Below are positions 1 through 64,000 of a stretch of 64,000 bases of DNA, in pieces. The stretch spans positions 43,193 to 107,192 of the forward strand of contig NZ_BPQV01000017.1 in NCBI RefSeq assembly GCF_022179465.1, in the 5' to 3' direction. This DNA is from Methylobacterium organophilum (GTDB taxonomy: Bacteria > Pseudomonadota > Alphaproteobacteria > Rhizobiales > Beijerinckiaceae). The notes beneath the pieces were generated by a model. That model was not told the DNA's origin and searched no databases. It saw only the letters and a list, made by a program, of their open reading frames with translations. Made by a program: the position numbers and the translations under genes. Within the stretch, counting starts at the first letter, position 1. The number at the start of each line of letters is the position of its first letter.

Positions 1-821
1 ACACGCTGGAGGAGCTGGAAGATGCGTTGATCCAGGCGGATTTCGGGGTCGAGACGGCCATGCGGATCTCCGAAGCCGTCGGCAAGGGGCGCTACGAGAA
101 GGGCATCTCCGCCGACGAAGTCCGCGCCATCCTCGCCACGGAGGTCGAGCGGGCCCTGGCTCCCGTCGCCCATCCCCTCGCGGTCGACGCGACCCGGAAA
201 CCCTTCGTGATCCTGATGGTCGGCGTGAACGGCGCCGGGAAGACCACCACCATCGGCAAGCTCGCCTCCAAGCTGAAGGCGGAGGGGCGCAGCGTGATGC
301 TGGCGGCCGGCGACACCTTCCGCGCCGCGGCGATCGAGCAGCTCAAGGTCTGGGGCGAGCGCACGGGCACGCCGGTGATCGGCGGCGCCCAGGGGGCGGA
401 TGCGGCCGGCCTCGCCTTCGACGCCCTGCAGCGGGCGAAGGAGGCGGGCACGGACGTGCTCCTGATCGACACCGCCGGCCGGCTCCAGAACAAGGCCGGG
501 CTGATGGCGGAGCTCGAGAAGGTGGTGCGGGTGATCCGCAAGCTCGACCCCGAGGCGCCCCACGCCGCGCTCCTCGTGCTCGACGCGACCGTCGGCCAGA
601 ACGCCCTCAGCCAGGTCGAGCTGTTCTCCCAGGCGGCGCCGATCAGCGGGCTGGTGATGACCAAGCTCGACGGCACGGCCCGGGGCGGCATCCTGGTGGC
701 GCTCGCGGCCAAGTTCGGCCTGCCGGTGCACTTCATCGGCGTCGGCGAGGGCGTGGAGGATCTGGAGCCCTTCGCGGCCCGGGATTTCGCCCGCGCCATC
801 GCCGGGCTGGAGAAGGATTAG
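1..821 (+). CDS. ftsY: Signal recognition particle receptor FtsY (5' truncated by window edge)
   Basis: SRP-receptor GTPase that docks ribosome-SRP complexes at the inner membrane for co-translational insertion. The reading frame is open from base 3, so the gene starts outside the window; only the end of the N domain and the whole G domain are present. Visible motifs are the P-loop GVNGAGKTTT, the DTFRAAAIEQL insertion-box region, LIDTAGR (G3) and TKLDGTARGG (G4 and closing loop), all in the order of SRP GTPases. The tail ends normally after GLEKD. The last four bases overlap the 3' end of the convergent vapC gene. The acidic N-terminal A domain, if present, is not visible. Confidence 0.97.
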   Translation, partial: TLEELEDALIQADFGVETAMRISEAVGKGRYEKGISADEVRAILATEVERALAPVAHPLAVDATRKPFVILMVGVNGAGKTTTIGKLASKLKAEGRSVMLAAGDTFRAAAIEQLKVWGERTGTPVIGGAQGADAAGLAFDALQRAKEAGTDVLLIDTAGRLQNKAGLMAELEKVVRVIRKLDPEAPHAALLVLDATVGQNALSQVELFSQAAPISGLVMTKLDGTARGGILVALAAKFGLPVHFIGVGEGVEDLEPFAARDFARAIAGLEKD

Positions 822-1216
822 GGCAGGGCCGGCGCGATGTCGGTGCGCGCGAAATCCGCGCCCTTGAACAGCAGCGGCGCATCCAGCGATTTCGCCAGGG
901 CGTAGGAGAAGCAATCGCCGAAATTCAGCCCGGCCGGATGCCGGCCCTTGCCGAACCGGGCAAAGGCATCCGCTGCGAGCCGGACGAGGGCGTGATCGAC
1001 GGGGTGGATGTCGATCTGCTCGCGGGCGAGCCAGGCGTCGAGATCCGCCCGGGCCGCCTGCCATCGGCCTATCACCATCGCGCATTCGAGATAGGTGGCA
1101 GCCGACATGACGCGGCGCGGTCGCGACCGCACGGCCTCGCTCAAGAGGTCGGCATCCGCCTCGTTCGCGAGGATCGCGATGAAGACAGACGTGTCGATGA
1201 CGTGGCAGTCGCTCAC
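818..1216 (-). CDS. vapC: PIN-domain ribonuclease toxin, VapC type
   Basis: Predicted toxin of a type II toxin-antitoxin pair; PIN-domain VapC proteins are Mg-dependent RNases that usually cut tRNA or rRNA. The 132-residue protein carries the acidic PIN residues in order: D8 (VIDTS), E44 (YLECA), D101 (NFGDCFSYALA) and D121 (GADF). The GDCFSYALA segment is typical of the VapC group paired with Rv0623-like antitoxins. Its start overlaps the antitoxin stop by four bases (ATGA), the usual translational coupling. Its stop overlaps the end of convergent ftsY by four bases. All catalytic positions are intact, so it is probably active; the RNA target cannot be read from sequence. Confidence 0.9.
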   Translation of the reverse strand: MSDCHVIDTSVFIAILANEADADLLSEAVRSRPRRVMSAATYLECAMVIGRWQAARADLDAWLAREQIDIHPVDHALVRLAADAFARFGKGRHPAGLNFGDCFSYALAKSLDAPLLFKGADFARTDIAPALP

Positions 1217-1473
1217 ACGGGCAGGCCGTTCTCGTCGTAGGCCAGGACCTCGTCGAGGGGGCGCGAATCAATCAGAACGCGCGCCTGCACGCTTTCCCGC
1301 AGGAGGCGGGCGGATTCCTTGGCATCCACGGGCATCCGTTCCCGACCAGGGGCGAGCCTGTCGCGCTCGCGGCGCAGGAGCTCGACGATCAGATCCGCCC
1401 GGTCCCGCCCCGTCGCCCGTTCCAGGTCGACGAGGAGGGCTTCGGCCTCCGGGTTCTCGATCCTGATCGTCAT
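1213..1473 (-). CDS. vapB: VapB-type antitoxin (Rv0623-like)
   Basis: Antitoxin for the adjacent VapC. The 86-residue protein begins with a short beta strand (TIRIENPEAEALL) followed by helical segments (ATGRDRADLIVELLRRERDRL), the layout of Rv0623/Psk-type transcription-factor antitoxins. The C-terminal tail (RPLDEVLAYDENGLPV) would wrap the toxin; the ending 'YDExGLPV' is common in this family. It lies directly upstream of vapC with a four-base overlap. Autoregulation of the pair is expected from the family, but I did not find a clear operator in the 200 bases upstream. Confidence 0.85.
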   Translation of the reverse strand: MTIRIENPEAEALLVDLERATGRDRADLIVELLRRERDRLAPGRERMPVDAKESARLLRESVQARVLIDSRPLDEVLAYDENGLPV

Positions 1474-1687
1474 GTCCGACCGTGGCGGCGCGATCGCCGC
1501 AGTTGGAGCGCGCTTCGTCGCAGTGGAGACCGCTTCGGCGTGAACGCGCGTTGTGACGGGGCCTGGAGCCGCGTCCGGTCCGAGGGGAGGGGCCCGGCTC
1601 TAGGAATACGCAACGCCCTGTCCTACACCCGCCGCGCCGCCGCCGCCATCACCGGCCGGACGCCGGCGAAGGCCACCAGAACGCCCG

Positions 1688-2299
1688 ATGAAGATCGAAT
1701 CCGTCCCGCCCCGCCGGCACCTGCCGCCGCTCCTCAAGCTCGCCCTGGAGCTCGGGCCGCTCGTCGTCTTCTTCCTCGTCAATTCCTATGCGGAGCGCTT
1801 CGGCGTCTCGCCCGACCAGAAGCTGTTCGTGGCGACCGGCGTCTTCATCGCGGCGACGGTGGTCGCGCTGGCCGCCCATTTCGCCCTGGTGCGCCGGCTG
1901 CCGGTGATGCCCCTCGTCTCGGGCGTCGTGGTGGTGGTGTTCGGCGGCCTGACGCTCGCGCTTCAGGACAAGACCTTCATCATGATGAAGCCGACCATCG
2001 TGAACGGCCTGTTCGGGGTGGTGCTGCTCGGCGGGCTGGCCTTCGGCCGCTCGCTGCTCTCCGTCGCCCTCGACAGCATGTTCAACCTCACCGAGGAGGG
2101 CTGGCGCAAGCTCACCTTCCGCTGGGGCGTGTTCTTCCTGGCCCTGGCCGTCCTCAACGAGGCGGTCTGGCGCACGCAGACGGAAGACTTCTGGGTCAGC
2201 TTCAAGGTGTTCGGCATCATGCCGCTCACCATCGCCTTCGCGCTGGCCCAGACGCCCCTGCTGATGCGCTACGAGCGCAAGGACAAGGCCGAGGCCTGA
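1688..2299 (+). CDS. yciB: Inner membrane septation protein A / YciB family
   Basis: A 203-residue polytopic membrane protein of the YciB/IspZ (septation protein A) family, implicated in cell envelope synthesis and septation. Visible features are a short hydrophilic N-terminus, the segment [20 protein letters not shown], several hydrophobic helices, and the family motif [17 protein letters not shown] followed by the [17 protein letters not shown] region. Length fits the family (about 180-210). The stop lies only four bases from the stop of the convergent ccmG gene, leaving almost no room for a terminator. Its position between ftsY and cytochrome c maturation genes is the arrangement I expect in Hyphomicrobiales. 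Confidence 0.93.
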
Positions 2300-2303
2300 T
2301 CCG

Positions 2304-2918
2304 TCACGGGGAGGCCGCCGCGATCTTGCCCGCGGCGCGGATCTTGGCGAGCACGTCGCCGTAATTCTCCGCGGTCACGATGCCGACGAGCTTGTCGCGG
2401 ATCGTGCCGTCCGGCCCGATGATGAACGTCTCCGGCACGCCGTAGACCCCGAAATCGATGCCGACGCGGCCGCTCGCATCCGCGCCCACCGCGGCGAAGG
2501 GGACGCCGTTGCGCGCCAGGAAGCGACGCCCGGCCTCGGCGCCATCCTTGTAGTCGATGCCGACCAAGCGAATGCCGGGCTCCCGGGACAGGCGCATCAG
2601 CATCGGGTGCTCGACCTGGCAGGGCGCACACCAGGAGGCCCAGAAGTTCAGGACCGTCACCTGGCCCTTGAGATCGGCGGAGGACAGGCCCGGCACCGGC
2701 TGCCCCTCGGCCGAGAGGCCGGCGACGGGACCGAGATCGAAAGCCGGGACGGGCTTGCCGATCAGCGCGGAGGGAAGCGCCTGCGGATCGACGCCCGAAT
2801 GCAGCCGCAGGAAGAACAGGCCGGCGAGGATCGCGAAGACCAGCACCGGCAGCAGGACCAGCAGCGAGCGCCGCACCGGCTCCGCCGGGGCGTCGTGGGG
2901 GGAGGGGGTCTCGCTCAT
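2304..2918 (-). CDS. ccmG: Cytochrome c maturation thiol:disulfide oxidoreductase CcmG/DsbE
   Basis: Periplasmic, membrane-anchored thioredoxin-like protein that keeps apocytochrome c haem-binding cysteines reduced for haem ligation. The 204-residue protein has one N-terminal membrane anchor (LLVLLPVLVFAILAGLFFL, about residues 19-37). Its thioredoxin fold carries the active site WASWCAPCQVEHP and the typical DsbE segments GVYGVPETFIIGPDGTI and GKPVPAFDL. The start overlaps the end of ccmD by four bases (ATGA), so it is the third gene of a ccmC-ccmD-ccmG operon. A gain in disulfide-reducing power through CcdA/DsbD would be needed and is not encoded here. Confidence 0.96.
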   Translation of the reverse strand: MSETPSPHDAPAEPVRRSLLVLLPVLVFAILAGLFFLRLHSGVDPQALPSALIGKPVPAFDLGPVAGLSAEGQPVPGLSSADLKGQVTVLNFWASWCAPCQVEHPMLMRLSREPGIRLVGIDYKDGAEAGRRFLARNGVPFAAVGADASGRVGIDFGVYGVPETFIIGPDGTIRDKLVGIVTAENYGDVLAKIRAAGKIAAASP

Positions 2919-3082
2919 GGCCGCGGCGGCGTCCGGCTCGCTTCGAGGGCGGCCAGCGCCCGGTTCTGCGCCCGGCGGTCGCGCCAGGCGTTGAGGATGA
3001 GGCCCGCGATCACGAGGGCCGTGAAGCCGTAGGCGCCGAGGATGAAGCCCGCATGGGGGCCGAGCTGGGCGGTCAGGTCCAT
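2915..3082 (-). CDS. ccmD: Haem exporter protein CcmD
   Basis: Small (55-residue) single-span membrane protein that helps release holo-CcmE from the CcmABCD complex. From the ATG at 3082 the protein starts MDLTAQLGPHAGFILGAYG, has one membrane helix (FILGAYGFTALVIAGLILNAW) and ends in a charged, Arg-rich cytoplasmic tail. That is the standard CcmD layout. An upstream in-frame start at 3148 would add 22 residues reaching into ccmC, which is unlikely. It sits 10 bases after ccmC and overlaps ccmG by four bases, which supports the call despite weak conservation of such short proteins. Confidence 0.88.
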   Translation of the reverse strand: MDLTAQLGPHAGFILGAYGFTALVIAGLILNAWRDRRAQNRALAALEASRTPPRP

Positions 3083-3092
3083 CGTGACACCC

Positions 3093-3884
3093 TCAGACCG
3101 GCTGGCCCACGGGAAGGGGCGATGCCGGCGCCATGGCGGCCCCTGCATCGAGCCGCTCGGCCTCGCGGATCGTCAGCGCCCGCACCCGGCGGCGCAGGAT
3201 CTCCGTGCGCATGCCGTAGAGATGCAGGCTCACGCCCAGCAGGGTGAAGGCGAGGATCATCGCGAGCAGCGGATAGAGCATCGACGGATCGATGGTCGAG
3301 CCGCCCATGCGCAGGATCGAGGCCGGCTGGTGCAGCGTCGACCACCAGTTCACGGAGAACTTGATGATCGGCAGGTTCACCGCCCCCACCAGCGTGAGGA
3401 TGGCGATGGCACGGGCCGCCCGGTTGGGATCCTCGATGGTGCGCCACAGGGCGATGATGCCGCAATAGATCAGGAACAGGATCAGCATTGAGGTCAGCCG
3501 GGCATCCCAGACCCAGTAGGTGCCCCACATCGGCTTGCCCCAGAGCGAGCCGGTGACGAGGCAGACCAGGGTGAACATCGCCCCGATCGGCGCCGCGGCC
3601 CGCTGCGCCACATCGGCCAACGGATGCCGCCAGACCAGCGTACCGATCGCCGAGACCGCCATCGCGCCGTAGAAGAACACCCCGAGCCAGGCCGCGGGCA
3701 CGTGGATGTACATGATCCGCACGGTCTCGCCCTGCTGGTAGTCCGGCGGCACCACGAACCAGGTGAGATAGAGCCCGGCGGCGATCAGAAGCGCCGAGGC
3801 AGCCGCGAGCCAGGGCAGCAGGCGCCCCGACCAGCGCATGAAGTGCCCCGGATGGGCGAGGCGGTTCCAGAAGGCGGTCCACAT
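3093..3884 (-). CDS. ccmC: Haem exporter / haem-handling membrane protein CcmC
   Basis: Multi-span inner-membrane protein that presents haem at the periplasmic face and loads it onto CcmE during c-type cytochrome maturation. The 263-residue protein has six hydrophobic helices and the tryptophan-rich WWD motif WGTYWVWDARLTS in a periplasmic loop, with the flanking VHVPAAWLG region that carries a haem-ligand His. Length matches the family (about 240-260). It is the first gene of the ccmC-ccmD-ccmG block; the block is transcribed away from the transglutaminase-like gene at 4149, leaving a 264-base divergent promoter region. Confidence 0.97.
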   Translation of the reverse strand: MWTAFWNRLAHPGHFMRWSGRLLPWLAAASALLIAAGLYLTWFVVPPDYQQGETVRIMYIHVPAAWLGVFFYGAMAVSAIGTLVWRHPLADVAQRAAAPIGAMFTLVCLVTGSLWGKPMWGTYWVWDARLTSMLILFLIYCGIIALWRTIEDPNRAARAIAILTLVGAVNLPIIKFSVNWWSTLHQPASILRMGGSTIDPSMLYPLLAMILAFTLLGVSLHLYGMRTEILRRRVRALTIREAERLDAGAAMAPASPLPVGQPV

Positions 3885-4148
3885 GCCGCCCGTTTACCGC
3901 GCTGTGCGGTGCACCAGCAATGCACGAGGCCGGCACCGCGACGGTGCGTCCAACGCCGCTCGGATCGTGCCCCGACGCTTCAACCCGACGCGCGGAAAGG
4001 ACCGAACCGGTCCCGGCCGCCCGGAGCGAAACTCCTTGCCCTGCGCAACATTTGTGCAGCGCTCTCCCCTCTATCCGCAGGCGCGGCTGGAACAGCGCGC
4101 GCGCAGGGATGTTCTGGGGGTTCACATTGTCGACCTGTGGACCCCAAG

Positions 4149-4988
4149 ATGCTGATCCGAACCGGCTTCACGATCGCCTTCGAGACCGTGCGCTCCACCC
4201 CGATGTCCCTACTTCTGAACGTGCGCCCGGAGCGTCAGCCGGATCTCGTGACGCCTGAGACCATCCGGTTCGACCCGCCGGTCGAGGTGCGGCAGCATCG
4301 CGATGCCTTCGGCAATGTCGCCACCCGCCTCGTCGCGCCAGCCGGGCGCATCGCCATGTCGGCGGATTTCGTGATCCGGGATTCCGGCGAGCCGGATCCG
4401 GTCGTGCCGGAGGCGCGCCAGTTCCCCGTCGAGGACCTGCCCGACGACGTGCTGCCCTACCTGATGGGCAGCCGCTACTGCGACACCGACAAGCTCTGCG
4501 CCACCGCCTGGCAGCTCTTCGGTCAGACGCCGGAGGGCTGGGCGCGGGTGCAGGCGATCGTCGACTACGCCCATGAGCGGATCCGCTTCGACTACATGCA
4601 GGCGGATGCGACCCGCAGCGCCGCGGAGGGTCACGCCCAGCAGGTCGGCGTCTGCCGGGACTTCGCCCATCTCGCCATCACGCTGTGCCGTTGCATGAAC
4701 ATCCCGGCGCGCTACTGCACGGGCTATCTCGGCGATATCGGCGTGCCGAAGGATCCCGCGCCGATGGATTTCTCCGCCTGGTTCGAGGCCTATCTCGACG
4801 GGCGCTGGTACGCCTTCGACGCCCGGCACAACCGCCCGCGCATCGGCCGGATCGTGATGGCGCGGGGACGCGATGCCACCGACTGCGCCATCACCACCAG
4901 CTTCGGCTCCGCCAAGCTCGTCACCTTCCAGGTCCATACCGACGAGGTCGAACCGGAAGACGCCGCGCTCTCCCGCCGAGCCGCCTGA
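4149..4988 (+). CDS. Transglutaminase-like family protein (COG1305 type)
   Basis: A 279-residue cytoplasmic protein with an N-terminal beta-rich domain and a transglutaminase-like (papain-fold) core. The core shows the nucleophile region QQVGVCRDFAHLA, the conserved IPARYCTGYLGDIG strand and GRWYAFDARHNRPRIGR, which would supply the Asp. The His usually found in 'HAWxE' is Ser here (MDFSAWFEAYL); I recall close relatives sharing this, so catalysis may use another residue or be altered. The start at 4149 was chosen because the protein then begins with the normal N-terminal strand. Whether it acts as a protease, amidase or transglutaminase is unknown. It sits between the two halves of the ccm cluster with no obvious link to it. 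Confidence 0.82.
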   Translation: MLIRTGFTIAFETVRSTPMSLLLNVRPERQPDLVTPETIRFDPPVEVRQHRDAFGNVATRLVAPAGRIAMSADFVIRDSGEPDPVVPEARQFPVEDLPDDVLPYLMGSRYCDTDKLCATAWQLFGQTPEGWARVQAIVDYAHERIRFDYMQADATRSAAEGHAQQVGVCRDFAHLAITLCRCMNIPARYCTGYLGDIGVPKDPAPMDFSAWFEAYLDGRWYAFDARHNRPRIGRIVMARGRDATDCAITTSFGSAKLVTFQVHTDEVEPEDAALSRRAA

Positions 4989-5059
4989 GCCATCCACCTC
5001 CCGGTTCGCGCCCCTTCGCGGCCGCTTGCGTGAAGCCGCCCCGCGCCGCATAGGCGGAG

Positions 5060-5090
5060 CGCCCGCTCCGACACGCGGTCGGAGCGGGCG
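5060..5090. terminator. Strong 13-bp hairpin between the transglutaminase-like gene and ccmA
   Basis: Bases 5060-5072 pair perfectly with 5078-5090 (arms CGCCCGCTCCGAC and GTCGGAGCGGGCG) around a five-base loop. No T run follows on either strand, so it is not a classic rho-independent terminator, but its position just after a stop and before ccmA suggests an end-of-transcript or mRNA-stabilising hairpin. Confidence 0.5.
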
Positions 5091-5107
5091 AACATGCGGG
5101 CGGATCG

Positions 5108-5758
5108 TTGCGGCTGATCGTCGAGAACCTGGCCTGCCGCCGCTCCGGGCGCCGCGTCTTCGAGCGCCTGTCCTTCGCGCTCTCCGACCGGGAGGCGCTG
5201 ATGGTCACCGGCCGCAACGGCGCCGGCAAGTCGAGCCTCCTCGCCATGCTCGCGGGACGCCTGAAGCCCGCCTCGGGCACGATCCGCGTCGAGGGCGTCG
5301 GCGAGCGCACCCTGCCGGAATGCCTGCACGTGGTCGGCCACCGCGACGGGCTGAAGACCGCGCTGACCGCCGGTGAGAACCTCGCCTTCGCCCGCGATCT
5401 CCTCGGCGCGCCGACCCTGAGCCCCCGCGATGCGCTGGCGGCGCTCGGCCTCGCCCATGCCCTGGACCTGCCGGTCGGCTACCTCTCGGCCGGGCAGCGG
5501 CGGCGGGTGGCGCTCGCCCGCCTCCTCGTCTGCCGGCGCCCGCTCTGGCTCCTCGACGAGCCGACCGCCGCCCTCGACACCGCCTCGCAGGCCGTGCTGG
5601 CCGGCCTGATGGCGCGCCACCGGGACGAGGGCGGCCTGATCGTCGCCGCGACCCATCAGGCGATGGGGCTGGAGGACGCGACGGAGCTGCGCATCGCCCC
5701 CCCCGCCGCATCCGCCCCGGCCGACGCGGCGGCCTCGGACTGGGAGACCTGGTCGTGA
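5108..5758 (+). CDS. ccmA: Haem exporter ATP-binding protein CcmA
   Basis: ATPase subunit of the CcmABCD complex, which drives release of haem-loaded CcmE from CcmC. The 216-residue protein has Walker A GRNGAGKSS, the ABC signature LSAGQRRRVALARLL, Walker B LWLLDEP and a switch His in VAATHQ. Its small size and the N-terminal segment LACRRSGRRVFERLSFALSD are typical of CcmA. The likely start is a TTG at 5108; no in-frame ATG lies close upstream. It overlaps ccmB by four bases. ccmA-ccmB run opposite to ccmC-ccmD-ccmG, so the complex is made from two transcripts. Confidence 0.95.
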   Translation: MRLIVENLACRRSGRRVFERLSFALSDREALMVTGRNGAGKSSLLAMLAGRLKPASGTIRVEGVGERTLPECLHVVGHRDGLKTALTAGENLAFARDLLGAPTLSPRDALAALGLAHALDLPVGYLSAGQRRRVALARLLVCRRPLWLLDEPTAALDTASQAVLAGLMARHRDEGGLIVAATHQAMGLEDATELRIAPPAASAPADAAASDWETWS

Positions 5759-6423
5759 TCCGCGCCGTGGCGGCGCTGGTGCGCCGGGACCTCCTGCTCG
5801 CCGCCCGGGTCGGCGGCTCGGGGGCGCTTTCCCTCGTCTTCTTCCTGATGATCGTGGCGCTGGTGCCCTTCGCCCTGGGGCCCGACCTGAACCTGCTCTC
5901 GCGGATCGGCCCGGCGATCCTCTGGCTGGCCGCGGTGCTCGCGACGCTGATCGGGCTCGACCGGCTCTTCCAGGCCGACGAGGAGGACGGCTCCCTCGAC
6001 CTGATGACGGGCTCGCCCGCCCCCGTGGAGCTGGTCGTGCTCGCCAAGGTGCTGGCCCACTGGCTGACCACGGGCCTGCCGCTCGCCCTGGTCTCGCCCC
6101 TGTTCGGCCTGCTGGTGGCGCTCTCGCCCACCGGCATGGGGGCGACCGCCCTGACGCTGCTCGTCGGCACCCCGGCGCTCACCTTCATCGGCGCGGTCGG
6201 CGCCGCGCTCACCGCCTCGATCCGCCGCGGCGGCCTGATCCTGGCGGTGCTGGTGCTGCCGCTGATGATCCCGACCCTGATCTTCGGCGTCTCGGCGAGC
6301 GAGGCCGCCCTCGGCGGCACCGTTCCCTTCGCCACGCCGCTCACGATCCTGGCAGCCCTCAGCCTGATTGCCGCGGTCATCGGCACGCTCGCCGCCGCCG
6401 CCGCCCTGCGCTGGTCGGAATAA
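5755..6423 (+). CDS. ccmB: Haem exporter membrane protein CcmB
   Basis: Membrane subunit of the CcmABCD complex. The 222-residue protein has an Arg-rich start (IRAVAALVRRDLLLAARVGG), six hydrophobic helices and the conserved LFQADEEDGSLDLM segment and SPLFGLLVALS region of CcmB. It starts with GTG at 5755 and is coupled to ccmA by a four-base overlap. Length matches the family (about 220). No ccmE, ccmF or ccmH is in this window, so the remaining maturation genes lie elsewhere. Confidence 0.95.
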   Translation: MIRAVAALVRRDLLLAARVGGSGALSLVFFLMIVALVPFALGPDLNLLSRIGPAILWLAAVLATLIGLDRLFQADEEDGSLDLMTGSPAPVELVVLAKVLAHWLTTGLPLALVSPLFGLLVALSPTGMGATALTLLVGTPALTFIGAVGAALTASIRRGGLILAVLVLPLMIPTLIFGVSASEAALGGTVPFATPLTILAALSLIAAVIGTLAAAAALRWSE

Positions 6424-6655
6424 TAGGGCGGCGCGGAGGACGAGACGGCGGCAGCCAGGCGGACCAGATTTTTGTAAAGGCTCCGGAAACCGGGGGCAGC
6501 GATCCCGAGTTCCTGCCGCGACAACGACGAAGCTCGGCGGACCGGGGCGCTCGCCCCCCGGTGAACGCCGACCGCGCCCCCTCGACATCTCTGACGGCCG
6601 CTCCGCCGACCCGCACGCCACGGGCGCGGCCGGAACCGGGCCTGGAACGACACCG

Positions 6656-7720
6656 ATGAAGCTCTTCAAGTGCCAGTCCTGCGGCAACGTCCTGTATTTC
6701 GAGAACCGCACCTGCGAGCGCTGCGGCCATCGCCTCGGCTATCTGCCGGAGATGGACACGCTCTCCGCGGTGTCGCCGGCCGGCGACAACAACTCCTTCA
6801 CGCCCCTGGCCGCGCCTGAGACGCCGCGCTTCTTCTGCACCAACGCCCAGCACGACGCCTGCAACTGGCTGGTGCCGCCCGGCTCCACCGACGCCTTCTG
6901 CCTGGCCTGCCGCCACAACGGCATCGTGCCGGACCTGAGCGTGCCGGAGAACCTCATCCACTGGCGCGAGATGGAATTCGCCAAGCACCGGCTGATCTAC
7001 TCGCTCCTGCGCTGGAAACTGCCCCTCGTGACCCGGGCCGAGGATCCCGAGCACGGTCTGATCTTCAACTTCCTGGCCGATCCGCCCAGCGCCGACGGGC
7101 CGAAGGTGATGACGGGCCATGAGAACGGCGTGATCACCATCGCCCTGGTCGAGGCCGACCCGGCCGAGCGGGAGAAGCGGCGCAAGGCCATGGGCGAGCC
7201 CTACCGGACCCTGCTCGGCCATTTCCGGCACGAGGTCGGGCACCATTACTGGGACGTGCTGGTGCGCGATGCCGGCAAGCTCGGGGCCTGCCGGGCCGTC
7301 TTCGGCGACGATTCGCAGGATTACGGCGCGGCGCTCAAGCGCCACTACGAGCAGGGCACGCCGCCGAACTGGCGGGAGAACTTCGTCTCGGCCTACGCCA
7401 CCACCCACCCCTGGGAAGACTTCGCCGAGACCTGGGCCCACTATCTCCACATCGTCGACACCCTGGAAATGGCGAGCGCCTTCGGCATGCAGGTGCAGCC
7501 CCTGCTCGATTCCCACGGCGAACTCGCCGCACGGGTCGATTTCGATCCCTACCGGGCCGAGGGCATCCAGCAGATCATCGATGCCTGGCTGCCCTTCGTC
7601 TTCGCCATGAACAGCGTCAGCCGGGCCATGGGCGAGACCGATCTCTACCCCTTCGTGCTCGCGCCGCCCGTGGTGACGAAGCTCGGCTTCATCCACGACC
7701 TCGTGCACGGCCGGGTCTGA
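6656..7720 (+). CDS. Zinc-ribbon protein with putative zinc-metallopeptidase domain (DUF2248-like)
   Basis: A 354-residue cytoplasmic protein. It begins with a zinc ribbon (CQSCGN...CERCGHRLGYLPEMDTLSA) and has a second Cys pair around residues 60-85 (FFCTNAQHDACNWLV, FCLACRHNG). Its core carries an HExxH-like zinc site, FRHEVGHHYWDVLV, with a downstream acidic segment WEDFAETWAHYLHIVDTLE that could give the third ligand. Such 'putative zinc-binding peptidase' proteins are common in Alphaproteobacteria, but their substrate is unknown. The ATG at 6656 was chosen because the zinc ribbon starts immediately. A 230-base gap separates it from ccmB; it stands alone. Confidence 0.85.
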   Translation: MKLFKCQSCGNVLYFENRTCERCGHRLGYLPEMDTLSAVSPAGDNNSFTPLAAPETPRFFCTNAQHDACNWLVPPGSTDAFCLACRHNGIVPDLSVPENLIHWREMEFAKHRLIYSLLRWKLPLVTRAEDPEHGLIFNFLADPPSADGPKVMTGHENGVITIALVEADPAEREKRRKAMGEPYRTLLGHFRHEVGHHYWDVLVRDAGKLGACRAVFGDDSQDYGAALKRHYEQGTPPNWRENFVSAYATTHPWEDFAETWAHYLHIVDTLEMASAFGMQVQPLLDSHGELAARVDFDPYRAEGIQQIIDAWLPFVFAMNSVSRAMGETDLYPFVLAPPVVTKLGFIHDLVHGRV

Positions 7721-7941
7721 GCGGGCGCCCGCCTCGGCGGCGGACGCGCCGGAATGAAAGGGGAAAGGGGCGCGCGCGGCCGCGCGACGCTGGCGGCCAG
7801 ATTCGAAACGTTCTATACGGGCGGCGGCTGCGCCGCGCGACCCCTCAGGGCGTCCAAACCGCCCCTCGCGCACCATCCTACCCGGGCACCCCCGGGGCGG
7901 CGCGCGCTCTTTGGAGCGCTTCCAGCCGAACACCTCGTGTG

Positions 7942-7960
7942 GCGCAGGTTATGCCTGCGC
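7942..7960. promoter_or_regulatory. Hairpin in the acnA leader
   Basis: GCGCAGG (7942-7948) and CCTGCGC (7954-7960) form a perfect 7-bp inverted repeat with loop TTATG, 34 bases upstream of the acnA GTG. It could be an operator half-site pair or a leader hairpin. No regulator can be assigned from sequence. Confidence 0.3.
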
Positions 7961-7994
7961 GTGTTCGCAACGCCAGCTTAGGATCCGACCCGCC

Positions 7995-10694
<2,700 letters not shown>

Positions 10695-10720
10695 GCGCAC
10701 CCGTCTCGAACGATGCGGAA

Positions 10721-10746
10721 AGGCCTCCCTCCGGGGAGGCCTTTTT
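10721..10746 (+). terminator. Rho-independent terminator of acnA
   Basis: AGGCCTCCC pairs with GGGAGGCCT-type sequence (arms 10721-10729 and 10734-10742, loop TCCG), followed by a T run ending at 10746. It lies 26 bases after the acnA stop and insulates the PadR regulator promoter that follows. Confidence 0.88.
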
Positions 10747-10783
10747 CGTTTCGGAGGTCGCGGAACCAGAAAGGGGCTTGCCG

Positions 10784-10834
10784 TCGATCCTGTTTCGATA
10801 TATCTAAAAATACGACATATCGAAACAGGATCGA
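10784..10834. promoter_or_regulatory. Perfect 18-bp inverted repeat, likely PadR-family operator
   Basis: TCGATCCTGTTTCGATAT (10784-10801) is repeated exactly as its reverse complement at 10817-10834, with an AT-rich 15-base spacer. The right arm ends eight bases before the ATG of the PadR-type gene at 10843, so a bound repressor would cover its promoter or ribosome site. PadR regulators, including the E. coli YqjI type, are known to bind long dyads in their own promoters, so autoregulation is the simplest reading. The AT-rich spacer may hold the -10 region. Confidence 0.72.
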
Positions 10835-10842
10835 ATCATCCC

Positions 10843-11448
10843 ATGCATCCCCATTCCCATCACCGCCATCCCTCCGACTGCTTCTTCGCCCGCGAGGAGG
10901 GTCATGACGGACCTCACCATCACCGCATGCACCGCGAGGGGCCGGGCTTCGGTCCGGGCCGGTTCGGGCGCGGCGGACGGGGGGGCCTCGGTCGCTTCTT
11001 CGCCCATGGCGACCTGCGGCTCGTCATCCTCCACCTGATCGCGGAGAAGCCGCGCCACGGCTACGAGATCATCAAGGCGATTGAGGAGCAGGTCGGCGGC
11101 GCCTACAGCCCGAGCCCGGGCACGATCTACCCGACCCTGACGCTGCTCGAGGAGCTCGGCCACGTCACCGTCAGCGAGGGGGACGGCGCCAAGAAGCTGC
11201 ACACCATCACCGAGGAGGGCCGGGCCTTCCTCGAGGCGCAGCGCGCCACCCTCGACCCGCTGCTCGCCCGCATGGCGGAGGCCGCGCGCACCCATGGCGG
11301 CGGCCCGGCCCCGCAGGTGGTGCGGGCCATGGAGAACCTGAAGCTGGCCCTGCGCCTGCGCCTCTCCCGCGGCCCGCTGAGCACGGACGAGATCAACGCC
11401 GTCGCTGCCGCCATCGACGCCGCCGCCACCGCCGTCGAGCGCAGCTGA
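10843..11448 (+). CDS. PadR-family transcriptional regulator with His-rich N-terminus (YqjI-like)
   Basis: A 201-residue DNA-binding repressor. Residues about 55-130 form the PadR winged helix, with FAHGDLRLVILHLIAEKPRHGYEIIKAIEE and SPSPGTIYPTLTLLEELGHV; a helical dimerisation tail follows. In front is a 40-residue extension with ten His in the first 30 positions, then a Gly/Arg-rich linker. The same architecture occurs in E. coli YqjI, a nickel/iron-responsive repressor, so metal sensing through the His-rich tail is a reasonable inference. An 18-bp perfect inverted repeat lies directly upstream. The small monooxygenase at 11515 is downstream on the same strand and may be a co-transcribed target. 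No siderophore-reductase gene like yqjH is adjacent. Confidence 0.88.
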   Translation: MHPHSHHRHPSDCFFAREEGHDGPHHHRMHREGPGFGPGRFGRGGRGGLGRFFAHGDLRLVILHLIAEKPRHGYEIIKAIEEQVGGAYSPSPGTIYPTLTLLEELGHVTVSEGDGAKKLHTITEEGRAFLEAQRATLDPLLARMAEAARTHGGGPAPQVVRAMENLKLALRLRLSRGPLSTDEINAVAAAIDAAATAVERS

Positions 11449-11514
11449 TCGGGCTCGACCGCGGCGGCGGGCGAGGGTAGGGCGGTCGCCGGACGTCAAC
11501 AGGAGCGACCGACG

Positions 11515-11814
11515 ATGATCCTCGAAATCGCGCAGATCGACGTGAAGGCCGGCGCGGAGGCCGCGTTCGAGGCGGGCATCGCCAAGGCCGCCGAGATTTT
11601 TCGCGCGGCCAAGGGCTGCCGCAGCTTCGCGGTGCGCCGCTCCGTGGAGAAGCCGCAGCGCTACCGCCTGCTGATCGAGTGGGAGACGCTCGAGGCCCAC
11701 ACCAAGGACTTCACCGGCTCCGAGCCGTGGAAGCAGTACCGGGCCCTCGTCTCCGACACCTTCGAGGCTCCCCCGCAGGTCGAGCACACCGAGCTGACGC
11801 TTCAGGCCTTCTGA
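11515..11814 (+). CDS. Antibiotic biosynthesis monooxygenase (ABM) domain protein
   Basis: A 99-residue stand-alone ABM/dimeric alpha-beta barrel protein. It shows the usual order: strand MILEIAQIDVKAG, helix AEAAFEAGIAKAAEIF, strand CRSFAVRRSVEKPQRYRLLIEWETLEAH and helix KDFTGSEPWKQY. Family members include haem-degrading enzymes, quinone monooxygenases and proteins of unknown role. The lack of a clear haem-ligand signature leaves the substrate open. It follows the PadR-type regulator by 66 bases with an AGGAG ribosome site, so co-regulation by that repressor is plausible. Confidence 0.85.
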   Translation: MILEIAQIDVKAGAEAAFEAGIAKAAEIFRAAKGCRSFAVRRSVEKPQRYRLLIEWETLEAHTKDFTGSEPWKQYRALVSDTFEAPPQVEHTELTLQAF

Positions 11815-11857
11815 ACGATCGGCGCGGGCCATGGTTCTCCTGCCAGAGGAGAACCGC

Positions 11858-12067
11858 ATGTCCGACGAGCACGGGAAACCGACCCGGGAGACGATCCGGC
11901 GGGCGGAACGGGACGGTCTGGCGGATCTGAGCGTCAATACCAGCCGGCGCCCGGCCGGCTCCCCGGCGGGCGGGCCGCCGGACGGACGCTCCGAGGGCAA
12001 GCCCGCCGCCGGCACGCCCGGTGGCGAGCCCCTGGAGGACCAGCAGGCGCCCCAGAGGCGCGGCTGA
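11858..12067 (+). CDS. Small hydrophilic protein of unknown function
   Basis: A 69-residue protein starting MSDEHGKPTRETIRRAERDG. I chose the ATG at 11858 because AGAGGAGA lies seven bases upstream; an in-frame ATG at 11831 has no such site. It is highly charged and rich in Gly, Pro, Arg and Ala, with no membrane segment or Cys, and is probably largely disordered. The ribosome site and clean frame support expression. I do not recognise a family. Confidence 0.55.
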   Translation: MSDEHGKPTRETIRRAERDGLADLSVNTSRRPAGSPAGGPPDGRSEGKPAAGTPGGEPLEDQQAPQRRG

Positions 12068-12123
12068 GCCGCTCCTCCGCACAGCGGCGTGACAGGAAGC
12101 CGGCGCGGGGCTAAGCCCGGCGC

Positions 12124-13053
12124 ATGAGCCTGAACCGCCCCCTCCGCATCGGCACCCGCGGCAGCCCCATGGCGCTCGCCCAGACCGGCATGGTCCGCGA
12201 CCGGATCGTCGCGGCCAATCCGGGCCTGGAGACCGAGATCGTCGTCGTCTCGACGGTCGCCGACCGGGTGCTCGACCGGCCGCTCTCCGAGATCGGCGGC
12301 AAGGGCCTGTTCACGAAGGAGCTGGAGCAGGCTCTGTTCGCGGACGAGGTCGACGTCGCCGTCCACTCGATGAAGGACGTCGAGACCTGGCTGCCGGACG
12401 GCCTCGTCATCGGCTGCATCCTGGAGCGGGACGATCCCCGCGACGCCTTCCTCGCCGCCTCCGAGGCGAAGGGCTTCGACGATCTGCCGCCGGGGGCGCG
12501 GGTCGGCACCTCCTCGCTGCGGCGGGGCGCTCAGGTGCTGATGCGCCGGCCCGACCTCCGGATCGTGCCCCTGCGCGGCAACGCCAATACCCGCATGCGC
12601 AAGCTGGAAGCGGGGGAATGCGACGCGACCCTGCTCGCCCTCGCCGGCCTGCAGCGTCTCGGCATGGAGAGCGTGGCCAAAAGCGTCCTCTCCGTGGAGG
12701 AGATGCTGCCCGCCGTGGCGCAGGGCGCCCTCGGCATCGAGTGCCGGGCGGGGGACGACCCGATCCGGGCATTGCTGGCTCCCGTGGCCTGCGCCACGAC
12801 GACAACGGCGCTGGAAGCCGAGCGCGGTCTGCTCGCCGCCCTCGACGGCTCCTGCCGCACGCCGATCGCGGCGCTCGCCCGGATCGACGGCGACCGCCTG
12901 CATCTCGACGGCCTGCTCTTCCTGCCCGATGGCAGCCGCCACTGGGCCGTCACCCGCGACGGCCTCGCGGCGGACGCCGCCGCCATCGGCAAGGAGGCCG
13001 GCGAGGCCCTGCGCCATGCGGCGGGACGGACCTATACGGAACGGCTGCAGTAA
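12124..13053 (+). CDS. hemC: Porphobilinogen deaminase (hydroxymethylbilane synthase)
   Basis: Condenses four porphobilinogen molecules into hydroxymethylbilane in haem, sirohaem and cobalamin synthesis. The 309-residue protein has the family landmarks [50 protein letters not shown] and [12 protein letters not shown]. The cofactor-carrying cysteine is C244 in [13 protein letters not shown]. All arginines expected to hold the growing chain's carboxylates are present in these motifs. It stands alone; a tRNA-Gln gene lies just downstream on the opposite strand. Confidence 0.97.
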
Positions 13054-13086
13054 CGGGGAGACCTGCCGTCGGCGTCATCGGCTGGA

Positions 13087-13161
13087 TGGCTGGGGCGGGA
13101 GGATTCGAACCTCCGTATGGCGGTACCAAAAACCGCTGCCTTACCGCTTGGCGACGCCCCA
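13087..13161 (-). tRNA. tRNA-Gln (anticodon TTG)
   Basis: On the minus strand the sequence folds as a cloverleaf: acceptor TGGGGCG/CGCCCCA, D stem GCC/GGC, anticodon stem GCGGT/ACCGC with loop TTTTGGT (anticodon TTG), variable loop CATAC, T stem GGAGG/CCTCC with TTCGAAT loop, and discriminator G. CCA is encoded at 13087-13089. The weak first acceptor pair (T-A) is normal for tRNA-Gln. Confidence 0.96.
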
Positions 13162-13246
13162 TCGACGCGCGGGTCGGGCGTTGTCTAGACGGGGCCGGGG
13201 CCGCTGGCAACACGGGATCGGGCCGGCGATCGAACAGGAGGCCGGG

Positions 13247-14026
13247 ATGGCGCGGGCAGGCGGGGCGGAGGGTGCGGCACGGGGCGTGGCCCTGGTCACC
13301 GGGGCAGGCTCCGGCCTCGGCCGGGAGGTCGCCCTCGGGCTGGCGCAGGCCGGCTGGCGCTTGGCCCTGGCCGGGCGGCGGCCCGAGCCCCTGGAGGCCC
13401 TCGCCGCCGAGATCGCGGGGCAGGGGGGCGAGGCCCTGGCGCGGCCGGCCGATGTCGGCGATCCGCAGAGCGTCGAGGCCCTGTTCGCCGAGATCGGCCG
13501 GCATTTCGGCCGGCTCGACCTCCTGTTCAACAATGCCGGCATCTTCACCCCGGCCGCCACCGTCGATGAGGTCCGGATCGAGGACTGGCTCGCCAGCGTG
13601 CAGATCAACCTCACCGGCGCCTTCCTCTGCACCCGCGCGGCCTTCGCGATGATGCGGGCGCAGAAGCCGCAGGGCGGCCGGATCATCAACAACGGCTCCA
13701 TCGCCGCCCATGTGCCGCGGCCGATGTCGGCACCCTATTCGGCCACCAAGCACGCGATCACCGGTCTCACCCGCGCCACCGCCCTGGACGGGCGCGCCTT
13801 CGACATCGCCTGCGGGCAGATCGACATCGGCAATGCCGAGACCGACATGACCCGCGCCTTCGGCCAGGGCGCCCGGCAGGCGGACGGCTCGATCAAGCCC
13901 GAGGCGGTGATGGCGGCGCGCCACGTCGCCGAGGCCGTGGTCTACATGGCCGGGCTGCCGCTCTCGGCCAACGTGCCCTTCATGACCGTGATGGCGACGA
14001 AGATGCCCTATCTCGGCCGGGGCTGA
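13247..14026 (+). CDS. Short-chain dehydrogenase/reductase family oxidoreductase
   Basis: A 259-residue classical SDR. It shows the Rossmann motif [17 protein letters not shown] (TGxxxGxG), the NNAG motif in LLFNNAGIF, the catalytic Ser in NNGSIAAH and the YxxxK motif in [11 protein letters not shown]. The residue after the second strand is Arg-rich (AGRRPEPL), which points to NADP(H) preference. It starts at the ATG at 13247 with AGGAGG ten bases upstream; longer in-frame starts run through hemC and the tRNA and are unlikely. The substrate is unknown. Confidence 0.9.
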
Positions 14027-14123
14027 GGCGCCCTTTTGCACCCTCCCGCGCGAGCGCGTATGAGGACGCGCGCTTCCCGCTGACTCTCCTCGAGGACGAG
14101 CGGCCGCCTTCCACCGGCGGCCG

Positions 14124-15752
<1,629 letters not shown>

Positions 15753-15761
15753 CGCGTCGGC

Positions 15762-15804
15762 TCAGCCACGACGCTTCGATCGGAACCGAAGCGTCGCGGG
15801 CTGA
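15762..15804. terminator. Two-tier hairpin downstream of prfC
   Basis: CGACGCTTCG (15769-15778) pairs with CGAAGCGTCG (15787-15796), and outside it TCAGCC (15762-15767) pairs with GGCTGA (15799-15804). There is no T run after it, so it may stop transcription weakly or protect the prfC message end. Confidence 0.45.
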
Positions 15805-16106
15805 CCCGGGACACGACGACCGCCCCGCGCGTCAACAGCTCCGAGGATAGGGGGAATTCCGGCCGCGCCTTCCTGCCCTTCACCGTGGTGCCGGGTCTCG
15901 CCAACATCGTGGCCGGCCGCTGGTGCTCGGCGGCCTCGCCTTCGCCCCCGCCACCGCGGCCCCTGTTCCTGACGGGCGGCGCGCTCTCCGATCTCGCCCG
16001 GCAGGCCGGCCTGATCGGCGTCGCCACGGGGATCGGCACCGCAATGCCCTCGATGACCAGCCCCCTGCTGTCGCGGGTCCCGGCGGAGCGGGGCGGTGAG
16101 GCGGCT
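15790..16106 (+). pseudogene. Degraded remnant of an MFS transporter C-terminal half
   Basis: Fragments of a drug-transporter-like sequence can be read: FLPFTVVPGLANIVAGR in one frame, LVLGGLAFA in the next frame, and VATGIGTAMPSMTSPLL followed by VPAERGGEAAS back in the first. These match, in order, a late helix, the cytoplasmic 'AGR' turn and the 'PxMTxxLLxxVPAERxGxAS' stretch of DHA2-type MFS exporters. Start, most helices and the end are missing, and frames change, so it is not a working gene. The match rests on recalled family patterns only. Confidence 0.4.
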
Positions 16107-16541
16107 TCAGCCGAGCAGGGCCGCCTTGTCGACGAGAAGGGCCTTGGCGAGGTCGTCGAGCACCTTGTGCTCGCTCTCCGTGACGCCGCCCTCGTCGGCG
16201 ACGTCGGCGGCGATCAGGAAGACGTGCTGGCGCTGCTCCAGGGGACGGTCGGCGATGGCCGAGACGAGGCGCAGGTTCTCGAGCCGCCCGGCGCGCAATT
16301 CGGCCCGGGCCAGCGCCTCGAACAGCTCCTTCTCGAGGGCCAGGGTGTCGTAGGATTTCTCCAGGATCGGGTTGGCGCGCATGCTGACCAGGGCGGCCTC
16401 GATCTCCTCCTCGTCGGTCTCCCCGTCGGCGACGATGACGTTGGCCGCGGCGGCCACCGCCGCCTGCATGAACGCCGTGTCGCCCGCGTAGGACATCACC
16501 GCCCGGTTGAAGCGGACGAGTGCATCCTGAAAGAACCCCAT
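16107..16541 (-). CDS. TerB-family (tellurite-resistance type) protein
   Basis: A 144-residue acidic helical protein of the TerB/TerB-like group, which includes tellurite-resistance and general stress proteins. It begins MGFFQDALVRFNRAV and has the conserved core VIVADGETDEEEIEAAL, with a second acidic repeat VADEGGVTESEHKVLDDLAKAL. These acidic loops are the metal-binding sites seen in TerB folds. The start at 16541 is supported by GAGGAGGG upstream. No other ter genes are near, so the function is probably not tellurite resistance as such. Confidence 0.82.
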   Translation of the reverse strand: MGFFQDALVRFNRAVMSYAGDTAFMQAAVAAAANVIVADGETDEEEIEAALVSMRANPILEKSYDTLALEKELFEALARAELRAGRLENLRLVSAIADRPLEQRQHVFLIAADVADEGGVTESEHKVLDDLAKALLVDKAALLG

Positions 16542-16803
16542 CCTGCCCTCCTCGCACTCTTCCGCGCCGGGATGCGGAGGCCCTCGGCCCGAGCATCTTA
16601 AGCGCGAATCGCGGCGCCTCCAGCGGGCCGAACCGCCTGCGGCGCGATTTCCATCGGCATTTGTGGCCTGCGCATCACAGGGCGGAGATCGGTTGGCCGC
16701 ACACGCCGCCGGACCGCGAAAAATGCGTTCCCGGGCCGGAACCGAGTCCGGGATGCGCATTTGAATGCCTGGGATGAAGGCGGCACCCTGAAACGTGCGC
16801 GGC

Positions 16804-16830
16804 GTCATCCGCCCTTCAGCGACGGATGAC
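16804..16830. promoter_or_regulatory. Inverted repeat over the MFS gene start codon
   Basis: GTCATCCG (16804-16811) and CGGATGAC (16823-16830) are exact reverse complements separated by 11 bases, and the right arm contains the ATG at 16826. In RNA this would sequester that start codon; as DNA it could be an operator. A second in-frame ATG nine bases later would escape the stem. Confidence 0.3.
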
Positions 16831-18142
16831 GATCATGACGCAGACAACCGGTGCCACGGGTGCGCCTGCTCCCTCGCAGAAGTCCCTGCGCGGCCTCGAC
16901 GCGCTGAACTTCTTCCTGGCCGACGTGCGCGACGGGCTCGGCCCCTACCTCGCCATCTACCTGCTCGCCGTGCGCGGACCCGAGCAGGGCTGGAACGAGG
17001 CCACGATCGGCCTCGTCATCACCATTTCCGGCATCGTCGGGCTGATCGCTCAGACGCCGGCGGGCGCCCTGATCGACCGAACCCGCCACAAGCGGGCCAT
17101 CGTGATCGCCGCGGCGGTGGCGGTGACCCTGAGCTGTCTGGCGCTCCCCTTCGTCTCGAACTTCTTCCTCGTCGCCGCCACGCAATCGCTGGCGGGCATC
17201 GCCGGGGCGATCTTCCCACCGGCCCTGGCGGCGATCACGCTGGGCGTCGTCGGCCCGAAGATGTTCTCCAAGCGGATCGGCCGGAACGAGGGCTTCAACC
17301 ATGCCGGCAACGCCGCCTCGGCGATGATCGCAGGGGCCAGCGCCTATTTCTTCGGGCCGATCGTGGTGTTCTGGCTGATGGCGATCCTCGCCGGCGCCTC
17401 GATCGTCGCCATGCTGATGATCCCGGCGGAGGCGATCGACGACGACCTCGCCCGTGGCCTCGACCACGCCGAGCAGCAGGGCGGCGAGCAGCCCTCCGGC
17501 CTGTCGGCGCTCCTGCAGAACCGCCACCTGCTGCTCTTCGCCTTGCTCTGCGCCGCCTTCCACCTCGCCAATGCGGCCATGCTGCCGTCCGTCGGCCAGT
17601 TGCTGACCAAGATCTCGGGCAAGGACCACGCGACCTCGCTCATCGCGCTCTGCATCGTCGCCGCGCAATGCGTGATGGTGCCGGTCGCGATCTTCGTCGG
17701 CGCCAAGGCGGATGCGATCGGCCGCAAGCCGATCTTCCTGGCCGCCTTCGGCTTCCTGGCCCTGCGCGGCGTGCTCTACACCTTCTCGGACAACCCCTTC
17801 TGGCTGGTGGGCGTGCAATGTCTCGATGGGATCGGCGCCGGCATCTACGGCGCCCTGTTCCCGATCGTGGTCGCGGACCTCACCCGCGGCAGCGGGCGGT
17901 TCAACGTGGCGCAGGGGGCGATCGCCACGGCGCAGGGCGTCGGTGCCTCGTTCAGCGCGACCCTGGCCGGCGTGATCATCGTCGGAGCCGGCTTCTCCGC
18001 CGCCTTCCTGGCCCTGGCGGCGATCGCCGCGGCGGGCTTCCTCGTCTACCTGACGCTGATGCCGGAAACCCGTGGCTTGGATCCCGCCCAGGCCAGCCGC
18101 GACGGCGGCGCGGGACCGATGCCGGCGGCCGCGGCGGCCTGA
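16826..18142 (+). CDS. Major facilitator superfamily transporter
   Basis: A 438-residue inner-membrane transporter with about twelve hydrophobic helices. The first helix region LNFFLADVRDGLGPYLAIYLL and the loop 2-3 motif GALIDRTRHKRAIV (a variant of the MFS 'GxLaDrxGrr') mark the family. A long hydrophilic centre (DDDLARGLDHAEQQGGEQ) separates the two six-helix halves, and the second half has GAKADAIGRKPIF. It resembles a small alphaproteobacterial MFS clade annotated only as 'MFS transporter'. Cargo is unknown. An inverted repeat overlaps its start codon, and an Ala-rich tail follows the last helix. Confidence 0.88.
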   Translation: MTIMTQTTGATGAPAPSQKSLRGLDALNFFLADVRDGLGPYLAIYLLAVRGPEQGWNEATIGLVITISGIVGLIAQTPAGALIDRTRHKRAIVIAAAVAVTLSCLALPFVSNFFLVAATQSLAGIAGAIFPPALAAITLGVVGPKMFSKRIGRNEGFNHAGNAASAMIAGASAYFFGPIVVFWLMAILAGASIVAMLMIPAEAIDDDLARGLDHAEQQGGEQPSGLSALLQNRHLLLFALLCAAFHLANAAMLPSVGQLLTKISGKDHATSLIALCIVAAQCVMVPVAIFVGAKADAIGRKPIFLAAFGFLALRGVLYTFSDNPFWLVGVQCLDGIGAGIYGALFPIVVADLTRGSGRFNVAQGAIATAQGVGASFSATLAGVIIVGAGFSAAFLALAAIAAAGFLVYLTLMPETRGLDPAQASRDGGAGPMPAAAAA

Positions 18143-18249
18143 CGATCCCCCGAAGATCCCGCGGCGCCCCTCGGCCGCGGGGCAGGAACGCATCCGCCCC
18201 CGGCCGGTTTGTCCCGGACTCTCCCGTACGGAGCCACGAGGAGTTCGGG

Positions 18250-18558
18250 ATGCCCAGAGTTTCGCCTATTGCCGTGCTGGCCGGGATCTTCCTGTCCACG
18301 GCCGCCTATGCCCAGGACCCGTCCGTGCCGCAGAAGGGACAGGACACCGACCCCAAGCTGCCGCCGCCGAGCGAGCAGGTTCCGGAGAAGGTGAGACCCG
18401 AGACGGACGCGCAGAACAGGACGCTGAGCGACAAGCTCCGGGACTCAGACGGCGTCATCAAGCCGCCCTCCGAGGTCGATCCCGAGATCAAGACCATCGC
18501 ACCGGAACCGAACCCGAATTCGATGCCGGTGATCAAGCCTCCGGGCAACGCGAAATAA
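18250..18558 (+). CDS. Small exported protein of unknown function
   Basis: A 102-residue protein with a clear Sec signal peptide (MPRVSPIAVLAGIFLSTAAY, predicted cleavage after A-Y-A, before Q23). The mature part is polar, rich in Pro, Lys, Glu and Asp, and contains repeated 'IKPP' motifs (GVIKPPSEVDP, PVIKPPGNAK). It is likely an unstructured periplasmic protein. GAGGAG precedes the ATG. I do not recognise a characterised family; similar short PP-rich exported proteins occur in Methylobacterium genomes as far as I recall. Confidence 0.7.
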   Translation: MPRVSPIAVLAGIFLSTAAYAQDPSVPQKGQDTDPKLPPPSEQVPEKVRPETDAQNRTLSDKLRDSDGVIKPPSEVDPEIKTIAPEPNPNSMPVIKPPGNAK

Positions 18559-18671
18559 GGCGTCACACCTTCGAGAAGCGGCGGCTTTTCACGGGATCGG
18601 ACGGCTGGATTGCGCTCCCTCGCCTTGACCCGGGCGCAGGGATGGCCGAAGAGGCCCCGCAACCCACCCCG

Positions 18672-18693
18672 CCCCGGCCAATGCCGGGGTTTT
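18672..18693 (+). terminator. Rho-independent terminator 55 bases before purA
   Basis: CCCCGGC (18672-18678) pairs with GCCGGGG (18683-18689) around loop CAAT, followed by TTTT. It probably ends the transcript of the small exported protein gene at 18250. Because it sits between that gene and purA, an attenuator in a purA leader is also possible. Confidence 0.7.
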
Positions 18694-18747
18694 CGCGCGT
18701 GGCGTCCGGGCTCTGGCCCCTCGCCGCGCGAGACAGGTCAGAACCTT

Positions 18748-20040
<1,293 letters not shown>

Positions 20041-20090
20041 GGCAGAGGCGGGCAGTCTGAGCCGCCCCGAAGGGATCGGATCGAGGCACG

Positions 20091-21503
20091 ATGGCGGACT
20101 ATTATCCGTTGCTGGCGCGGGCGCTCGACGCATTGCCCGACCGTTCGCCGGCCATGCGCAAGGCCGTCTACGATCGCGCCCGCGGCGCCCTGATCGCTCA
20201 GCTCCGCTCCCTCGACCCGCCGATCGCCGAAGCCGATATCGAGCTGGAGCGGAAGGCCCTCGACGCGGCGATCGGACGCCTGGAGACGGCTTACGGGGAG
20301 CCCGCACCGCCGGCCGAGGCGCCCGCAGCCGAACCCCCGGCTCCGCCGCCGGCGTCCCCCGCGGCTGCGGCCTCCTCGAAGCCCACATTCCTGCCCGATC
20401 CATCCCCGGCAGCGGAGGCTTCGAAGCCTGCGGCGGAAGAGGCTCCGAAGCCTGCGGCCCCGGCTCCGGAGCGGGCTTCGGAGCCCACGCTGCCGCCGGC
20501 CCCGCCGCCGGAGCTGATGCCGCCCGCCGCCGCCGCCGACGCGCTGCCCGAGGCCGGGCCGCCCGAACCCTTCGCCGCCTTCGTGCCGCCGCGCCCGCCG
20601 CGGCCAGAGCCGGCGCCGGCCGCAGCGGCCGAAGGGGAGGCCCCGGCCGAGCCCGCCAATGCCAATGGCCGGCGCCGGCCCAAGATCGACGTGGTGCCGC
20701 CGCGGACCGGCCGTGCGCAGATGCTGCGCAACGCCGTGGTCTTCGGCCTCCTCGCGATCGTGATCGGCGCGATCGGCGTCGCCGCCTATCTCCTGCGCGA
20801 CAAGCCCTCGCCGGTGCAGGAAACGACGTCCTCGCGGGAGACCCCGGCCGAGCCCGCCGATTCCAAGTTCGCCGACCGCATCGGCGGCGAGCAGGCGCCG
20901 GCCCCCCGCAAGAGCCAAGCACCGGCCCGGGCGCCGGCCCAGACCGACATGACCGTGGCCCAGCGCGCCGTGCTCATCGAGGAGAACACCGCCGATCCGG
21001 AAGGACCGGCCAAGGTCACCCAAGGCCGTGTGGTCTGGCGCCTGGACACCGTGAGCGGCGAGCAGAGCCAGCCCCTCCAGACGGTGATCCGGGCGAACGT
21101 CGATTATCCGGATGCCGGTTTCGGCCTCACCATGACGATCCGAAAGAACACCGATGCGGCGCTGCCCGCCTCGCACACGGTCGAGATCGCCTTCACCACC
21201 TCCGGGACGGATGCCGCCAAGCATGCCGTCCAGAGCATCGGCCTGATCGCCCTCAAGGACGAGGAGAAGGGCCGCGGAACCACCGTGTCCGGCCTGCCGG
21301 TGCGGGTGCGCGACAACCTCTTCCTGATCGGCCTGTCCTCCCTCAAAAGTGATGTCGACCGCAACACGGACCTCCTGTTGCATCGCCCATGGTTCGACCT
21401 CGGGTTGCAATACGCCGGCGGCGGCCGTGCCATCCTGAGTTTCGAAAAGGGCAATACCGGCACTCAGGTGATCCAAAGCGCCTTCGAGCAGTGGAACGAT
21501 TAA
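20091..21503 (+). CDS. Ala/Pro-rich single-span membrane protein, conserved, unknown function
   Basis: A 470-residue protein in three parts. Residues 1-65 are a helical cytoplasmic domain (YYPLLARALDALPD...RKAVYDRARGALIAQLRSLD). About residues 66-200 are a low-complexity Ala/Pro/Glu linker. A membrane helix follows (VVFGLLAIVIGAIGVAAYLL, about 213-232), and the C-terminal domain is a beta-rich extracytoplasmic region with QGRVVWRLDTVSGEQ. The N-terminal motif is shared by many Hyphomicrobiales proteins often labelled 'hypothetical' or, doubtfully, histidine kinase; no kinase motif is present here. It follows purA by 50 bases and may share its transcript. Confidence 0.75.
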   Translation: MADYYPLLARALDALPDRSPAMRKAVYDRARGALIAQLRSLDPPIAEADIELERKALDAAIGRLETAYGEPAPPAEAPAAEPPAPPPASPAAAASSKPTFLPDPSPAAEASKPAAEEAPKPAAPAPERASEPTLPPAPPPELMPPAAAADALPEAGPPEPFAAFVPPRPPRPEPAPAAAAEGEAPAEPANANGRRRPKIDVVPPRTGRAQMLRNAVVFGLLAIVIGAIGVAAYLLRDKPSPVQETTSSRETPAEPADSKFADRIGGEQAPAPRKSQAPARAPAQTDMTVAQRAVLIEENTADPEGPAKVTQGRVVWRLDTVSGEQSQPLQTVIRANVDYPDAGFGLTMTIRKNTDAALPASHTVEIAFTTSGTDAAKHAVQSIGLIALKDEEKGRGTTVSGLPVRVRDNLFLIGLSSLKSDVDRNTDLLLHRPWFDLGLQYAGGGRAILSFEKGNTGTQVIQSAFEQWND

Positions 21504-21666
21504 GCAAGCCGCATCGCTTGTCCGCGCGCCTCGGCGCACCCACGACAGAGGCCGCACAAAGCCATCAATGGTTGTAAAAAGGCTAGATTCCGCGCAGTAT
21601 CAAAAACTTAACGTGGCATAGCGATGATCGCCCGAACCAAATCCTAAGGTCGGCCGGCATATCGCG

Positions 21667-23823
21667 ATGTCTATCCTGAGAACGCTGAAGGTTCGTCTCC
21701 CCGCCACCACAATTGGATTGGCTCTGCTCAGCGCGGCAGCGATGGGCGGCTTCAGTTGGAACTCGGCCCGGAGCAGCCTGATCGACGCCGCCCGCGACCG
21801 GCTGCAGCTCGCTGCCACAGCCCAGCGCGACAGCATCGGGCTGATGGCGGATCGCCTGCAGGCAGACCTCCTCACCATCGCCGCCCATCCTCAAGTTGCC
21901 TCGAACGCCCCCGATCTGATCGACATCCTCGATCCGGCCAAAGGCGATATCACCGCGGTCATCGAAGCCTTTCAGGCTCCCCAAACGGTCGAAGCCCGCA
22001 TCGCCTTCGACGGCTTGTCCACCAACACGATGTATGGGCGCCGGCACGCCAAGATCCAGGAGGTCGCCCGCAAGCTCGTCGCCGAGACCGGCTATGCCGA
22101 CCTGATGATCCTCGATCAGAACGGCCGCATCGTCTACACGACGACGAAGGGAGTCGATTTCGGCAAGCCGGTGACCGACGAGAGCCTGCGCGCCACCGGC
22201 ATCGCACGGCTCTACGACCGTCTGCGCATCGTCGACACGGACGCGGTCGTCTTCGAAGACTACGCCGCCTATCCCGTCGGCGAAGGGCCTTCCGCCTTCA
22301 TCGGCCGTGCGTTGACCAAGCGCGCCAACGTCGCCATGGGCACCGCCCAGGCGGCCGAGCGGATCGGCTTCGTGGTGATGCGCGTGAACGCCGAGCTGTT
22401 CGACCGCACCCTGTCGAAGCGGGCCGGCCTCGGCGATACGGGCCAGGTCTTCGCCATCGGCACCGATGGACGCCTACGCAGCAATCCGCCGCTGGAGACC
22501 CAGGCCAAGGCGGGCGACCCGCCCACCTCCCTCGGCATCGACCCGAAGACTCTGGGCGATGGCGAGAACTTCGTCTTCACCTCGGCCGACGGCCCGCACA
22601 TGGGCGCCACCTCGTCCGTGACCGTGCTCGGGGCACCCTGGACGGTCGTCGCCGAGCAGAGCGAGGCGGAGGCCATCGGCTCGGTGAAGGCCCTCTCGCA
22701 GACCCTCGCCCTGATCGCCCTCTGCGTGCTCGCCGTCACCGCTCTGCTCGGGCTCGGCCTCGCCCGTTCGATCGTGCGTCCGCTGGACGCCCTGACCCGC
22801 GCCCTCAAGGCGCTCGCCGCCCGCGAGCCCCTCACCGAGGTGCCCGGCAGCGCCCGCAGGGACGAGATCGGCGATATCGCCCGCGCCGTGGTCACGATCC
22901 GCGACATGTCGCTGGAGGAGGCGGCCGAGCAGCTCAAGACGACGGAAGCCGCGCGGCTGCGCGAGGAGCAGGCCCGGCGCGCCTTGCTGCGCGACCTCGC
23001 GGGCCAGTTCGAGAGCTCGGTCGGCGGCATCGTCACCCGGGTGTCGAGCGCGGTCGAGGAGCTTCACGGTTCTTCGGGCAGCATGAAGCGCGCCGTCGAG
23101 GGAACCTCGCAGCGCTCCAGCAGCGTCGCAGCCGCGGCGCACCAGACCGCCGCCAGCGTGAACGCCGTCGCCGCCGCGGCAGAGGAGCTCGGTGCCACCG
23201 TCGAGGAGATCGGCCGCCAGGTCGAGCAGGCCGCCAGCCTGTCCTCCGCCGCCGTGCAGGAGGCGATGCGCACCGAGGAGACCATGGCGGCGCTCGCCAC
23301 CGCCGCCTCTCGCATCGGTGACGTGGTCAACCTGGTGTCGACCATCGCCGGCCAGACCAACCTGCTCGCCCTCAACGCCACCATCGAGGCGGCCCGGGCC
23401 GGGGAGGCCGGCCGCGGCTTCGCGGTGGTCGCCGCCGAGGTCAAGGAACTCGCCAGCCAGACCACGCGGGCGACCGAGGAGATCGGCCAGCAGGTCGCCT
23501 CGATCCAGGCGGCGACCAACGGCGCCTCGCAGGCGATCCAGGGCATCGCCGCGCGGATCCAGACCATGAATGCGGTGACAACGAACATCGCCTCCGCCGT
23601 CGAGGAGCAGGGCGTCACCACCCAGGAAATCGTGCGCAGCATGAGCCAAGCCTCGGCCGGCACCGGCGCCGTGACGAGCGACATCGCCGAGGTCGCCCGC
23701 GTCGCCGACGAGGCCGGCCTCGTCGCCGGCTCAGTGCTCAAGGCCTCAGACGATCTCGCGGCGCAGTCGGAGCACCTGCGGGCCGAGGTCGAGCGCTTCC
23801 TCGCCGACGTCCGCGCGGCCTGA
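21667..23823 (+). CDS. Methyl-accepting chemotaxis protein with periplasmic sensor domain
   Basis: A 718-residue chemoreceptor. A membrane helix near residues 11-30 leads into a long periplasmic sensor of double-Cache-like type (about 35-340), then a second helix (LALIALCVLAVTALLGLGLA), a HAMP domain (SIVRPLDALTRALKALAARE) and the cytoplasmic signalling domain. The hairpin tip NLLALNATIEAARAGEAGRGFAVVAAEV is exact for MCPs and binds CheA/CheW. There is no C-terminal CheR-binding pentapeptide; the protein ends ERFLADVRAA. The ligand is unknown. It converges on rpoH, with a strong bidirectional terminator between them. Confidence 0.94.
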   Translation: MSILRTLKVRLPATTIGLALLSAAAMGGFSWNSARSSLIDAARDRLQLAATAQRDSIGLMADRLQADLLTIAAHPQVASNAPDLIDILDPAKGDITAVIEAFQAPQTVEARIAFDGLSTNTMYGRRHAKIQEVARKLVAETGYADLMILDQNGRIVYTTTKGVDFGKPVTDESLRATGIARLYDRLRIVDTDAVVFEDYAAYPVGEGPSAFIGRALTKRANVAMGTAQAAERIGFVVMRVNAELFDRTLSKRAGLGDTGQVFAIGTDGRLRSNPPLETQAKAGDPPTSLGIDPKTLGDGENFVFTSADGPHMGATSSVTVLGAPWTVVAEQSEAEAIGSVKALSQTLALIALCVLAVTALLGLGLARSIVRPLDALTRALKALAAREPLTEVPGSARRDEIGDIARAVVTIRDMSLEEAAEQLKTTEAARLREEQARRALLRDLAGQFESSVGGIVTRVSSAVEELHGSSGSMKRAVEGTSQRSSSVAAAAHQTAASVNAVAAAAEELGATVEEIGRQVEQAASLSSAAVQEAMRTEETMAALATAASRIGDVVNLVSTIAGQTNLLALNATIEAARAGEAGRGFAVVAAEVKELASQTTRATEEIGQQVASIQAATNGASQAIQGIAARIQTMNAVTTNIASAVEEQGVTTQEIVRSMSQASAGTGAVTSDIAEVARVADEAGLVAGSVLKASDDLAAQSEHLRAEVERFLADVRAA

Positions 23824-23853
23824 GCGCGGCCCTCAAGCCTCCCATCGAAAACG

Positions 23854-23891
23854 AAGAAGGGCTGCGCGGCATCGCCTGCGCAGCCCTTCTT
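23854..23891. terminator. Bidirectional terminator between the chemoreceptor gene and rpoH
   Basis: AAGAAGGGCTGCGC (23854-23867) and GCGCAGCCCTTCTT (23878-23891) form a perfect 14-bp stem with a 10-base loop. It is A-rich on one side and T-rich on the other, so it can end transcripts from both converging genes. Confidence 0.82.
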
Positions 23892-23941
23892 GCAGTCTGT
23901 GTCAGGCGGAGGGGAGGGCAGCCGCCCGGCCCGGGAACGGA

Positions 23942-24841
23942 TCAGGCGGGCAGAGCGGCGCCGTTGCCCCGGGGAAGCTCGCGGGTGGCGAGGTTCTTCT
24001 TGACCGCTTCCTGCACCTTCTCGAAGGCACGGACCTCGATCTGGCGCACACGCTCGCGGGAGACGCCGAACTCGCCGGAGAGATCCTCCAGGGTGATCGG
24101 ATCCTCGGCGAGGCGACGCGCCTCGAAGATGCGGCGCTCACGCGGGTTGAGCACACCGAGGGCGTCGCGCAGGGCCGAGAGCCGATTGCGGCCCTCCTCC
24201 TCGCCGGCGAGCACGCTCTCCTGGCTCGGCGTGTTGTCGACGAGCCAGTCCTGCCACTCGCCCTCGCCCTCCTCGCGCAGGGGCGCGTTGAGCGAGGAAT
24301 CGCCCGACAGGCGGCGGTTCATCTCCACCACATCCTGTTCCGGCACCCCGAGGGATGTCGCGATCTGCTGGACCTGATCGGGGCGCAGGTCGCCCTCCTC
24401 GAAGGCAGAGATGCGGCCCTTGGCCTTGCGCAGGTTGAAGAACAGCTTCTTCTGGTTGGCGGTCGTGCCCATCTTCACGAGCGACCAGGAGCGCAGAATG
24501 TATTCCTGGATGGCGGCCTTGATCCACCACATCGCGTAGGTAGCGAGCCGGAAGCCCTTGTCGGGATCGAAGCGCTTGACCGCCTGCATCAGGCCGACAT
24601 TGCCCTCGGACACGACCTCGCTGATCGGCAGGCCGTAGCCGCGATAGCCCATGGCGATCTTGGCCACGAGGCGCAGATGCGAGGTCACGAGCTTGTGGGC
24701 CGCCTCGCGGTCACCGGCATCGCGCCAGCTCTTGGCGAGGGTGAATTCCTCCGCAGGTTCCAGCATCGGGAACTTGCGGATCTCGTCGAGGTAGCGCGAC
24801 AGGCCGCCTTCAGTGGCGAGCACGGGCAGAGCGCCAGCCAT
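23942..24841 (-). CDS. rpoH: RNA polymerase heat-shock sigma factor RpoH (sigma 32)
   Basis: Alternative sigma factor for heat-shock genes. From the ATG at 24841 (AAGGAGG upstream) the protein is 299 residues. Region 2 contains the RpoH-specific stretch WWIKAAIQEYILRSWSLVKMGTTANQKKLFFNLRKAK, including the RpoH box that separates RpoH from other sigma-70 proteins. Region 4 has the helix-turn-helix LEDLSGEFGVSRERVRQIEVRAFEKVQ. Alphaproteobacteria often carry several rpoH genes, so this may not be the only one. Control by DnaK and by mRNA structure is known for the family but no leader thermometer was worked out here. Confidence 0.96.
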   Translation of the reverse strand: MAGALPVLATEGGLSRYLDEIRKFPMLEPAEEFTLAKSWRDAGDREAAHKLVTSHLRLVAKIAMGYRGYGLPISEVVSEGNVGLMQAVKRFDPDKGFRLATYAMWWIKAAIQEYILRSWSLVKMGTTANQKKLFFNLRKAKGRISAFEEGDLRPDQVQQIATSLGVPEQDVVEMNRRLSGDSSLNAPLREEGEGEWQDWLVDNTPSQESVLAGEEEGRNRLSALRDALGVLNPRERRIFEARRLAEDPITLEDLSGEFGVSRERVRQIEVRAFEKVQEAVKKNLATRELPRGNGAALPA

Positions 24842-25101
24842 GTACACCTCCTTCAAGGCCCCCCGGACGGGCAGGCTCACGAGGACACGCCGCTCCTCTT
24901 GAAGCCGGCCGCCCTCGTTTCGAATTCTAACGGGGTTCGGTCCGCTCCGGTAGCGTCGGTCGCCCCTCGCGTCCTCAACAACGCGCGAACCGGGTGGCAG
25001 AGTTCTCTCGCATTCCTGGTCACCGAGTCGCGGTGCAAAAACGCACAAGATGCATCGTTGACCGTGACGACAGAGCGACACCGCACCCCGGTTGTCACGG
25101 T

Positions 25102-26106
25102 TCAGTCCGACAGGGCGGCGAGCAGGTGCGCCATATCCGCCGGCAGCGGGCTCTCGAAGCGCAGGGTTTCCCCCGTCCGGGGATGGGCGAAGCCGAGCAG
25201 GGTTGCATGCAGCGCCTGTCGCCCCAACGCCGTGAGGGCGTCGCGCGCCGCCAGGCCGAGCCGCGCGGCCTTGGTGCGGAAGGCGCTGCCGTAGAGATCA
25301 TCCCCGAGGAGGGGATGGCCGAGATGGCTCAGATGCACCCGGATCTGATGGGTGCGCCCGGTCTCGAGCTGGCAGCGCACCAGAGCGACCTGGCTCTCGC
25401 CGTCCGGCTCCGCCTCGACCCTATAATGGGTGACGGCATGGCGGCCCTCACCCTCGCGGACCACGGCGATCTTCTCGAAGTTGCGCCGGGAACGGGCGAG
25501 ATTGGTGCGGATGGTGCCGCTGCGCGGCTGCGGCACGCCCCAGACGAGGGCGAGATAGGCGCGCTCCAGCGGCCCGGTGCGGCCGTGATCGGCAAATTGC
25601 GCGGTGAGGCCCTGATGGGCGTGGTCGTTCTTGGCGACCACGAGCAGGCCGCTTGTGTCCTTGTCGAGCCGGTGCACGATGCCGGGCCGGCGCACCCCGC
25701 CGATGCCCGACAGGCTCGCGCCGCAATGGGCGATGAGCCCGTTGACGAGCGTGCCGCCCTCGTGACCGGGTGCGGGATGCACGACGAGCCCGGCCGGCTT
25801 GTCGATGACGATGAGGTCGTCGTCCTCGTGGACGACGACGAGGGCGAGCCGCTCCGGGGCAGGCTCCGCAGGCAGCGCCTCCGGGATAACGATGTCGAGA
25901 TGCAGCCCCGGCGCGACCTTGGCGGCGGGATCGCGCAGGGCCTGCCCCCCCGCGCTCACCTGCCCGGCGCGCACCAGCGCCTGCAGGCGCGCCCGCGAGA
26001 ATTCCGGCAGGGCCCGGGCCAGGGCCCGGTCGAGCCGCTCGCCCCCTGCCGGCATCTCCTCCCCGCCCAAGACGACCGCACGCCGCTGCGCTGCCGATTG
26101 ATCCAC
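25102..26106 (-). CDS. rluD: RluA-family 23S rRNA pseudouridine synthase, RluD-like
   Basis: Converts uridines to pseudouridine in 23S rRNA (in E. coli RluD: 1911, 1915 and 1917 of helix 69). The 334-residue protein has an N-terminal S4 RNA-binding domain (ERLDRALARALPEFSRARLQALVRAGQV) and the catalytic motif GIVHRLDKDTSGLLVVAK with the nucleophile D148. The C-terminal segments LETGRTHQIRVHLSHLGHPLLGD and RQALHA are typical of the family. The order S4 then RluD-type catalytic core, and the gene beside rpoH, match the common alphaproteobacterial arrangement. Exact target uridines are inferred. Confidence 0.93.
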   Translation of the reverse strand: MDQSAAQRRAVVLGGEEMPAGGERLDRALARALPEFSRARLQALVRAGQVSAGGQALRDPAAKVAPGLHLDIVIPEALPAEPAPERLALVVVHEDDDLIVIDKPAGLVVHPAPGHEGGTLVNGLIAHCGASLSGIGGVRRPGIVHRLDKDTSGLLVVAKNDHAHQGLTAQFADHGRTGPLERAYLALVWGVPQPRSGTIRTNLARSRRNFEKIAVVREGEGRHAVTHYRVEAEPDGESQVALVRCQLETGRTHQIRVHLSHLGHPLLGDDLYGSAFRTKAARLGLAARDALTALGRQALHATLLGFAHPRTGETLRFESPLPADMAHLLAALSD

Positions 26107-26206
26107 CCGTTCCGTCCCGATGCCAGCAAAGAAGTTTCACGAAGATCCGAGAGGGGCCTTGCCCACCCGGAAACGCCTCGCTATACGACCCCTCGCCGGC
26201 CGGAAA

Positions 26207-26282
26207 GCTCCCATCGTCTAGCGGTCTAGGACGTCGCCCTCTCACGGCGAAAACAGGGGTTCGAGTCCCCTTGGGAGCGCCA
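26207..26282 (+). tRNA. tRNA-Glu (anticodon CTC)
   Basis: Acceptor GCTCCCA/TGGGAGC, anticodon stem TCGCC/GGCGA with loop CTCTCAC (anticodon CTC), T arm with GGTTCGAGTCC and discriminator G are all present; CCA is encoded at 26280-26282. A short GC hairpin (CCCGCAC/GTGCGGG, 26285-26302) follows. The gene marks the left edge of the polysaccharide island. Confidence 0.95.
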
Positions 26283-26339
26283 TTCCCGCACTGAAGTGCG
26301 GGTGATAAGCGCAGCCGAGCACCATCAGATTCGGCTACT

Positions 26340-26475
26340 CGTGTGTCGGACCTGTCTGTGACCTTCGCCACACCGATGGCGCAGATCACGCCCTCCCCCG
26401 CTCGGTCCTTGAGAGGCCAGAACCTCCATCTGCCGCAGCTTGCCGGCCATCTCTTGCGGCCTATGCCGCTTCGTT
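26340..26475 (-). mobile_element. IS3-type OrfA transposase remnant (frameshifted)
   Basis: On the minus strand, one frame reads KRHRPQEMAGKLRQMEVLAS and the adjacent frame continues GVICAIGVAKVT. Together they match the N-terminal helix-turn-helix of IS3-family OrfA proteins ('KRHxPEEIVxKLRQVEVLxxQGxSVADAxRxIGVxxVTYYRW'). A frame change and loss of the YYRW region show it is inactive. No terminal inverted repeats or orfB were seen. The rest of the 468-base gap 26283-26750 shows nothing else recognisable. Confidence 0.6.
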
Positions 26476-26750
26476 CCCGTCTGTCCGCCCTCGTCCTGGC
26501 TCGAAAGCCATACCTCAGGACGTCTCCCTTGATGAGGGCGGATCCCCGCCTCAGGACGGTCTGCGGCTTCCTCACACCCCTTGACCCTAGCCGGAGCGAT
26601 CACGCCACACGGGGGCTTGCCAGCGGCTTCAAGGCTTGAGGGAACGGAGCCAAGGAGAAGCGAGCGGCCCCTTTTCGCTCAAGGTTCGTGACCAGCACCA
26701 CGCCCTTGAAGCGCATCGGCCCAACATCTCAATCGGTGTTCGGGGCTGCC

Positions 26751-28472
26751 TCACGCGGCGGCACGATCGAAGCGCATGCTGTCGAGCAGGCTTCGTATCA
26801 GGTCATATCCCCGCATGATGTCATGCAATCCTGATGCGTGGTCGTATCCCGCTTGAGACACGCGCTCCCACAGTTCCTGATCCTCGTGCAGACGGCAGAT
26901 CATTTCGGCGAATGCGGCCGGATCACTGGCCACGAGAATGTCCCGCCCGGGAACCAGATCCATGCCCTCGACCGCAACCGATGTCGCGACGCAGGGAACG
27001 CCATGAAGGAGGCTGGACACCACCTTCCCCTTGGCGCCCGCGCCATATCGCAACGGAGCCGTCGTCACGCGCAGCGTCCCGAGCGCCTCCTCCATGTCGT
27101 CGACGTATCCGACATACACGACGTTGCGATCATTCCTCTCCCTGAAAGACGACGGCAGATCCGCCCCCATGACGTACAATGTGAGGCGATCGTTGATCAT
27201 CGTGACCAACGGCCAGATCTCCGTGAGCAGATACAGGAGGGCGTCCACGTTCGGCGTGTGGCGGTAGCCACCGATAAATCCGACCCCATTTCGCTCCCGA
27301 AAAGGCTTCCCGCGCCCGGTCACGTCGCGGAGCAGCGGGATCACGCGGATATTTGCGCCCCCAACATTGTTTTCGATGAGCCTTGCTTCGACCGAGGACA
27401 CCACGATGGTCGCGTCACACATTCTGCTCAGATAATACTCCCGCTCACGCGTCCAGTAACTGCGGTTGAGCGACTCACGATCGCCGACGAGTCGAGCTTC
27501 CCGTTCCTCCCGTACGTGATGAAGATCGACCGTATTGAAAACAATCTTTGCTTTTTGAGAGTTTTTTCTTGCAAGCCTGTAATAATTACCCCCACAATGC
27601 ACGCGAGAAAGAAAAAATATATCAAATTTTTGTCCATTTTTCTCAATAAAATTTTCGACTGAATTAAATTTATAATAATCGATACAATCGACTCCCATGG
27701 ATTCGATGTGAACGCGATATGGGTTATGATTGAAAAATTCAGCGGCCGCGACAAAAGTTACCTTAAATCCCATATCGATAAAAATTCTGAGGAAGTTGAG
27801 CGCATCAAGAGATCCTGAATCGGCCTTCGGTCTGGGATGATAGCTGTCGATGTAGAGAATTTCTGCACAGCTCCTGCGAGCCCGGGTAGCTCTTGCCATC
27901 TCTGCGGTCGCGCAGAAATTCAAATCCGTAGAGGCATAATGCACCAGCGGGTTGATCCTGGCACCACGAAGCTCTGGATAATACTTCAGATAGGCATCCG
28001 TATCGAACAGTGGGTTCGGATCGACGGTGCCTTCGAAGGCATGGCGCAGGAAATGGGCTAGCGGATGAAGGCCGCCGCGCATCGTGTCCGGGTACTCGCG
28101 GGCATACCAGGCCGTATCAAAGAGTGGGTGAGGCCGGAGATCGCGCTCGACGCCGTGGCGGATGTAGTGAATCAGAGGGTTCTCGCCGGACGAGGCTACA
28201 TCAGGATATCGATCGAGATACCAGCGTGCCGCGAAGAGCGGATTCGGCATACGCCCTTCTTTAGCCCCGTGATCGATGTAATGGGCGATCGGGTCTATCC
28301 CTGATTCTCTGACATCGGGGTACTCCGCAAGGTACCACGCGATATCAAACATACCCATGCTGTTTTTTATAATTTGATAATCTTCATAAAACTTAGTGTT
28401 TATTTTTGTCTGGTGCCTGCGGCGGTATCCATTCAATGCTCGCCCGGTCCGGGTGGCATACTCGACAAACAT
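26751..28472 (-). CDS. Glycosyltransferase with N-terminal WY..YPDV..HY repeats
   Basis: A 573-residue protein of the polysaccharide island. The N-terminal third has four tandem repeats of about 36 residues (FDIAWYLAEYPDVRESG, FAARWYLDRYPDVASSG, FDTAWYAREYPDTMRGG and a last degenerate copy), each ending in an HY..HG..EG..PNPLF-type motif. The rest is a GT-B-like glycosyltransferase (GT4/GT1 type) with VGFIGGYRHTPNVDALLYLL, YVGYVDDMEEALG and RYGAGAKGKVVSSLLHGVPCVAT. I chose the ATG at 28472 because AAGGA lies eight bases upstream; an ATG at 28490 is also possible. The middle (about 27540-27780) is AT-rich compared with the ends. Donor and acceptor sugars are unknown. Confidence 0.8.
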   Translation of the reverse strand: MFVEYATRTGRALNGYRRRHQTKINTKFYEDYQIIKNSMGMFDIAWYLAEYPDVRESGIDPIAHYIDHGAKEGRMPNPLFAARWYLDRYPDVASSGENPLIHYIRHGVERDLRPHPLFDTAWYAREYPDTMRGGLHPLAHFLRHAFEGTVDPNPLFDTDAYLKYYPELRGARINPLVHYASTDLNFCATAEMARATRARRSCAEILYIDSYHPRPKADSGSLDALNFLRIFIDMGFKVTFVAAAEFFNHNPYRVHIESMGVDCIDYYKFNSVENFIEKNGQKFDIFFLSRVHCGGNYYRLARKNSQKAKIVFNTVDLHHVREEREARLVGDRESLNRSYWTREREYYLSRMCDATIVVSSVEARLIENNVGGANIRVIPLLRDVTGRGKPFRERNGVGFIGGYRHTPNVDALLYLLTEIWPLVTMINDRLTLYVMGADLPSSFRERNDRNVVYVGYVDDMEEALGTLRVTTAPLRYGAGAKGKVVSSLLHGVPCVATSVAVEGMDLVPGRDILVASDPAAFAEMICRLHEDQELWERVSQAGYDHASGLHDIMRGYDLIRSLLDSMRFDRAAA

Positions 28473-29241
28473 GCCACGTCCTTTTCCCATCGTTGAACCT
28501 TGTACAAGATGCTTTCGTGGAAGCCGCGATCGGGATCGAGACGTCGCTTGAGAATATCTGTCCTGTCCATCCGCCGACCGTGCCATGGGATCCGAAGAGG
28601 CGGACCGGAGGCCAGCAGCAGTGCGCATATCTACACGCGCCGAATCCTGGCTCAAGCCTGCCGGCGAGCCACGCATCCGCGAGCGGTATTGCCCGCGCTC
28701 AACCCATGCACCGCTCAGCTCACCGAACCGCCCGATACCACGCCGCCCCAGCACAGCGACATGTCGCGCGAGCCGGCGGATAAAACCTCCAGGCAACTTG
28801 TTTCAGCGAGCAGATGGGGCTGCAGGGAGAAAGTCCGGAGCGACTTGGCGCCCGGCAAACATCGGATCAATGGCTCGCTGACGCAAATGCACGAATGAAG
28901 TCTCATCCCCTTTGTATGAAATTTTACCACGACTCATACACAACTATAAGTAGTTATAAAAATAATTATACTATTATAAGGTGATTACACGCTGCCGGCG
29001 CAATGATGAGCCGGCTCTCTGCATTCGAGATTTGGCATCGCTGGGTTGATGCAGCCGAACTAGACTGGCATGAAGCGCAAAGTGACATAGCTCGGCGAGG
29101 TCGGAGGAGCGCTGAAGCTGATTGCGCGCAAGGCGCCCGCGCCGACGGGCCGTCTCTCGACACAAAGTCCTATCCCTTCGACAGGGTAGCGACGCAATCA
29201 CGGCGGCGGTGGTTGAGAGTTTAAGCGTCTCGGGCTCAGAA
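28473..29241. other. Intergenic region between divergent glycosyltransferase genes
   Basis: About 770 bases without a gene I can support. The left part (28500-28900) is moderately GC-rich and only yields Arg/Ser-rich frames. Around 28930-28985 it becomes very AT-rich with dyad-like runs such as CTATAAGTAGTTATA, and this is the likely promoter zone for the gene at 29242. It may be decayed coding DNA. Confidence 0.5.
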
Positions 29242-30795
29242 ATGATAGCTTTTACGATTTGCTCTGCCAATTTCATGAGCTATGCTTTAACACTCCACGA
29301 AACTTTATCAAAGCACGAGGCAGATCTCACGTTCTATGTTCTCCTTTGTGATAATAAAGGATCCGTCGACGTTGGTGCGTTCGATTTTGATATTATATAT
29401 ATAGAAGATTTAGGTGTTCCAAATTTCCAAAATATGAAGAATAATTACAGCATTACAGAACTCAATACATCTCTTAAGCCATTTATGTTTCTGTATTTGT
29501 TTGATCAGCATCCTGGAAAGCACGTCGCTTATTTTGACCCTGACATTATGGTTTTCTCGCCGCTGACCGAACTCCAAGAGCTAATGCACGCGGGCGCACC
29601 CTGCATCCTGACTCCGCATATCACCGAGCCTGCCGAGTTCGCCGATATGAATGACGGCATGTTCCTGATCTACGGCATCTACAACCTCGGGTTCTGCTGC
29701 TTTCACGACACGCCACATGTGCAGAGGGTCATGGCCTGGTGGTCGCGGCGGCTGGAAACCGAATGCATCATTGATCTTCCGCGTGGACGGTTCGTCGATC
29801 AGAAATGGGCTGACCTTCTGCCTGCAATGATCGGAAACACGGCGATTCTCCGTCACCCGGGCTACAACGCCGCATATTGGAACCTGAGCCAGAGACGCCT
29901 GACCAAATGCGGGACACAATGGCAGGTCAATCGGCTGCCCCTGAGGTTCTTTCACTTCAGCGGAAATCTAATCGAGGACGCCAACGTCTTTTCAAGACAC
30001 AGCCACGAGTTCAACATTCATTCTTTTGGATTTGTTGGAGATTTATTAAAAGAATACAGAAAAATTATATTCAATAATGGTCATAATTTTTTCTCAAGTA
30101 TTGACTACGGTTTCAACTGGTCTGGTTCCTCCGGAAGAAATGAGCACACTCTTTTGGAAATCTACTCGAACCGCCCAAAAAACGACGCTCCTCCTCACAT
30201 CCCTCTCCGCAACCTCCGCGCCGATCGAGGACCTCCCCCTCGCGTGCGCGCCACCCGAGAGGCGGCGGAAGGCAGAGTGAAACAGGCGCTTCAGAGTTCC
30301 GACGCTCCGACCGGCTACTGCATCGTCTGCGAAGACAGGACGCGCTTCAGCACGATTGGCGGCAGCACCGGACTCGACTCTTCCGGAAGCAGCAGGCCGA
30401 GGCTCGTGTGTAGCGAATGCGGGTTTGACGCTCCGACCCGGCTCGGCATGCACGTGTGTAGGCAGCTATTGTCACAGAAACGCACCGCCATCTCTGTCCA
30501 GGCGGAGCACGGTCAGCTGATCGAGGACAAGCTGTCGACGCGCAGCGAGGGTAGCGCGGAACCGGCGGCGGGTTCGATCTGTCTCGTGGATATGTCCTCT
30601 GACGATAGTGAGCCGTCAAAACTAATCGACCTGGCCCGCCTGCACACCTCGCTGATCATCGTCGATCCCTCCGAGGAGGCGGAAAGACTCCTCGCCAGCT
30701 CAGATATTCCGTTCGGCCTATATGAGGGCTGGTCGGAGTCTTGCCTGTATATGCTTGGATGGACACGGCTCGCGATCGTGGGAGAGCCATCCTGA
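29242..30795 (+). CDS. Glycosyltransferase (GT8-like nucleotide-sugar fold) with unusual C-terminal region
   Basis: A 517-residue protein. Residues 1-300 look like a GT-A glycosyltransferase: start MIAFTICSANFMSYALTLHETL, metal-binding DxD in AYFDPDIMVF, and later LRHPGYNAAYWNLS and FFHFSGN, as in stealth/GT8-like polysaccharide enzymes. After an AT-rich stretch (30000-30150) the GC content rises and the protein changes character. Residues about 370-420 hold two Cys pairs (CIVCEDRTRFS, LVCSECGFDAPTR) like the zinc knuckle in front of some polysaccharide SAM methyltransferases, but no SAM-binding core follows. The C-terminus may be a fusion to a truncated gene. ATG at 29242 starts the fold directly. 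Confidence 0.72.
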   Translation: MIAFTICSANFMSYALTLHETLSKHEADLTFYVLLCDNKGSVDVGAFDFDIIYIEDLGVPNFQNMKNNYSITELNTSLKPFMFLYLFDQHPGKHVAYFDPDIMVFSPLTELQELMHAGAPCILTPHITEPAEFADMNDGMFLIYGIYNLGFCCFHDTPHVQRVMAWWSRRLETECIIDLPRGRFVDQKWADLLPAMIGNTAILRHPGYNAAYWNLSQRRLTKCGTQWQVNRLPLRFFHFSGNLIEDANVFSRHSHEFNIHSFGFVGDLLKEYRKIIFNNGHNFFSSIDYGFNWSGSSGRNEHTLLEIYSNRPKNDAPPHIPLRNLRADRGPPPRVRATREAAEGRVKQALQSSDAPTGYCIVCEDRTRFSTIGGSTGLDSSGSSRPRLVCSECGFDAPTRLGMHVCRQLLSQKRTAISVQAEHGQLIEDKLSTRSEGSAEPAAGSICLVDMSSDDSEPSKLIDLARLHTSLIIVDPSEEAERLLASSDIPFGLYEGWSESCLYMLGWTRLAIVGEPS

Positions 30796-31057
30796 CCGGG
30801 CCCCGGATCATCGCGCCGGACGCGTGGACACGCTCCAGGGGCTCTATCTGGATCTGGCCTGGTCGAGGCTACGCCCGATCGAACGACGGAGCGCAGCATC
30901 ATCCCGCTGCACCTCTCTTAGACACTCCCGTAACCGACAGATTGCGCGAGATCCGAGCCAGGATCAAACGGCAGGCACGGAAAATAAGACTGAAGCCTTG
31001 CTTCCTCGCTCATCGGAATTATACGCGCTGGCCCACACCGCTGCAGGAACGATGCTG

Positions 31058-32578
31058 ATGGATGGCCAGCAAACCAAAATGCAGCGTCACAACATGACGG
31101 ATCTGTTGTTTTTTAGTCCCCTGCCTCCATCTCGCAACGGCATTGCGGATTATTCAGCCAGGGTTCTGGCAAAACTATCCTTGCGCTACAAGGTTACGGC
31201 ATTTGCCGAATCGTTGTTCGCCGAGGTTCCGGACGGGGTTTCGCTGGTCGATGAGGCGCTCGCGTTCCAGCACGTGTCGCCGGGCGCGAGGATCGTGTAT
31301 CAGCTCGGCAACAATCCCGGCCACGTCTTCGTGCTGCGCGCAGCTCTGCGCTATCCCGGCGTGGTCGTGCTGCACGATCCGCGTCTCCTGTACCTATATC
31401 AGGTCGCCGGCACTAAGACCCAGGATCTCTACGATTTGATGGTCGCCTCGAACCCTCGCGCAGCCCAATTTGCCCGCGACGCACGCTTGAACGGCCGCGG
31501 GCCGACCCGGATCGATCACGTGTTGTTCGATGCGCTGGCAGAGGTGCTGCGGGTCTCCCGCGCCATCGTGGTGCATTCCGAATATGCGCGCCAGTTGATC
31601 CGCCGCCATCACGGCGAGGCAGCGGCCGCGAAGGTGTCGGTCATCCCGCATTTCGCCTATCCCCCCGCGAAGCTGTCGCGAGAGGCCGCGCGGGCCGCCC
31701 TCAGTCTCAACCGGAACGCCTTCGTGGTGGTCACCGCGGGCTTCGTCCACCGCCGCAAGCGCTACGAATGGCTGATCGAGGCCCTGGACCAAGTAGTGCA
31801 GACGAACGCCCGGCCGGTGATCTGGATCCAGGCGGGCGAATTGCGGGAGGAGGAGGTGCCGATGTCCGCCCTCCTCGACCGTTTCCCGGCTGTGAAGGCG
31901 GTGTCGCGCGTTACGGGCTATCTCTCGGAGAGAGACCTCGACACCACCATCGCGGCAGCCGATGTCCTGGTGAACCTTCGCTTCCCCTCGGAGGGCGAGA
32001 GTTCAGGCTCGTTGGCCCGAGCGTTCGGGAACGGGACCTGCTGTCTCGTGTCGGATACGGCGGCGTTCAAGGAGATTCCGGCCGATGTCGCGGTCAAGAT
32101 CCCGACGATCGGGGCGCCGAGGATAATCGCTGCGGCCCTGAGCACCCTGTCGGAGAAACCTGCCCTGCGCGATGCCTTCGAGCGGCAAGCCGCGCACTAC
32201 GCGGTAACGGACCTGTCGATGGACCGCTATATCGCGCGCTTCTGCGAGGTCCTCGACGGCCTCGACGCGCCCGGTCTCGCCATGCCGGCCCCGCCCCCAC
32301 GTCCCGCGCTGCACCTCGCTCTTGATCCGGCCGTTGCGCGCCCGCGCCTTGCCGAGGCGCTCGCGGCACATCCGGCCGGGATCGAGGTCGTGATCAGCCC
32401 AATTGATGCCGCGGTCGCTGCGCGCCCGCTCCTCGACACCCTTCTGCCCGATCGCGCAGAGGCCCGGCACGTCCGCGTCGCACCCGTTTCGTCCGAAACC
32501 CGCACCGGAGAAGCAACCTACGAGCTCCGGCTGCATCTCTGCCGCAAGGTCGGTCTGCACTATGCGCCGGCGGCCTGA
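31058..32578 (+). CDS. Glycosyltransferase family 4 (GT-B) protein
   Basis: A 506-residue GT-B glycosyltransferase. The N-terminal motif FFSPLPPSRNGIADYSARVLAKL is the acceptor-side signature of GT4 enzymes. The C-terminal domain has VVTAGFVHRRKRYEWLIEAL and the donor-binding LRFPSEGESSGSLARAFGNG with the catalytic-type E..GS motif. Residues beyond about 410 form an extra domain (HLALDPAVARPRLAEAL...) of unknown role. AGGAA at 31045 favours the ATG at 31058; ATGs at 31052 and 31094 are in frame. The 262 bases before it hold open but unconvincing frames and may be remnant DNA. Confidence 0.85.
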   Translation: MDGQQTKMQRHNMTDLLFFSPLPPSRNGIADYSARVLAKLSLRYKVTAFAESLFAEVPDGVSLVDEALAFQHVSPGARIVYQLGNNPGHVFVLRAALRYPGVVVLHDPRLLYLYQVAGTKTQDLYDLMVASNPRAAQFARDARLNGRGPTRIDHVLFDALAEVLRVSRAIVVHSEYARQLIRRHHGEAAAAKVSVIPHFAYPPAKLSREAARAALSLNRNAFVVVTAGFVHRRKRYEWLIEALDQVVQTNARPVIWIQAGELREEEVPMSALLDRFPAVKAVSRVTGYLSERDLDTTIAAADVLVNLRFPSEGESSGSLARAFGNGTCCLVSDTAAFKEIPADVAVKIPTIGAPRIIAAALSTLSEKPALRDAFERQAAHYAVTDLSMDRYIARFCEVLDGLDAPGLAMPAPPPRPALHLALDPAVARPRLAEALAAHPAGIEVVISPIDAAVAARPLLDTLLPDRAEARHVRVAPVSSETRTGEATYELRLHLCRKVGLHYAPAA

Positions 32579-32613
32579 CGGACACGCCACGCTCCCTTTG
32601 CATCGAGGCTGAT

Positions 32614-34170
32614 GTGGTTTCCCTGCGCAACATCCTGTCGATCAAGCGGGCATTCCGATCCGAGGAAGGCCGCAGCCTGCTGGAATCGGGCCTGTTCGAT
32701 GCCGCGTGGTACCAGAGGCATTACGCCGATGTCAGAGCCGCTCGCCGAGACCTGATATCCCATTACCTTTTCTCAGGTGCCGCGGAAGGCCGCTGGCCCA
32801 ACCCTTTGTTCGATCCCGTCTGGTACGCGGAGACATACCCAGAGGCCGTGAAGGACGGCACGTTGCCAATCCTCGCCTATCTGCGCGATGGGCTCGCCGC
32901 CGGCCAGCGGCCGAACCCGGTCTTCGACACGCGGTGGTACGTCGAGCGCTACCCCGATGTGCTCAGTTACGGCCAGCATCCCCTGATCCACTACCTGCGG
33001 CACGGCGTGCAGGATGGACGGGATCCGAGCCCCGACTTCAGCACCCTCTGGTACCTGGAACAGAATCCGGACGTCCGGGCAGCCGGTGAGCATCCCCTCG
33101 TCCATTACCTGCATTTCGGGATGCGTGAGGGGCGCCTCGCAGCGCCACTCCATATAGGCGACCGGACAACCGTCCATCTGATCGAGCCGATCATCCGCTT
33201 GGAGATGATGCAGCGGAGAGGCCAGGACGTCGCTCGGTATTCGGAAGACCTAGCCTTGCGCGCCCTCGCCAGCGCGGTATCGGCAGTGAGGCGCCTCGAT
33301 CCAGAAGCTCGATTCGTCGACGCCACATATCCGGACCACATCCTTCCCAGCCTCGTGCCGGAAACGGCAGTGGCTGCGCCTCCCGCGCTGCTCGAACGGG
33401 AGGATCGAGCCCAGTTCTACGCCGAGTTCCGCCAGCAGGGCGGCAACAAGCCGATCTTTGTCGGCGGCCTGCCGCACAGGCCCGAATCCCACGAATGGGT
33501 CTATGTCGGCGGATGCGATGGGCTGCCCCGCCGCCTCGGGCCGTCCCTCGCGTTGCGCTCCTTCTTGGTGCGGGATGAGCCAGCCCGCATTACGGATGCT
33601 CTCGCGGCAGAGCCGGCCGGAGCCACACGGGTCGATCTCGGTCCTGTCGACGTAGACGGTCTGCAGGTCGCGGCCTTGGTCGGCTCGGGACGGCGGACCG
33701 CGCTCCTCCCACCCGCGGACGAAGCGCCCGTTCTCGAGCGCATCCTACTCCTGCCCCAGCACCTCATCTGCGCCTCCGGCACGGCGGAGATGTCCGGGGA
33801 ACAATCCTGGATCTGGTGCGGGCCTGACCGAACCCTGCGTCTCGCGCTCGGGCGCCGACCTTTCACCCGGTCAACGCTCGGGATCGCTTTTCAGGCTATC
33901 GACGCAGGCATCGCCTCCCGTTGCCGTGATCTGCTGCACTTCCAATTCAACGGCCGGACAGTCCAGGCGGCGACGGCCATCGCGGGCCAAGACGGGGCGG
34001 CGCTCCTCACGCTTCCGCCGGTTCAGGAGGCCGAGCCACTGGTTCTGTCGATCGGCTGCCGCGAGGGCATCCGGCCCCCAGGTGACGGGCGCCTGCTCAC
34101 GATACACATCAAGGCCGTGACCTTGACGCCCACCAGTGCACAGCCGGTACCCCAGGAGACCAACGCCTGA
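32614..34170 (+). CDS. Repeat protein with WY..YPDV..HY modules, polysaccharide-associated, unknown function
   Basis: A 518-residue protein without a recognisable transferase core. Residues about 25-180 hold four tandem modules of about 38 residues (FDAAWYQRHYADVRAAR, FDPVWYAETYPEAVKDG, FDTRWYVERYPDVLSYG, STLWYLEQNPDVRAAG), each with a G..EGR.PNP-type end. These are the same modules as in the glycosyltransferase at 26751-28472. The C-terminal 340 residues look beta-rich (HFQFNGRTVQAATAIAG, PLVLSIGCREGI) and may bind sugar. The start is GTG at 32614. The stop overlaps the start of the next glycosyltransferase by one base (TGATG), so they are co-translated. Confidence 0.7.
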   Translation: MVSLRNILSIKRAFRSEEGRSLLESGLFDAAWYQRHYADVRAARRDLISHYLFSGAAEGRWPNPLFDPVWYAETYPEAVKDGTLPILAYLRDGLAAGQRPNPVFDTRWYVERYPDVLSYGQHPLIHYLRHGVQDGRDPSPDFSTLWYLEQNPDVRAAGEHPLVHYLHFGMREGRLAAPLHIGDRTTVHLIEPIIRLEMMQRRGQDVARYSEDLALRALASAVSAVRRLDPEARFVDATYPDHILPSLVPETAVAAPPALLEREDRAQFYAEFRQQGGNKPIFVGGLPHRPESHEWVYVGGCDGLPRRLGPSLALRSFLVRDEPARITDALAAEPAGATRVDLGPVDVDGLQVAALVGSGRRTALLPPADEAPVLERILLLPQHLICASGTAEMSGEQSWIWCGPDRTLRLALGRRPFTRSTLGIAFQAIDAGIASRCRDLLHFQFNGRTVQAATAIAGQDGAALLTLPPVQEAEPLVLSIGCREGIRPPGDGRLLTIHIKAVTLTPTSAQPVPQETNA

Positions 34171-35345
34171 TGAGCCGCACCGCGCCCCTCAGGGCCAGGC
34201 CCAGGATCCTGGTCGTCTCGCCCATGGCATCCCACCCTTTCAACCAAGGCAATTCGCTCCGGCTCCTGGCGTTCAACCGGGAATTGATGGCGCGCGGGGC
34301 ACGCATCGACCTCGTGTATTACGGCATGGAAGGACTGACGCCAGACGCCGAGGCGGCGATGCGGGCGGCCTGGGACGACTTCATCCACGTACCGAGCCAG
34401 CCGCTTGGCCGGCAATCCTACCCGACCTTCTGGGGCATTGATGATTGGTGCTCTGACGCGCTCTGCGACGTCGTTGATCGGCTCGCCGCTGCGCGCCGCT
34501 ACGACGCGATCGTCGTCAACTACACCTGGATGTCGCGGGTGCTGGAATTCTGCGACATCCCGGTCAAGATCATCGACACCCACGACATGTTCGCCGACCG
34601 GCGCGACAAGATGGTGGAGGCCGGCCTCGACCCGCGCTGGTTCTTCACCTCGGTGGCCGAGGAGCACAAAGCCTTCGCCCGGGCGGACATCGTGATCGGC
34701 ATCCAGGATGCGGAGAGCACCTTGATCGCCGAGCGGTTCGAGGGCCGAGTCATGACCGTAGGACATCCCCTCGACCTCGGCTTCCTGCTCGCGGATTCCG
34801 ACTCGGACCGGCCGCTGCCGTTCGGCTACTTCGCGAGCGGCAATCCCTGGAACAAACGCTCGGCCCTAGCCCTCGACGCCGCCCTGGCCACGCGGCCCCA
34901 CCGGACTTGGGCCATTGCCGGGACGATTTGCGAGAGCCGGCTGCACTTGAAGACCACCCCGCTCAAACTCGGCCGTCTCGACCATCCGCGGGATTTCTAC
35001 GATCACGTTGCCTGCGTGGTGAACCCGATGATCGGGGGCACCGGGCTCAAGATCAAGACCATCGAGGCGCTGTCATACGGCAGGCCCATCATTGGGACGA
35101 CGGCGGCATTCGAGGGTCTGCGACCCGCCCACCCATTCCACTGCTTCGCGAGCCCAGAGGCCTTGGCGGATGGCATGCAAGACTACGCGGCAAGCGCCGC
35201 GCTTCAGGAAGAGGTGGCCGGGGCGAGCCGCAGTCTCGCCGTCGCCTATGCGAGCGAAGTCACCGGACAATTCGATACGTTGATCGGTTCCATCGAGGAT
35301 CTCTCCCATGCTTGCCAGCGCCAGGGCCACAAAGAGCCCGTCTGA
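34170..35345 (+). CDS. Glycosyltransferase family 4-like (GT-B) protein
   Basis: A 391-residue GT-B glycosyltransferase. N-terminal features are ILVVSPMASHPFNQGNSLRLLAFNRELMARG and the segment VKIIDTHDMFADRRDKM, common in polysaccharide GT4-type enzymes. The C-terminal half has FGYFASGNPWNKRSALALDAAL and the donor-site stretch HVACVVNPMIGGTGLKIKTIEALSYGRPIIGT. All are intact. Translationally coupled to the repeat protein upstream by a one-base overlap. The linkage it forms is unknown. Confidence 0.87.
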   Translation: MSRTAPLRARPRILVVSPMASHPFNQGNSLRLLAFNRELMARGARIDLVYYGMEGLTPDAEAAMRAAWDDFIHVPSQPLGRQSYPTFWGIDDWCSDALCDVVDRLAAARRYDAIVVNYTWMSRVLEFCDIPVKIIDTHDMFADRRDKMVEAGLDPRWFFTSVAEEHKAFARADIVIGIQDAESTLIAERFEGRVMTVGHPLDLGFLLADSDSDRPLPFGYFASGNPWNKRSALALDAALATRPHRTWAIAGTICESRLHLKTTPLKLGRLDHPRDFYDHVACVVNPMIGGTGLKIKTIEALSYGRPIIGTTAAFEGLRPAHPFHCFASPEALADGMQDYAASAALQEEVAGASRSLAVAYASEVTGQFDTLIGSIEDLSHACQRQGHKEPV

Positions 35346-35349
35346 ATCC

Positions 35350-36678
35350 ATGCCGAGCGCCACAATCATCGACCGGTTTCCGTTCGAACACGGGCGCCTC
35401 ATCCCGGGCCAGATCCTCCTCACGGCTCGGGAGACGGTCCGCGTCTCCGGCCCCGTGCTCGCACTCGTCGAGGGGATCGAGATTGGCCGTAGCCGACCGC
35501 TCGGCACCTGCTTGCTGGGCGAGGAGGTGGCAATCTCCATCAGGCGCTTTCCATTCGTCGCGCTGCCATGTGAGATCCGCTTCTCTGACGAGGAGAGCCG
35601 CGAGGTGGCCCCCCCGATTCCGATCAGATCCGCGGCCGAGGCGATACGGCTAGCGGGCCCTGGCGAGATCACGTGCGATGGGCTGCGGATCGAGAATGGA
35701 GTCGTGATCGGCACAGTCACCAATGCGCTCAACGGGCTCGCAGTGCCGGTGTTGGTTGCGAAGGTCAACGAAGTCGTTCGTCAGGTCCAGATCGGTCCTA
35801 TGCACCTGCGCGACGAAGGCGGCAGCACTTGTCAGATTTCGCTTGCCCTCGAAGCCGGCGATCTGACCGAGACGGGCGCAAGCATCGGCATCCACACCCT
35901 GCCGAGCCTCGAGCCTATCGCCAGTCTCCACTTCGCTCGAACCGACCGAGACGCCCTGGCGGAGGCCGTGACGCAGTTGGAGGCGAAAGTCGCGCAGCTC
36001 GGCGCGAGAGCACGAATCGATGCCGTCAGCAACCGCCGCTTCTTGGAAGAGGCGATCGCGCATCAACAGATGCGCCTCAACGAAGTCATCGAATACTTCT
36101 CGGCCCTCGTCTATGACCGAGGCCTGCAGGCGCCGGACGATCCGAGCAGCGCCGCAGAGATCGACCAGACGGTCCAGGCCTTCTATGAGACCATCAGGCA
36201 GCCTCGGAGCGGCCGGATCGCTCCGTGCGCCAAGGATGTTCTGCGCCTCGATCCGGGACACGCATCCTATGGCGATGACTGGCACAGGCTGGAGACGACA
36301 GACGGTGTTGCCTCTCGATGGATGCCCAAATCCGCGACTTTGTTGAACCCGTTCGCGGACCGGCGTGCGACCGGCCTGCTCATCAGCGTGGTCTCCTACA
36401 TCGGCGACACGCCACCCGACCTCTTCCTGATGCTCGACAACGAAGCGGCGCTGTCGGGCGAGCCGCTTGGGTTGGTCGACGGCCGCAGCCATACCATCCG
36501 CTTCACCCTTCCCGCTCCGCGTTATTTCGGTGTGGCTCGCCTGATTGCGAGCCGCGCCACTCGTCCTGTCGATATCGACAAGGCATCCTCCGATACTAGG
36601 ACTCTATCGTTCAACATCTCGGGAGTGAGACTGCTGTTGGAGCCCGAGGAGGATGGGGTGAGGAACCTACCCAGCTAA
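35350..36678 (+). CDS. Unrecognised protein with central coiled coil, end of the glycosyltransferase operon
   Basis: A 442-residue soluble protein I do not recognise. The first 190 residues look beta-rich (LIPGQILLTARETVRVSG, NGLAVPVLVAKVNEVVR). A coiled-coil-like helix follows (DALAEAVTQLEAKVAQLGARARIDAVSNR...AHQQMRLNEVIEYF). The last 150 residues are again beta-rich and contain a lectin-like strand pattern (GTLLISVVSYIGD-type segment TGLLISVVSYIGDTPPD). No signal peptide or membrane span is seen. It starts four bases after the preceding stop (ATG at 35350; an earlier in-frame ATG at 35308 overlaps the GT). Context suggests polysaccharide assembly or chain-length control, as inference only. 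Confidence 0.6.
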   Translation: MPSATIIDRFPFEHGRLIPGQILLTARETVRVSGPVLALVEGIEIGRSRPLGTCLLGEEVAISIRRFPFVALPCEIRFSDEESREVAPPIPIRSAAEAIRLAGPGEITCDGLRIENGVVIGTVTNALNGLAVPVLVAKVNEVVRQVQIGPMHLRDEGGSTCQISLALEAGDLTETGASIGIHTLPSLEPIASLHFARTDRDALAEAVTQLEAKVAQLGARARIDAVSNRRFLEEAIAHQQMRLNEVIEYFSALVYDRGLQAPDDPSSAAEIDQTVQAFYETIRQPRSGRIAPCAKDVLRLDPGHASYGDDWHRLETTDGVASRWMPKSATLLNPFADRRATGLLISVVSYIGDTPPDLFLMLDNEAALSGEPLGLVDGRSHTIRFTLPAPRYFGVARLIASRATRPVDIDKASSDTRTLSFNISGVRLLLEPEEDGVRNLPS

Positions 36679-37009
36679 GTGTGCGACAGATTGCGACGGC
36701 ATCAGACGCGAAGAATAAATATCCATCCATACCTGTCCCGCGATACATCGCTTAAACTCAACAAAGTGTGCTTGATGACTGCGTCCACCAACAAATACCT
36801 CGGATGGCAATGAATTTCTATATCGATTGCACCAATTTCGCAGGCGCATCCGACATAACACATTCTTAAGCTAGGCCTATTTGCAAAATGATTTACGACA
36901 CAAAACCCTACTCACTTGAAGGTGCGCCAGCATGACTTAATTTTACGGGGTCTATGCTATCTATAATACATTCTCGCGCACTTTGTTTGCATTTAGTTGG
37001 GATACCGCC
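36679..37009. other. AT-rich intergenic region before the GT61-type gene
   Basis: About 330 bases with falling GC content. Minus-strand frame 36667-36861 is open for 64 codons (ending near VWMDIYSS) but has no supporting start signal, so I do not call it. The right end is very AT-rich and carries a possible promoter for the next gene. Confidence 0.5.
36962..36967 (+). promoter_or_regulatory. Possible -10 element (TATAAT) for the GT61-type gene
   Basis: An exact TATAAT lies 43 bases before the ATG at 37010 in an AT-rich stretch. No good -35 is seen at 16-18 bases; TTAATT at 36937 is 19 bases upstream. In such AT-rich DNA chance matches are common. Confidence 0.3.
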
Positions 37010-38125
37010 ATGCTAAAAGTTCAAAATTATACCTCCTGTGGAGAAGTTATGCCTTTTGGCATCAAGTCTCCACCATATAAGCGAACCATCCCTTTGATTT
37101 ATGGCCCTCGCGCAGAGTGGATGAAAGATATTATCTCTCAAAAAATTGATGAAGAAGTAAAAGCGCCCGACTTTGATATTATAAAATTTAAAAATGCTAC
37201 TATACATGGACCTGGAGTCGTAACATTGTCGGACAAAATATTGGTACAAGAAACATTACAAAACTGCGAGCACGACAAAACCCTTGGCAACATCCACCGC
37301 GTAGAGTCTGCAAATGGCTTTGAGTTGAATCACAACAATATTGTCAAAAGATTGGATGGCAATTTTATTCACATAAAAGTCCAATGGGACGGAAATTATG
37401 GCCACTGGCTAATAGAGTGCCTTCCGCGCCTAATTTTGCTTTCGAAGAGCATCTCTATACAGGGATTTAAGATTATTGTTTCCGGAAACGGTGGAAAAAT
37501 CGATCAGGTTTATGTTGATAGCTTGGCAACAATTGGCATTGCCCCAGAAGATATATTCTTTAGTCAATACAATAATTACTATTTTGATGAAGTGATTTAC
37601 CCGAGCCCGATTACTATTCAACCGTGGATAAAATCACCACTTTCCGTGGTTGCCTTGGATGAATTGTGCGCCTCCATCATTGCAGAATCAACAGAGAAGC
37701 CTATCGCATACTCAAGCAAAATTTTTATTGAACGCCCCAACACATCACGTCGCTCGTTATTAAATATCGAAATAATACAAGACATCGCTTCAAAAAATGG
37801 GTTTGCTATTGTAAATCCCAGTAAAATGAGCTTTCACCAACAAGTTCTTACGTTTGCAAATGCTGAAGCTGTCGTAGGAGTCTTGGGTGCAGAATGCACA
37901 AATATCGTATTTAGCAAGCCTGGCGTAAAGTTTTTCGGTCTTTCTCCTGAAAATATGCAGGACGATTTTTTTTGGGATCTGGTTTCTTTAAAAAAAGGCC
38001 AGTACATTTCACTTCATGGATTAAGTAACGACGAAAATAATGACATGAATTCTTCGTTTTCAATTGACGCTAATATATTTGAACAACTTTTAGAAAAATT
38101 TTTTAGGGCCGACCAAACATCTTAG
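37010..38125 (+). CDS. Glycosyltransferase family 61-type (DUF563) protein, strongly AT-rich
   Basis: A 371-residue protein with the hallmarks of GT61/DUF563 capsule-type glycosyltransferases: VQWDGNYGHWLIECLPRLILL (conserved His and acidic residue) and, near the C-terminus, ANAEAVVGVLGAECTNIVFSKPG. The ATG at 37010 was chosen over a TTG at 36983. Its GC content is far below the rest of the window and its codons end in A/T, so it was almost surely acquired from a low-GC donor. It has no close operon partner; the flanking 300-400 bases on both sides are equally AT-rich. The sugar transferred is unknown. Confidence 0.8.
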   Translation: MLKVQNYTSCGEVMPFGIKSPPYKRTIPLIYGPRAEWMKDIISQKIDEEVKAPDFDIIKFKNATIHGPGVVTLSDKILVQETLQNCEHDKTLGNIHRVESANGFELNHNNIVKRLDGNFIHIKVQWDGNYGHWLIECLPRLILLSKSISIQGFKIIVSGNGGKIDQVYVDSLATIGIAPEDIFFSQYNNYYFDEVIYPSPITIQPWIKSPLSVVALDELCASIIAESTEKPIAYSSKIFIERPNTSRRSLLNIEIIQDIASKNGFAIVNPSKMSFHQQVLTFANAEAVVGVLGAECTNIVFSKPGVKFFGLSPENMQDDFFWDLVSLKKGQYISLHGLSNDENNDMNSSFSIDANIFEQLLEKFFRADQTS

Positions 38126-38506
38126 TATTAATTAATTTTAATATTTACAGCTGATAAAATTGTTATTCATACAATCTGTCTTGACAAATATCAATTATTA
38201 CTAAAAGCAATTTTATTTTTCACCCTCGATACGATTATCTGTGCTTAATAAAAATATTTCTGACATCAATAGTTTATAAGCACGTGAGAAATGCAATAAA
38301 TCGCGGTTGCCGCGAAGACTAACTTCACCTACCGTTAGATAAATAATTATTTGTTAATATAAAAACCAGAGGCTATTTTTTGTTCCAGAAAACTGGAAAC
38401 AGAGGGATCAGTGACCTGCCCACAGAAGCGGCGGCAAAACAAAAACCCAAGCAGGAATGATTGGTTGCTGATAGCGGGAAGTCTCCACCAATTCGCCAGT
38501 CACACC
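38126..38506. other. AT-rich intergenic region closing the polysaccharide island
   Basis: About 380 bases with no gene I can support. It stays AT-rich to about 38380 and then turns GC-rich within roughly 100 bases before the fbiC stop, marking the right boundary of the low-GC island. No inverted repeat with a T run serving fbiC was seen. Confidence 0.5.
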
Positions 38507-40981
38507 TCATGAGCCCCTTCCATCGTTTGCGGTCTTAGCAAGGCGGCGGCTGGCGAAGCGGAGGGGCCGGTCTGCCGAGGTGGCGCGCCGGGGGAGGGGA
38601 TCGTTGACGACATCGGTGAGGAAGGGCGCGGCGGCTGCGGCGCGGGAGCGTTCCTCGGAAGCGAGGCCGTAGAGGGTCGTACGCTGGACCGGTACCCGGC
38701 CGCAGCGCCGGATCAGCGCCTCCATCGCGGCAGGCGTCATTTCCTGGCCATGCGCTGCGCCGGCGGAGCGGGAGATCGTCTCGTTCATCAGTGTGCCGCC
38801 GAGGTCGTTCACGCCGCTGCGGAGCGCCTGGGCGACGCCCTCCGCCCCGAGCTTGACCCAGGACGCCTGGATGTTGGGCACGAGCGGATGCAAGGCGAGG
38901 CGGGCGACAGCGTGCATCAGCAGCGTTTCCCGAAAGGTCGGTCCGCGCCGGGCCAAGCCCTTCAGGGCGATCGGCGCCTCCATATGCACGAAGGGCAGGG
39001 GTACGAATTCGGTGAAGCCGCCGGTGCGCCGCTGGAGGGCGCGGATCCTCAGGATATGGCGCGCCCAGTGCACCGGCCGCTCCACATGCCCGAACATGAT
39101 CGTGGCCGTGCTGCGCAGGCCGGCCCCATGGGCCGCCTCCATCACGGCGAACCACTGCGCCGTGTCGATCTTGTCCGGGCAGAGCACGGCCCGGACCTCG
39201 TCATCGAGGATCTCGGCGGCCGTCCCCGGCAGGCTCGACAGGCCCGCCGCCTTCAGCCGAGCCAGGTATTCGGCAAGCGGCAGACCAAGGGTGGCCGCGC
39301 CCTGCCAGACCTCCAGCGGCGAGAAGGCGTGGACATGCAGGCCGGGCACCGCCGCCTTCACCGCACGGCAGATGTCGAGATAAGTCTCGCCCGTATAGTC
39401 GGGATGGATGCCCCCCTGCATGCAGACCTCGGTCGCGCCCCGGCTCCAGGCCTCGCGGGCGCGCCGCTCGATCTCGTCCAGGCTGAGGTCGTAGGGCTTG
39501 CCCCGCAGGTGCTCGGCGGTCTTGCCCTTGGAGAAGGCGCAGAAGCGGCAACTGAGCGTGCAGAGATTGGTGTAGTTGATGTTGCGGGTGACGACGTAGC
39601 TGACCGTGTCGCCGTTCGTGCTCGCCCGCAGCTCGTCCGCGGCGGTGCAGACCGCGCGGAAGGCCTCGCCGCGGGCGGCGAACAGGGCGAGAAGGTCGCT
39701 CTCCCCGAGCGTGTGCCCGGCTTGGGCGCGCCGCAGGATGCCACCGAGGGCCGAAGTCGCCACAGGCGCCGCCCGACCATCCCCGAGGAAGCCGGTGGGC
39801 GGGTTGCGGGCTTCGCCCGGCGACCAGTCGTCGTCCCGGACGAAGCCGTCCGCATCGATCGCGCGCAGGGCCGGTGTGCGGAAAAGCGGGGCGAGCCAGC
39901 GCTCCGGCTCCCGCAGATGGGACGGATAGACCGGCAGGCGCTGCACGAGGTGCTTGCCCGCCGCCGCGGTCGCCCGCGCCAGGATGTCGAGATGCGGCCA
40001 GGGCGCCTCGGGGTTCACGTGATCCGGCGTCACGGGCGAGACGCCGCCCCAATCGTTGACGCCGGCCGCGATCATCCGGGGCAGCGCACCCTTGGCGAGG
40101 TTCGGCGGCGCCTGGATGCTCATGCCTGCGCCGAAGACCAGCCGCGCCACGGCGATCGTCCAGAGATGGTCCTCGAAATCCGGTTCCGGCGCCCCGGCCA
40201 TGGCCGTACCGGGCTTGGCACGGAAGTTCTGGACGATGATCTCCTGGAGATGGCCGTAGCGGTCGTGTAGGTCGCGTAGCGCCAGGAGCGCCTCGATCCG
40301 CTCGCGCCGCGTCTCACCGATGCCGATGAGCAGGCCGCTCGTGAAGGGGATGGCGCCCTCGCCGGCGAGCCGGATGGTCTCGAGCCGGGCGGCGGGGCGC
40401 TTGTCGGGGGAGCCGAAATGCGGGCCACCCCGCTGCGAAAGCCGCTCGCTCGCCGTCTCCAGCATGATGCCCATAGAGGCGCTGACGAGGCGCAGGCGTG
40501 CGAGGTCGTCCGCCTCCATCAGGCCCGGATTGAGATGAGGCATCAGCCCCGTCTCGCGAAAAACCCTTTCGGCGGCCTCGTACAGATAGTCCAGGGTGCG
40601 GGCGTGGCCGAGGACCGCCAAGCCCTCGCGGGCGGCGCGGTAGCGCAGCTCCGGCTTGTCGCCGAGGGTGAACAACGCCTCGGTGCAGCCGGCTTTCGCG
40701 CCCTGACGGGCGATGGCGAGAACATCCTCCAACGGCAGGAAGGCGGTACCGACCTTCGCCGGCGCGCGCGCGAAGGTGCAGTAGCGGCAGGTGTCGCGGC
40801 AGAGTTGGGTGAGGGGGATGAAGACCTTGCGCGAATAGGAGACCGTGTCGCCAAATCCCGCATCGCGCAGGGCCGCCGCCCGTGCCGTCAGAGCATCGAG
40901 GTCAAGGACCTCGGTCAGCGCCAGGGCCTCTTCGGCGGAAAGCCTCCCGAAGCCGGCCTCGTGGCCGAACGATGCGGTCAT
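38507..40981 (-). CDS. fbiC: Fo synthase, CofG-CofH fusion (7,8-didemethyl-8-hydroxy-5-deazariboflavin synthase)
   Basis: Makes Fo, the deazaflavin chromophore of coenzyme F420, from tyrosine and 5-amino-6-ribitylaminouracil. The 824-residue protein fuses two radical-SAM enzymes. The CofG half has CX3CX2C at C61, C65, C68 (LCRDTCRYCTFARAP) and the CofH half has it at C474, C478, C481 (LCTLSCRFCAFSKGK). Both halves carry further family motifs (LNPGLMEADDL; QGGIHPDYTGETYLDICRAV; FTEFVPLPFVH). The fused form is the actinobacterial FbiC type; archaea use separate proteins. It is the last gene of the operon, 10 bases after cofC. Confidence 0.95.
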   Translation of the reverse strand: MTASFGHEAGFGRLSAEEALALTEVLDLDALTARAAALRDAGFGDTVSYSRKVFIPLTQLCRDTCRYCTFARAPAKVGTAFLPLEDVLAIARQGAKAGCTEALFTLGDKPELRYRAAREGLAVLGHARTLDYLYEAAERVFRETGLMPHLNPGLMEADDLARLRLVSASMGIMLETASERLSQRGGPHFGSPDKRPAARLETIRLAGEGAIPFTSGLLIGIGETRRERIEALLALRDLHDRYGHLQEIIVQNFRAKPGTAMAGAPEPDFEDHLWTIAVARLVFGAGMSIQAPPNLAKGALPRMIAAGVNDWGGVSPVTPDHVNPEAPWPHLDILARATAAAGKHLVQRLPVYPSHLREPERWLAPLFRTPALRAIDADGFVRDDDWSPGEARNPPTGFLGDGRAAPVATSALGGILRRAQAGHTLGESDLLALFAARGEAFRAVCTAADELRASTNGDTVSYVVTRNINYTNLCTLSCRFCAFSKGKTAEHLRGKPYDLSLDEIERRAREAWSRGATEVCMQGGIHPDYTGETYLDICRAVKAAVPGLHVHAFSPLEVWQGAATLGLPLAEYLARLKAAGLSSLPGTAAEILDDEVRAVLCPDKIDTAQWFAVMEAAHGAGLRSTATIMFGHVERPVHWARHILRIRALQRRTGGFTEFVPLPFVHMEAPIALKGLARRGPTFRETLLMHAVARLALHPLVPNIQASWVKLGAEGVAQALRSGVNDLGGTLMNETISRSAGAAHGQEMTPAAMEALIRRCGRVPVQRTTLYGLASEERSRAAAAAPFLTDVVNDPLPRRATSADRPLRFASRRLAKTANDGRGS

Positions 40982-40991
40982 GGCAGGCCTC

Positions 40992-41708
40992 TCATGCAGG
41001 CAGGCGGGTCGGGGGCGGATCGGCGCGGGAGACGCCGGGCGGGGCTTCGGCGAAGCGCCAGATCGCGCCGGGGAGCGCCTTCAGCAAGGTGCGGCTACGG
41101 CTCGGCGGGCCGCCCTGCGCGAGGAAAGCGCTCAAGTCCCCCGGCCGGTCGATGTCGCGGACGAGCCGGGGCAGGTCGAGAACGCGGGGAGTGATCCCGC
41201 AGGCGCGCGCTGCCTGCAAATGATGGTGGAAGCTGTCAGGCCCATAGAGAAAGGGGATTGCCTGCACCGGCGAGCAGGCGAGCAGGTTCGTGCCCCTGTC
41301 TGCGGCAGCTGGCACGAGGCTGACCGCCGGGGCAGCCCCGTGCCGGACGACGACGTGATCGAGATCCTCCGGCATGACCTGGGGAAGGTCGGCGGCCAGC
41401 ACCAGGATACCCGCGGCGCCATCCTCTGCGAGGATGCGAGCGCCCTCCGCCACAGCAACGCAGGTGCCGGCCTCGGCCCTGTCCGCGATGATCCGGGCGC
41501 CGGCCCGGCGCGCCTGCGCGGTGACCTCTGCATCCGCCGTGATCACCGCGACCCCGGCGAGAGTCGAGGCCCGGGTCGCAGCCTCGATCACGTCGAGGGC
41601 CATGGCACGGGCGAGCCGTGCCCGCTCGTCCGGATCGAGCAGGGGCGCCAGGCGCTGCTTGGCCTGCTCCAGGCGCTTCACGGGAATCAGGCACCAGGGG
41701 GCGGTCAC
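40992..41708 (-). CDS. cofC: 2-phospho-L-lactate guanylyltransferase type protein CofC/FbiD
   Basis: Activates a phosphorylated three-carbon acid (2-phospholactate, phosphoenolpyruvate or, in one known group, 3-phosphoglycerate) with GTP for F420 side-chain assembly. The 238-residue protein begins with WCLIPVKRLEQAKQRLAPLL, the nucleotide-binding start of CofC, and has AAGILVLAADLPQVMPEDLD (metal-binding Asp) and DRGTNLLACSP. Substrate preference cannot be read safely from sequence. It overlaps cofD by four bases and is followed by fbiC. Confidence 0.93.
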   Translation of the reverse strand: MTAPWCLIPVKRLEQAKQRLAPLLDPDERARLARAMALDVIEAATRASTLAGVAVITADAEVTAQARRAGARIIADRAEAGTCVAVAEGARILAEDGAAGILVLAADLPQVMPEDLDHVVVRHGAAPAVSLVPAAADRGTNLLACSPVQAIPFLYGPDSFHHHLQAARACGITPRVLDLPRLVRDIDRPGDLSAFLAQGGPPSRSRTLLKALPGAIWRFAEAPPGVSRADPPPTRLPA

Positions 41709-42682
41709 AGCGGTCTCCGCGGCAGGGTCGCGGCGAGGTCGAGGGCGGCTCGGGCGAGATCCTCCCGGTCCGACAGGCTCGTCATCACCGTGTTGGTGAC
41801 GAGGCTCGGCAGGCCGAGCCGGGGCGCTTCCGCCGCGTCGGCCGCATCGAGCACCATGCCGTCGAGGAGATCGCCGTAATGGGCGGCCACCGCCTGCGTG
41901 CTCACGGGCAGGCCGAGCTCGGCCATGATCTTGGCGGTCGGTCCTTTCACCGCCTTACCCGCGACCACCGGCGAGACCGCGACGACGGGCGCGGCCGCCC
42001 TCCGCAGGGCGGCCCGCAGGCCGGGGATCGCCAGGATGGGGTCGATGCTGAGATAGGGGTTCGACGGGCAGATCAGGATCGTGGCAAGATCCTCGTCCGC
42101 GAGCAGGCCCGGCAGGTCGGCGGGCATGCGTGCAGTCTGCGCGCCGGCAAAGGTCAGCCCGGTCAGGACCGGCGCGCAGCGGCGAGCCACGAAATAGGTC
42201 TGGAAGGGCAGGGGGCCTTCCTCGGTCTGCACGATCGTCCGGACGGGATCGTCGCTCGCCGGCATCAGCCGGGCGCGGATGCCGAGGCTCCGGGCGATCT
42301 CGGCGGTGACTTCGGAGAGGGTAGAGCCCTCCCGCAAGCGCTGCGTGCGATGGACATGGGTGGCGAGATCACGGTCGCCCAGCATGAACCAGGTCTCGCC
42401 CCCGAGCCGGCCGAGAGCTTCCAGGAAGCCCCAGCTCTCCCCCGCGAGGCCCCAGCCACGCTTCCGGTCGCTCAGGCCAGCCAAGGTGTAGGTCACGGTG
42501 TCGATGTCCGGACAGATCGTGAGACCGAGATGCTCGAAATCGTCGCCGGTGTTGACGAGAACGGTCAGCCGGTCCGGCTCCAGCACCCGGGTCAGGCCGA
42601 GAGCCAGCTTGGCGCCGCCGATGCCGCCGCACAGGGCGAGCACACGCTCCGGGCGCAGGGGCCGCTCCGCTCTGTCCGTCAT
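41705..42682 (-). CDS. cofD: 2-phospho-L-lactate (PEP) transferase CofD/FbiA
   Basis: Transfers the activated phospho-acid onto Fo to give F420-0 or dehydro-F420-0. The 325-residue protein from the ATG at 42682 has the N-terminal motif VLALCGGIGGAKLALGL, the LVNTGDDFEHLGLTICPDIDTVTYTLAG stretch, and CPSNPYLSIDPILAIPGLR and VSPVVAGKAVKGPTAKIM; these are diagnostic for CofD. It overlaps cofE and cofC by four bases each, so the three are made together. Confidence 0.96.
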   Translation of the reverse strand: MTDRAERPLRPERVLALCGGIGGAKLALGLTRVLEPDRLTVLVNTGDDFEHLGLTICPDIDTVTYTLAGLSDRKRGWGLAGESWGFLEALGRLGGETWFMLGDRDLATHVHRTQRLREGSTLSEVTAEIARSLGIRARLMPASDDPVRTIVQTEEGPLPFQTYFVARRCAPVLTGLTFAGAQTARMPADLPGLLADEDLATILICPSNPYLSIDPILAIPGLRAALRRAAAPVVAVSPVVAGKAVKGPTAKIMAELGLPVSTQAVAAHYGDLLDGMVLDAADAAEAPRLGLPSLVTNTVMTSLSDREDLARAALDLAATLPRRPL

Positions 42683-43455
42683 CGGAAGAGATCCCCGGCC
42701 TTGTCGCGCAAGAGGGCCGCAGCGGGCATTGATGGGTGCTGCCAGGACAGGCCCTGCACCAGCACGGCGGGCACGCCCTCGGCGGCCTGCCCCATGAGCA
42801 GGGAGGCAGCCGCCGCGATCTCGTCGGCGAAGCCGATCTGAGTGACGCGGAGCGCGCGCCCGAACAGGTCCGGCGTGCCGATGCAATCGATCAGAGCCGG
42901 CAGCCCAGCGGCGCCGAGTGCCACGCCGACCGTGCCGTGCCGCCAAGCCCGGCCGAAGCTATCGGCCATCACGACGGCGAGGTCGTCCCTTCCATAGCGG
43001 GCGGAAAGCGCCTCCCGCGCCCGGGTGCACCAGCCATCCGGATCCTCCGGCAGCAGTAGCACCCGGTCCCCATCCTCCGGCGTGCCCACGTTCGACTGGT
43101 CGACACCGGCATTGGCCATGACGAAGCCGAGGCGATGGGCGACGATCAGGGCGCCCCTGCGGGTGGCGACGACCTCGTCGGATTCCGACAGGATCACCTC
43201 GACGAGGCGGGGATCCTTGTCGACCATGGCGGCGATGTCCCGCGCCCGCGCCGAGGGGACGACGTCGGCGAGATCGACGAAGCGTCCCTCCGCCTTCGAG
43301 ACCACCTTCTGGGCGACCACCAGCACGGCCCGAGGCCCCGGCACGAGCCCCGCCCGATCGATGGCCGCGATCAGCAGGCCCATGAGGTCATCGCCGGGGC
43401 GCACGAGGGGCAGCCCCGGAAGCGGCGTTAGCGTAAGGGGCGTCTGGACTCTCAT
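42679..43455 (-). CDS. cofE: Coenzyme F420:L-glutamate ligase CofE (stand-alone)
   Basis: Adds gamma-linked glutamates to F420-0 with GTP. The 258-residue protein shows LPGLPLVRPGDDL, VVAQKVVSKAEGRFVDLADV, ARDIAAMVDKDPRLVEVIL and VMANAGVDQSNVG, all typical of CofE, and VVMADSFGRAWRHGTVGVALG in the active-site region. It lacks the C-terminal FMN reductase domain found in actinobacterial FbiB, and no such domain is encoded elsewhere in the operon. It starts at ATG 43455, 28 bases after fgd, and overlaps cofD by four bases. Confidence 0.95.
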   Translation of the reverse strand: MRVQTPLTLTPLPGLPLVRPGDDLMGLLIAAIDRAGLVPGPRAVLVVAQKVVSKAEGRFVDLADVVPSARARDIAAMVDKDPRLVEVILSESDEVVATRRGALIVAHRLGFVMANAGVDQSNVGTPEDGDRVLLLPEDPDGWCTRAREALSARYGRDDLAVVMADSFGRAWRHGTVGVALGAAGLPALIDCIGTPDLFGRALRVTQIGFADEIAAAASLLMGQAAEGVPAVLVQGLSWQHPSMPAAALLRDKAGDLFR

Positions 43456-43483
43456 CCGGGGCGTCGTCTCAAGCTCGGCCCCC

Positions 43484-44485
43484 TCAGGCGAGGGCGCGCA
43501 GGCGCGGCAGCACCTGCTCCGCGTAGAGACGCAGGAACCGGACCTGATCCGTGCCGGGGGCATGGAAGACGAGATGGCGGAAACCGAGCTCGATATAGGG
43601 GCGGATGCGCGCCACGTGCTCCTCCGGATCGTCAGAGACGATCCAACGGCTTGCCGCTCGCTCCAGGGGAAGCGCGTCGGCCAGACGCTCCATGTCGAGG
43701 GGATCCTCCACGGACATCTTCTCCTCGCCCGTCAGGGCCAGGGCGGCCCAGTGGCGTGTGTCCTGCAGCGCCCGGGCTCGGTCCGTGTCGAAGGAGACCT
43801 TCATCTCGATCATCCGATCGACCGCGCTCTCGGGACGTTCGGCCGCGGCAAGGCCTGCCGAAAGGTTGGGCAGAAGCGTCTCGCTGTAGAGCGTCGACGG
43901 CTTTCCGGAGGTACAGATGAAGCCATCCGCGACGCGCCCGGCGAATTTGGTGATGAGCGGTCCGGCCCCGGCGATGTAGATCGGCACCGGGATCTCGGGC
44001 CGGTCGTAGATCGTGGCGTTGCGGGTCTCGTAGTAGGTGCCGGAGAAGGAGACGCGCTCCTGTGTCCAGAGCTCGCGGATCAGCTCCACGGATTCCTTCA
44101 GTCGTGCGAGGCGCTCCTTCGGCTCCGGGAAGGCGAGGCCGGTGGCCGGCGTCTCGTTCAGCGCCTCGCCGGTGCCGATGCCGAGGACGACCCGGCCCGG
44201 GAACAGGGATCCGAGCGTTCCGAAGGCATGGGCCACGATGGAGGGATGGTAGCGGAAGGTGGGCGTGAGCACGCTCGTGCCCATGACGATCCGGCTCGTC
44301 CGCGCGCCCAGCGCCCCCATCCAGGCGACGGAGAAAGGCGCGTGCCCGTCCGTGTGTCGCCAGGGCTGGAAATGGTCGCTGATGAAGACGGAATCGAAGC
44401 CGGAGGCCTCCGCCTCGACGGCGAAGTCGAGGAGCTGGCGCGGCCCGAACTGCTCTGCCGAGGCCTTGTAGCCGAGGGTCAGCAT
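43484..44485 (-). CDS. fgd: F420-dependent glucose-6-phosphate dehydrogenase type (FGD family)
   Basis: A 333-residue luciferase-like (TIM barrel) F420 oxidoreductase that closely resembles mycobacterial FGD1, which oxidises glucose-6-phosphate and reduces F420. Start: MLTLGYKASAEQFGPRQLLDF. By recall of the M. tuberculosis structure, F420/catalytic residues D39, H40, W44, E109 correspond to D37, H38, W42 and E107 here. Phosphate-site residues T195, K198, K259, R283 correspond to T192, K195, K256 and R280 (in CTSGK, GEEKMS, ASRWIV). All are present, so glucose-6-phosphate is the best guess. It overlaps hyuA by seven bases and precedes cofE by 28. Confidence 0.88.
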   Translation of the reverse strand: MLTLGYKASAEQFGPRQLLDFAVEAEASGFDSVFISDHFQPWRHTDGHAPFSVAWMGALGARTSRIVMGTSVLTPTFRYHPSIVAHAFGTLGSLFPGRVVLGIGTGEALNETPATGLAFPEPKERLARLKESVELIRELWTQERVSFSGTYYETRNATIYDRPEIPVPIYIAGAGPLITKFAGRVADGFICTSGKPSTLYSETLLPNLSAGLAAAERPESAVDRMIEMKVSFDTDRARALQDTRHWAALALTGEEKMSVEDPLDMERLADALPLERAASRWIVSDDPEEHVARIRPYIELGFRHLVFHAPGTDQVRFLRLYAEQVLPRLRALA

Positions 44486-46530
44486 GCGATGTCCTCGCGG
44501 ATGATCATCTGGCCCGTGGGGTCCATGGCGCAGGTCTGTCCCGGCAGCACCAGGGTGGTGGTGGTCGCTTCCTCGACGAGGGCAGGGCCCGAGACGGTCT
44601 GACCGGGACGCAAGCCCTCGCGGCGGTAGACCGGGCTGTCGGCCCAGCCCTGACCATCGAGATACAGGGGCCGGTGCCGATCCGGCACCGGCGGCGTGTG
44701 TCTGCGGTCGTCGCTGCGCGGCACGGGCACGGTCTCGACCGGCGCCTCGGCCTGCAGGTGGATCGTGGTCAGCTCGGCGGCGACCCCGGGCAGATCGAAG
44801 GTGAACGCCTTCCGGTGGGCGGCATGAAACCGCTCCAGCACCTCGGCCGGCGAGGCGTCGGGCGGGCAATCGAAGGCGACGCTGTGCTCCTGGTTGCGGT
44901 AGCGGCCCTCGACGATGGGGGTCAGCACGAGCGCCTTCGCGTCATCGACACCGAAATAGGCCGCCGCCTCCTTCGCCAGCTCGGCGAACAGGACCGGCAG
45001 CCGTTCGGTCAGCTCGTCGTCGATGCCGGCGAGGATCATGCGGCGCAGATCGATCCGCGGACGCGCCGCGAGCATCCCCCAGGCCGAGAAGATGCCGGGC
45101 TGGGTCGGGATGATGCAGGCGCGCACGCTCATCTCGCGGGCGAGCTTGGCGGCGAGCAGCGGCCCGGCGCCTCCGGAGACGAGGAGGGCGAAGTCCCGCG
45201 GGTCGTGGCCGCGCTGGATGCTGATCAGCTTCAGGGCGCTGATCATGGTCTCCTCGGCCACCTCGATGAGGGCCGAGGCCGCTTCCTCCACGCTCATGCC
45301 CAGAGGCTCGGCGATCGTGGCCACAGCCCTGCGTGCCGCCTCCAAGTCGAGGGCGATGCGACCCTCGCCGAAGGTGACGGGATCGATCACGCCGGTGACG
45401 AGCTTGGCGTCGGTCACGGTCGGCCGGGTGCCGCCGAGCCCGTAGCAGGCGGGGCCTGGATTGGAGCCGGCGCTGTGCGGGCCGACGCGCAGGCGGTTGC
45501 CCGCATCGAGCCAGGCGATCGAGCCGCCGCCGGCACCGACCTCGACGATGTCCACCACCGGCACCTGCACGGTGTAGCCGGGGGAGGTGCGTGTCTTCTC
45601 CAGCTTGTAATCGGGGGCGAGGCTCGGCTGCCCGCCGCGGATCACCGAGCACTTGGCCGTGGTGCCGCCGACATCGAGATAGATCAGGTCCGGCTCGGCC
45701 AGCACCTGCGCGATGCGCGCCGCGCCGGCCACCCCCCCGGCCGGCCCGGATTCGATCAGGGTGAGCGGCGCCCGCGCCGCTTGGTCGAACCGGGCGATGC
45801 CGCCGTTCGACTGCATGGCGTAATACGGCCCCTCGAGGCTGCCCTTGGCCAGCGAGCGTTCGAGATTGGCGAAGTAGCGCTGCACGATGGGCTGGACGTA
45901 GGCGTTGAGCGCCACGGTGTTGGAGCGCTCGTATTCGCGCCATTGCCGCGAGATCTCGTGGCTGGCGCAGACCGGCACGTCCGGCAGGCATTCGCGAAGG
46001 ATCTGCGCGCAGCGCTCCTCATGGGCCGGATTCGCGTAGCTGTGCAGGAGAACGATACCGATCGTCTCGACGCCCTGCGCCCTACAAGCATCGGCGCAGG
46101 CGCGCACGTCGTCCTCGTTCAGGGGCTCCACTATCTCGCCGGCTGCGTTCAGGCGCTCGCGCACCTCGAAGCGGAGGTGGCGCGGCACGAAGGCGTCGGG
46201 GGTCTTCGAGCGCAAATTGTAGAGGTCAGGGCGGGTGCCCCGGCCAATGGCGAGCACGTCGCGGAAGCCGCGGGTGGTCAGCAAAGCCGTGCGCACGCCC
46301 TTGCGCTCGGTGATGGCGTTGATGACCGTGGTGCCGCCATGGACGAAGAAGCGCACCTCGGTCGGGTCAAGGCCCTGGTTTTCACCGGCCCGGTCGATGG
46401 CGTGCATCACGCCCTGGGACTGGTCATCGGTCGTGGTGAGCACCTTGGCGGTGTAGAGTCGGCCCTCACGCTCGTCGTAGCCGATCAGGTCGGTGAAGGT
46501 GCCGCCGACATCGGTCGCGAGACGGATCAT
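44479..46530 (-). CDS. hyuA: Hydantoinase/oxoprolinase subunit A (HyuA family), copy 1
   Basis: A 683-residue ATP-grasp-like/actin-fold subunit of the hydantoinase/oxoprolinase superfamily, which includes N-methylhydantoinase, 5-oxoprolinase, caprolactamase and acetone/acetophenone carboxylases. The N-terminal ATP motif is TDVGGTFTDLIGYD. Further marks are HGGTTVINAITERKG, the SNGGIARF segment, YLDVGGTTAKCSVI and SAGSNPGPACYGLGG. The true substrate (a cyclic amide, lactam or ketone) cannot be read. It overlaps hyuB by four bases and fgd by seven, so it is co-translated with the F420 genes. Confidence 0.93.
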   Translation of the reverse strand: MIRLATDVGGTFTDLIGYDEREGRLYTAKVLTTTDDQSQGVMHAIDRAGENQGLDPTEVRFFVHGGTTVINAITERKGVRTALLTTRGFRDVLAIGRGTRPDLYNLRSKTPDAFVPRHLRFEVRERLNAAGEIVEPLNEDDVRACADACRAQGVETIGIVLLHSYANPAHEERCAQILRECLPDVPVCASHEISRQWREYERSNTVALNAYVQPIVQRYFANLERSLAKGSLEGPYYAMQSNGGIARFDQAARAPLTLIESGPAGGVAGAARIAQVLAEPDLIYLDVGGTTAKCSVIRGGQPSLAPDYKLEKTRTSPGYTVQVPVVDIVEVGAGGGSIAWLDAGNRLRVGPHSAGSNPGPACYGLGGTRPTVTDAKLVTGVIDPVTFGEGRIALDLEAARRAVATIAEPLGMSVEEAASALIEVAEETMISALKLISIQRGHDPRDFALLVSGGAGPLLAAKLAREMSVRACIIPTQPGIFSAWGMLAARPRIDLRRMILAGIDDELTERLPVLFAELAKEAAAYFGVDDAKALVLTPIVEGRYRNQEHSVAFDCPPDASPAEVLERFHAAHRKAFTFDLPGVAAELTTIHLQAEAPVETVPVPRSDDRRHTPPVPDRHRPLYLDGQGWADSPVYRREGLRPGQTVSGPALVEEATTTTLVLPGQTCAMDPTGQMIIREDIAC

Positions 46531-48257
46531 GCGTGCAAGGCCTCCGGGGCCGCATCCGAGGGGCCGGTCCGGCCGTAGAGGCGCAGGGCCTCGTCAGAGG
46601 TGAGGAAGCCGTCGGCGATGTCCGCGGCAATGGCAGCGCCATCCCGTTCGGCGGCCGGCCCCCAGCCGCCGCCGCCGCCGGTCCGGATGCGCACCACGTC
46701 GGCGCGGTTCAGGGGCCGGGGCGGTGAGCGGGTGAGCTCGGTGCTGCCGCCGGCGGGCGAAAGCACCTCAAGCCCGTTGCAGCTTCCGTCAGTGCCGCCC
46801 TCCATGCCCCAGGGGGCGGTGCGGGTGCGCCCGATGCCGCAATGGACCTGCGCCCTGTCGCTCAGGATCTCGTAGTCGCGCACGAGCCCGAACCCGCCGC
46901 GGAAGCGGCCGGCACCGGCACCGCCGGCCGTGTTGTAGGCGTATTGACGGACGAGGAGCGGGAACTTGGTCTCGATGACCTCGACGGAGTAGTTGTAGGT
47001 GTCGCCATCGGTGAGCGCGATCAAGCCGCTGGCGCCGTCCCGGTCGCGGCAGGCACCCCAGCCGCCGTGATGCGGCTCGATATGCACGAAGGGCCGGCCG
47101 TCGTCGCCCTCGCCCGCAATGTAGGTCGCGCACAGGCTCGTATAGGACCCCGCGGACATCCGCTCGGGTACGAGACCGGCCACCGCCTTCCAGAGCAATT
47201 CGGAGGCATGCACCGAGCCTTCGTAGTACCAGCCGGTGGGCGAGGGCTTCTCGGCGGTGAACAGGGTACCGGCCTCCGCCACGACAGTCAGGGGCCGGAA
47301 CCAGCCCTCGTTCGAGGGCTCGTGGGGAGCGACCAGCGCCTTGAACACGGTCTTAACAGCGGATTCGAGGGCTCCGCGGGAGCAATTGATCGGCCCGGGC
47401 CGGGCGGCGGGGCAGCCGGTATAGTCGACCATCATCGTGTCGCCGAGGATCGTCACGGCGACCTGCGTAACGATGGCGGCATCGGTGGCGCCGTCGCCGT
47501 CGATGACGTCCGCGGCGCGGTAGGTGCCGTCGGGGAGGGCAGCGATGGCGGCGCGGCTGCGGACTTCGCTGTCATCGAGCAGCCGCTCGATCGAAGCGCG
47601 GGTCACCGGAAGGCCGTAACGCCCGACGATCTCGAGCACCCGCTTCTCCGCCACGCGCAGGGTCGCGACCTGGGCGTTGAGGTCGCCCAGCGCGAGATCC
47701 GGCATGCGCACGTTCTCGGTGATGATCCGGACCATCTCCGGGATCAGCACGTCGCCCCGGGCAATCCGGATGCCGGGCAGGCGCAATCCCTCCTGGAACA
47801 CGGAATTGGCGTCCGGCGGCAGGCTGCCGGGCACCGCGCCGCCGACATCGAGCCAATGGGCGACGTTGACTGCGAAGGCGATCACACGACCTTCGAAGAA
47901 GATCGGCCGGACCAAGGCGAGGTCACAGGCATGGGTACCGCCGCTGAAGGGATCGTTCGTGACGAGCATGTCACCGGGCGCCAGATCGTCCCCGAAGCGG
48001 CGCATCAGGGAGCGGACCTGCGTCGAGAAGGTGCCGGTGAACAGCGTGATGCCGTTGGCCTGGGCAACGAGCGCGCCATCCGCGTCGCAGATCCCGCAGG
48101 CGAAATCCAGAACCTCGTAGATGACCGGGCTCATGCTGGTGCGGGCCATCACGATGGCCATCTCGTCGACGGCCGACAGGAGCTTGCCCTGAATGATCTC
48201 GTGGGTCACGGCGGTCAGCTCCGCCGTTCCCCCGGCTCCCGGGGGGGGTATCGACAT
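46527..48257 (-). CDS. hyuB: Hydantoinase/oxoprolinase subunit B (HyuB family), copy 1; first gene of the F420 operon
   Basis: A 576-residue partner subunit of the HyuA family enzyme. Motifs include AVTHEIIQGKLLSAVDEMAIVMARTSMSPVIYE near the N-terminus, ANGITLFTGTFSTQV, LVTNDPFSGGTHACDLALV, the FVHIEPHHGGWGA His pair that could bind metal, and GRTRTAPWGMEGG. I chose the ATG at 48257 with GAGGA upstream. An in-frame ATG at 48344 would place a perfect 12-bp inverted repeat (48293-48330) inside the gene, so the shorter form is preferred. It overlaps hyuA by four bases. Confidence 0.9.
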   Translation of the reverse strand: MSIPPPGAGGTAELTAVTHEIIQGKLLSAVDEMAIVMARTSMSPVIYEVLDFACGICDADGALVAQANGITLFTGTFSTQVRSLMRRFGDDLAPGDMLVTNDPFSGGTHACDLALVRPIFFEGRVIAFAVNVAHWLDVGGAVPGSLPPDANSVFQEGLRLPGIRIARGDVLIPEMVRIITENVRMPDLALGDLNAQVATLRVAEKRVLEIVGRYGLPVTRASIERLLDDSEVRSRAAIAALPDGTYRAADVIDGDGATDAAIVTQVAVTILGDTMMVDYTGCPAARPGPINCSRGALESAVKTVFKALVAPHEPSNEGWFRPLTVVAEAGTLFTAEKPSPTGWYYEGSVHASELLWKAVAGLVPERMSAGSYTSLCATYIAGEGDDGRPFVHIEPHHGGWGACRDRDGASGLIALTDGDTYNYSVEVIETKFPLLVRQYAYNTAGGAGAGRFRGGFGLVRDYEILSDRAQVHCGIGRTRTAPWGMEGGTDGSCNGLEVLSPAGGSTELTRSPPRPLNRADVVRIRTGGGGGWGPAAERDGAAIAADIADGFLTSDEALRLYGRTGPSDAAPEALHA

Positions 48258-48292
48258 CCCTGTGTCCTCGTCTCGTGAAGGTTGTCGGGGCT

Positions 48293-48330
48293 CATCCGCC
48301 ATCCGTTCGATCCCTCGGGGATGGCGGATG
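48293..48330. promoter_or_regulatory. 12-bp perfect inverted repeat upstream of the hyuB-to-fbiC operon
   Basis: CATCCGCCATCC (48293-48304) and GGATGGCGGATG (48319-48330) are exact reverse complements with a 14-base spacer, 35 bases before the preferred hyuB start. Likely an operator or leader hairpin of the seven-gene F420 operon. The regulator is unknown; the repeat differs from the palindromes near the LysR gene. Confidence 0.5.
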
Positions 48331-48406
48331 GGGTCATCGCTCAAACGCCGCGCAGACTTGCCGCGACAGCTCTAACCAAGCGGAGGCGGCATTGGTGGGC
48401 CGGGGG

Positions 48407-48814
48407 TCAGGCGCGCCAGGGCCCGCAATTGAACATCGCCTCGGTGTCTTCATAGGCATCCCACAGAAGGATGCGTCCGTCCTTCACCGTGAAGACCCAG
48501 GCCCATTTGGCCGTGTATTCCTTGCCGCTGATCCGCGAGGCGGCGACCTCGGTGCCGGTGACCGCGACGTTGTCGCCATCCACCACCCAGACCTTCTGGG
48601 TATGCCCGCGGATCTCGAGCGCGGCGGGCATCACCTCGAAATATTCGACGAGCTTGGCCTTGCCGGTCCAGCGGCCGGCCCAGGGGAGGGCGCCGGTGCC
48701 GGGCATGTCGATGGCGCCGTCCTCGGCGAAGAGGGCGACCGCCCCGGCACTGTCACCGCTGGCGAGGCAAGCGAGGAAGTCCCGGATGACGCTCTCGGCG
48801 GTCTTTTCGGACAT
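48407..48814 (-). CDS. NTF2/SnoaL-like fold protein (nuclear transport factor 2 family)
   Basis: A 135-residue small alpha+beta barrel protein. It starts MSEKTAESVIRDFLACLASGDSAGAVALFAEDGAIDMPG, then WAGRWTGKAKLVEYFEVMP, and ends with WVFTVKDGRILLWDAYEDTEAMF, the usual order of SnoaL/ketosteroid-isomerase-like proteins. Such folds serve as isomerases, dehydratases, hydrolases or binding partners. The start at 48814 has AGAGG upstream. It lies between the ABC transporter genes and the hyuB operon on the same strand, so it is probably part of the same pathway. Confidence 0.82.
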   Translation of the reverse strand: MSEKTAESVIRDFLACLASGDSAGAVALFAEDGAIDMPGTGALPWAGRWTGKAKLVEYFEVMPAALEIRGHTQKVWVVDGDNVAVTGTEVAASRISGKEYTAKWAWVFTVKDGRILLWDAYEDTEAMFNCGPWRA

Positions 48815-48997
48815 GTCGACCTCTGACGGGGAGGAAAACGGCGTGGTGTCGATGCTGGAGGCTAGCAGCGCCGTTCCCGGTGCCGCCAATACCGATGGAA
48901 GGGCCGCTCATCGTGCGGCAGCATCATTCGTGCACAGCGTGCGTCGTAAGGGCGGCCGTGGTGACCCCGCCTCCCCGTCGAGCGAGCGGAGGCGCTC

Positions 48998-50095
48998 TCA
49001 GGACTGACGGCGATGGGCCGGGGGGGCGCCGGCCGCAGGCCCCTTGAAGGGCCAGAGGATCTCCCGGTTCCGGCACAGGCCCTCGGGCCGGAAGACCAAA
49101 ATCGAGAGCATGACCAGGCCGAGCCCCACCTCGGCCGAGTTGGCCGGCAGGTTCGCCCCGAACACGGTCACGTCCGTTTCCAGCCGTCTCAGAACCTCGA
49201 TCAGGATCGTGAGGGTCAGCGTGCCCAACACCGCGCCGGACAAGGATTGCATACCGCCGACGACGAGCATGGCGAGGGTCACGAAGGCCATGTCGAGGTA
49301 GAAGGAGGAGACGGTCAGCATGCCGAGGAACTCGGCCATGATCCCGCCGGCCGCCCCCGCGAGCACAGCGCTGAGCACGAAGGCGATCAGCCGGTGCCGG
49401 AAGACCTCGACGCCGGAGGCGGCTGCCGCGACCTGATCGTCGCGGCTGGCCCGGGCGGCGATGCCGGAGCGCGAGCGGGCATAGGCGAAGGCAGCGACCA
49501 TCGCGGACAACGCCAAGCCGAGGGCGGTGCCGACCGTGGTCACGGTCGGGATGCCGATGATCGCCCGCGGCCCGGCGGTCCAGCTGTCCCAATGCAGGTA
49601 GACCGAGTGCACCACGATGAAGAAGGCGAAGGTGCCGATCGAGGCGGCGATGCCGTTGAGCCGCATCAGGGCAAGGCCCGTGACGAGGGCGACGAGGCCC
49701 GCGAGCAGGCCGCCCGCCGCCACGGCCATCAGCGGGTGCGGATCCATCGCGAGGAGAAAGCCGGGCAGGCCAGGCATGTACATGGCCCGGTTATCGACGC
49801 AGCAGGTCTGCCAGGCGGTCGCGTAGGCGCCGATCACCACGAAGCCGATATGGCCGAAGGAGATCACGCCCGTATTGCCGATGAAGAGATAGAGGCCAAG
49901 CACGATGGTGAGGCGGATCAACCCCTCGATGATCGCCTCGTCCAGGGCGCCCGCGCCGAGGACGGCCGCGAGCAGGGTGATGGCAGTGACGAGGCCACTC
50001 ATCAGCAGGAGCGGCCAGACGCTGCGGAGCATACTCCGGGCCGCAGCGGGAAGCGCGGGACTGGCAGCGGCGGGGGCGGCGACGGGATGGCTCAT
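48998..50095 (-). CDS. livM: Branched-chain amino acid-type ABC transporter permease LivM
   Basis: Inner-membrane permease, 365 residues with about ten hydrophobic helices. The family signature is NTGVISFGHIGFVVIGAYATA, and the EAA-like cytoplasmic loop includes SGIAARASRDDQVAAAASGVEVFRHRLIAFVLSA. It ends in a hydrophilic tail after VFRPEGLCRNREILWPF. It overlaps livH by one base (TGATG). LivMH-FG systems with HAAT-type binding proteins also import urea, amides and aromatic acids, so leucine is not implied. Confidence 0.93.
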   Translation of the reverse strand: MSHPVAAPAAASPALPAAARSMLRSVWPLLLMSGLVTAITLLAAVLGAGALDEAIIEGLIRLTIVLGLYLFIGNTGVISFGHIGFVVIGAYATAWQTCCVDNRAMYMPGLPGFLLAMDPHPLMAVAAGGLLAGLVALVTGLALMRLNGIAASIGTFAFFIVVHSVYLHWDSWTAGPRAIIGIPTVTTVGTALGLALSAMVAAFAYARSRSGIAARASRDDQVAAAASGVEVFRHRLIAFVLSAVLAGAAGGIMAEFLGMLTVSSFYLDMAFVTLAMLVVGGMQSLSGAVLGTLTLTILIEVLRRLETDVTVFGANLPANSAEVGLGLVMLSILVFRPEGLCRNREILWPFKGPAAGAPPAHRRQS

Positions 50096-51012
50096 CAGAC
50101 GCGCTCCTTCATGGCCGGGGACGCGACGAGCCCCTGCGGCCGCGCGAGCAGAATGACGATGACGAGGGCGAAGACGATGGCGTCGCGGAAACCGCGGATC
50201 TCCTCCGGGAGCAAGGCCTGGAGCAACACGCTGGCGACGCCGACGACATAGCCGCCCACCACCGTGCCGAGCAGACTGCCCATGCCGCCGATCACGGTGG
50301 AGATGAAGCCGAACAGCATCAGCGGCGTGCCCATCTCGTAGTCGAGCACGCCGGTCTGCACGACGAGGATCAACGCCGAGAAGCCGGCGATGATGCCGCT
50401 GAGCGCGAAGGCGGCGCCGATCACGCGGTTTCCGCGCACGCCCAGCATGCGTGCCATCTGGAAGTCCTCCGCCGCGGCGCGCATCTGCAGGCCGAGCGAC
50501 GTGCGGTTGAGGAAGGCGATCAGGCCGCCGAGGAAGACGACCGTGAGGGCGATCACCAGGAACTGGAGCCGCGGCACGCCGACATTCTCGGTGATCTGCG
50601 CGCTCTCCATCAGCCCCGACCACAGCCCCGCGGCTTTGGGCCGGCTGCCGTAGAACATGATCACCACGTTCTGGAGCGTGTAGCCCAGGGCGAAGGAGGC
50701 GATCATCAGCGTTGCCGGGGAAGCGTTGCGAAGGCGCCGGAACACCGCCGCTTCCGAAGCCACCGCCAGCAGCGTGACGAGGGCGAGGATGCCGCCCACG
50801 AGCAGGGGCGTCGGCAGGGCGCCGATGCCCATCGTCGCCTCCGCCTCGTGCGAGGGCATGACCAGGGCATAGGCCCCGATGGTGATGAAGGCGCCGTAGG
50901 CGAAATTCACGAGGCGCAGCACGCCGAAGATGAGGCCGATGCCGAGCGCTGTGAGCGCGTAGAGGCTGCCGAGGCTGAGCGCTGTGATCAGGATCTGGAG
51001 CGCGTTGCTCAT
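50095..51012 (-). CDS. livH: Branched-chain amino acid-type ABC transporter permease LivH
   Basis: Inner-membrane permease, 305 residues, eight or so helices. The N-terminal signature SLGSLYALTALGIGLIFGVLRLVNFAYGAF is diagnostic for LivH. The EAA-type loop LQMRAAAEDFQMARMLGVRGNRVIGAAFALSG and SLLGTVVGGYVVG follow. It overlaps livM by one base and livF by four, so permeases and ATPases are made from one transcript. Confidence 0.95.
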   Translation of the reverse strand: MSNALQILITALSLGSLYALTALGIGLIFGVLRLVNFAYGAFITIGAYALVMPSHEAEATMGIGALPTPLLVGGILALVTLLAVASEAAVFRRLRNASPATLMIASFALGYTLQNVVIMFYGSRPKAAGLWSGLMESAQITENVGVPRLQFLVIALTVVFLGGLIAFLNRTSLGLQMRAAAEDFQMARMLGVRGNRVIGAAFALSGIIAGFSALILVVQTGVLDYEMGTPLMLFGFISTVIGGMGSLLGTVVGGYVVGVASVLLQALLPEEIRGFRDAIVFALVIVILLARPQGLVASPAMKERV

Positions 51013-51749
51013 GCGGCGATCCCTCCGGCTGGAGCGTCGGTGAAGCCGAAATAGGCTTGACGGATGCGGTCGGTGTCGGCCGGGTTCGCGGGCGAGCCCT
51101 CTGCCTGAAGCGCGCCGCCGCGCAGCACGTAGATCCGCCCGGCGGCCTCCAGCGCCCGTTCGAGCTTCTGCTCGACGATCAGCAGGGTCAGCCCGTCGCT
51201 GCGGTTGAGGTCGAGCAAGGTCTCGTAGACCCGATCCACCACCAGGGGGGCGAGGCCGAGGGACGGCTCGTCGATCACCATCAGGCGCGGCTTGCTCAGG
51301 AGGGCGCGGGCGATGACCAGCATCTGCTGCTCGCCGCCGGAGAGCTTGCCGGCAGGCTGGCCGCGGCGCTGCCCGAGCTGGGGAAAGCGCTCCATCAGCG
51401 CCGCCATCTCGCGCCGCGCCGCTGCCTTGTCGCGGCGCAGGGACAGGCCGACCAGGAGGTTCTCCTCCACGGTCATGGTGGTGAAGGTATGCCGCCCCTC
51501 GCGCACATGGGCGAGGCCGAGCCGGGCGATGTCCTCCGGCGCGCGCCGGTCGATGCGGGTGCCGCCGAACAGGATCCCGCCCTTGGTCGGGGCGAGGATG
51601 CCGGAGACGGTGAGCAAAGTGGTGGTCTTGCCGGCCCCGTTCGGGCCGACGATGGCGACCACTTCCCCTTCCGCCACCCGTAGGCTGACGTCGCGCAAAG
51701 CGGCGAGGCGGCCGTAATGGACGCTGACCCGGTCGAGCTCAAGCTGCAC
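51009..51749 (-). CDS. livF: Branched-chain amino acid-type ABC transporter ATPase LivF
   Basis: ATPase subunit, 246 residues from GTG at 51749. Walker A GPNGAGKTTTLLTVSG, the LivF-type stretch LGLAHVREGRHTFTTMTVEENLLVGL, signature LSGGEQQMLVIARAL, Walker B LMVIDEPSLGL and switch His/Glu region LLIVEQKLERAL are intact. It overlaps livG by 11 bases and livH by four. A longer in-frame start at 51884 would run back into livG and is rejected. Confidence 0.93.
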   Translation of the reverse strand: MQLELDRVSVHYGRLAALRDVSLRVAEGEVVAIVGPNGAGKTTTLLTVSGILAPTKGGILFGGTRIDRRAPEDIARLGLAHVREGRHTFTTMTVEENLLVGLSLRRDKAAARREMAALMERFPQLGQRRGQPAGKLSGGEQQMLVIARALLSKPRLMVIDEPSLGLAPLVVDRVYETLLDLNRSDGLTLLIVEQKLERALEAAGRIYVLRGGALQAEGSPANPADTDRIRQAYFGFTDAPAGGIAA

Positions 51750-52488
51750 GGCTGCGCTCCTCTCCGAAATAGGCCCGGACCACGGCCGGGTCGGCGCGCA
51801 CCGCTTCCGGCGAGCCACGGGCGATGGTGCGGCCGGATTCGAGCACATGGATGCGGTCGCAAACGGTGGTGACGAGGCGGACATTGTGCTCGATCAGAAG
51901 TACGCCGCTGCCGACGCGCTTCGGGATCTCCCGGATCAGAGCGATCAGCCGGTCGCATTCGAGGTCGGACATGCCGGCCGCAGGCTCGTCGAGCAGCAGG
52001 AACGCCGGGCGTCCGGCCAGCGCGCGGGCGATGCCGACCCGCCGCTCGTCGGCATAGGGCAGCACGCCGGTGGGCAAAGCCGCCGCGTCCGACAGGCCGG
52101 TCCAGGCGAGGATCTCCCCGGCCTCCTCCGCGGCCCGCCGGCGCGACAGCCCCGCGGAGAGCCCAGCGAGTTCCACGTTCTCCCGCACGCTCATGCTGTG
52201 GAACAGGCGGCCGGCCTGGAAAGTGCGGGAGACGCCGCGCCGGCGCACCCGCTGTGGCGGCAGCCTCTTCAGGGAGACGTCGCCCAGAAGCACGTCGCCG
52301 CCGCTAAGGGGCTGAAATCCTGTCACGGCGTTGACGAGGGTGGTCTTGCCAGCCCCGTTGGGGCCGATGAGCCCCAGGATCTCGCCGCCGCTCAAGGTCT
52401 CGGAGACATCCTCGATGGCCAGAATGCCCTGAAACGTCACGCAAGCATTGCGTATATGAAGATTTCCAACTTTTGGTTGAATATCCAT
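51739..52488 (-). CDS. livG: Branched-chain amino acid-type ABC transporter ATPase LivG
   Basis: ATPase subunit, 249 residues. Walker A GPNGAGKTTLVNAVTGF, GVSRTFQAGRLFHSMSVRENVELAG, a variant signature LPYADERRVGIARALA (the usual 'LSYGQ' glycine region is altered), Walker B FLLLDEPAAGM and switch region LLIEHNVRLV are visible. It is the first gene of the liv operon; the periplasmic binding protein is encoded 5 kb away with the second hyuAB pair. The 108 bases upstream are shared with the divergent lysR-type gene. Confidence 0.9.
   Translation of the reverse strand: MDIQPKVGNLHIRNACVTFQGILAIEDVSETLSGGEILGLIGPNGAGKTTLVNAVTGFQPLSGGDVLLGDVSLKRLPPQRVRRRGVSRTFQAGRLFHSMSVRENVELAGLSAGLSRRRAAEEAGEILAWTGLSDAAALPTGVLPYADERRVGIARALAGRPAFLLLDEPAAGMSDLECDRLIALIREIPKRVGSGVLLIEHNVRLVTTVCDRIHVLESGRTIARGSPEAVRADPAVVRAYFGEERSRAA
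52439..52453. promoter_or_regulatory. Palindrome ACGCAA-N3-TTGCGT near the livG start
   Basis: ACGCAA (52439-52444) and TTGCGT (52448-52453) form a 15-base palindrome 35 bases inside livG. It shares its CGCAA..TTGCG core with the larger palindrome at 52513, so both may be sites for the divergent LysR-type regulator. Confidence 0.4.
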
Positions 52489-52512
52489 GGCAGGGCGCGC
52501 TCCTCAGACCAT

Positions 52513-52528
52513 GCCGCAAGCTTGCGGC
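52513..52528. promoter_or_regulatory. 16-bp perfect palindrome in the livG/lysR intergenic region
   Basis: GCCGCAAGCTTGCGGC is fully palindromic and lies 25 bases upstream of livG and about 70 bases upstream of the LysR-type start. LysR proteins typically bind dyads between their own gene and a divergent target, which fits. Confidence 0.5.
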
Positions 52529-52596
52529 GGTGTGTGGATCGGCGCGGCATTCTTCTTGCTGACGCTCCGGCGGTCCGAGAGAAGGGGTTGCCGCCC

Positions 52597-53526
52597 GTGG
52601 TCATCGAAATCCGCCACGTCAGGGCGTTCCTGGCCGTCGCTTCCGAACTGCATTTCGGACGGGCCGCGAACCAGCTCAACATCGCCCAGCCGGCCCTGAG
52701 CCGGACGATCCAGAACCTCGAGGCGATCCTCGGGGTCCAGCTCCTGGAACGCAGCACACGCAGCGTGCAACTGACGCCGGCCGGCCAGCTCTTCCGTGAC
52801 CAGTTCGGCAAGCTGATGCGGCAGATGAAGGACGCCGTGCAGGCCACCCAACGCATGGGTCGGGGCGAGACTGGTCTCCTCTCGGTCGCCTACGCCGATG
52901 CCGCCCTGTGCGGGCCGATGCCGGAGATCATCCGCCGCTTCCGCCGGGACAACCCGAACGCCAAGCTGGAACTCACGCAGGGCAGCCCCGAAACGGTGCT
53001 GCAACTGCTCGCGGACCGCCGGATCGATTGCGGGTTCCTGCCGGGCCCGGTGCGCGACGTCCGGCTCGACGCCCGCTGCATCCATTCCGATCTGCCAGTC
53101 GTGGTGATGCCGGTCTCGCACCGCCTGTCCCTGAAGACCAAGCTCACCCTGGCGGACCTCGCCCGCGAGCGCTTCGTGACCTGCGGCGGCGAGGGCTGGG
53201 AGAACCTTCAGCGCCTGTGCCTGAAGGCCGGCTTCCTGCCGCAGCTCCACCAGGAGGTGCCGCACCAGGATGCGCTGCTGGCCTTCGTGGCGGCGGAGGC
53301 GGGCATCGGTGTCTGCCCAGCCGGCGTGCAGATGAGCGCGCGCAGCGGCGTCGTGATACGGCCCCTGGTGGAGACTCCCCTCAGCTTCGATCTGCATTGT
53401 GCCTGGCATCGGGAGAACACCTCTCGGATCGTGGTCGATTTCGCCGCTCTGGTGGCGCGCTTCGCAGCGGGCCAGGGATCAGAGCCGGCGGCGATGGGCC
53501 GCGTGCATGCCGGCACGGCGTCATGA
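52597..53526 (+). CDS. LysR-family transcriptional regulator
   Basis: A 309-residue LysR-type regulator. Residues 1-62 form the helix-turn-helix (IRHVRAFLAVASELHFGRAANQLNIAQPALSRTIQNLEAILG), followed by the linker helix and a two-lobed effector domain (DCGFLPGPVRDVRLDARCIHSDLPVVVMPVSHRL; VAAEAGIGVCPAGVQM). The GTG at 52597 is preceded by AGAAGGGG; a TTG at 52588 is also in frame. It is divergent from livG, with two related palindromes nearby, and overlaps the end of the second hyuA by six bases. It probably controls the liv operon, and perhaps both hyu clusters, with the pathway substrate as effector. Confidence 0.92.
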   Translation: MVIEIRHVRAFLAVASELHFGRAANQLNIAQPALSRTIQNLEAILGVQLLERSTRSVQLTPAGQLFRDQFGKLMRQMKDAVQATQRMGRGETGLLSVAYADAALCGPMPEIIRRFRRDNPNAKLELTQGSPETVLQLLADRRIDCGFLPGPVRDVRLDARCIHSDLPVVVMPVSHRLSLKTKLTLADLARERFVTCGGEGWENLQRLCLKAGFLPQLHQEVPHQDALLAFVAAEAGIGVCPAGVQMSARSGVVIRPLVETPLSFDLHCAWHRENTSRIVVDFAALVARFAAGQGSEPAAMGRVHAGTAS

Positions 53527-55578
53527 GGAGACCTCTGCCGGAAGGATGTGGAGGAGACCGGCCTCGTCGATGAACAGGCGCTGGCCGGGCAGGACGAGGG
53601 TGGTGGTCGAGGCCTCCTCGACAAGGGCAGGCCCGGCGCATTCGAGAGCGACCGGCAGGAGGTCGCGGGTGAAGACGCGGACCTTCTGCCAGCCCTGATC
53701 CGGGATCTCGACGAGGCGTTCCCCCTGCAGCGCCGCTTCCATGGATTGCGATCCGCGGCGGGGATGGGTCAGAGGCGGGCGCACCGCCTCGACGGAAGCG
53801 GACAGCCGGTAGGCCACGAATTCGACCGGGTGGCCATCGAGCTCGAAGGTGAAGGCGCGTTCATGCGCCTCCGCGAATCGCCGGGTGAGGTCCGCGGGCC
53901 GGTCCTCAGCGGAATCGAGCCGCAGGGTCAGGCAATGCTGCTGGCCGACATAGCGCAGATCGACCCGGTACTCGAAGAACAGCTCCGAGACGGCGATCTC
54001 CGGCAGGCCGGCGAAGGCGTCCCGCGCCTCCGCTTCCAGTGTGGCGAAGATGCCCGGCAGGAGGGCGGCATCCACCGTCTCGGCGGCCCGAGGCAGGGTG
54101 CGCACGAAATCGCGCCGCGGCTGGGTGACCAGCATGCCGAAGGCGGAGGCGTAGCCCGGATGGCGCGGGACGATGATCTCGCGCACGCCAAGCTCCTGGC
54201 CGAGGCGGGCGGCATGGAGGGGGCCGCAGCCGCCCGCGACCAGCATCACGAAGTCCCGCGGGTCATGGCCTCGCTGGACCGAGACGAGCTTCAGGGCATT
54301 GATGACCGCCGCCTCGCCGACCCGGAGCATGGCGCCCGCTACCGCCTCGGCGTCGAGCCCCAGCGGACGCCCGAGTGTCTCCATCGCCGCGCGGGCGACA
54401 CCCATGTCGAGGGTCAGGCGGCCATCGGCGAAGTAGTCCGCACGGATCCGGCTCGCCACGAGGTTGGCGTCGGTGAGGGTCGGCTCACTGCCGCCCCGGC
54501 CGTAGCAGGCCGGCCCCGGATCCGCTCCGGCGCTGCGCGGCCCAACCCGGAGGCTGCCGCCCTCGTCGATCCAGCCCACGGAGCCGCCGCCGACGGGGAT
54601 CTCCACCACGTCGACCACCGGGACCTTGACCGGATAGCCCGGGCATTCGCGCGAGCGGCCGATCCAATACTGGCCGGTGATGCGCGGTTGGTAGGCATCG
54701 ATGATGGAGCATTTGGCGGTGGTGCCGCCGACATCCAGATAGAGGATCTTGCCCTCGCCGCAGGCCTCACCGAGATAGGCCGCGCCGTTGATCCCCGCAG
54801 AGGGGCCCGCCTCCAGCAGGCTCACCGGATGCCGGATCGCATCGGCGAAGCTCGCGATGCCGCCATTCGACTGGAGCGCGAAGAGCGGGCAGCGGAAGCC
54901 ACGCTCCTTGAGCGCCCGCTCGACGCCTTCCAATTGCCGCCGCACCACCGGCTGGAGATAGGCGTTGAACACGGCAGTGCTGGACCGCTCGTATTCGCCC
55001 CATTCCCGGCAGATCTCGTGGGAGGCGGTGACCGCGATGCCGGGGCAGAGGTCCCGCAGGCGGGCGGCGGCCTGGGCCTCGTGGCGGGGCGCGGCGTAGC
55101 TGTGCAGGAACTGGATCGCGATCGCCTCGACCCCCTCCTCGCGGCAGCGCCGGGCAACTTGATCGACATCGTCGAGGTCGAGGGGCGTCACCGTCGCGCC
55201 CCGGGCGTCGAGGCGCTCGCGTACCTCGAAGCAGAGGGCGCGGGGCACAAAGGGCCGCGGCTTCCGGTAGCGGAAATTGTAGAGGTCGGGCCGGTTGCCC
55301 CGGTCCGTCTCCAGCACGTCGCGGAAGCCGGCGGTGGTGACGAGGGCTGTGCGCGCGCCGGTGCGCTCCAGGATGGCGTTGATCGCCACTGTACTGCCGA
55401 AGGCGAAGTAGCTGACCTCCTCGGGGCGGACCGCGAGCCGGTCGATGACGTCAAGGAGGCTCGCCACGAAGTCGCTGGCACGGGTGAGCGCCTTGGCGGT
55501 GCGGAGCGTTCCGCTCGCCTCATCGAGATAGACGGCATCGGTGAAGGTGCCGCCCATGTCGACCGTCAGCGGTCCCAT
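53521..55578 (-). CDS. hyuA: Hydantoinase/oxoprolinase subunit A (HyuA family), copy 2
   Basis: A 685-residue HyuA-family subunit. ATP motif VDMGGTFTDAVYLDE, AFGSTVAINAILERTGA, LQSNGGIASFADAIRHPVSLLEAGPSAG, YLDVGGTTAKCSIID and SAGADPGPACYGRGG are in order. Compared with copy 1, the first glycine motif is DMGGT rather than DVGGT and the middle region differs, so the two pairs probably act on different substrates or steps. It overlaps hyuB copy 2 by 13 bases, and its 3' end overlaps the convergent lysR-type gene. Confidence 0.93.
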   Translation of the reverse strand: MGPLTVDMGGTFTDAVYLDEASGTLRTAKALTRASDFVASLLDVIDRLAVRPEEVSYFAFGSTVAINAILERTGARTALVTTAGFRDVLETDRGNRPDLYNFRYRKPRPFVPRALCFEVRERLDARGATVTPLDLDDVDQVARRCREEGVEAIAIQFLHSYAAPRHEAQAAARLRDLCPGIAVTASHEICREWGEYERSSTAVFNAYLQPVVRRQLEGVERALKERGFRCPLFALQSNGGIASFADAIRHPVSLLEAGPSAGINGAAYLGEACGEGKILYLDVGGTTAKCSIIDAYQPRITGQYWIGRSRECPGYPVKVPVVDVVEIPVGGGSVGWIDEGGSLRVGPRSAGADPGPACYGRGGSEPTLTDANLVASRIRADYFADGRLTLDMGVARAAMETLGRPLGLDAEAVAGAMLRVGEAAVINALKLVSVQRGHDPRDFVMLVAGGCGPLHAARLGQELGVREIIVPRHPGYASAFGMLVTQPRRDFVRTLPRAAETVDAALLPGIFATLEAEARDAFAGLPEIAVSELFFEYRVDLRYVGQQHCLTLRLDSAEDRPADLTRRFAEAHERAFTFELDGHPVEFVAYRLSASVEAVRPPLTHPRRGSQSMEAALQGERLVEIPDQGWQKVRVFTRDLLPVALECAGPALVEEASTTTLVLPGQRLFIDEAGLLHILPAEVSS

Positions 55579-57425
55579 CGGCTGCCTCCCCGGTTGCGCA
55601 GGGCGGCGGTCGCTTCGAGGTCGATGGCGACCGGGCTGCCGTCCCTCCCCGGGATCAGGGCGACACCGTAGACGTCGCGGGCGGTCTCGGGGTCGATATA
55701 GCCGTTGCGCAGGTCTTCCAGCACCGCGGCGGGGCTGCGGCCGAGCGGGTCGCCATAGCCGCCGCCGCTGCCGGTCACGACCCGGATTCGGTCCCCGGCC
55801 CTCAGGCGGCGGAAGGGGATGCGGGCGCCGCGCTCGACGGTGCCGCCGCTCTCGACCTGGACGTGGTTGAGACCGCCGGGCTCCCCGCCCTCCAGGCCCC
55901 AGGGCTCCGTGCGGGAGCGGCCGAAGCTGCTGTAGAAGAAGATCCCGTCGGCCAGGATCTCGTATTCGCGCAGGATGCCGAGGCCGCCGCGATGGCGCCC
56001 GGCCCCCGCCGCGCCACCGGGCGCGAGGCCGTAACGGGTGATCCGGATCGGATGCTCGGCCTCGAACAGCTCGACGGAATGGCTGAAGGTGTCGCCGTCT
56101 GCCGGCGCGATCAGGGCGCTCGCCCCATCCGCGCCCGACGCGCCGCCCCAGCCCCCGACATGGGGCTCCACCAGCACGAAGTCGGATTCGCCATCCGCTT
56201 TCCGGCCGCCGAGATAGGTGACGCAGAGGCTGGTGTAATTGCCTGCGCTCAGGCGCTCGGGCACGCCCTGCGCCAGCGCCTTCCAGACGAGGTCGATTGC
56301 CTGCGCCGCCGTCTCGTAGCACCAGCCGGTCGGGGCCGGGTGGGTGGCGGTGAACACTGTGCCCTCGGGCGCGATCACGGTAAGCGGGCGGAACCAGCCG
56401 TCATTGGCCGGCGTCTCCGGCCGCACCACGGCGAGCAGCGCCGTCTTAGCCGCGGCCTCCAGCACGGCGCGGGTGCAATTGATCGGGGCCGCGCGCTGGA
56501 GGGCGGACCCGGTGAAGTCGACACGGATCTCGTCGCCGGAGATCGTGATCTTCACCTGGATCGGCAGGCGCTCGTCCTCGTTGCCGTCGCCGTCGATCCA
56601 ATCCCGGCCCGGGTAAGTCCCGTTGGGCAGCCGCCGGATCGCGGCACGGCTCAGGGCTTCGCCGACATCGAGGACCCGGGCGAAGCTCGCTCGCAATCGC
56701 TCGGCACCGTAGCCCTCGCAGAGTTCGCGCAGGCGTAGATCCCCGAGCCGCACCACGGCGAGCTGCGCGGAAAGGTCGGCCACCGTCATCTCCGGCAGGC
56801 GGACATTGCCGGCGATCATCTCGATGAGGTCGTCCTGGCGGACGCCCTCGCGCACGATCCGCAGAGCCGGGATGCGCAGGCCCTCCTGGAAGATGTCGGA
56901 GGCGTCCGGCGACAGGCTGCCCGCGACCTTGCCGCCGAGCTCGTTGCAATGCGCAGTCACCGTGACGAAGCAGACGAGTTCGCCCTCGAAGAACAGCGGC
57001 TTCACCAAGGTGATGTCGGCGGTGTGGGTGTTGCCGCCGTAAGGATCGTTGCTGATGAAGACGTCGCCCGAGCGGATGGTGCCGGCGAACTTCTTCCGGA
57101 TCGCCGCGAGCTGGCAGGAGATGGTGCCGGTCAGGATGGTGATGCCATTGGTCTGTGCGACGAGGCGCCCCTCCGCGTCGCAGACCGAGCAGGCGAAATC
57201 GAGCACCTCGTTGATGACCGGGCTGAGGCTCGTCCGCACTAGGACGGTGGCCATCTCGTCGACCACCGCGTTGAGCTTGCCGCCCAGGATGTCGGTGTCG
57301 ATCTGCCGGATCACGTCGGTCGGGTGGGACGGGGCGCGCCGGGCGGGCGTCCCGACCCGAGGAGGAGAGGCGCCCCCCGTCAACACGCGCAAGTGGGGGC
57401 GGTCGCCGCGCTGATCCGCGCTCAT
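55566..57425 (-). CDS. hyuB: Hydantoinase/oxoprolinase subunit B (HyuB family), copy 2
   Basis: A 619-residue HyuB-family subunit. Motifs are IDTDILGGKLNAVVDEMATVLVRTSLSPVINE, TNGITILTGTISCQL, FISNDPYGGNTHTADITLV, VLVEPHVGGWGGASGADG and GRSRTEPWGLEGG. The start at 57425 has GAGGGAG ten bases upstream and adds a 45-residue basic leader before the conserved core, longer than in copy 1. Its stop overlaps the start of hyuA copy 2. The binding-protein gene lies 136 bases downstream of the start side, on the same strand and upstream in transcription. Confidence 0.91.
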   Translation of the reverse strand: MSADQRGDRPHLRVLTGGASPPRVGTPARRAPSHPTDVIRQIDTDILGGKLNAVVDEMATVLVRTSLSPVINEVLDFACSVCDAEGRLVAQTNGITILTGTISCQLAAIRKKFAGTIRSGDVFISNDPYGGNTHTADITLVKPLFFEGELVCFVTVTAHCNELGGKVAGSLSPDASDIFQEGLRIPALRIVREGVRQDDLIEMIAGNVRLPEMTVADLSAQLAVVRLGDLRLRELCEGYGAERLRASFARVLDVGEALSRAAIRRLPNGTYPGRDWIDGDGNEDERLPIQVKITISGDEIRVDFTGSALQRAAPINCTRAVLEAAAKTALLAVVRPETPANDGWFRPLTVIAPEGTVFTATHPAPTGWCYETAAQAIDLVWKALAQGVPERLSAGNYTSLCVTYLGGRKADGESDFVLVEPHVGGWGGASGADGASALIAPADGDTFSHSVELFEAEHPIRITRYGLAPGGAAGAGRHRGGLGILREYEILADGIFFYSSFGRSRTEPWGLEGGEPGGLNHVQVESGGTVERGARIPFRRLRAGDRIRVVTGSGGGYGDPLGRSPAAVLEDLRNGYIDPETARDVYGVALIPGRDGSPVAIDLEATAALRNRGGSRWDR

Positions 57426-57561
57426 GGTGGACGCACTCCCTCCGTGCCTAAGGCGCGAGGACCGGGCCGGCCACCGCGGGACGATCCGATTTGCGGGCAC
57501 GGAGGCGCTCGCGTCCAATGCCGTTCGGGTCATGATCCCGCGGGACCGATGCCGATCGCGC

Positions 57562-58755
57562 TCAGTTCTTCATCAGAACCGCTTTCTCGACGGGGCCGGC
57601 GGTCCAGTAGCCCTGGAACTTCGGCTGCCCCTTCTCCACGCAGATCATCGCGTAGCGGGCCTTGGACTGGATGTGCAGGGCAGTGTTGAAGCCGCGGGGC
57701 CCCAGAATAGTCGGTTCGTCCTGCATGGCCTCGAGCTGGGCCACCACCGGCTTGGTGTCCGTGCTACCGGCCCGCTCCACCGCCTTCGCCCAGAGCTCGA
57801 CGAGGGCGTAGCCCGTCAGCGGATACGCCGTGGCGGGCGCCCCGGCCTGGGCCTTGTACTTGTCGATGAAGCTCGCCAGCGCCGGCTCCGGCGCATCACC
57901 GTAGATCGAGCCGAAGGCACTCACGCAGAGGTTCGACAGGTCCGGCACTGCCGAGAGCCAGTAGGTCCCGTCCATGGCGATGCCGGAGACGATCGGCGTG
58001 TCGATGCCGGCTGCCCGCAGTTGGCGGACAGCACTGGCCCCGCCCGGGGTGAAGGTGCAGAGGGCGATCACGTCTGGCTTCTCGCCGAGCGCCTTGATTC
58101 GGTTGATCTGCACGGCGATCGAGGGGTCGGCGTTCTGGAAGGTGTCGGTCCCAACGAGCTTGGCCCCCTCCAAGAGCGGCCACTCGTGCTTGAAGCCGGC
58201 GCATTCGGACTTGCTGTAGGCGATGGTGTCGTCGGTCAGCACGTAGGCTTTGCGGAAGCCACGCTTTTCATAGGCCCAGGTCGCGAGCGCGATGCCGCCC
58301 AGCGGCGCCGCGTTGCCGCCCGAGAAGGAGAACTTGCCGATGCCGTCGACGCCGGCCTTCGGGTCGCCGGCGCAGAGGAAGAACGAGATCTTGCCCGCGG
58401 CCTGGGCCTTGAGGGCAGCCGGGCCGCCGACATCGAAGTCGCAATCCACTACGACCAAGTCGGCCCCCTTGCCGATCACCTCCTGGGCGGCCTTGGTACC
58501 CTGGATCTGGTCGGTCTTCACATCCGCCTCGACGGTGCGGATCTTTCGGCCGAGCAGGCCGCCCGCCGCGTTGATCTCGTCGATCTTGATCTTGGCGGCC
58601 ACCATCGGCGGCACGCTGTAGGCCTGCATCCAGCCGCTCTTCGAGACGGCGAAGCCGACCACGATGTCGGGGGGCGCGGCCTGGGGGGCGCTCAGCGGAG
58701 GCAGAAGGCAAGCGGCCAGGGCGAGGCCGCGCGCGAAAAGACGCGTTGAAAGCAT
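57562..58755 (-). CDS. Periplasmic binding protein of a branched-chain amino acid/amide-type ABC transporter
   Basis: A 397-residue exported protein. The signal peptide is MLSTRLFARGLALAACLLPP with cleavage likely after PQAA. The mature protein has the type I periplasmic binding fold (PPDIVVGFAVSKSGWMQAYS, AGGLLGRKIRTVEADVKTD, and CTFTPGGASAVRQLRAAGIDTP). The gene leads into hyuB/hyuA copy 2 and is probably the missing binding partner of LivMHFG. Cys residues in the signal peptide do not form a clear lipobox. Ligand unknown; the context favours an amide or N-heterocycle. Confidence 0.9.
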   Translation of the reverse strand: MLSTRLFARGLALAACLLPPLSAPQAAPPDIVVGFAVSKSGWMQAYSVPPMVAAKIKIDEINAAGGLLGRKIRTVEADVKTDQIQGTKAAQEVIGKGADLVVVDCDFDVGGPAALKAQAAGKISFFLCAGDPKAGVDGIGKFSFSGGNAAPLGGIALATWAYEKRGFRKAYVLTDDTIAYSKSECAGFKHEWPLLEGAKLVGTDTFQNADPSIAVQINRIKALGEKPDVIALCTFTPGGASAVRQLRAAGIDTPIVSGIAMDGTYWLSAVPDLSNLCVSAFGSIYGDAPEPALASFIDKYKAQAGAPATAYPLTGYALVELWAKAVERAGSTDTKPVVAQLEAMQDEPTILGPRGFNTALHIQSKARYAMICVEKGQPKFQGYWTAGPVEKAVLMKN

Positions 58756-58871
58756 CGGAGGACTCCTGGAGGTCGGACAGGCGACGGGAGTGCCCGGCAA
58801 GCGCCGGCATCGGACCGTGCGGGAGTCTTCCGGGGCACGGACGAACTCTAGGCGGCCCGGAAAAGACGCGA

Positions 58872-58973
58872 CCAATACCGCTTCAGCACGGCCGGAAGCG
58901 CAGCGATCATCAATCGTTCGGGTCTCCGCCTCTGATGCCGGACACGCATCAGAAGCGGCACCGTCGGTATTGG
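58872..58973. promoter_or_regulatory. Nested inverted repeats in the divergent promoter of the binding-protein and coxM-like genes
   Basis: Three exact pairs occur: CCAATACCG (58872-58880) with CGGTATTGG (58965-58973), CCGCTTC (58878-58884) with GAAGCGG (58952-58958), and TCTGATGC (58931-58938) with GCATCAGA (58946-58953). They lie in the 285-base region between divergent starts at 58755 and 59041, so they may be operators for both transcripts. Confidence 0.4.
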
Positions 58974-59040
58974 GCGGCGCTCGGCCGCCCCGATAGGCTC
59001 ACCGCCAGAGCTCGACCGACCTCCGCAGCGGGAGCAGCCC

Positions 59041-59922
59041 TTGGACTTCTTGACCGTAACCAGCAAGGGCGAGGCGCTCGCGCTTCTCGACCGTTTCGGC
59101 GACGCCGCCGCGGTGATGGGCGGCGGGACCATCATCGCGCCCCGCCTGCGCCGCTGCGGGGGCGGGGCGGAGACGGTGATCCATGTCGGACGCGCGCCGG
59201 ATCTCGCGGGCCTCAGCCCGGACTGGATCGGAGCGGCCGTGACGCTCCGCCAACTCGCCGAGGCGCCCCAGCTCGCAGCCTATGACGGCCTGCGCCGGGC
59301 CGCCGCCCTGAGCGGCAGTTGGCAGATCCAGGGCGTCGGCACCATTGGAGGCAACCTTTGCGACGCGGCGCCCTATGCCGACCTTGTGCCGCCGCTGCTC
59401 GTGCACGGCGCCACCGTCACGCTGGAGAGCCTGCGGGAGGGCAGCCGCATCCTGCCGCTCGCGGACTTCCTACTCGGCCCGCATCGTGTCGCCCGTGGAG
59501 CCCACGAGATGTTGACCGGCGTGAGCCTCGAGGCACGGCCGGCGCGGACGGCGGATGCCTTCGTGAAGGTGACGCGCCGGGGCGGGATGGAGTTCTCGAC
59601 CGTGTCGCTCGCGATCCGCCTGAGCCTCGCAGAGGACGGGGAAACCGTCGAGGAAGCACGCATCGCCGTCGGCGCGATGGCGCCGCTGCCATTCCGGGCC
59701 GAGGCCGCGGAGGGGCTCCTGCGCGGGCAGCGCCTCTCGGACACCCTGCTCGCGGAAGCCGGACAGGCCGCCCTGATCCCCGCTGCACCGCAGACGGATG
59801 TGCGCGCCAGCGCCGAATACCGCCGCGCCGTGCTGCCACGCCTCCTCGCCCGAGCCCTGCGCGACGGCGCCAGGGCGGCGGCGGCCTGCCCCCCCGGACC
59901 TCCGCCATGCCGCCTGCCATGA
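59041..59922 (+). CDS. Molybdenum hydroxylase FAD-binding subunit (CoxM/XdhB-like)
   Basis: A 293-residue FAD subunit of a xanthine dehydrogenase/CO dehydrogenase-type enzyme that passes electrons from the Fe-S centres to an acceptor. It begins with a TTG codon (DFLTVTSKGEALALLDRFGD), has the FAD motif VMGGGTIIAPRL and the second FAD segment GTIGGNLCDAAPYADLVPPLL, and a CO_deh_flav_C-type tail. The TTG has only a weak GGGAGC upstream. It overlaps the 2Fe-2S gene by four bases (ATGA). Confidence 0.88.
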   Translation: MDFLTVTSKGEALALLDRFGDAAAVMGGGTIIAPRLRRCGGGAETVIHVGRAPDLAGLSPDWIGAAVTLRQLAEAPQLAAYDGLRRAAALSGSWQIQGVGTIGGNLCDAAPYADLVPPLLVHGATVTLESLREGSRILPLADFLLGPHRVARGAHEMLTGVSLEARPARTADAFVKVTRRGGMEFSTVSLAIRLSLAEDGETVEEARIAVGAMAPLPFRAEAAEGLLRGQRLSDTLLAEAGQAALIPAAPQTDVRASAEYRRAVLPRLLARALRDGARAAAACPPGPPPCRLP

Positions 59923-60401
59923 CCGACGTCGCCGCCACCATCAACGGACGAGAGGAGATCCTCCCGGTCGCCCCCCTGGAGAGTCTGCTCGACGCCCTGC
60001 GTCACCGCCTCTTCCTCACGGGCGCCAAGGGCGGCTGCCACGAGGGCGTCTGCGGCGCCTGCACCGTGCTGGTCGACGGCGTGCCCGTAAACAGCTGCCT
60101 CTACCCCGCCGAGGCGGTGGCCGGCCACCATGTCGAGACGGTGGAGGGATTGACGGATCTGGTCGCCCGCGCCGTGCAGGAGAGCATGGTCGCCGCGGGC
60201 GCGGTCCAGTGCGGCTACTGCACCCCCGGCTTCGTCGTCATGCTGACCAGCCTGCTGCGGGCCGAGCCCGCGCCAGACGAGGATCGGATCCGGCGGGCCC
60301 TGATGGGCAATCTCTGCCGCTGCACCGGCTACGCGCAGATCGTCGACGCGGCGCTCGCCGCCGCCCGCCGGCTCCAGGGAGCGCCCGATGGAAACCTTTG
60401 A
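59919..60401 (+). CDS. Molybdenum hydroxylase [2Fe-2S] subunit (CoxS/XdhC-like)
   Basis: A 160-residue iron-sulfur subunit with two [2Fe-2S] domains. The plant-type ferredoxin site is GCHEGVCGACTVLVDG and a later NSC; the second, all-helical site is CGYCTPGFV plus NLCRCTGY. All eight cysteines are present. The ATG at 59919 gives a four-base overlap with coxM; an ATG at 59907 is also possible. The 3' end overlaps the large subunit gene by 14 bases. Confidence 0.95.
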   Translation: MTDVAATINGREEILPVAPLESLLDALRHRLFLTGAKGGCHEGVCGACTVLVDGVPVNSCLYPAEAVAGHHVETVEGLTDLVARAVQESMVAAGAVQCGYCTPGFVVMLTSLLRAEPAPDEDRIRRALMGNLCRCTGYAQIVDAALAAARRLQGAPDGNL

Positions 60402-62700
60402 CGGCGCCTATGCGCGCCCCGACGCCTTCGGCAAGGTCGCGGGCGAGACGATCTACGCCGCCGACTATGCAGAGCCCGGCATGCTGCACGGCGTGCTGCT
60501 GCGCGCGCCCGTCGCGGCCGGGCGGATCGTCCGGCTCGATCTCGGCCGCGCCCGGGGCATGCCCGGCGTGCGGGCCGTGGTCAGCGCCGCGGACGTGCCG
60601 CCGGTGCTCGCCGGCTGGATCATCCGCGACACGCCGATGTTCGCCTCCGACGTGGTGCGCTACATCGGCGAGCCGATCGCGGCGGTCGCCGCCGACACCC
60701 TGGACCAGGCCCGCCGGGCCGTCGACGCGATCCTCCTCGAGATCGAGCCGGTGCCCGTGCTCGCCTCGATGGAATCGGCGCTCGCCGAGGGCGCGGGCCC
60801 GATCCATCCGGACCTGTCCCGCTACGTCCTCGCCGACCAGGAGGGCACACCCTATCCCCGCTACGGCAACGTGGCCGCCGAATCCGCGACGCTGGAGAAT
60901 CCCCGCTTCGTCGAGGAGGCCTTCGCCGCCGCGGCCCTGGTCGTGGAGGATGAGTTCCGCACCCAGCGGCAATATCAGGGCTATCTGGAGCCGAAGGGCG
61001 CCGTCGGGATCTTCCGCGAGGGGCGGATCACCGTCCATTCGGGCACGCAATGGCCCTACAACATCCGCGCCCGGCTCTGTCAGTACTTCGCCATGCCGAC
61101 TGCACGGGTGCGGGTGATCGGCCATCCCTATGGCGGGGGCTTCGGCGGCAAGCTCGACACCAGCGTGGAGCCGCACGCGGTCGCCTTGTCGCGGGCCGCC
61201 GGCGGCCGGGCGGTGAAGATCCTGAACACCCGGGCCGAGGATATCACCTGCGCGACCGCGCGGGAGGGTACCATCGTGCGCCTGCGCTCGGCCCTCGACG
61301 CGGAGGGCAACATCATTGCCCGCGACGCCGACTGCCTGATGGACAACGGCGCCTATACCGGCGAGACGGCCTTCCTCGCCTGCTTCCCCTTCTACTTCGC
61401 GGCGATGAGCTACAGGGTCGGCCGACTGCGAGCCCGCTCCCGGCTCGTCTACACCAACACCCCGCCGACTGCGGCCATGCGGGGAGTGACGGGCGTGCCG
61501 ATGTACGCCGCCCTCGAAACCCACATGGACCACATCGCCGACAAGCTCGGCGTCGACCGACGCGAATACCGCCTGCGCCACCATTTCAAGGACGGCGACA
61601 AGCTCCCGAACGGCCAAGTCCTTCACGACGCCTCGATCCTGCGCCAACAATTCGCCGCGGTGGAGGAAGTGGCGCCCTGGGACGCCTACGAACGCAAGCC
61701 CTGGCGCGGGCGCGCCATCGCCCCGGCCCTGTGGCTGGTAAACCCGCTGCCGGGCTCGGCGACGGCGAAGCTCCAGGAGGACGGCTCGGTGGTGCTGCTC
61801 ACTGGCGCCAACGAGAACGGCACCGGCAGCGTCGCGGTCGGCCTGCGCCAGATCGTGGCGCAGGAGCTCGGCATCGCGCCCGACGCCGTGGTGATCCCCG
61901 ATCCGGACACCGATATCGGCGGCTTCGACGGTGGCTCCCAGGGCAGCCGCACCCTGCAGGTCGCGGGCAATGCGGCGCTCGCCGCGGCGCGGGAGTTGAA
62001 GGGCCGGATCCTCGAGACCGCCGCGCCGATGCTTCAGGCCTCAGCCGACGCGCTGGAGATGACGGAGGGCTTCGTGCGGGTGCGGGCCCAACCGGGCCGG
62101 CGCGTTGCCCTCGCCACCGTGGGGGCGGCCTCGACTTTCGGTCTCGGCACGCTGGCCGGCAGCGGCCGCAGCGCCCTGCCGCCGGTCCCCTACAACCCGA
62201 GCTGCGCCAGCGGCCTGCTCTTCGCCTATTTCGCGAGCCCGACCTACCATGTCCACTACATCGAGGTGGCCGTGGACCCGGTGCTCGGCACGGTTACGAT
62301 CGAGCGCTACGTCGTGGCCCAGGAGGTCGGCAAGGTCGTCAACCTCACGAGCCTGCGCGGCCAGATCCAGGGCGGGGTGGCCCAAGGGCTCGGCTTCGGC
62401 CTCTGTGAGAGCCTGCGCATCGACGACGAGGGAAGGACGTTGGAAGCGAGCCTGGGCAGCTACCGCCTGCCGCTCGCGATCAACACCCCGCGGGTCGAGT
62501 CGATCCTGACCGAGCACCCCTCTGCCGATGGCCCATTCGGCGCCAAGGGCTCGGCCGAGCCGCCGATCCTGCTGCCGGCAGCCCTGGTCGCCTGCGCCGT
62601 CTCCGACGCGATCGGCCGGCCGATCCGCAAGATCCCGGTGACGCCAGAGGACGTGCTGGCCGCCATTATGGACGGCGAGCGCGAGACCGCGACGTCCTGA
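60388..62700 (+). CDS. Molybdenum hydroxylase catalytic subunit (CoxL/XdhA-like)
   Basis: A 770-residue molybdopterin-binding subunit that hydroxylates a C-H next to a ring N, or an aldehyde. It shows the N-terminal YAADYAEPGMLHGVLLRAP region, IGEPIAAVAA, HPYGGGFGGKLD and the catalytic glutamate near E724 (GSAEPP). The loop that holds VAYRCSFR in true CO dehydrogenase reads TAAMRGVTGVPMY here, so it is not a form I CO dehydrogenase. Purine, nicotinate, isoquinoline or related N-heterocycles are better guesses. It is followed closely by the second luciferase-like gene (46-base gap). Confidence 0.92.
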   Translation: METFDGAYARPDAFGKVAGETIYAADYAEPGMLHGVLLRAPVAAGRIVRLDLGRARGMPGVRAVVSAADVPPVLAGWIIRDTPMFASDVVRYIGEPIAAVAADTLDQARRAVDAILLEIEPVPVLASMESALAEGAGPIHPDLSRYVLADQEGTPYPRYGNVAAESATLENPRFVEEAFAAAALVVEDEFRTQRQYQGYLEPKGAVGIFREGRITVHSGTQWPYNIRARLCQYFAMPTARVRVIGHPYGGGFGGKLDTSVEPHAVALSRAAGGRAVKILNTRAEDITCATAREGTIVRLRSALDAEGNIIARDADCLMDNGAYTGETAFLACFPFYFAAMSYRVGRLRARSRLVYTNTPPTAAMRGVTGVPMYAALETHMDHIADKLGVDRREYRLRHHFKDGDKLPNGQVLHDASILRQQFAAVEEVAPWDAYERKPWRGRAIAPALWLVNPLPGSATAKLQEDGSVVLLTGANENGTGSVAVGLRQIVAQELGIAPDAVVIPDPDTDIGGFDGGSQGSRTLQVAGNAALAAARELKGRILETAAPMLQASADALEMTEGFVRVRAQPGRRVALATVGAASTFGLGTLAGSGRSALPPVPYNPSCASGLLFAYFASPTYHVHYIEVAVDPVLGTVTIERYVVAQEVGKVVNLTSLRGQIQGGVAQGLGFGLCESLRIDDEGRTLEASLGSYRLPLAINTPRVESILTEHPSADGPFGAKGSAEPPILLPAALVACAVSDAIGRPIRKIPVTPEDVLAAIMDGERETATS

Positions 62701-62746
62701 TCCTTCCGGGCGTCCCCCCGCCCTCATCCCAGGAGCATCGAAGCCC

Positions 62747-63742
62747 ATGGCCGGACCGAAGCGCGATGTCGGCGTCTTCCTCCTCGGCGATCTGCCGCCG
62801 AATCGCATCGCCGAGATGGCCCAGCGGGTCGAGGCGGCCGGATTCACCGAGATCTGGATTGCCGAGGACTATTTCATGCTCTCGGCCTTCGCGACCTCGG
62901 GCATCGCGCTCCAGGCCACAGAGTCGATCCGCGTCGGCATCGGCGCCATCGCCAACCGCGTCCGCCATCCGGCGGTGGCGGCGATGGAGGCGAGCACGTT
63001 GGCCGGCGCCTTCCCGGGTCGTTTCCGGGATCTCGGCCTCGGCCACGGCGTCCCCGCCTGGATGCGCCAGATGGACCTGTTCCCGAAATCCGTCCTGACC
63101 TCGATGTCCGAGGCCGTCCACGGCATCAAGCGCTTGGCCAAGGGCGAGACCCTGACGGAGAAGGGCGACTACTACAGTTTCGACAAGGTCAGCCTTACTC
63201 ATAAGGCTCCGGACCTGCGGGTGCTCACCGCGGTGGTCGGCCCGAAATCGGTCGATCTCACCGCCCGGATCGCGGACGGCCTGCAGATCTCGGTGCTGGC
63301 CGGCCCGCGTTACGTGAAGCAGGTGGCCGAGCGGGTCGCCGCCCTGCGGAAGGCCGAGGGCCTCTCGCCCGACTTCCAGATCGTCACCTACGCGCTGGCC
63401 TGCATCGATCCGGATTCGGCGCAGGCGCGGCGCAAGATGCGCAAGTTCGCCGCCTTCTACCTGCACGCCATGGGACCGACGCAGCTCACCGAAGTCTACG
63501 GCGTCAACGAGCGTCTGAGCGCCATGCTGGATGAGGGTGGCGCCGAGGCGGTGGAGCGCGACATGCCCGACGAGTGGCTCGACTGGATCGGCATCGCCGG
63601 CTCGCCCGAGGAGGCAACGGCCTCCATGCAGGCCCTGTTCGAGGCAGGCTCGACCTCCGTCGTGCTCTGCATCGTGCCGAGCGAGGAACTGCCCGAGCAG
63701 CTCGATCTGATCGGCAAGGACGTGCTGCCGAAGCTCGCCTGA
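62747..63742 (+). CDS. Luciferase-like (LLM class) oxidoreductase, Mer-like
   Basis: A 331-residue TIM-barrel oxidoreductase of the F420/FMN luciferase-like class. It begins KRDVGVFLLGDLPPNRIAEMAQRVEAAGFTEIWIAED and has the IGAIANRVRHPAVAAMEASTL and LGLGHGVPAWMRQMD segments and GPKSVDLTARIADG. These resemble 5,10-methylenetetrahydromethanopterin reductase-type proteins. Relatives use F420 or FMN, and the cofactor cannot be fixed from sequence. AGGAG lies upstream of the ATG. It ends the coxMSL transcript and could be the F420H2-consuming step of the pathway. Confidence 0.85.
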   Translation: MAGPKRDVGVFLLGDLPPNRIAEMAQRVEAAGFTEIWIAEDYFMLSAFATSGIALQATESIRVGIGAIANRVRHPAVAAMEASTLAGAFPGRFRDLGLGHGVPAWMRQMDLFPKSVLTSMSEAVHGIKRLAKGETLTEKGDYYSFDKVSLTHKAPDLRVLTAVVGPKSVDLTARIADGLQISVLAGPRYVKQVAERVAALRKAEGLSPDFQIVTYALACIDPDSAQARRKMRKFAAFYLHAMGPTQLTEVYGVNERLSAMLDEGGAEAVERDMPDEWLDWIGIAGSPEEATASMQALFEAGSTSVVLCIVPSEELPEQLDLIGKDVLPKLA

Positions 63743-63859
63743 CCCTCGAGCATAGAAAACGGGACAGGCCCATCCGCGCCCGGCCCGCTCTCCGTCAGCG
63801 ACCGGGCGTCATCGCAAAAGCGGGTTCCGATGCGCGCTCGAGGTGAGTGTGGGGGGATC

Positions 63860-64000
63860 TCAGCGCTGGCGGCGACGGACGCTGACGACATTGTCGTCGT
63901 CGCGCTTGGCCGGCAATGCGTTGAGGACGGTATTTTGGATGCCGTGTGCGTCGAGGCCGGCCTCGGCGTACATCTTCTCGGGCTTGTCGTGGTCCTGGTA
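63860..64000 (-). CDS. dxs: C-terminus of probable 1-deoxy-D-xylulose-5-phosphate synthase (5' part outside the window)
   Basis: The last 46 codons of a minus-strand gene are visible: YQDHDKPEKMYAEAGLDAHG then IQNTVLNALPAKRDDDNVVS and a basic tail before TGA. The 'QDHDKPEKMYAEAGLDAxxI' segment matches the C-terminal end of alphaproteobacterial Dxs, which makes deoxyxylulose phosphate from pyruvate and glyceraldehyde-3-phosphate for isoprenoids. The charged extension (KRDDDNVVSVRRRQR) is longer than usual. Only this fragment supports the call. Confidence 0.65.
   Translation of the reverse strand, partial: YQDHDKPEKMYAEAGLDAHGIQNTVLNALPAKRDDDNVVSVRRRQR

Follow-up and report, generated by a model that had tools for sequence, protein, structure and literature searches.

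A putative catabolic operon ending in F420 synthesis genes in Methylobacterium organophilum, with partial counterparts among other cof loci

What do genes for making and reducing F420 do directly behind an ATP-dependent hydrolase of the hydantoinase/oxoprolinase family in a proteobacterium? In its sections on bacterial F420, PMC8498797 (2021) treats the role of F420 in Proteobacteria as an open question, mentions trace amounts in two Alphaproteobacteria, calls for experiments and states that, outside Actinobacteria, no bacterial F420H2-dependent reductase or F420-reducing dehydrogenase had been investigated experimentally. The locus described here lies in a stretch of 64,000 nucleotides from Methylobacterium organophilum (the window). 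On balance, it probably contains a LysR-controlled catabolic operon, livG-livF-livH-livM-snoaL-hyuB-hyuA-fgd-cofE-cofD-cofC-fbiC, which makes F420 for the reductive breakdown of an N-heterocycle or cyclic amide.

The gene train and its F420 genes

The core consists of seven genes, all on the minus strand (38507-48257):

46527..48257, minus: hyuB, hydrolase subunit (PF02538, 532.3 bits)
44479..46530, minus: hyuA, ATP-binding subunit, hydantoinase/oxoprolinase family (PF01968, PF05378, PF19278)
43484..44485, minus: fgd (TIGR03554, 479.5; cut-off 420)
42679..43455, minus: cofE, F420-0:glutamate ligase, single domain (TIGR01916, 241.4; cut-off 180.65)
41705..42682, minus: cofD, transferase (TIGR01819, 298.2; cut-off 257.45)
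40992..41708, minus: cofC, guanylyltransferase, GTG start (TIGR03552, 152.2; cut-off 105)
38507..40981, minus: fbiC, CofG-CofH fusion, Fo synthase (NCBIfam NF006687, 1147.9 bits; cut-off 1018)

Overlaps of 4 bases join hyuB to hyuA, cofE to cofD and cofD to cofC, and one of 7 bases joins hyuA to fgd; gaps of 28 and 10 bases separate fgd from cofE and cofC from fbiC. The order and spacing reported in the initial annotation were thus reproduced to the base.

The four proteins by which F420 biosynthesis was recognised, FbiC, CofC, CofD and CofE, all exceed their curated NCBIfam cut-offs, and FbiC has two radical-SAM CxxxCxxC motifs, at residues 61 and 474. To this extent the pathway is complete, as had been claimed, but CofE lacks a C-terminal domain of the FbiB type, and for that family the top score in this genome stays far under the cut-off (58.9 against 249.55 bits), which no control genome exceeds either. 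A dehydro-F420 reductase is required with the phosphoenolpyruvate route, not with the other candidate donors of the lactyl or glycerate part, 2-phospholactate and 3-phosphoglycerate. The predicted F420 reducer, FGD, passes its family cut-off, in agreement with the initial annotation, matches the solved FGD1 structures 5lxe and 3b4y end to end, and has the TSGK, EEK and SRW motifs aligned with 5lxe. In a search of the FGD and Fno families (one TIGR03557 match), FGD was the sole F420 reducer type above cut-off in the genome, the best Fno score being 40.7 against 149.8.

A longer unit, starting at livG, probably has these seven genes as its downstream end; its further genes and surroundings are as follows:

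52597..53526, plus: lysR-type regulator, divergent from livG (NCBIfam LysR models; start 52597 GTG or 52588 TTG)
52489..52596, sequence feature: livG-lysR divergent spacer of 108 bp, proposed control region
51739..52488, minus: livG-like ATPase, at the head of the proposed operon (best NCBIfam match LivG, under cut-off)
51009..51749, minus: livF-like ATPase (best NCBIfam match LivF, under cut-off)
50095..51012, minus: livH-like permease (NCBIfam UrtB/LivH type, under cut-off)
48998..50095, minus: livM-like permease (best NCBIfam match LivM, 59.9 bits; cut-off 366)
48407..48814, minus: snoaL, SnoaL_2/NTF2-like protein (PF12680, 59.6 bits)
38301..38315, minus: terminator-like hairpin 3′ of fbiC, the sole site called in 38000-53000

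From livG to livM the genes, on the same strand upstream of hyuB, overlap by 11, 4 and 1 bases; gaps of 183 and 149 bases then flank snoaL, and promoters could lie there. The single tight operon of the initial annotation is right as to spacing, but need not start at hyuB, since the liv genes and snoaL precede it. From livG to fbiC the terminator search called nothing; its single site lies about 190 bases past fbiC and, as shuffled sequence averages 5.5 sites, the position of this site is informative but the count is not. The lysR gene was found via reading frames and has AlsR as its best model (220.1 bits, E 4.2e-65, under the cut-off of 430); a minus-strand reading frame at 52504-53409 was rejected as its antisense. 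No sigma-70-like site was called in the 108-bp spacer. The GC content of the operon (0.699) is similar to that of positions 1-26000 (0.701), while the low-GC stretch at 26-38 kb (0.577), with its glycosyltransferase genes, was rejected as part of the feature.

Neighbouring catabolic genes and the proposed route

Adjoining the core, and outside the account of the initial annotation, are a second hyuAB pair, livK, a three-subunit molybdenum (Mo) hydroxylase and a Mer-like LLM enzyme:

53521..55578, minus: hyuA2, 48% identical to hyuA (PF01968)
55566..57425, minus: hyuB2, 49% identical to hyuB, start 57425 or 57533 (PF02538)
57562..58755, minus: livK-like periplasmic binding protein (PF13458, 146 bits)
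59041..59922, plus: Mo hydroxylase FAD subunit, XdhB-like (PF00941, PF03450; NF043083, 137.9, under cut-off 310)
59919..60401, plus: Mo hydroxylase 2Fe-2S subunit, XdhC-like (NF043084, 159.5, under cut-off 217)
60388..62700, plus: Mo hydroxylase molybdopterin subunit, XdhA-like (PF02738, PF20256, PF01315; under all equivalog cut-offs listed)
62747..63742, plus: LLM-class oxidoreductase, proposed F420H2 consumer (PF00296, 157.8 bits)

The locus thus spans about 25 kb, made up of the operon, livK-hyuB2-hyuA2 and the divergent Mo hydroxylase-LLM set, with its catabolic genes spread over several transcription units. In the proposed route, the Liv-type importer would take up an N-heterocycle or a cyclic amide, the XdhABC-type hydroxylase would oxidise the ring carbon adjacent to nitrogen to give a cyclic amide, the Mer-like enzyme would reduce a ring double bond with F420H2, and one or both HyuAB pairs would open the ring with ATP. 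FGD would recharge F420 from glucose 6-phosphate, and the cof and fbiC genes would provide the cofactor inducibly, when substrate is present. Co-transcription, induction, the order of the reactions, the cofactor of the LLM enzyme and the class of substrate are what we infer from this arrangement. In favour of the operon were counted the spacing, the lack of an internal terminator-like site and the occurrence together of FGD, Liv, Mo hydroxylase, LLM and two HyuAB pairs.

An F420H2 step had been proposed in one pathway with the hydantoinase-family step; FGD, however, reduces F420 and is no consumer of F420H2, and the likely consumer, the LLM enzyme, lies beyond the seven genes then considered. 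Its best six solved relatives are all F420-dependent Mer; it scores under every NCBIfam cut-off among the models listed and has no homologue at E <= 1e-40 in the 248 other genomes of the order sample, so that F420 as its cofactor is suggested by family. LLM enzymes may also use FMN. Because of the same lack of matches, naming the consumer through co-occurrence with CofD failed. The genome has seven LLM-type matches, two of them in the window; PF04075 (F420H2 quinone-reductase-type) has no match in it, nor in the control genomes, so that this negative carries no weight.

The same parts in other cof loci

Gene content, order and families at this locus, and the recurrence of its parts elsewhere, are matters of observation. 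Among the 111 other cof loci compared, many of which end at a contig edge within 10 kb and many of which are interrelated (at least two pairs from the same genome), none has the order hyuB-hyuA-fgd-cofEDC-fbiC, so the conserved order for which the initial annotation had suggested a genome survey was not borne out; fgd-cofE-cofD-cofC is common. From the class sample, three of the eight other FGD genomes (L039, L043, L044) were dropped, as cofE/cofD were not detected in the stretch. The order sample has 28 CofD loci, 20 of which were fetched (left out: G000, G465, G499, G551, G555, G577, G599 and G619); partial CofD pieces in G569:C35, G612 and G627 were excluded from locus counts.

HyuAB recurs with cof genes at L176, L113 and G437, so the concern raised at the outset, that hyu genes might lie beside cof genes in this genome only, can be set aside. 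In L176 (hyuA-hyuB-LLM-CoA ligase-LLM-thioesterase-Fno-cofE-cofD-cofC-fbiC) and L113 (hyuA-hyuB-AtzD/TrzD-...-amidase-cofE-nitroreductase-cofD) HyuAB is co-directional beside the cof genes. In G437, a second genome (liv-hyuA-hyuB-M20-...-XdhABC-...-cofE-cofD-...-fgd-cofC-fbiC-...-LLM) HyuB lies 10.4 kb from CofD, and the list of parts nearly equals that of the window, with catabolic proteins only 26-46% identical.

HyuB is not enriched near CofD: one copy lies within 10 kb, against 0.49 expected (order sample, own genome excluded), a count that agrees with the 20 fetched CofD loci and, for the other 8, with the listed HyuB places. PxpABC, an ATP-dependent cyclic-amide hydrolase unrelated to HyuAB but functionally analogous, is enriched near cof genes: at three of the order sample's 28 CofD loci (L175, L178, L189) PxpA is found no more than 3 kb from CofD, where 0.043 would be expected under uniform placement. 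Wherever PxpABC occurs at cof loci, Fno is there too, and Liv, Mo hydroxylase and LLM genes often are; some Fno/Pxp-type loci also carry M20 and PALP genes. As to the reducer, 54 of the 111 loci have FGD only, 36 Fno only and 21 neither. PxpA is found in 12 of the 36 Fno-type loci and not once in the 54 of the FGD type, which was counted against the operon, since the window has FGD; Mo hydroxylase is found in 14 and 3, respectively, and Hyu, rare in both, in 1 and 3.

Thus, a catabolic pathway shared by an ATP-dependent cyclic-amide hydrolase and F420, as the initial annotation had proposed, is plausible: the enrichment of Pxp and the presence of HyuAB at L176, L113 and G437 favour it, but the unenriched HyuB and the absent gene order do not.

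Related loci occur in Sinorhizobium meliloti R28 (pSymA), Aminobacter carboxidus DSM 1086, Azospirillum canadense DS2 and Cupriavidus numazuensis LMG 26411. Among 30 plasmid records with CofD, six were opened, and in two of them some of these parts recur: S. meliloti pSymA (amidohydrolase, Liv, npdG, cof genes, CoA transferase, LLM, deacylase, Xdh) and an A. rubi plasmid (PxpA, LLM, cof genes, gabT); the other four have neither Pxp nor Hyu annotated. The closest plasmid relatives of the window HyuA (26 records, 55-59% identity) lie, in all four of the records opened, in clusters that adjoin a different ABC transporter and have no annotated F420 genes. These relatives, like the unenriched HyuB, were counted against the operon.

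The same observations would be expected if the genes stood side by side but served no common pathway, a mobile region of catabolic genes having gathered HyuAB-Liv and F420 modules while F420 serves LLM enzymes encoded elsewhere, of which the genome has five candidates outside the window. That CofD was not detected in the other eight sampled genomes of the same family is also as expected for an acquired region. However, such an accidental assembly does not readily account for the four-base overlaps and the lack of a called terminator-like site within the unit, for the repetition of the parts list in G437 with such distant catabolic proteins, or for the enrichment of the functional analogue Pxp beside cof genes, and we consider it rather unlikely.

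The descent of the cof genes bears on the operon as well. In a quick tree of CofE, CofD and FbiC, built without bootstrap from the 69 of 111 loci in which all three are long enough, the window falls in a 13-row group (SH-aLRT 99), in which 11 of the 12 others have Fno and 4 of those have PxpA. A place within the main FGD clade was disfavoured (p-AU 0.038, in an AU test run once the tree was known). Loci with PxpA do not cluster in this tree (10 changes, equally low in 249 of 500 shuffles), which is compatible with free exchange of the hydrolase and with a loose association too, and was counted against the operon.

The hydrolase family and known systems

If an F420-dependent LLM enzyme took over from YgfK, as parts of PMC12507026 propose for Chloroflexota, a variant of the reductive purine (uric acid) pathway would also bring an Xdh-type hydroxylase, an LLM enzyme and a hydantoinase-family enzyme into one locus, and the M20 (YgeY family) and PALP (YgeX family) genes of some Fno/Pxp-type loci recall it. 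It is nevertheless improbable for the window: SsnA does not pass its cut-off anywhere in the genome (178.1 against 455.5 bits), M20 and PALP are missing from the annotation of 38507-63742 (20 genes), and the HyuA described there is an Amidohydro_1 protein (PF01979), of another family than the window HyuA (PF01968).

The two subunits of HyuAB score above the gathering thresholds of PF01968/PF05378 and PF02538, with motifs VGGTFTD and DVGGTTAK in HyuA and LDFAC, NDP, THACD and AHWL in HyuB. For both, the best solved relative is the N-methylhydantoinase 7hk5, followed by the 6yra pair (5-oxoprolinase/hydantoinase), which we take to be caprolactamase. Both subunits can be aligned with these ATP-dependent enzymes over almost their whole length and keep the motifs, but the similarity is low overall and falls under the NCBIfam equivalog cut-offs for caprolactamase (CapAB; 475.5 and 236.6, both against 1000). 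An ATP-dependent carboxylase of the acetone/acetophenone type, in a pathway for ketones, which the initial annotation had allowed for, would agree with a lesser resemblance to subunits of acetophenone and acetone carboxylases, but the acetophenone carboxylase cut-offs are not reached (289.6 against 1500, 199.6 against 1250, 127.1 against 1500). This candidate was dropped as very unlikely on the subunit number (just two, with no further carboxylase subunit gene recognised in the locus) and on the closest structures. Equally improbable is a housekeeping 5-oxoprolinase that happens to sit in an F420 operon: family members do open 5-oxoproline, as the family name says, but a third HyuAB and a lone PxpA match (on another contig, G000:C10) are found elsewhere in the genome, and both HyuAB pairs here adjoin importer genes.

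The preferred reading, the F420-making catabolic operon, can be set beside several described systems. No description of a coupling between HyuAB and F420 synthesis was found in the open-access literature (titles and abstract openings); three papers there, PMC11055893, PMC8305020 and PMC12542777, contain F420 as well as hydantoinase or 5-oxoprolinase. The proteobacterial F420 loci summarised in parts of PMC8498797, citing Ney et al. 2017, share the FbiC fusion, CofC, CofD, CofE and an FGD or Fno reducer, whereas in the window these genes close a catabolic gene train that includes an importer and HyuAB. The uric acid cluster of anaerobes likewise joins an Mo hydroxylase, a reductase and ring-opening hydrolases, but with SsnA and another hydrolase family, and F420 synthesis genes are not mentioned as its members in the relevant parts of PMC12507026. 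In the degradation of picrate and dinitrophenol by Rhodococcus, Nocardia and Nocardioides, LLM enzymes transfer hydride from F420H2 onto an aromatic ring, as proposed here; that pathway, however, concerns Actinobacteria and nitroaromatics, and its account in parts of PMC8498797 mentions no cyclic-amide hydrolase or embedded F420 synthesis.

The recurring combination of parts suggests that F420 is made at these loci to break down a nitrogen-containing ring compound. Tentatively, and with somewhat less than even confidence, they may represent an undescribed class of proteobacterial pathways for reductive breakdown of N-heterocycles or cyclic amides, each with its own F420 synthesis for on-demand cofactor, and each combining an importer, an Mo hydroxylase, an F420H2-dependent LLM reductase and a freely exchanged ring-opening hydrolase (PxpABC, HyuAB, AtzD-like or dihydroorotase-like). 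Such a class would explain the mere traces of F420 in Paracoccus and Oligotropha under the growth conditions tested. The loci also make the role of F420 in Proteobacteria a concrete matter: does a cyclic amide or N-heterocycle induce F420, and is fbiC needed for growth on such a compound?

The nearest likeness is to the Fno-PxpABC loci (e.g., L047, L175, L189), which have in common with the window an importer, an Mo hydroxylase, an ATP-dependent cyclic-amide hydrolase and F420 genes. The window differs from them in that its LLM enzyme is Mer-like rather than of the Rv2161c type, CoA transferase, M20 and PALP are missing, and neither PxpABC nor Fno lies beside its cof genes; by the quick tree, its CofE, CofD and FbiC share common descent with theirs. 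Since its cof genes group with those of Fno-type loci, the window, judged by its sequence, resembles an Fno-PxpABC locus that has HyuAB, present twice, where the others have PxpABC, and FGD where they have Fno.

The seven-gene unit and its surroundings

Re-reading of the sequence confirmed the gene order, coordinates and spacing that the initial annotation had assigned to seven minus-strand genes, hyuB-hyuA-fgd-cofE-cofD-cofC-fbiC. The five F420-related proteins (bifunctional FbiC, CofC, CofD, CofE and FGD) pass curated NCBIfam cut-offs, and FGD aligns with solved FGD1 proteins over nearly its full length. HyuA and HyuB match the profiles of the ATP-dependent hydantoinase/oxoprolinase family and retain the motifs that we take to be its ATP and metal sites; both fall under the NCBIfam cut-offs for caprolactamase and acetophenone carboxylase, and their top solved relatives are the N-methylhydantoinase 7hk5 and the 6yra pair, named 5-oxoprolinase and hydantoinase in its record and presumably a caprolactamase.

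38507-48257, minus strand: the seven genes hyuB to fbiC
52597-53526, plus strand: LysR gene, 108 bases from livG and pointing away from it
62747-63742, plus strand: LLM-class oxidoreductase gene

Upstream of hyuB, on the same strand, lie livG-livF-livH-livM-snoaL, in which the liv genes overlap by 11, 4 and 1 bases, while 183 bases separate livM from snoaL and 149 separate snoaL from hyuB; a LysR gene divergent from its target is a common arrangement. Beyond lysR come hyuA2 and hyuB2, which share 48% and 49% identity with hyuA and hyuB, and then a livK-like binding protein, while three XdhABC-type molybdenum hydroxylase subunits and the LLM gene, on the plus strand, reach almost to the contig end. 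Between 38000 and 53000 the single terminator-like site is located about 190 bases past fbiC, with none inside the livG-fbiC unit, a count uninformative in itself because shuffled sequence averages 5.5 sites. Three promoter-like sites were called, all past fbiC, and none in the livG-lysR space. The twelve genes from livG to fbiC are a probable single operon. The neighbouring region 26000-38400, which starts by a tRNA-Glu gene at 26207, has a GC content of 0.577 versus 0.70 and contains glycosyltransferase genes; it is probably an inserted surface-polysaccharide region, whose end adjoins the F420 operon.

Spread and composition of cof loci

The genome has one FGD above the family cut-off, no Fno above its own cut-off (40.7 bits at best, where 149.8 are required), three copies each of the HyuA and HyuB genes, and one PxpA, on another contig. 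CofD exceeded its cut-off in 26 of 249 order-sample genomes, this one counted, and had no match at all in the 8 further genomes sampled from its family; the F420 module is thus patchy and was probably acquired. FGD passed in 9/385 class-sample genomes, again with this one counted.

The 111 cof loci compared, all from outside this genome, comprise 5 from the class sample (8 other FGD genomes, the 3 remaining stretches being without cofE/cofD), 80 from named contigs (the best 80 of at least 551 confirmed CofE relatives, skewed to close relatives), 20 of the 28 order-sample CofD loci, and 6 of 30 plasmid records; they are non-independent (L040 = L048 and L041 = L053 in sequence), and many end at contig edges. 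The nearby F420 reducer was FGD only in 54, Fno only in 36 and neither in 21. Beside FGD alone there were three loci with a Mo hydroxylase, three with Hyu, and none with PxpA, an Rv2161c-type LLM or a CoA transferase; the corresponding Fno-only counts are 14, 1, 12, 13 and 13, with M20 in 7. The fullest Fno-type loci combine varying subsets of Liv, Mo hydroxylase, PxpABC, Fno, cofE-cofD-cofC-fbiC, PALP, CoA transferase, LLM and M20. PxpABC is the other ATP-dependent 5-oxoprolinase, unrelated to HyuAB.

L181, L184, L186, L188 and L190 represent another type of cof locus: the FbiC-position protein matches as two separate pieces (in part in L186, at a contig end), Fno adjoins cofE, and four of the five have an LLM gene weakly similar to that of the window. 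The symbiotic plasmid pSymA of Sinorhizobium meliloti R28 (L193) combines a pyrC-annotated amidohydrolase, Liv, npdG, cofD, cofC, fbiC, CoA transferase, an F420 LLM, deacylase, transhydrogenase and Xdh. Plasmid 3 of Variovorax sp. PBL-E5 (L197), a strain from linuron-contaminated soil, carries an F420 gene set in which cofG and cofH are two genes, together with RidA-family, LLM and GTP-binding protein genes. On contigs labelled as Planctomycetota and Chloroflexi MAGs (L055, L117), the cof loci encode CofE proteins that share 61% and 56% identity with that of the window, reflecting transfer or binning error.

In a CofE+CofD+FbiC tree (70 rows, quick search, SH-aLRT support only), the window falls in a 13-row group (support 99), whose 12 other members include 11 with Fno, four of these with PxpA, and one with no reducer detected. 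Its sister row (L171, support 95) has Liv, Fno and LLM, with no Pxp seen; L047, which has Pxp, Mo hydroxylase and Fno, is the nearest both by path and by identity (71%). A tree constrained to place the window within the main FGD clade (33 rows: 25 FGD, 7 neither, 1 Fno) was rejected with p-AU 0.038, a modest test, the question having been posed after tree inspection. FGD loci also occur outside that clade: L179, L183 and L187 sit closer to the group that holds the window, and a few lie in other parts of the tree. The window FGD is closest by identity (77%) to that of genome G473, in no supported group. The PxpA label is unclustered on the tree (10 changes, equalled or lower in 249 of 500 shuffles), which fits free gain and loss, and also a loose association. 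The simplest history that we can offer from these sequences would start from an Fno-type locus, with FGD then substituted for Fno and HyuAB for PxpABC.

HyuAB beside cof genes

The initial annotation had proposed that a hydantoinase-family step and an F420H2 step belong to one pathway. Its observation is confirmed and extended, and its interpretation is partly supported: HyuAB-cof loci recur and PxpA is enriched near CofD, but HyuB is not. Three of the 28 order-sample CofD loci had a PxpA no more than 3 kb from CofD, against 0.043 expected for 36 copies uniformly placed (P = 1.3e-5); for HyuB within 10 kb, own genome excluded, one copy was found versus 0.49 expected (P = 0.39). The null is a lenient one because catabolic genes cluster. 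Statistical support for the link between ATP-dependent cyclic-amide hydrolases and F420 therefore comes from PxpA, not HyuAB.

L176, in a genome of the same order, is a single-strand run, hyuA-hyuB-LLM-CoA ligase-LLM-thioesterase-Fno-cofE-cofD-cofC-fbiC, whose genes overlap or lie a short distance apart. L113 (Hyphomicrobiales bacterium Dino_bin37, 712-12526, one strand) has hyuA-hyuB, an AtzD/TrzD ring-opening hydrolase, a binding protein and an ABC ATPase, and further on amidase-cofE-nitroreductase-cofD; cofC and fbiC were not found in the stretch examined, and the nitroreductase may be a separate dehydro-F420 reductase. Genome G437 holds almost the window's parts list (livH-livM-livG-hyuA-hyuB-M20-...-XdhABC-...-cofE-cofD-...-fgd-cofC-fbiC-...-LLM), with catabolic proteins only 26-46% identical; unlike the window, it has some intervening genes on the opposite strand, one HyuAB pair and an LLM of a different kind, and it is missing from the 10-kb count because HyuB is 10.4 kb from CofD. 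Liv and hyuAB adjoin cof genes and FGD in L038; in L071 and L119 hyuA runs against the direction of cofE and cofD. By sequence, the nearest relatives of HyuA come from 26 plasmid records (identity up to 59%); the four opened have a LuxR-hyuB-hyuA-ABC transporter cluster and no annotated F420 genes nearby, PLSDB gene tables being incomplete. This cluster, with a LuxR-type regulator, recurs on Aminobacter, Pararhizobium, Leisingera and Paracoccus plasmids (L165-L168). Four of the six opened plasmid cof loci have neither Pxp nor Hyu annotated. The HyuAB form in the window is a rare variant of the embedded-F420 theme.

Proposed pathway and known systems

The recurring importer, Mo hydroxylase, LLM and ATP-dependent cyclic-amide hydrolase fit a heterocycle breakdown pathway, in which the heterocycle would be oxidized beside nitrogen, the ring reduced by the low-potential hydride of F420H2, and the reduced heterocycle opened, with FGD recharging F420 from glucose 6-phosphate. 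The LLM protein at 62747-63742 is the best candidate F420H2 consumer as judged by homology; the six solved proteins most similar to it are all F420-dependent Mer, and it is under the cut-off of every named family listed. LLM enzymes may use FMN. The presence of two HyuAB pairs suggests that there are two amide bonds to open or two different substrates.

As a shared theme, embedded synthesis of F420 alongside interchangeable ring-opening enzymes would surprise specialists and is testable. No description of HyuAB-F420 coupling was found in the open-licence papers searched; PMC5794936 does no more than mention that a Rhizobiales species has the complete F420 pathway. The nearest published idea found, in PMC12507026, is an F420-dependent luciferase-family reductase proposed for Chloroflexota; the paper describes a reductive pathway for uric acid that combines a Mo hydroxylase, a reductase and hydrolases that open the ring. 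This proposal makes an F420 step in N-heterocycle breakdown less novel, but it does not cover the window, whose genome is without SsnA, a protein of the uric acid pathway, above cut-off and whose hydrolases belong to a different family.
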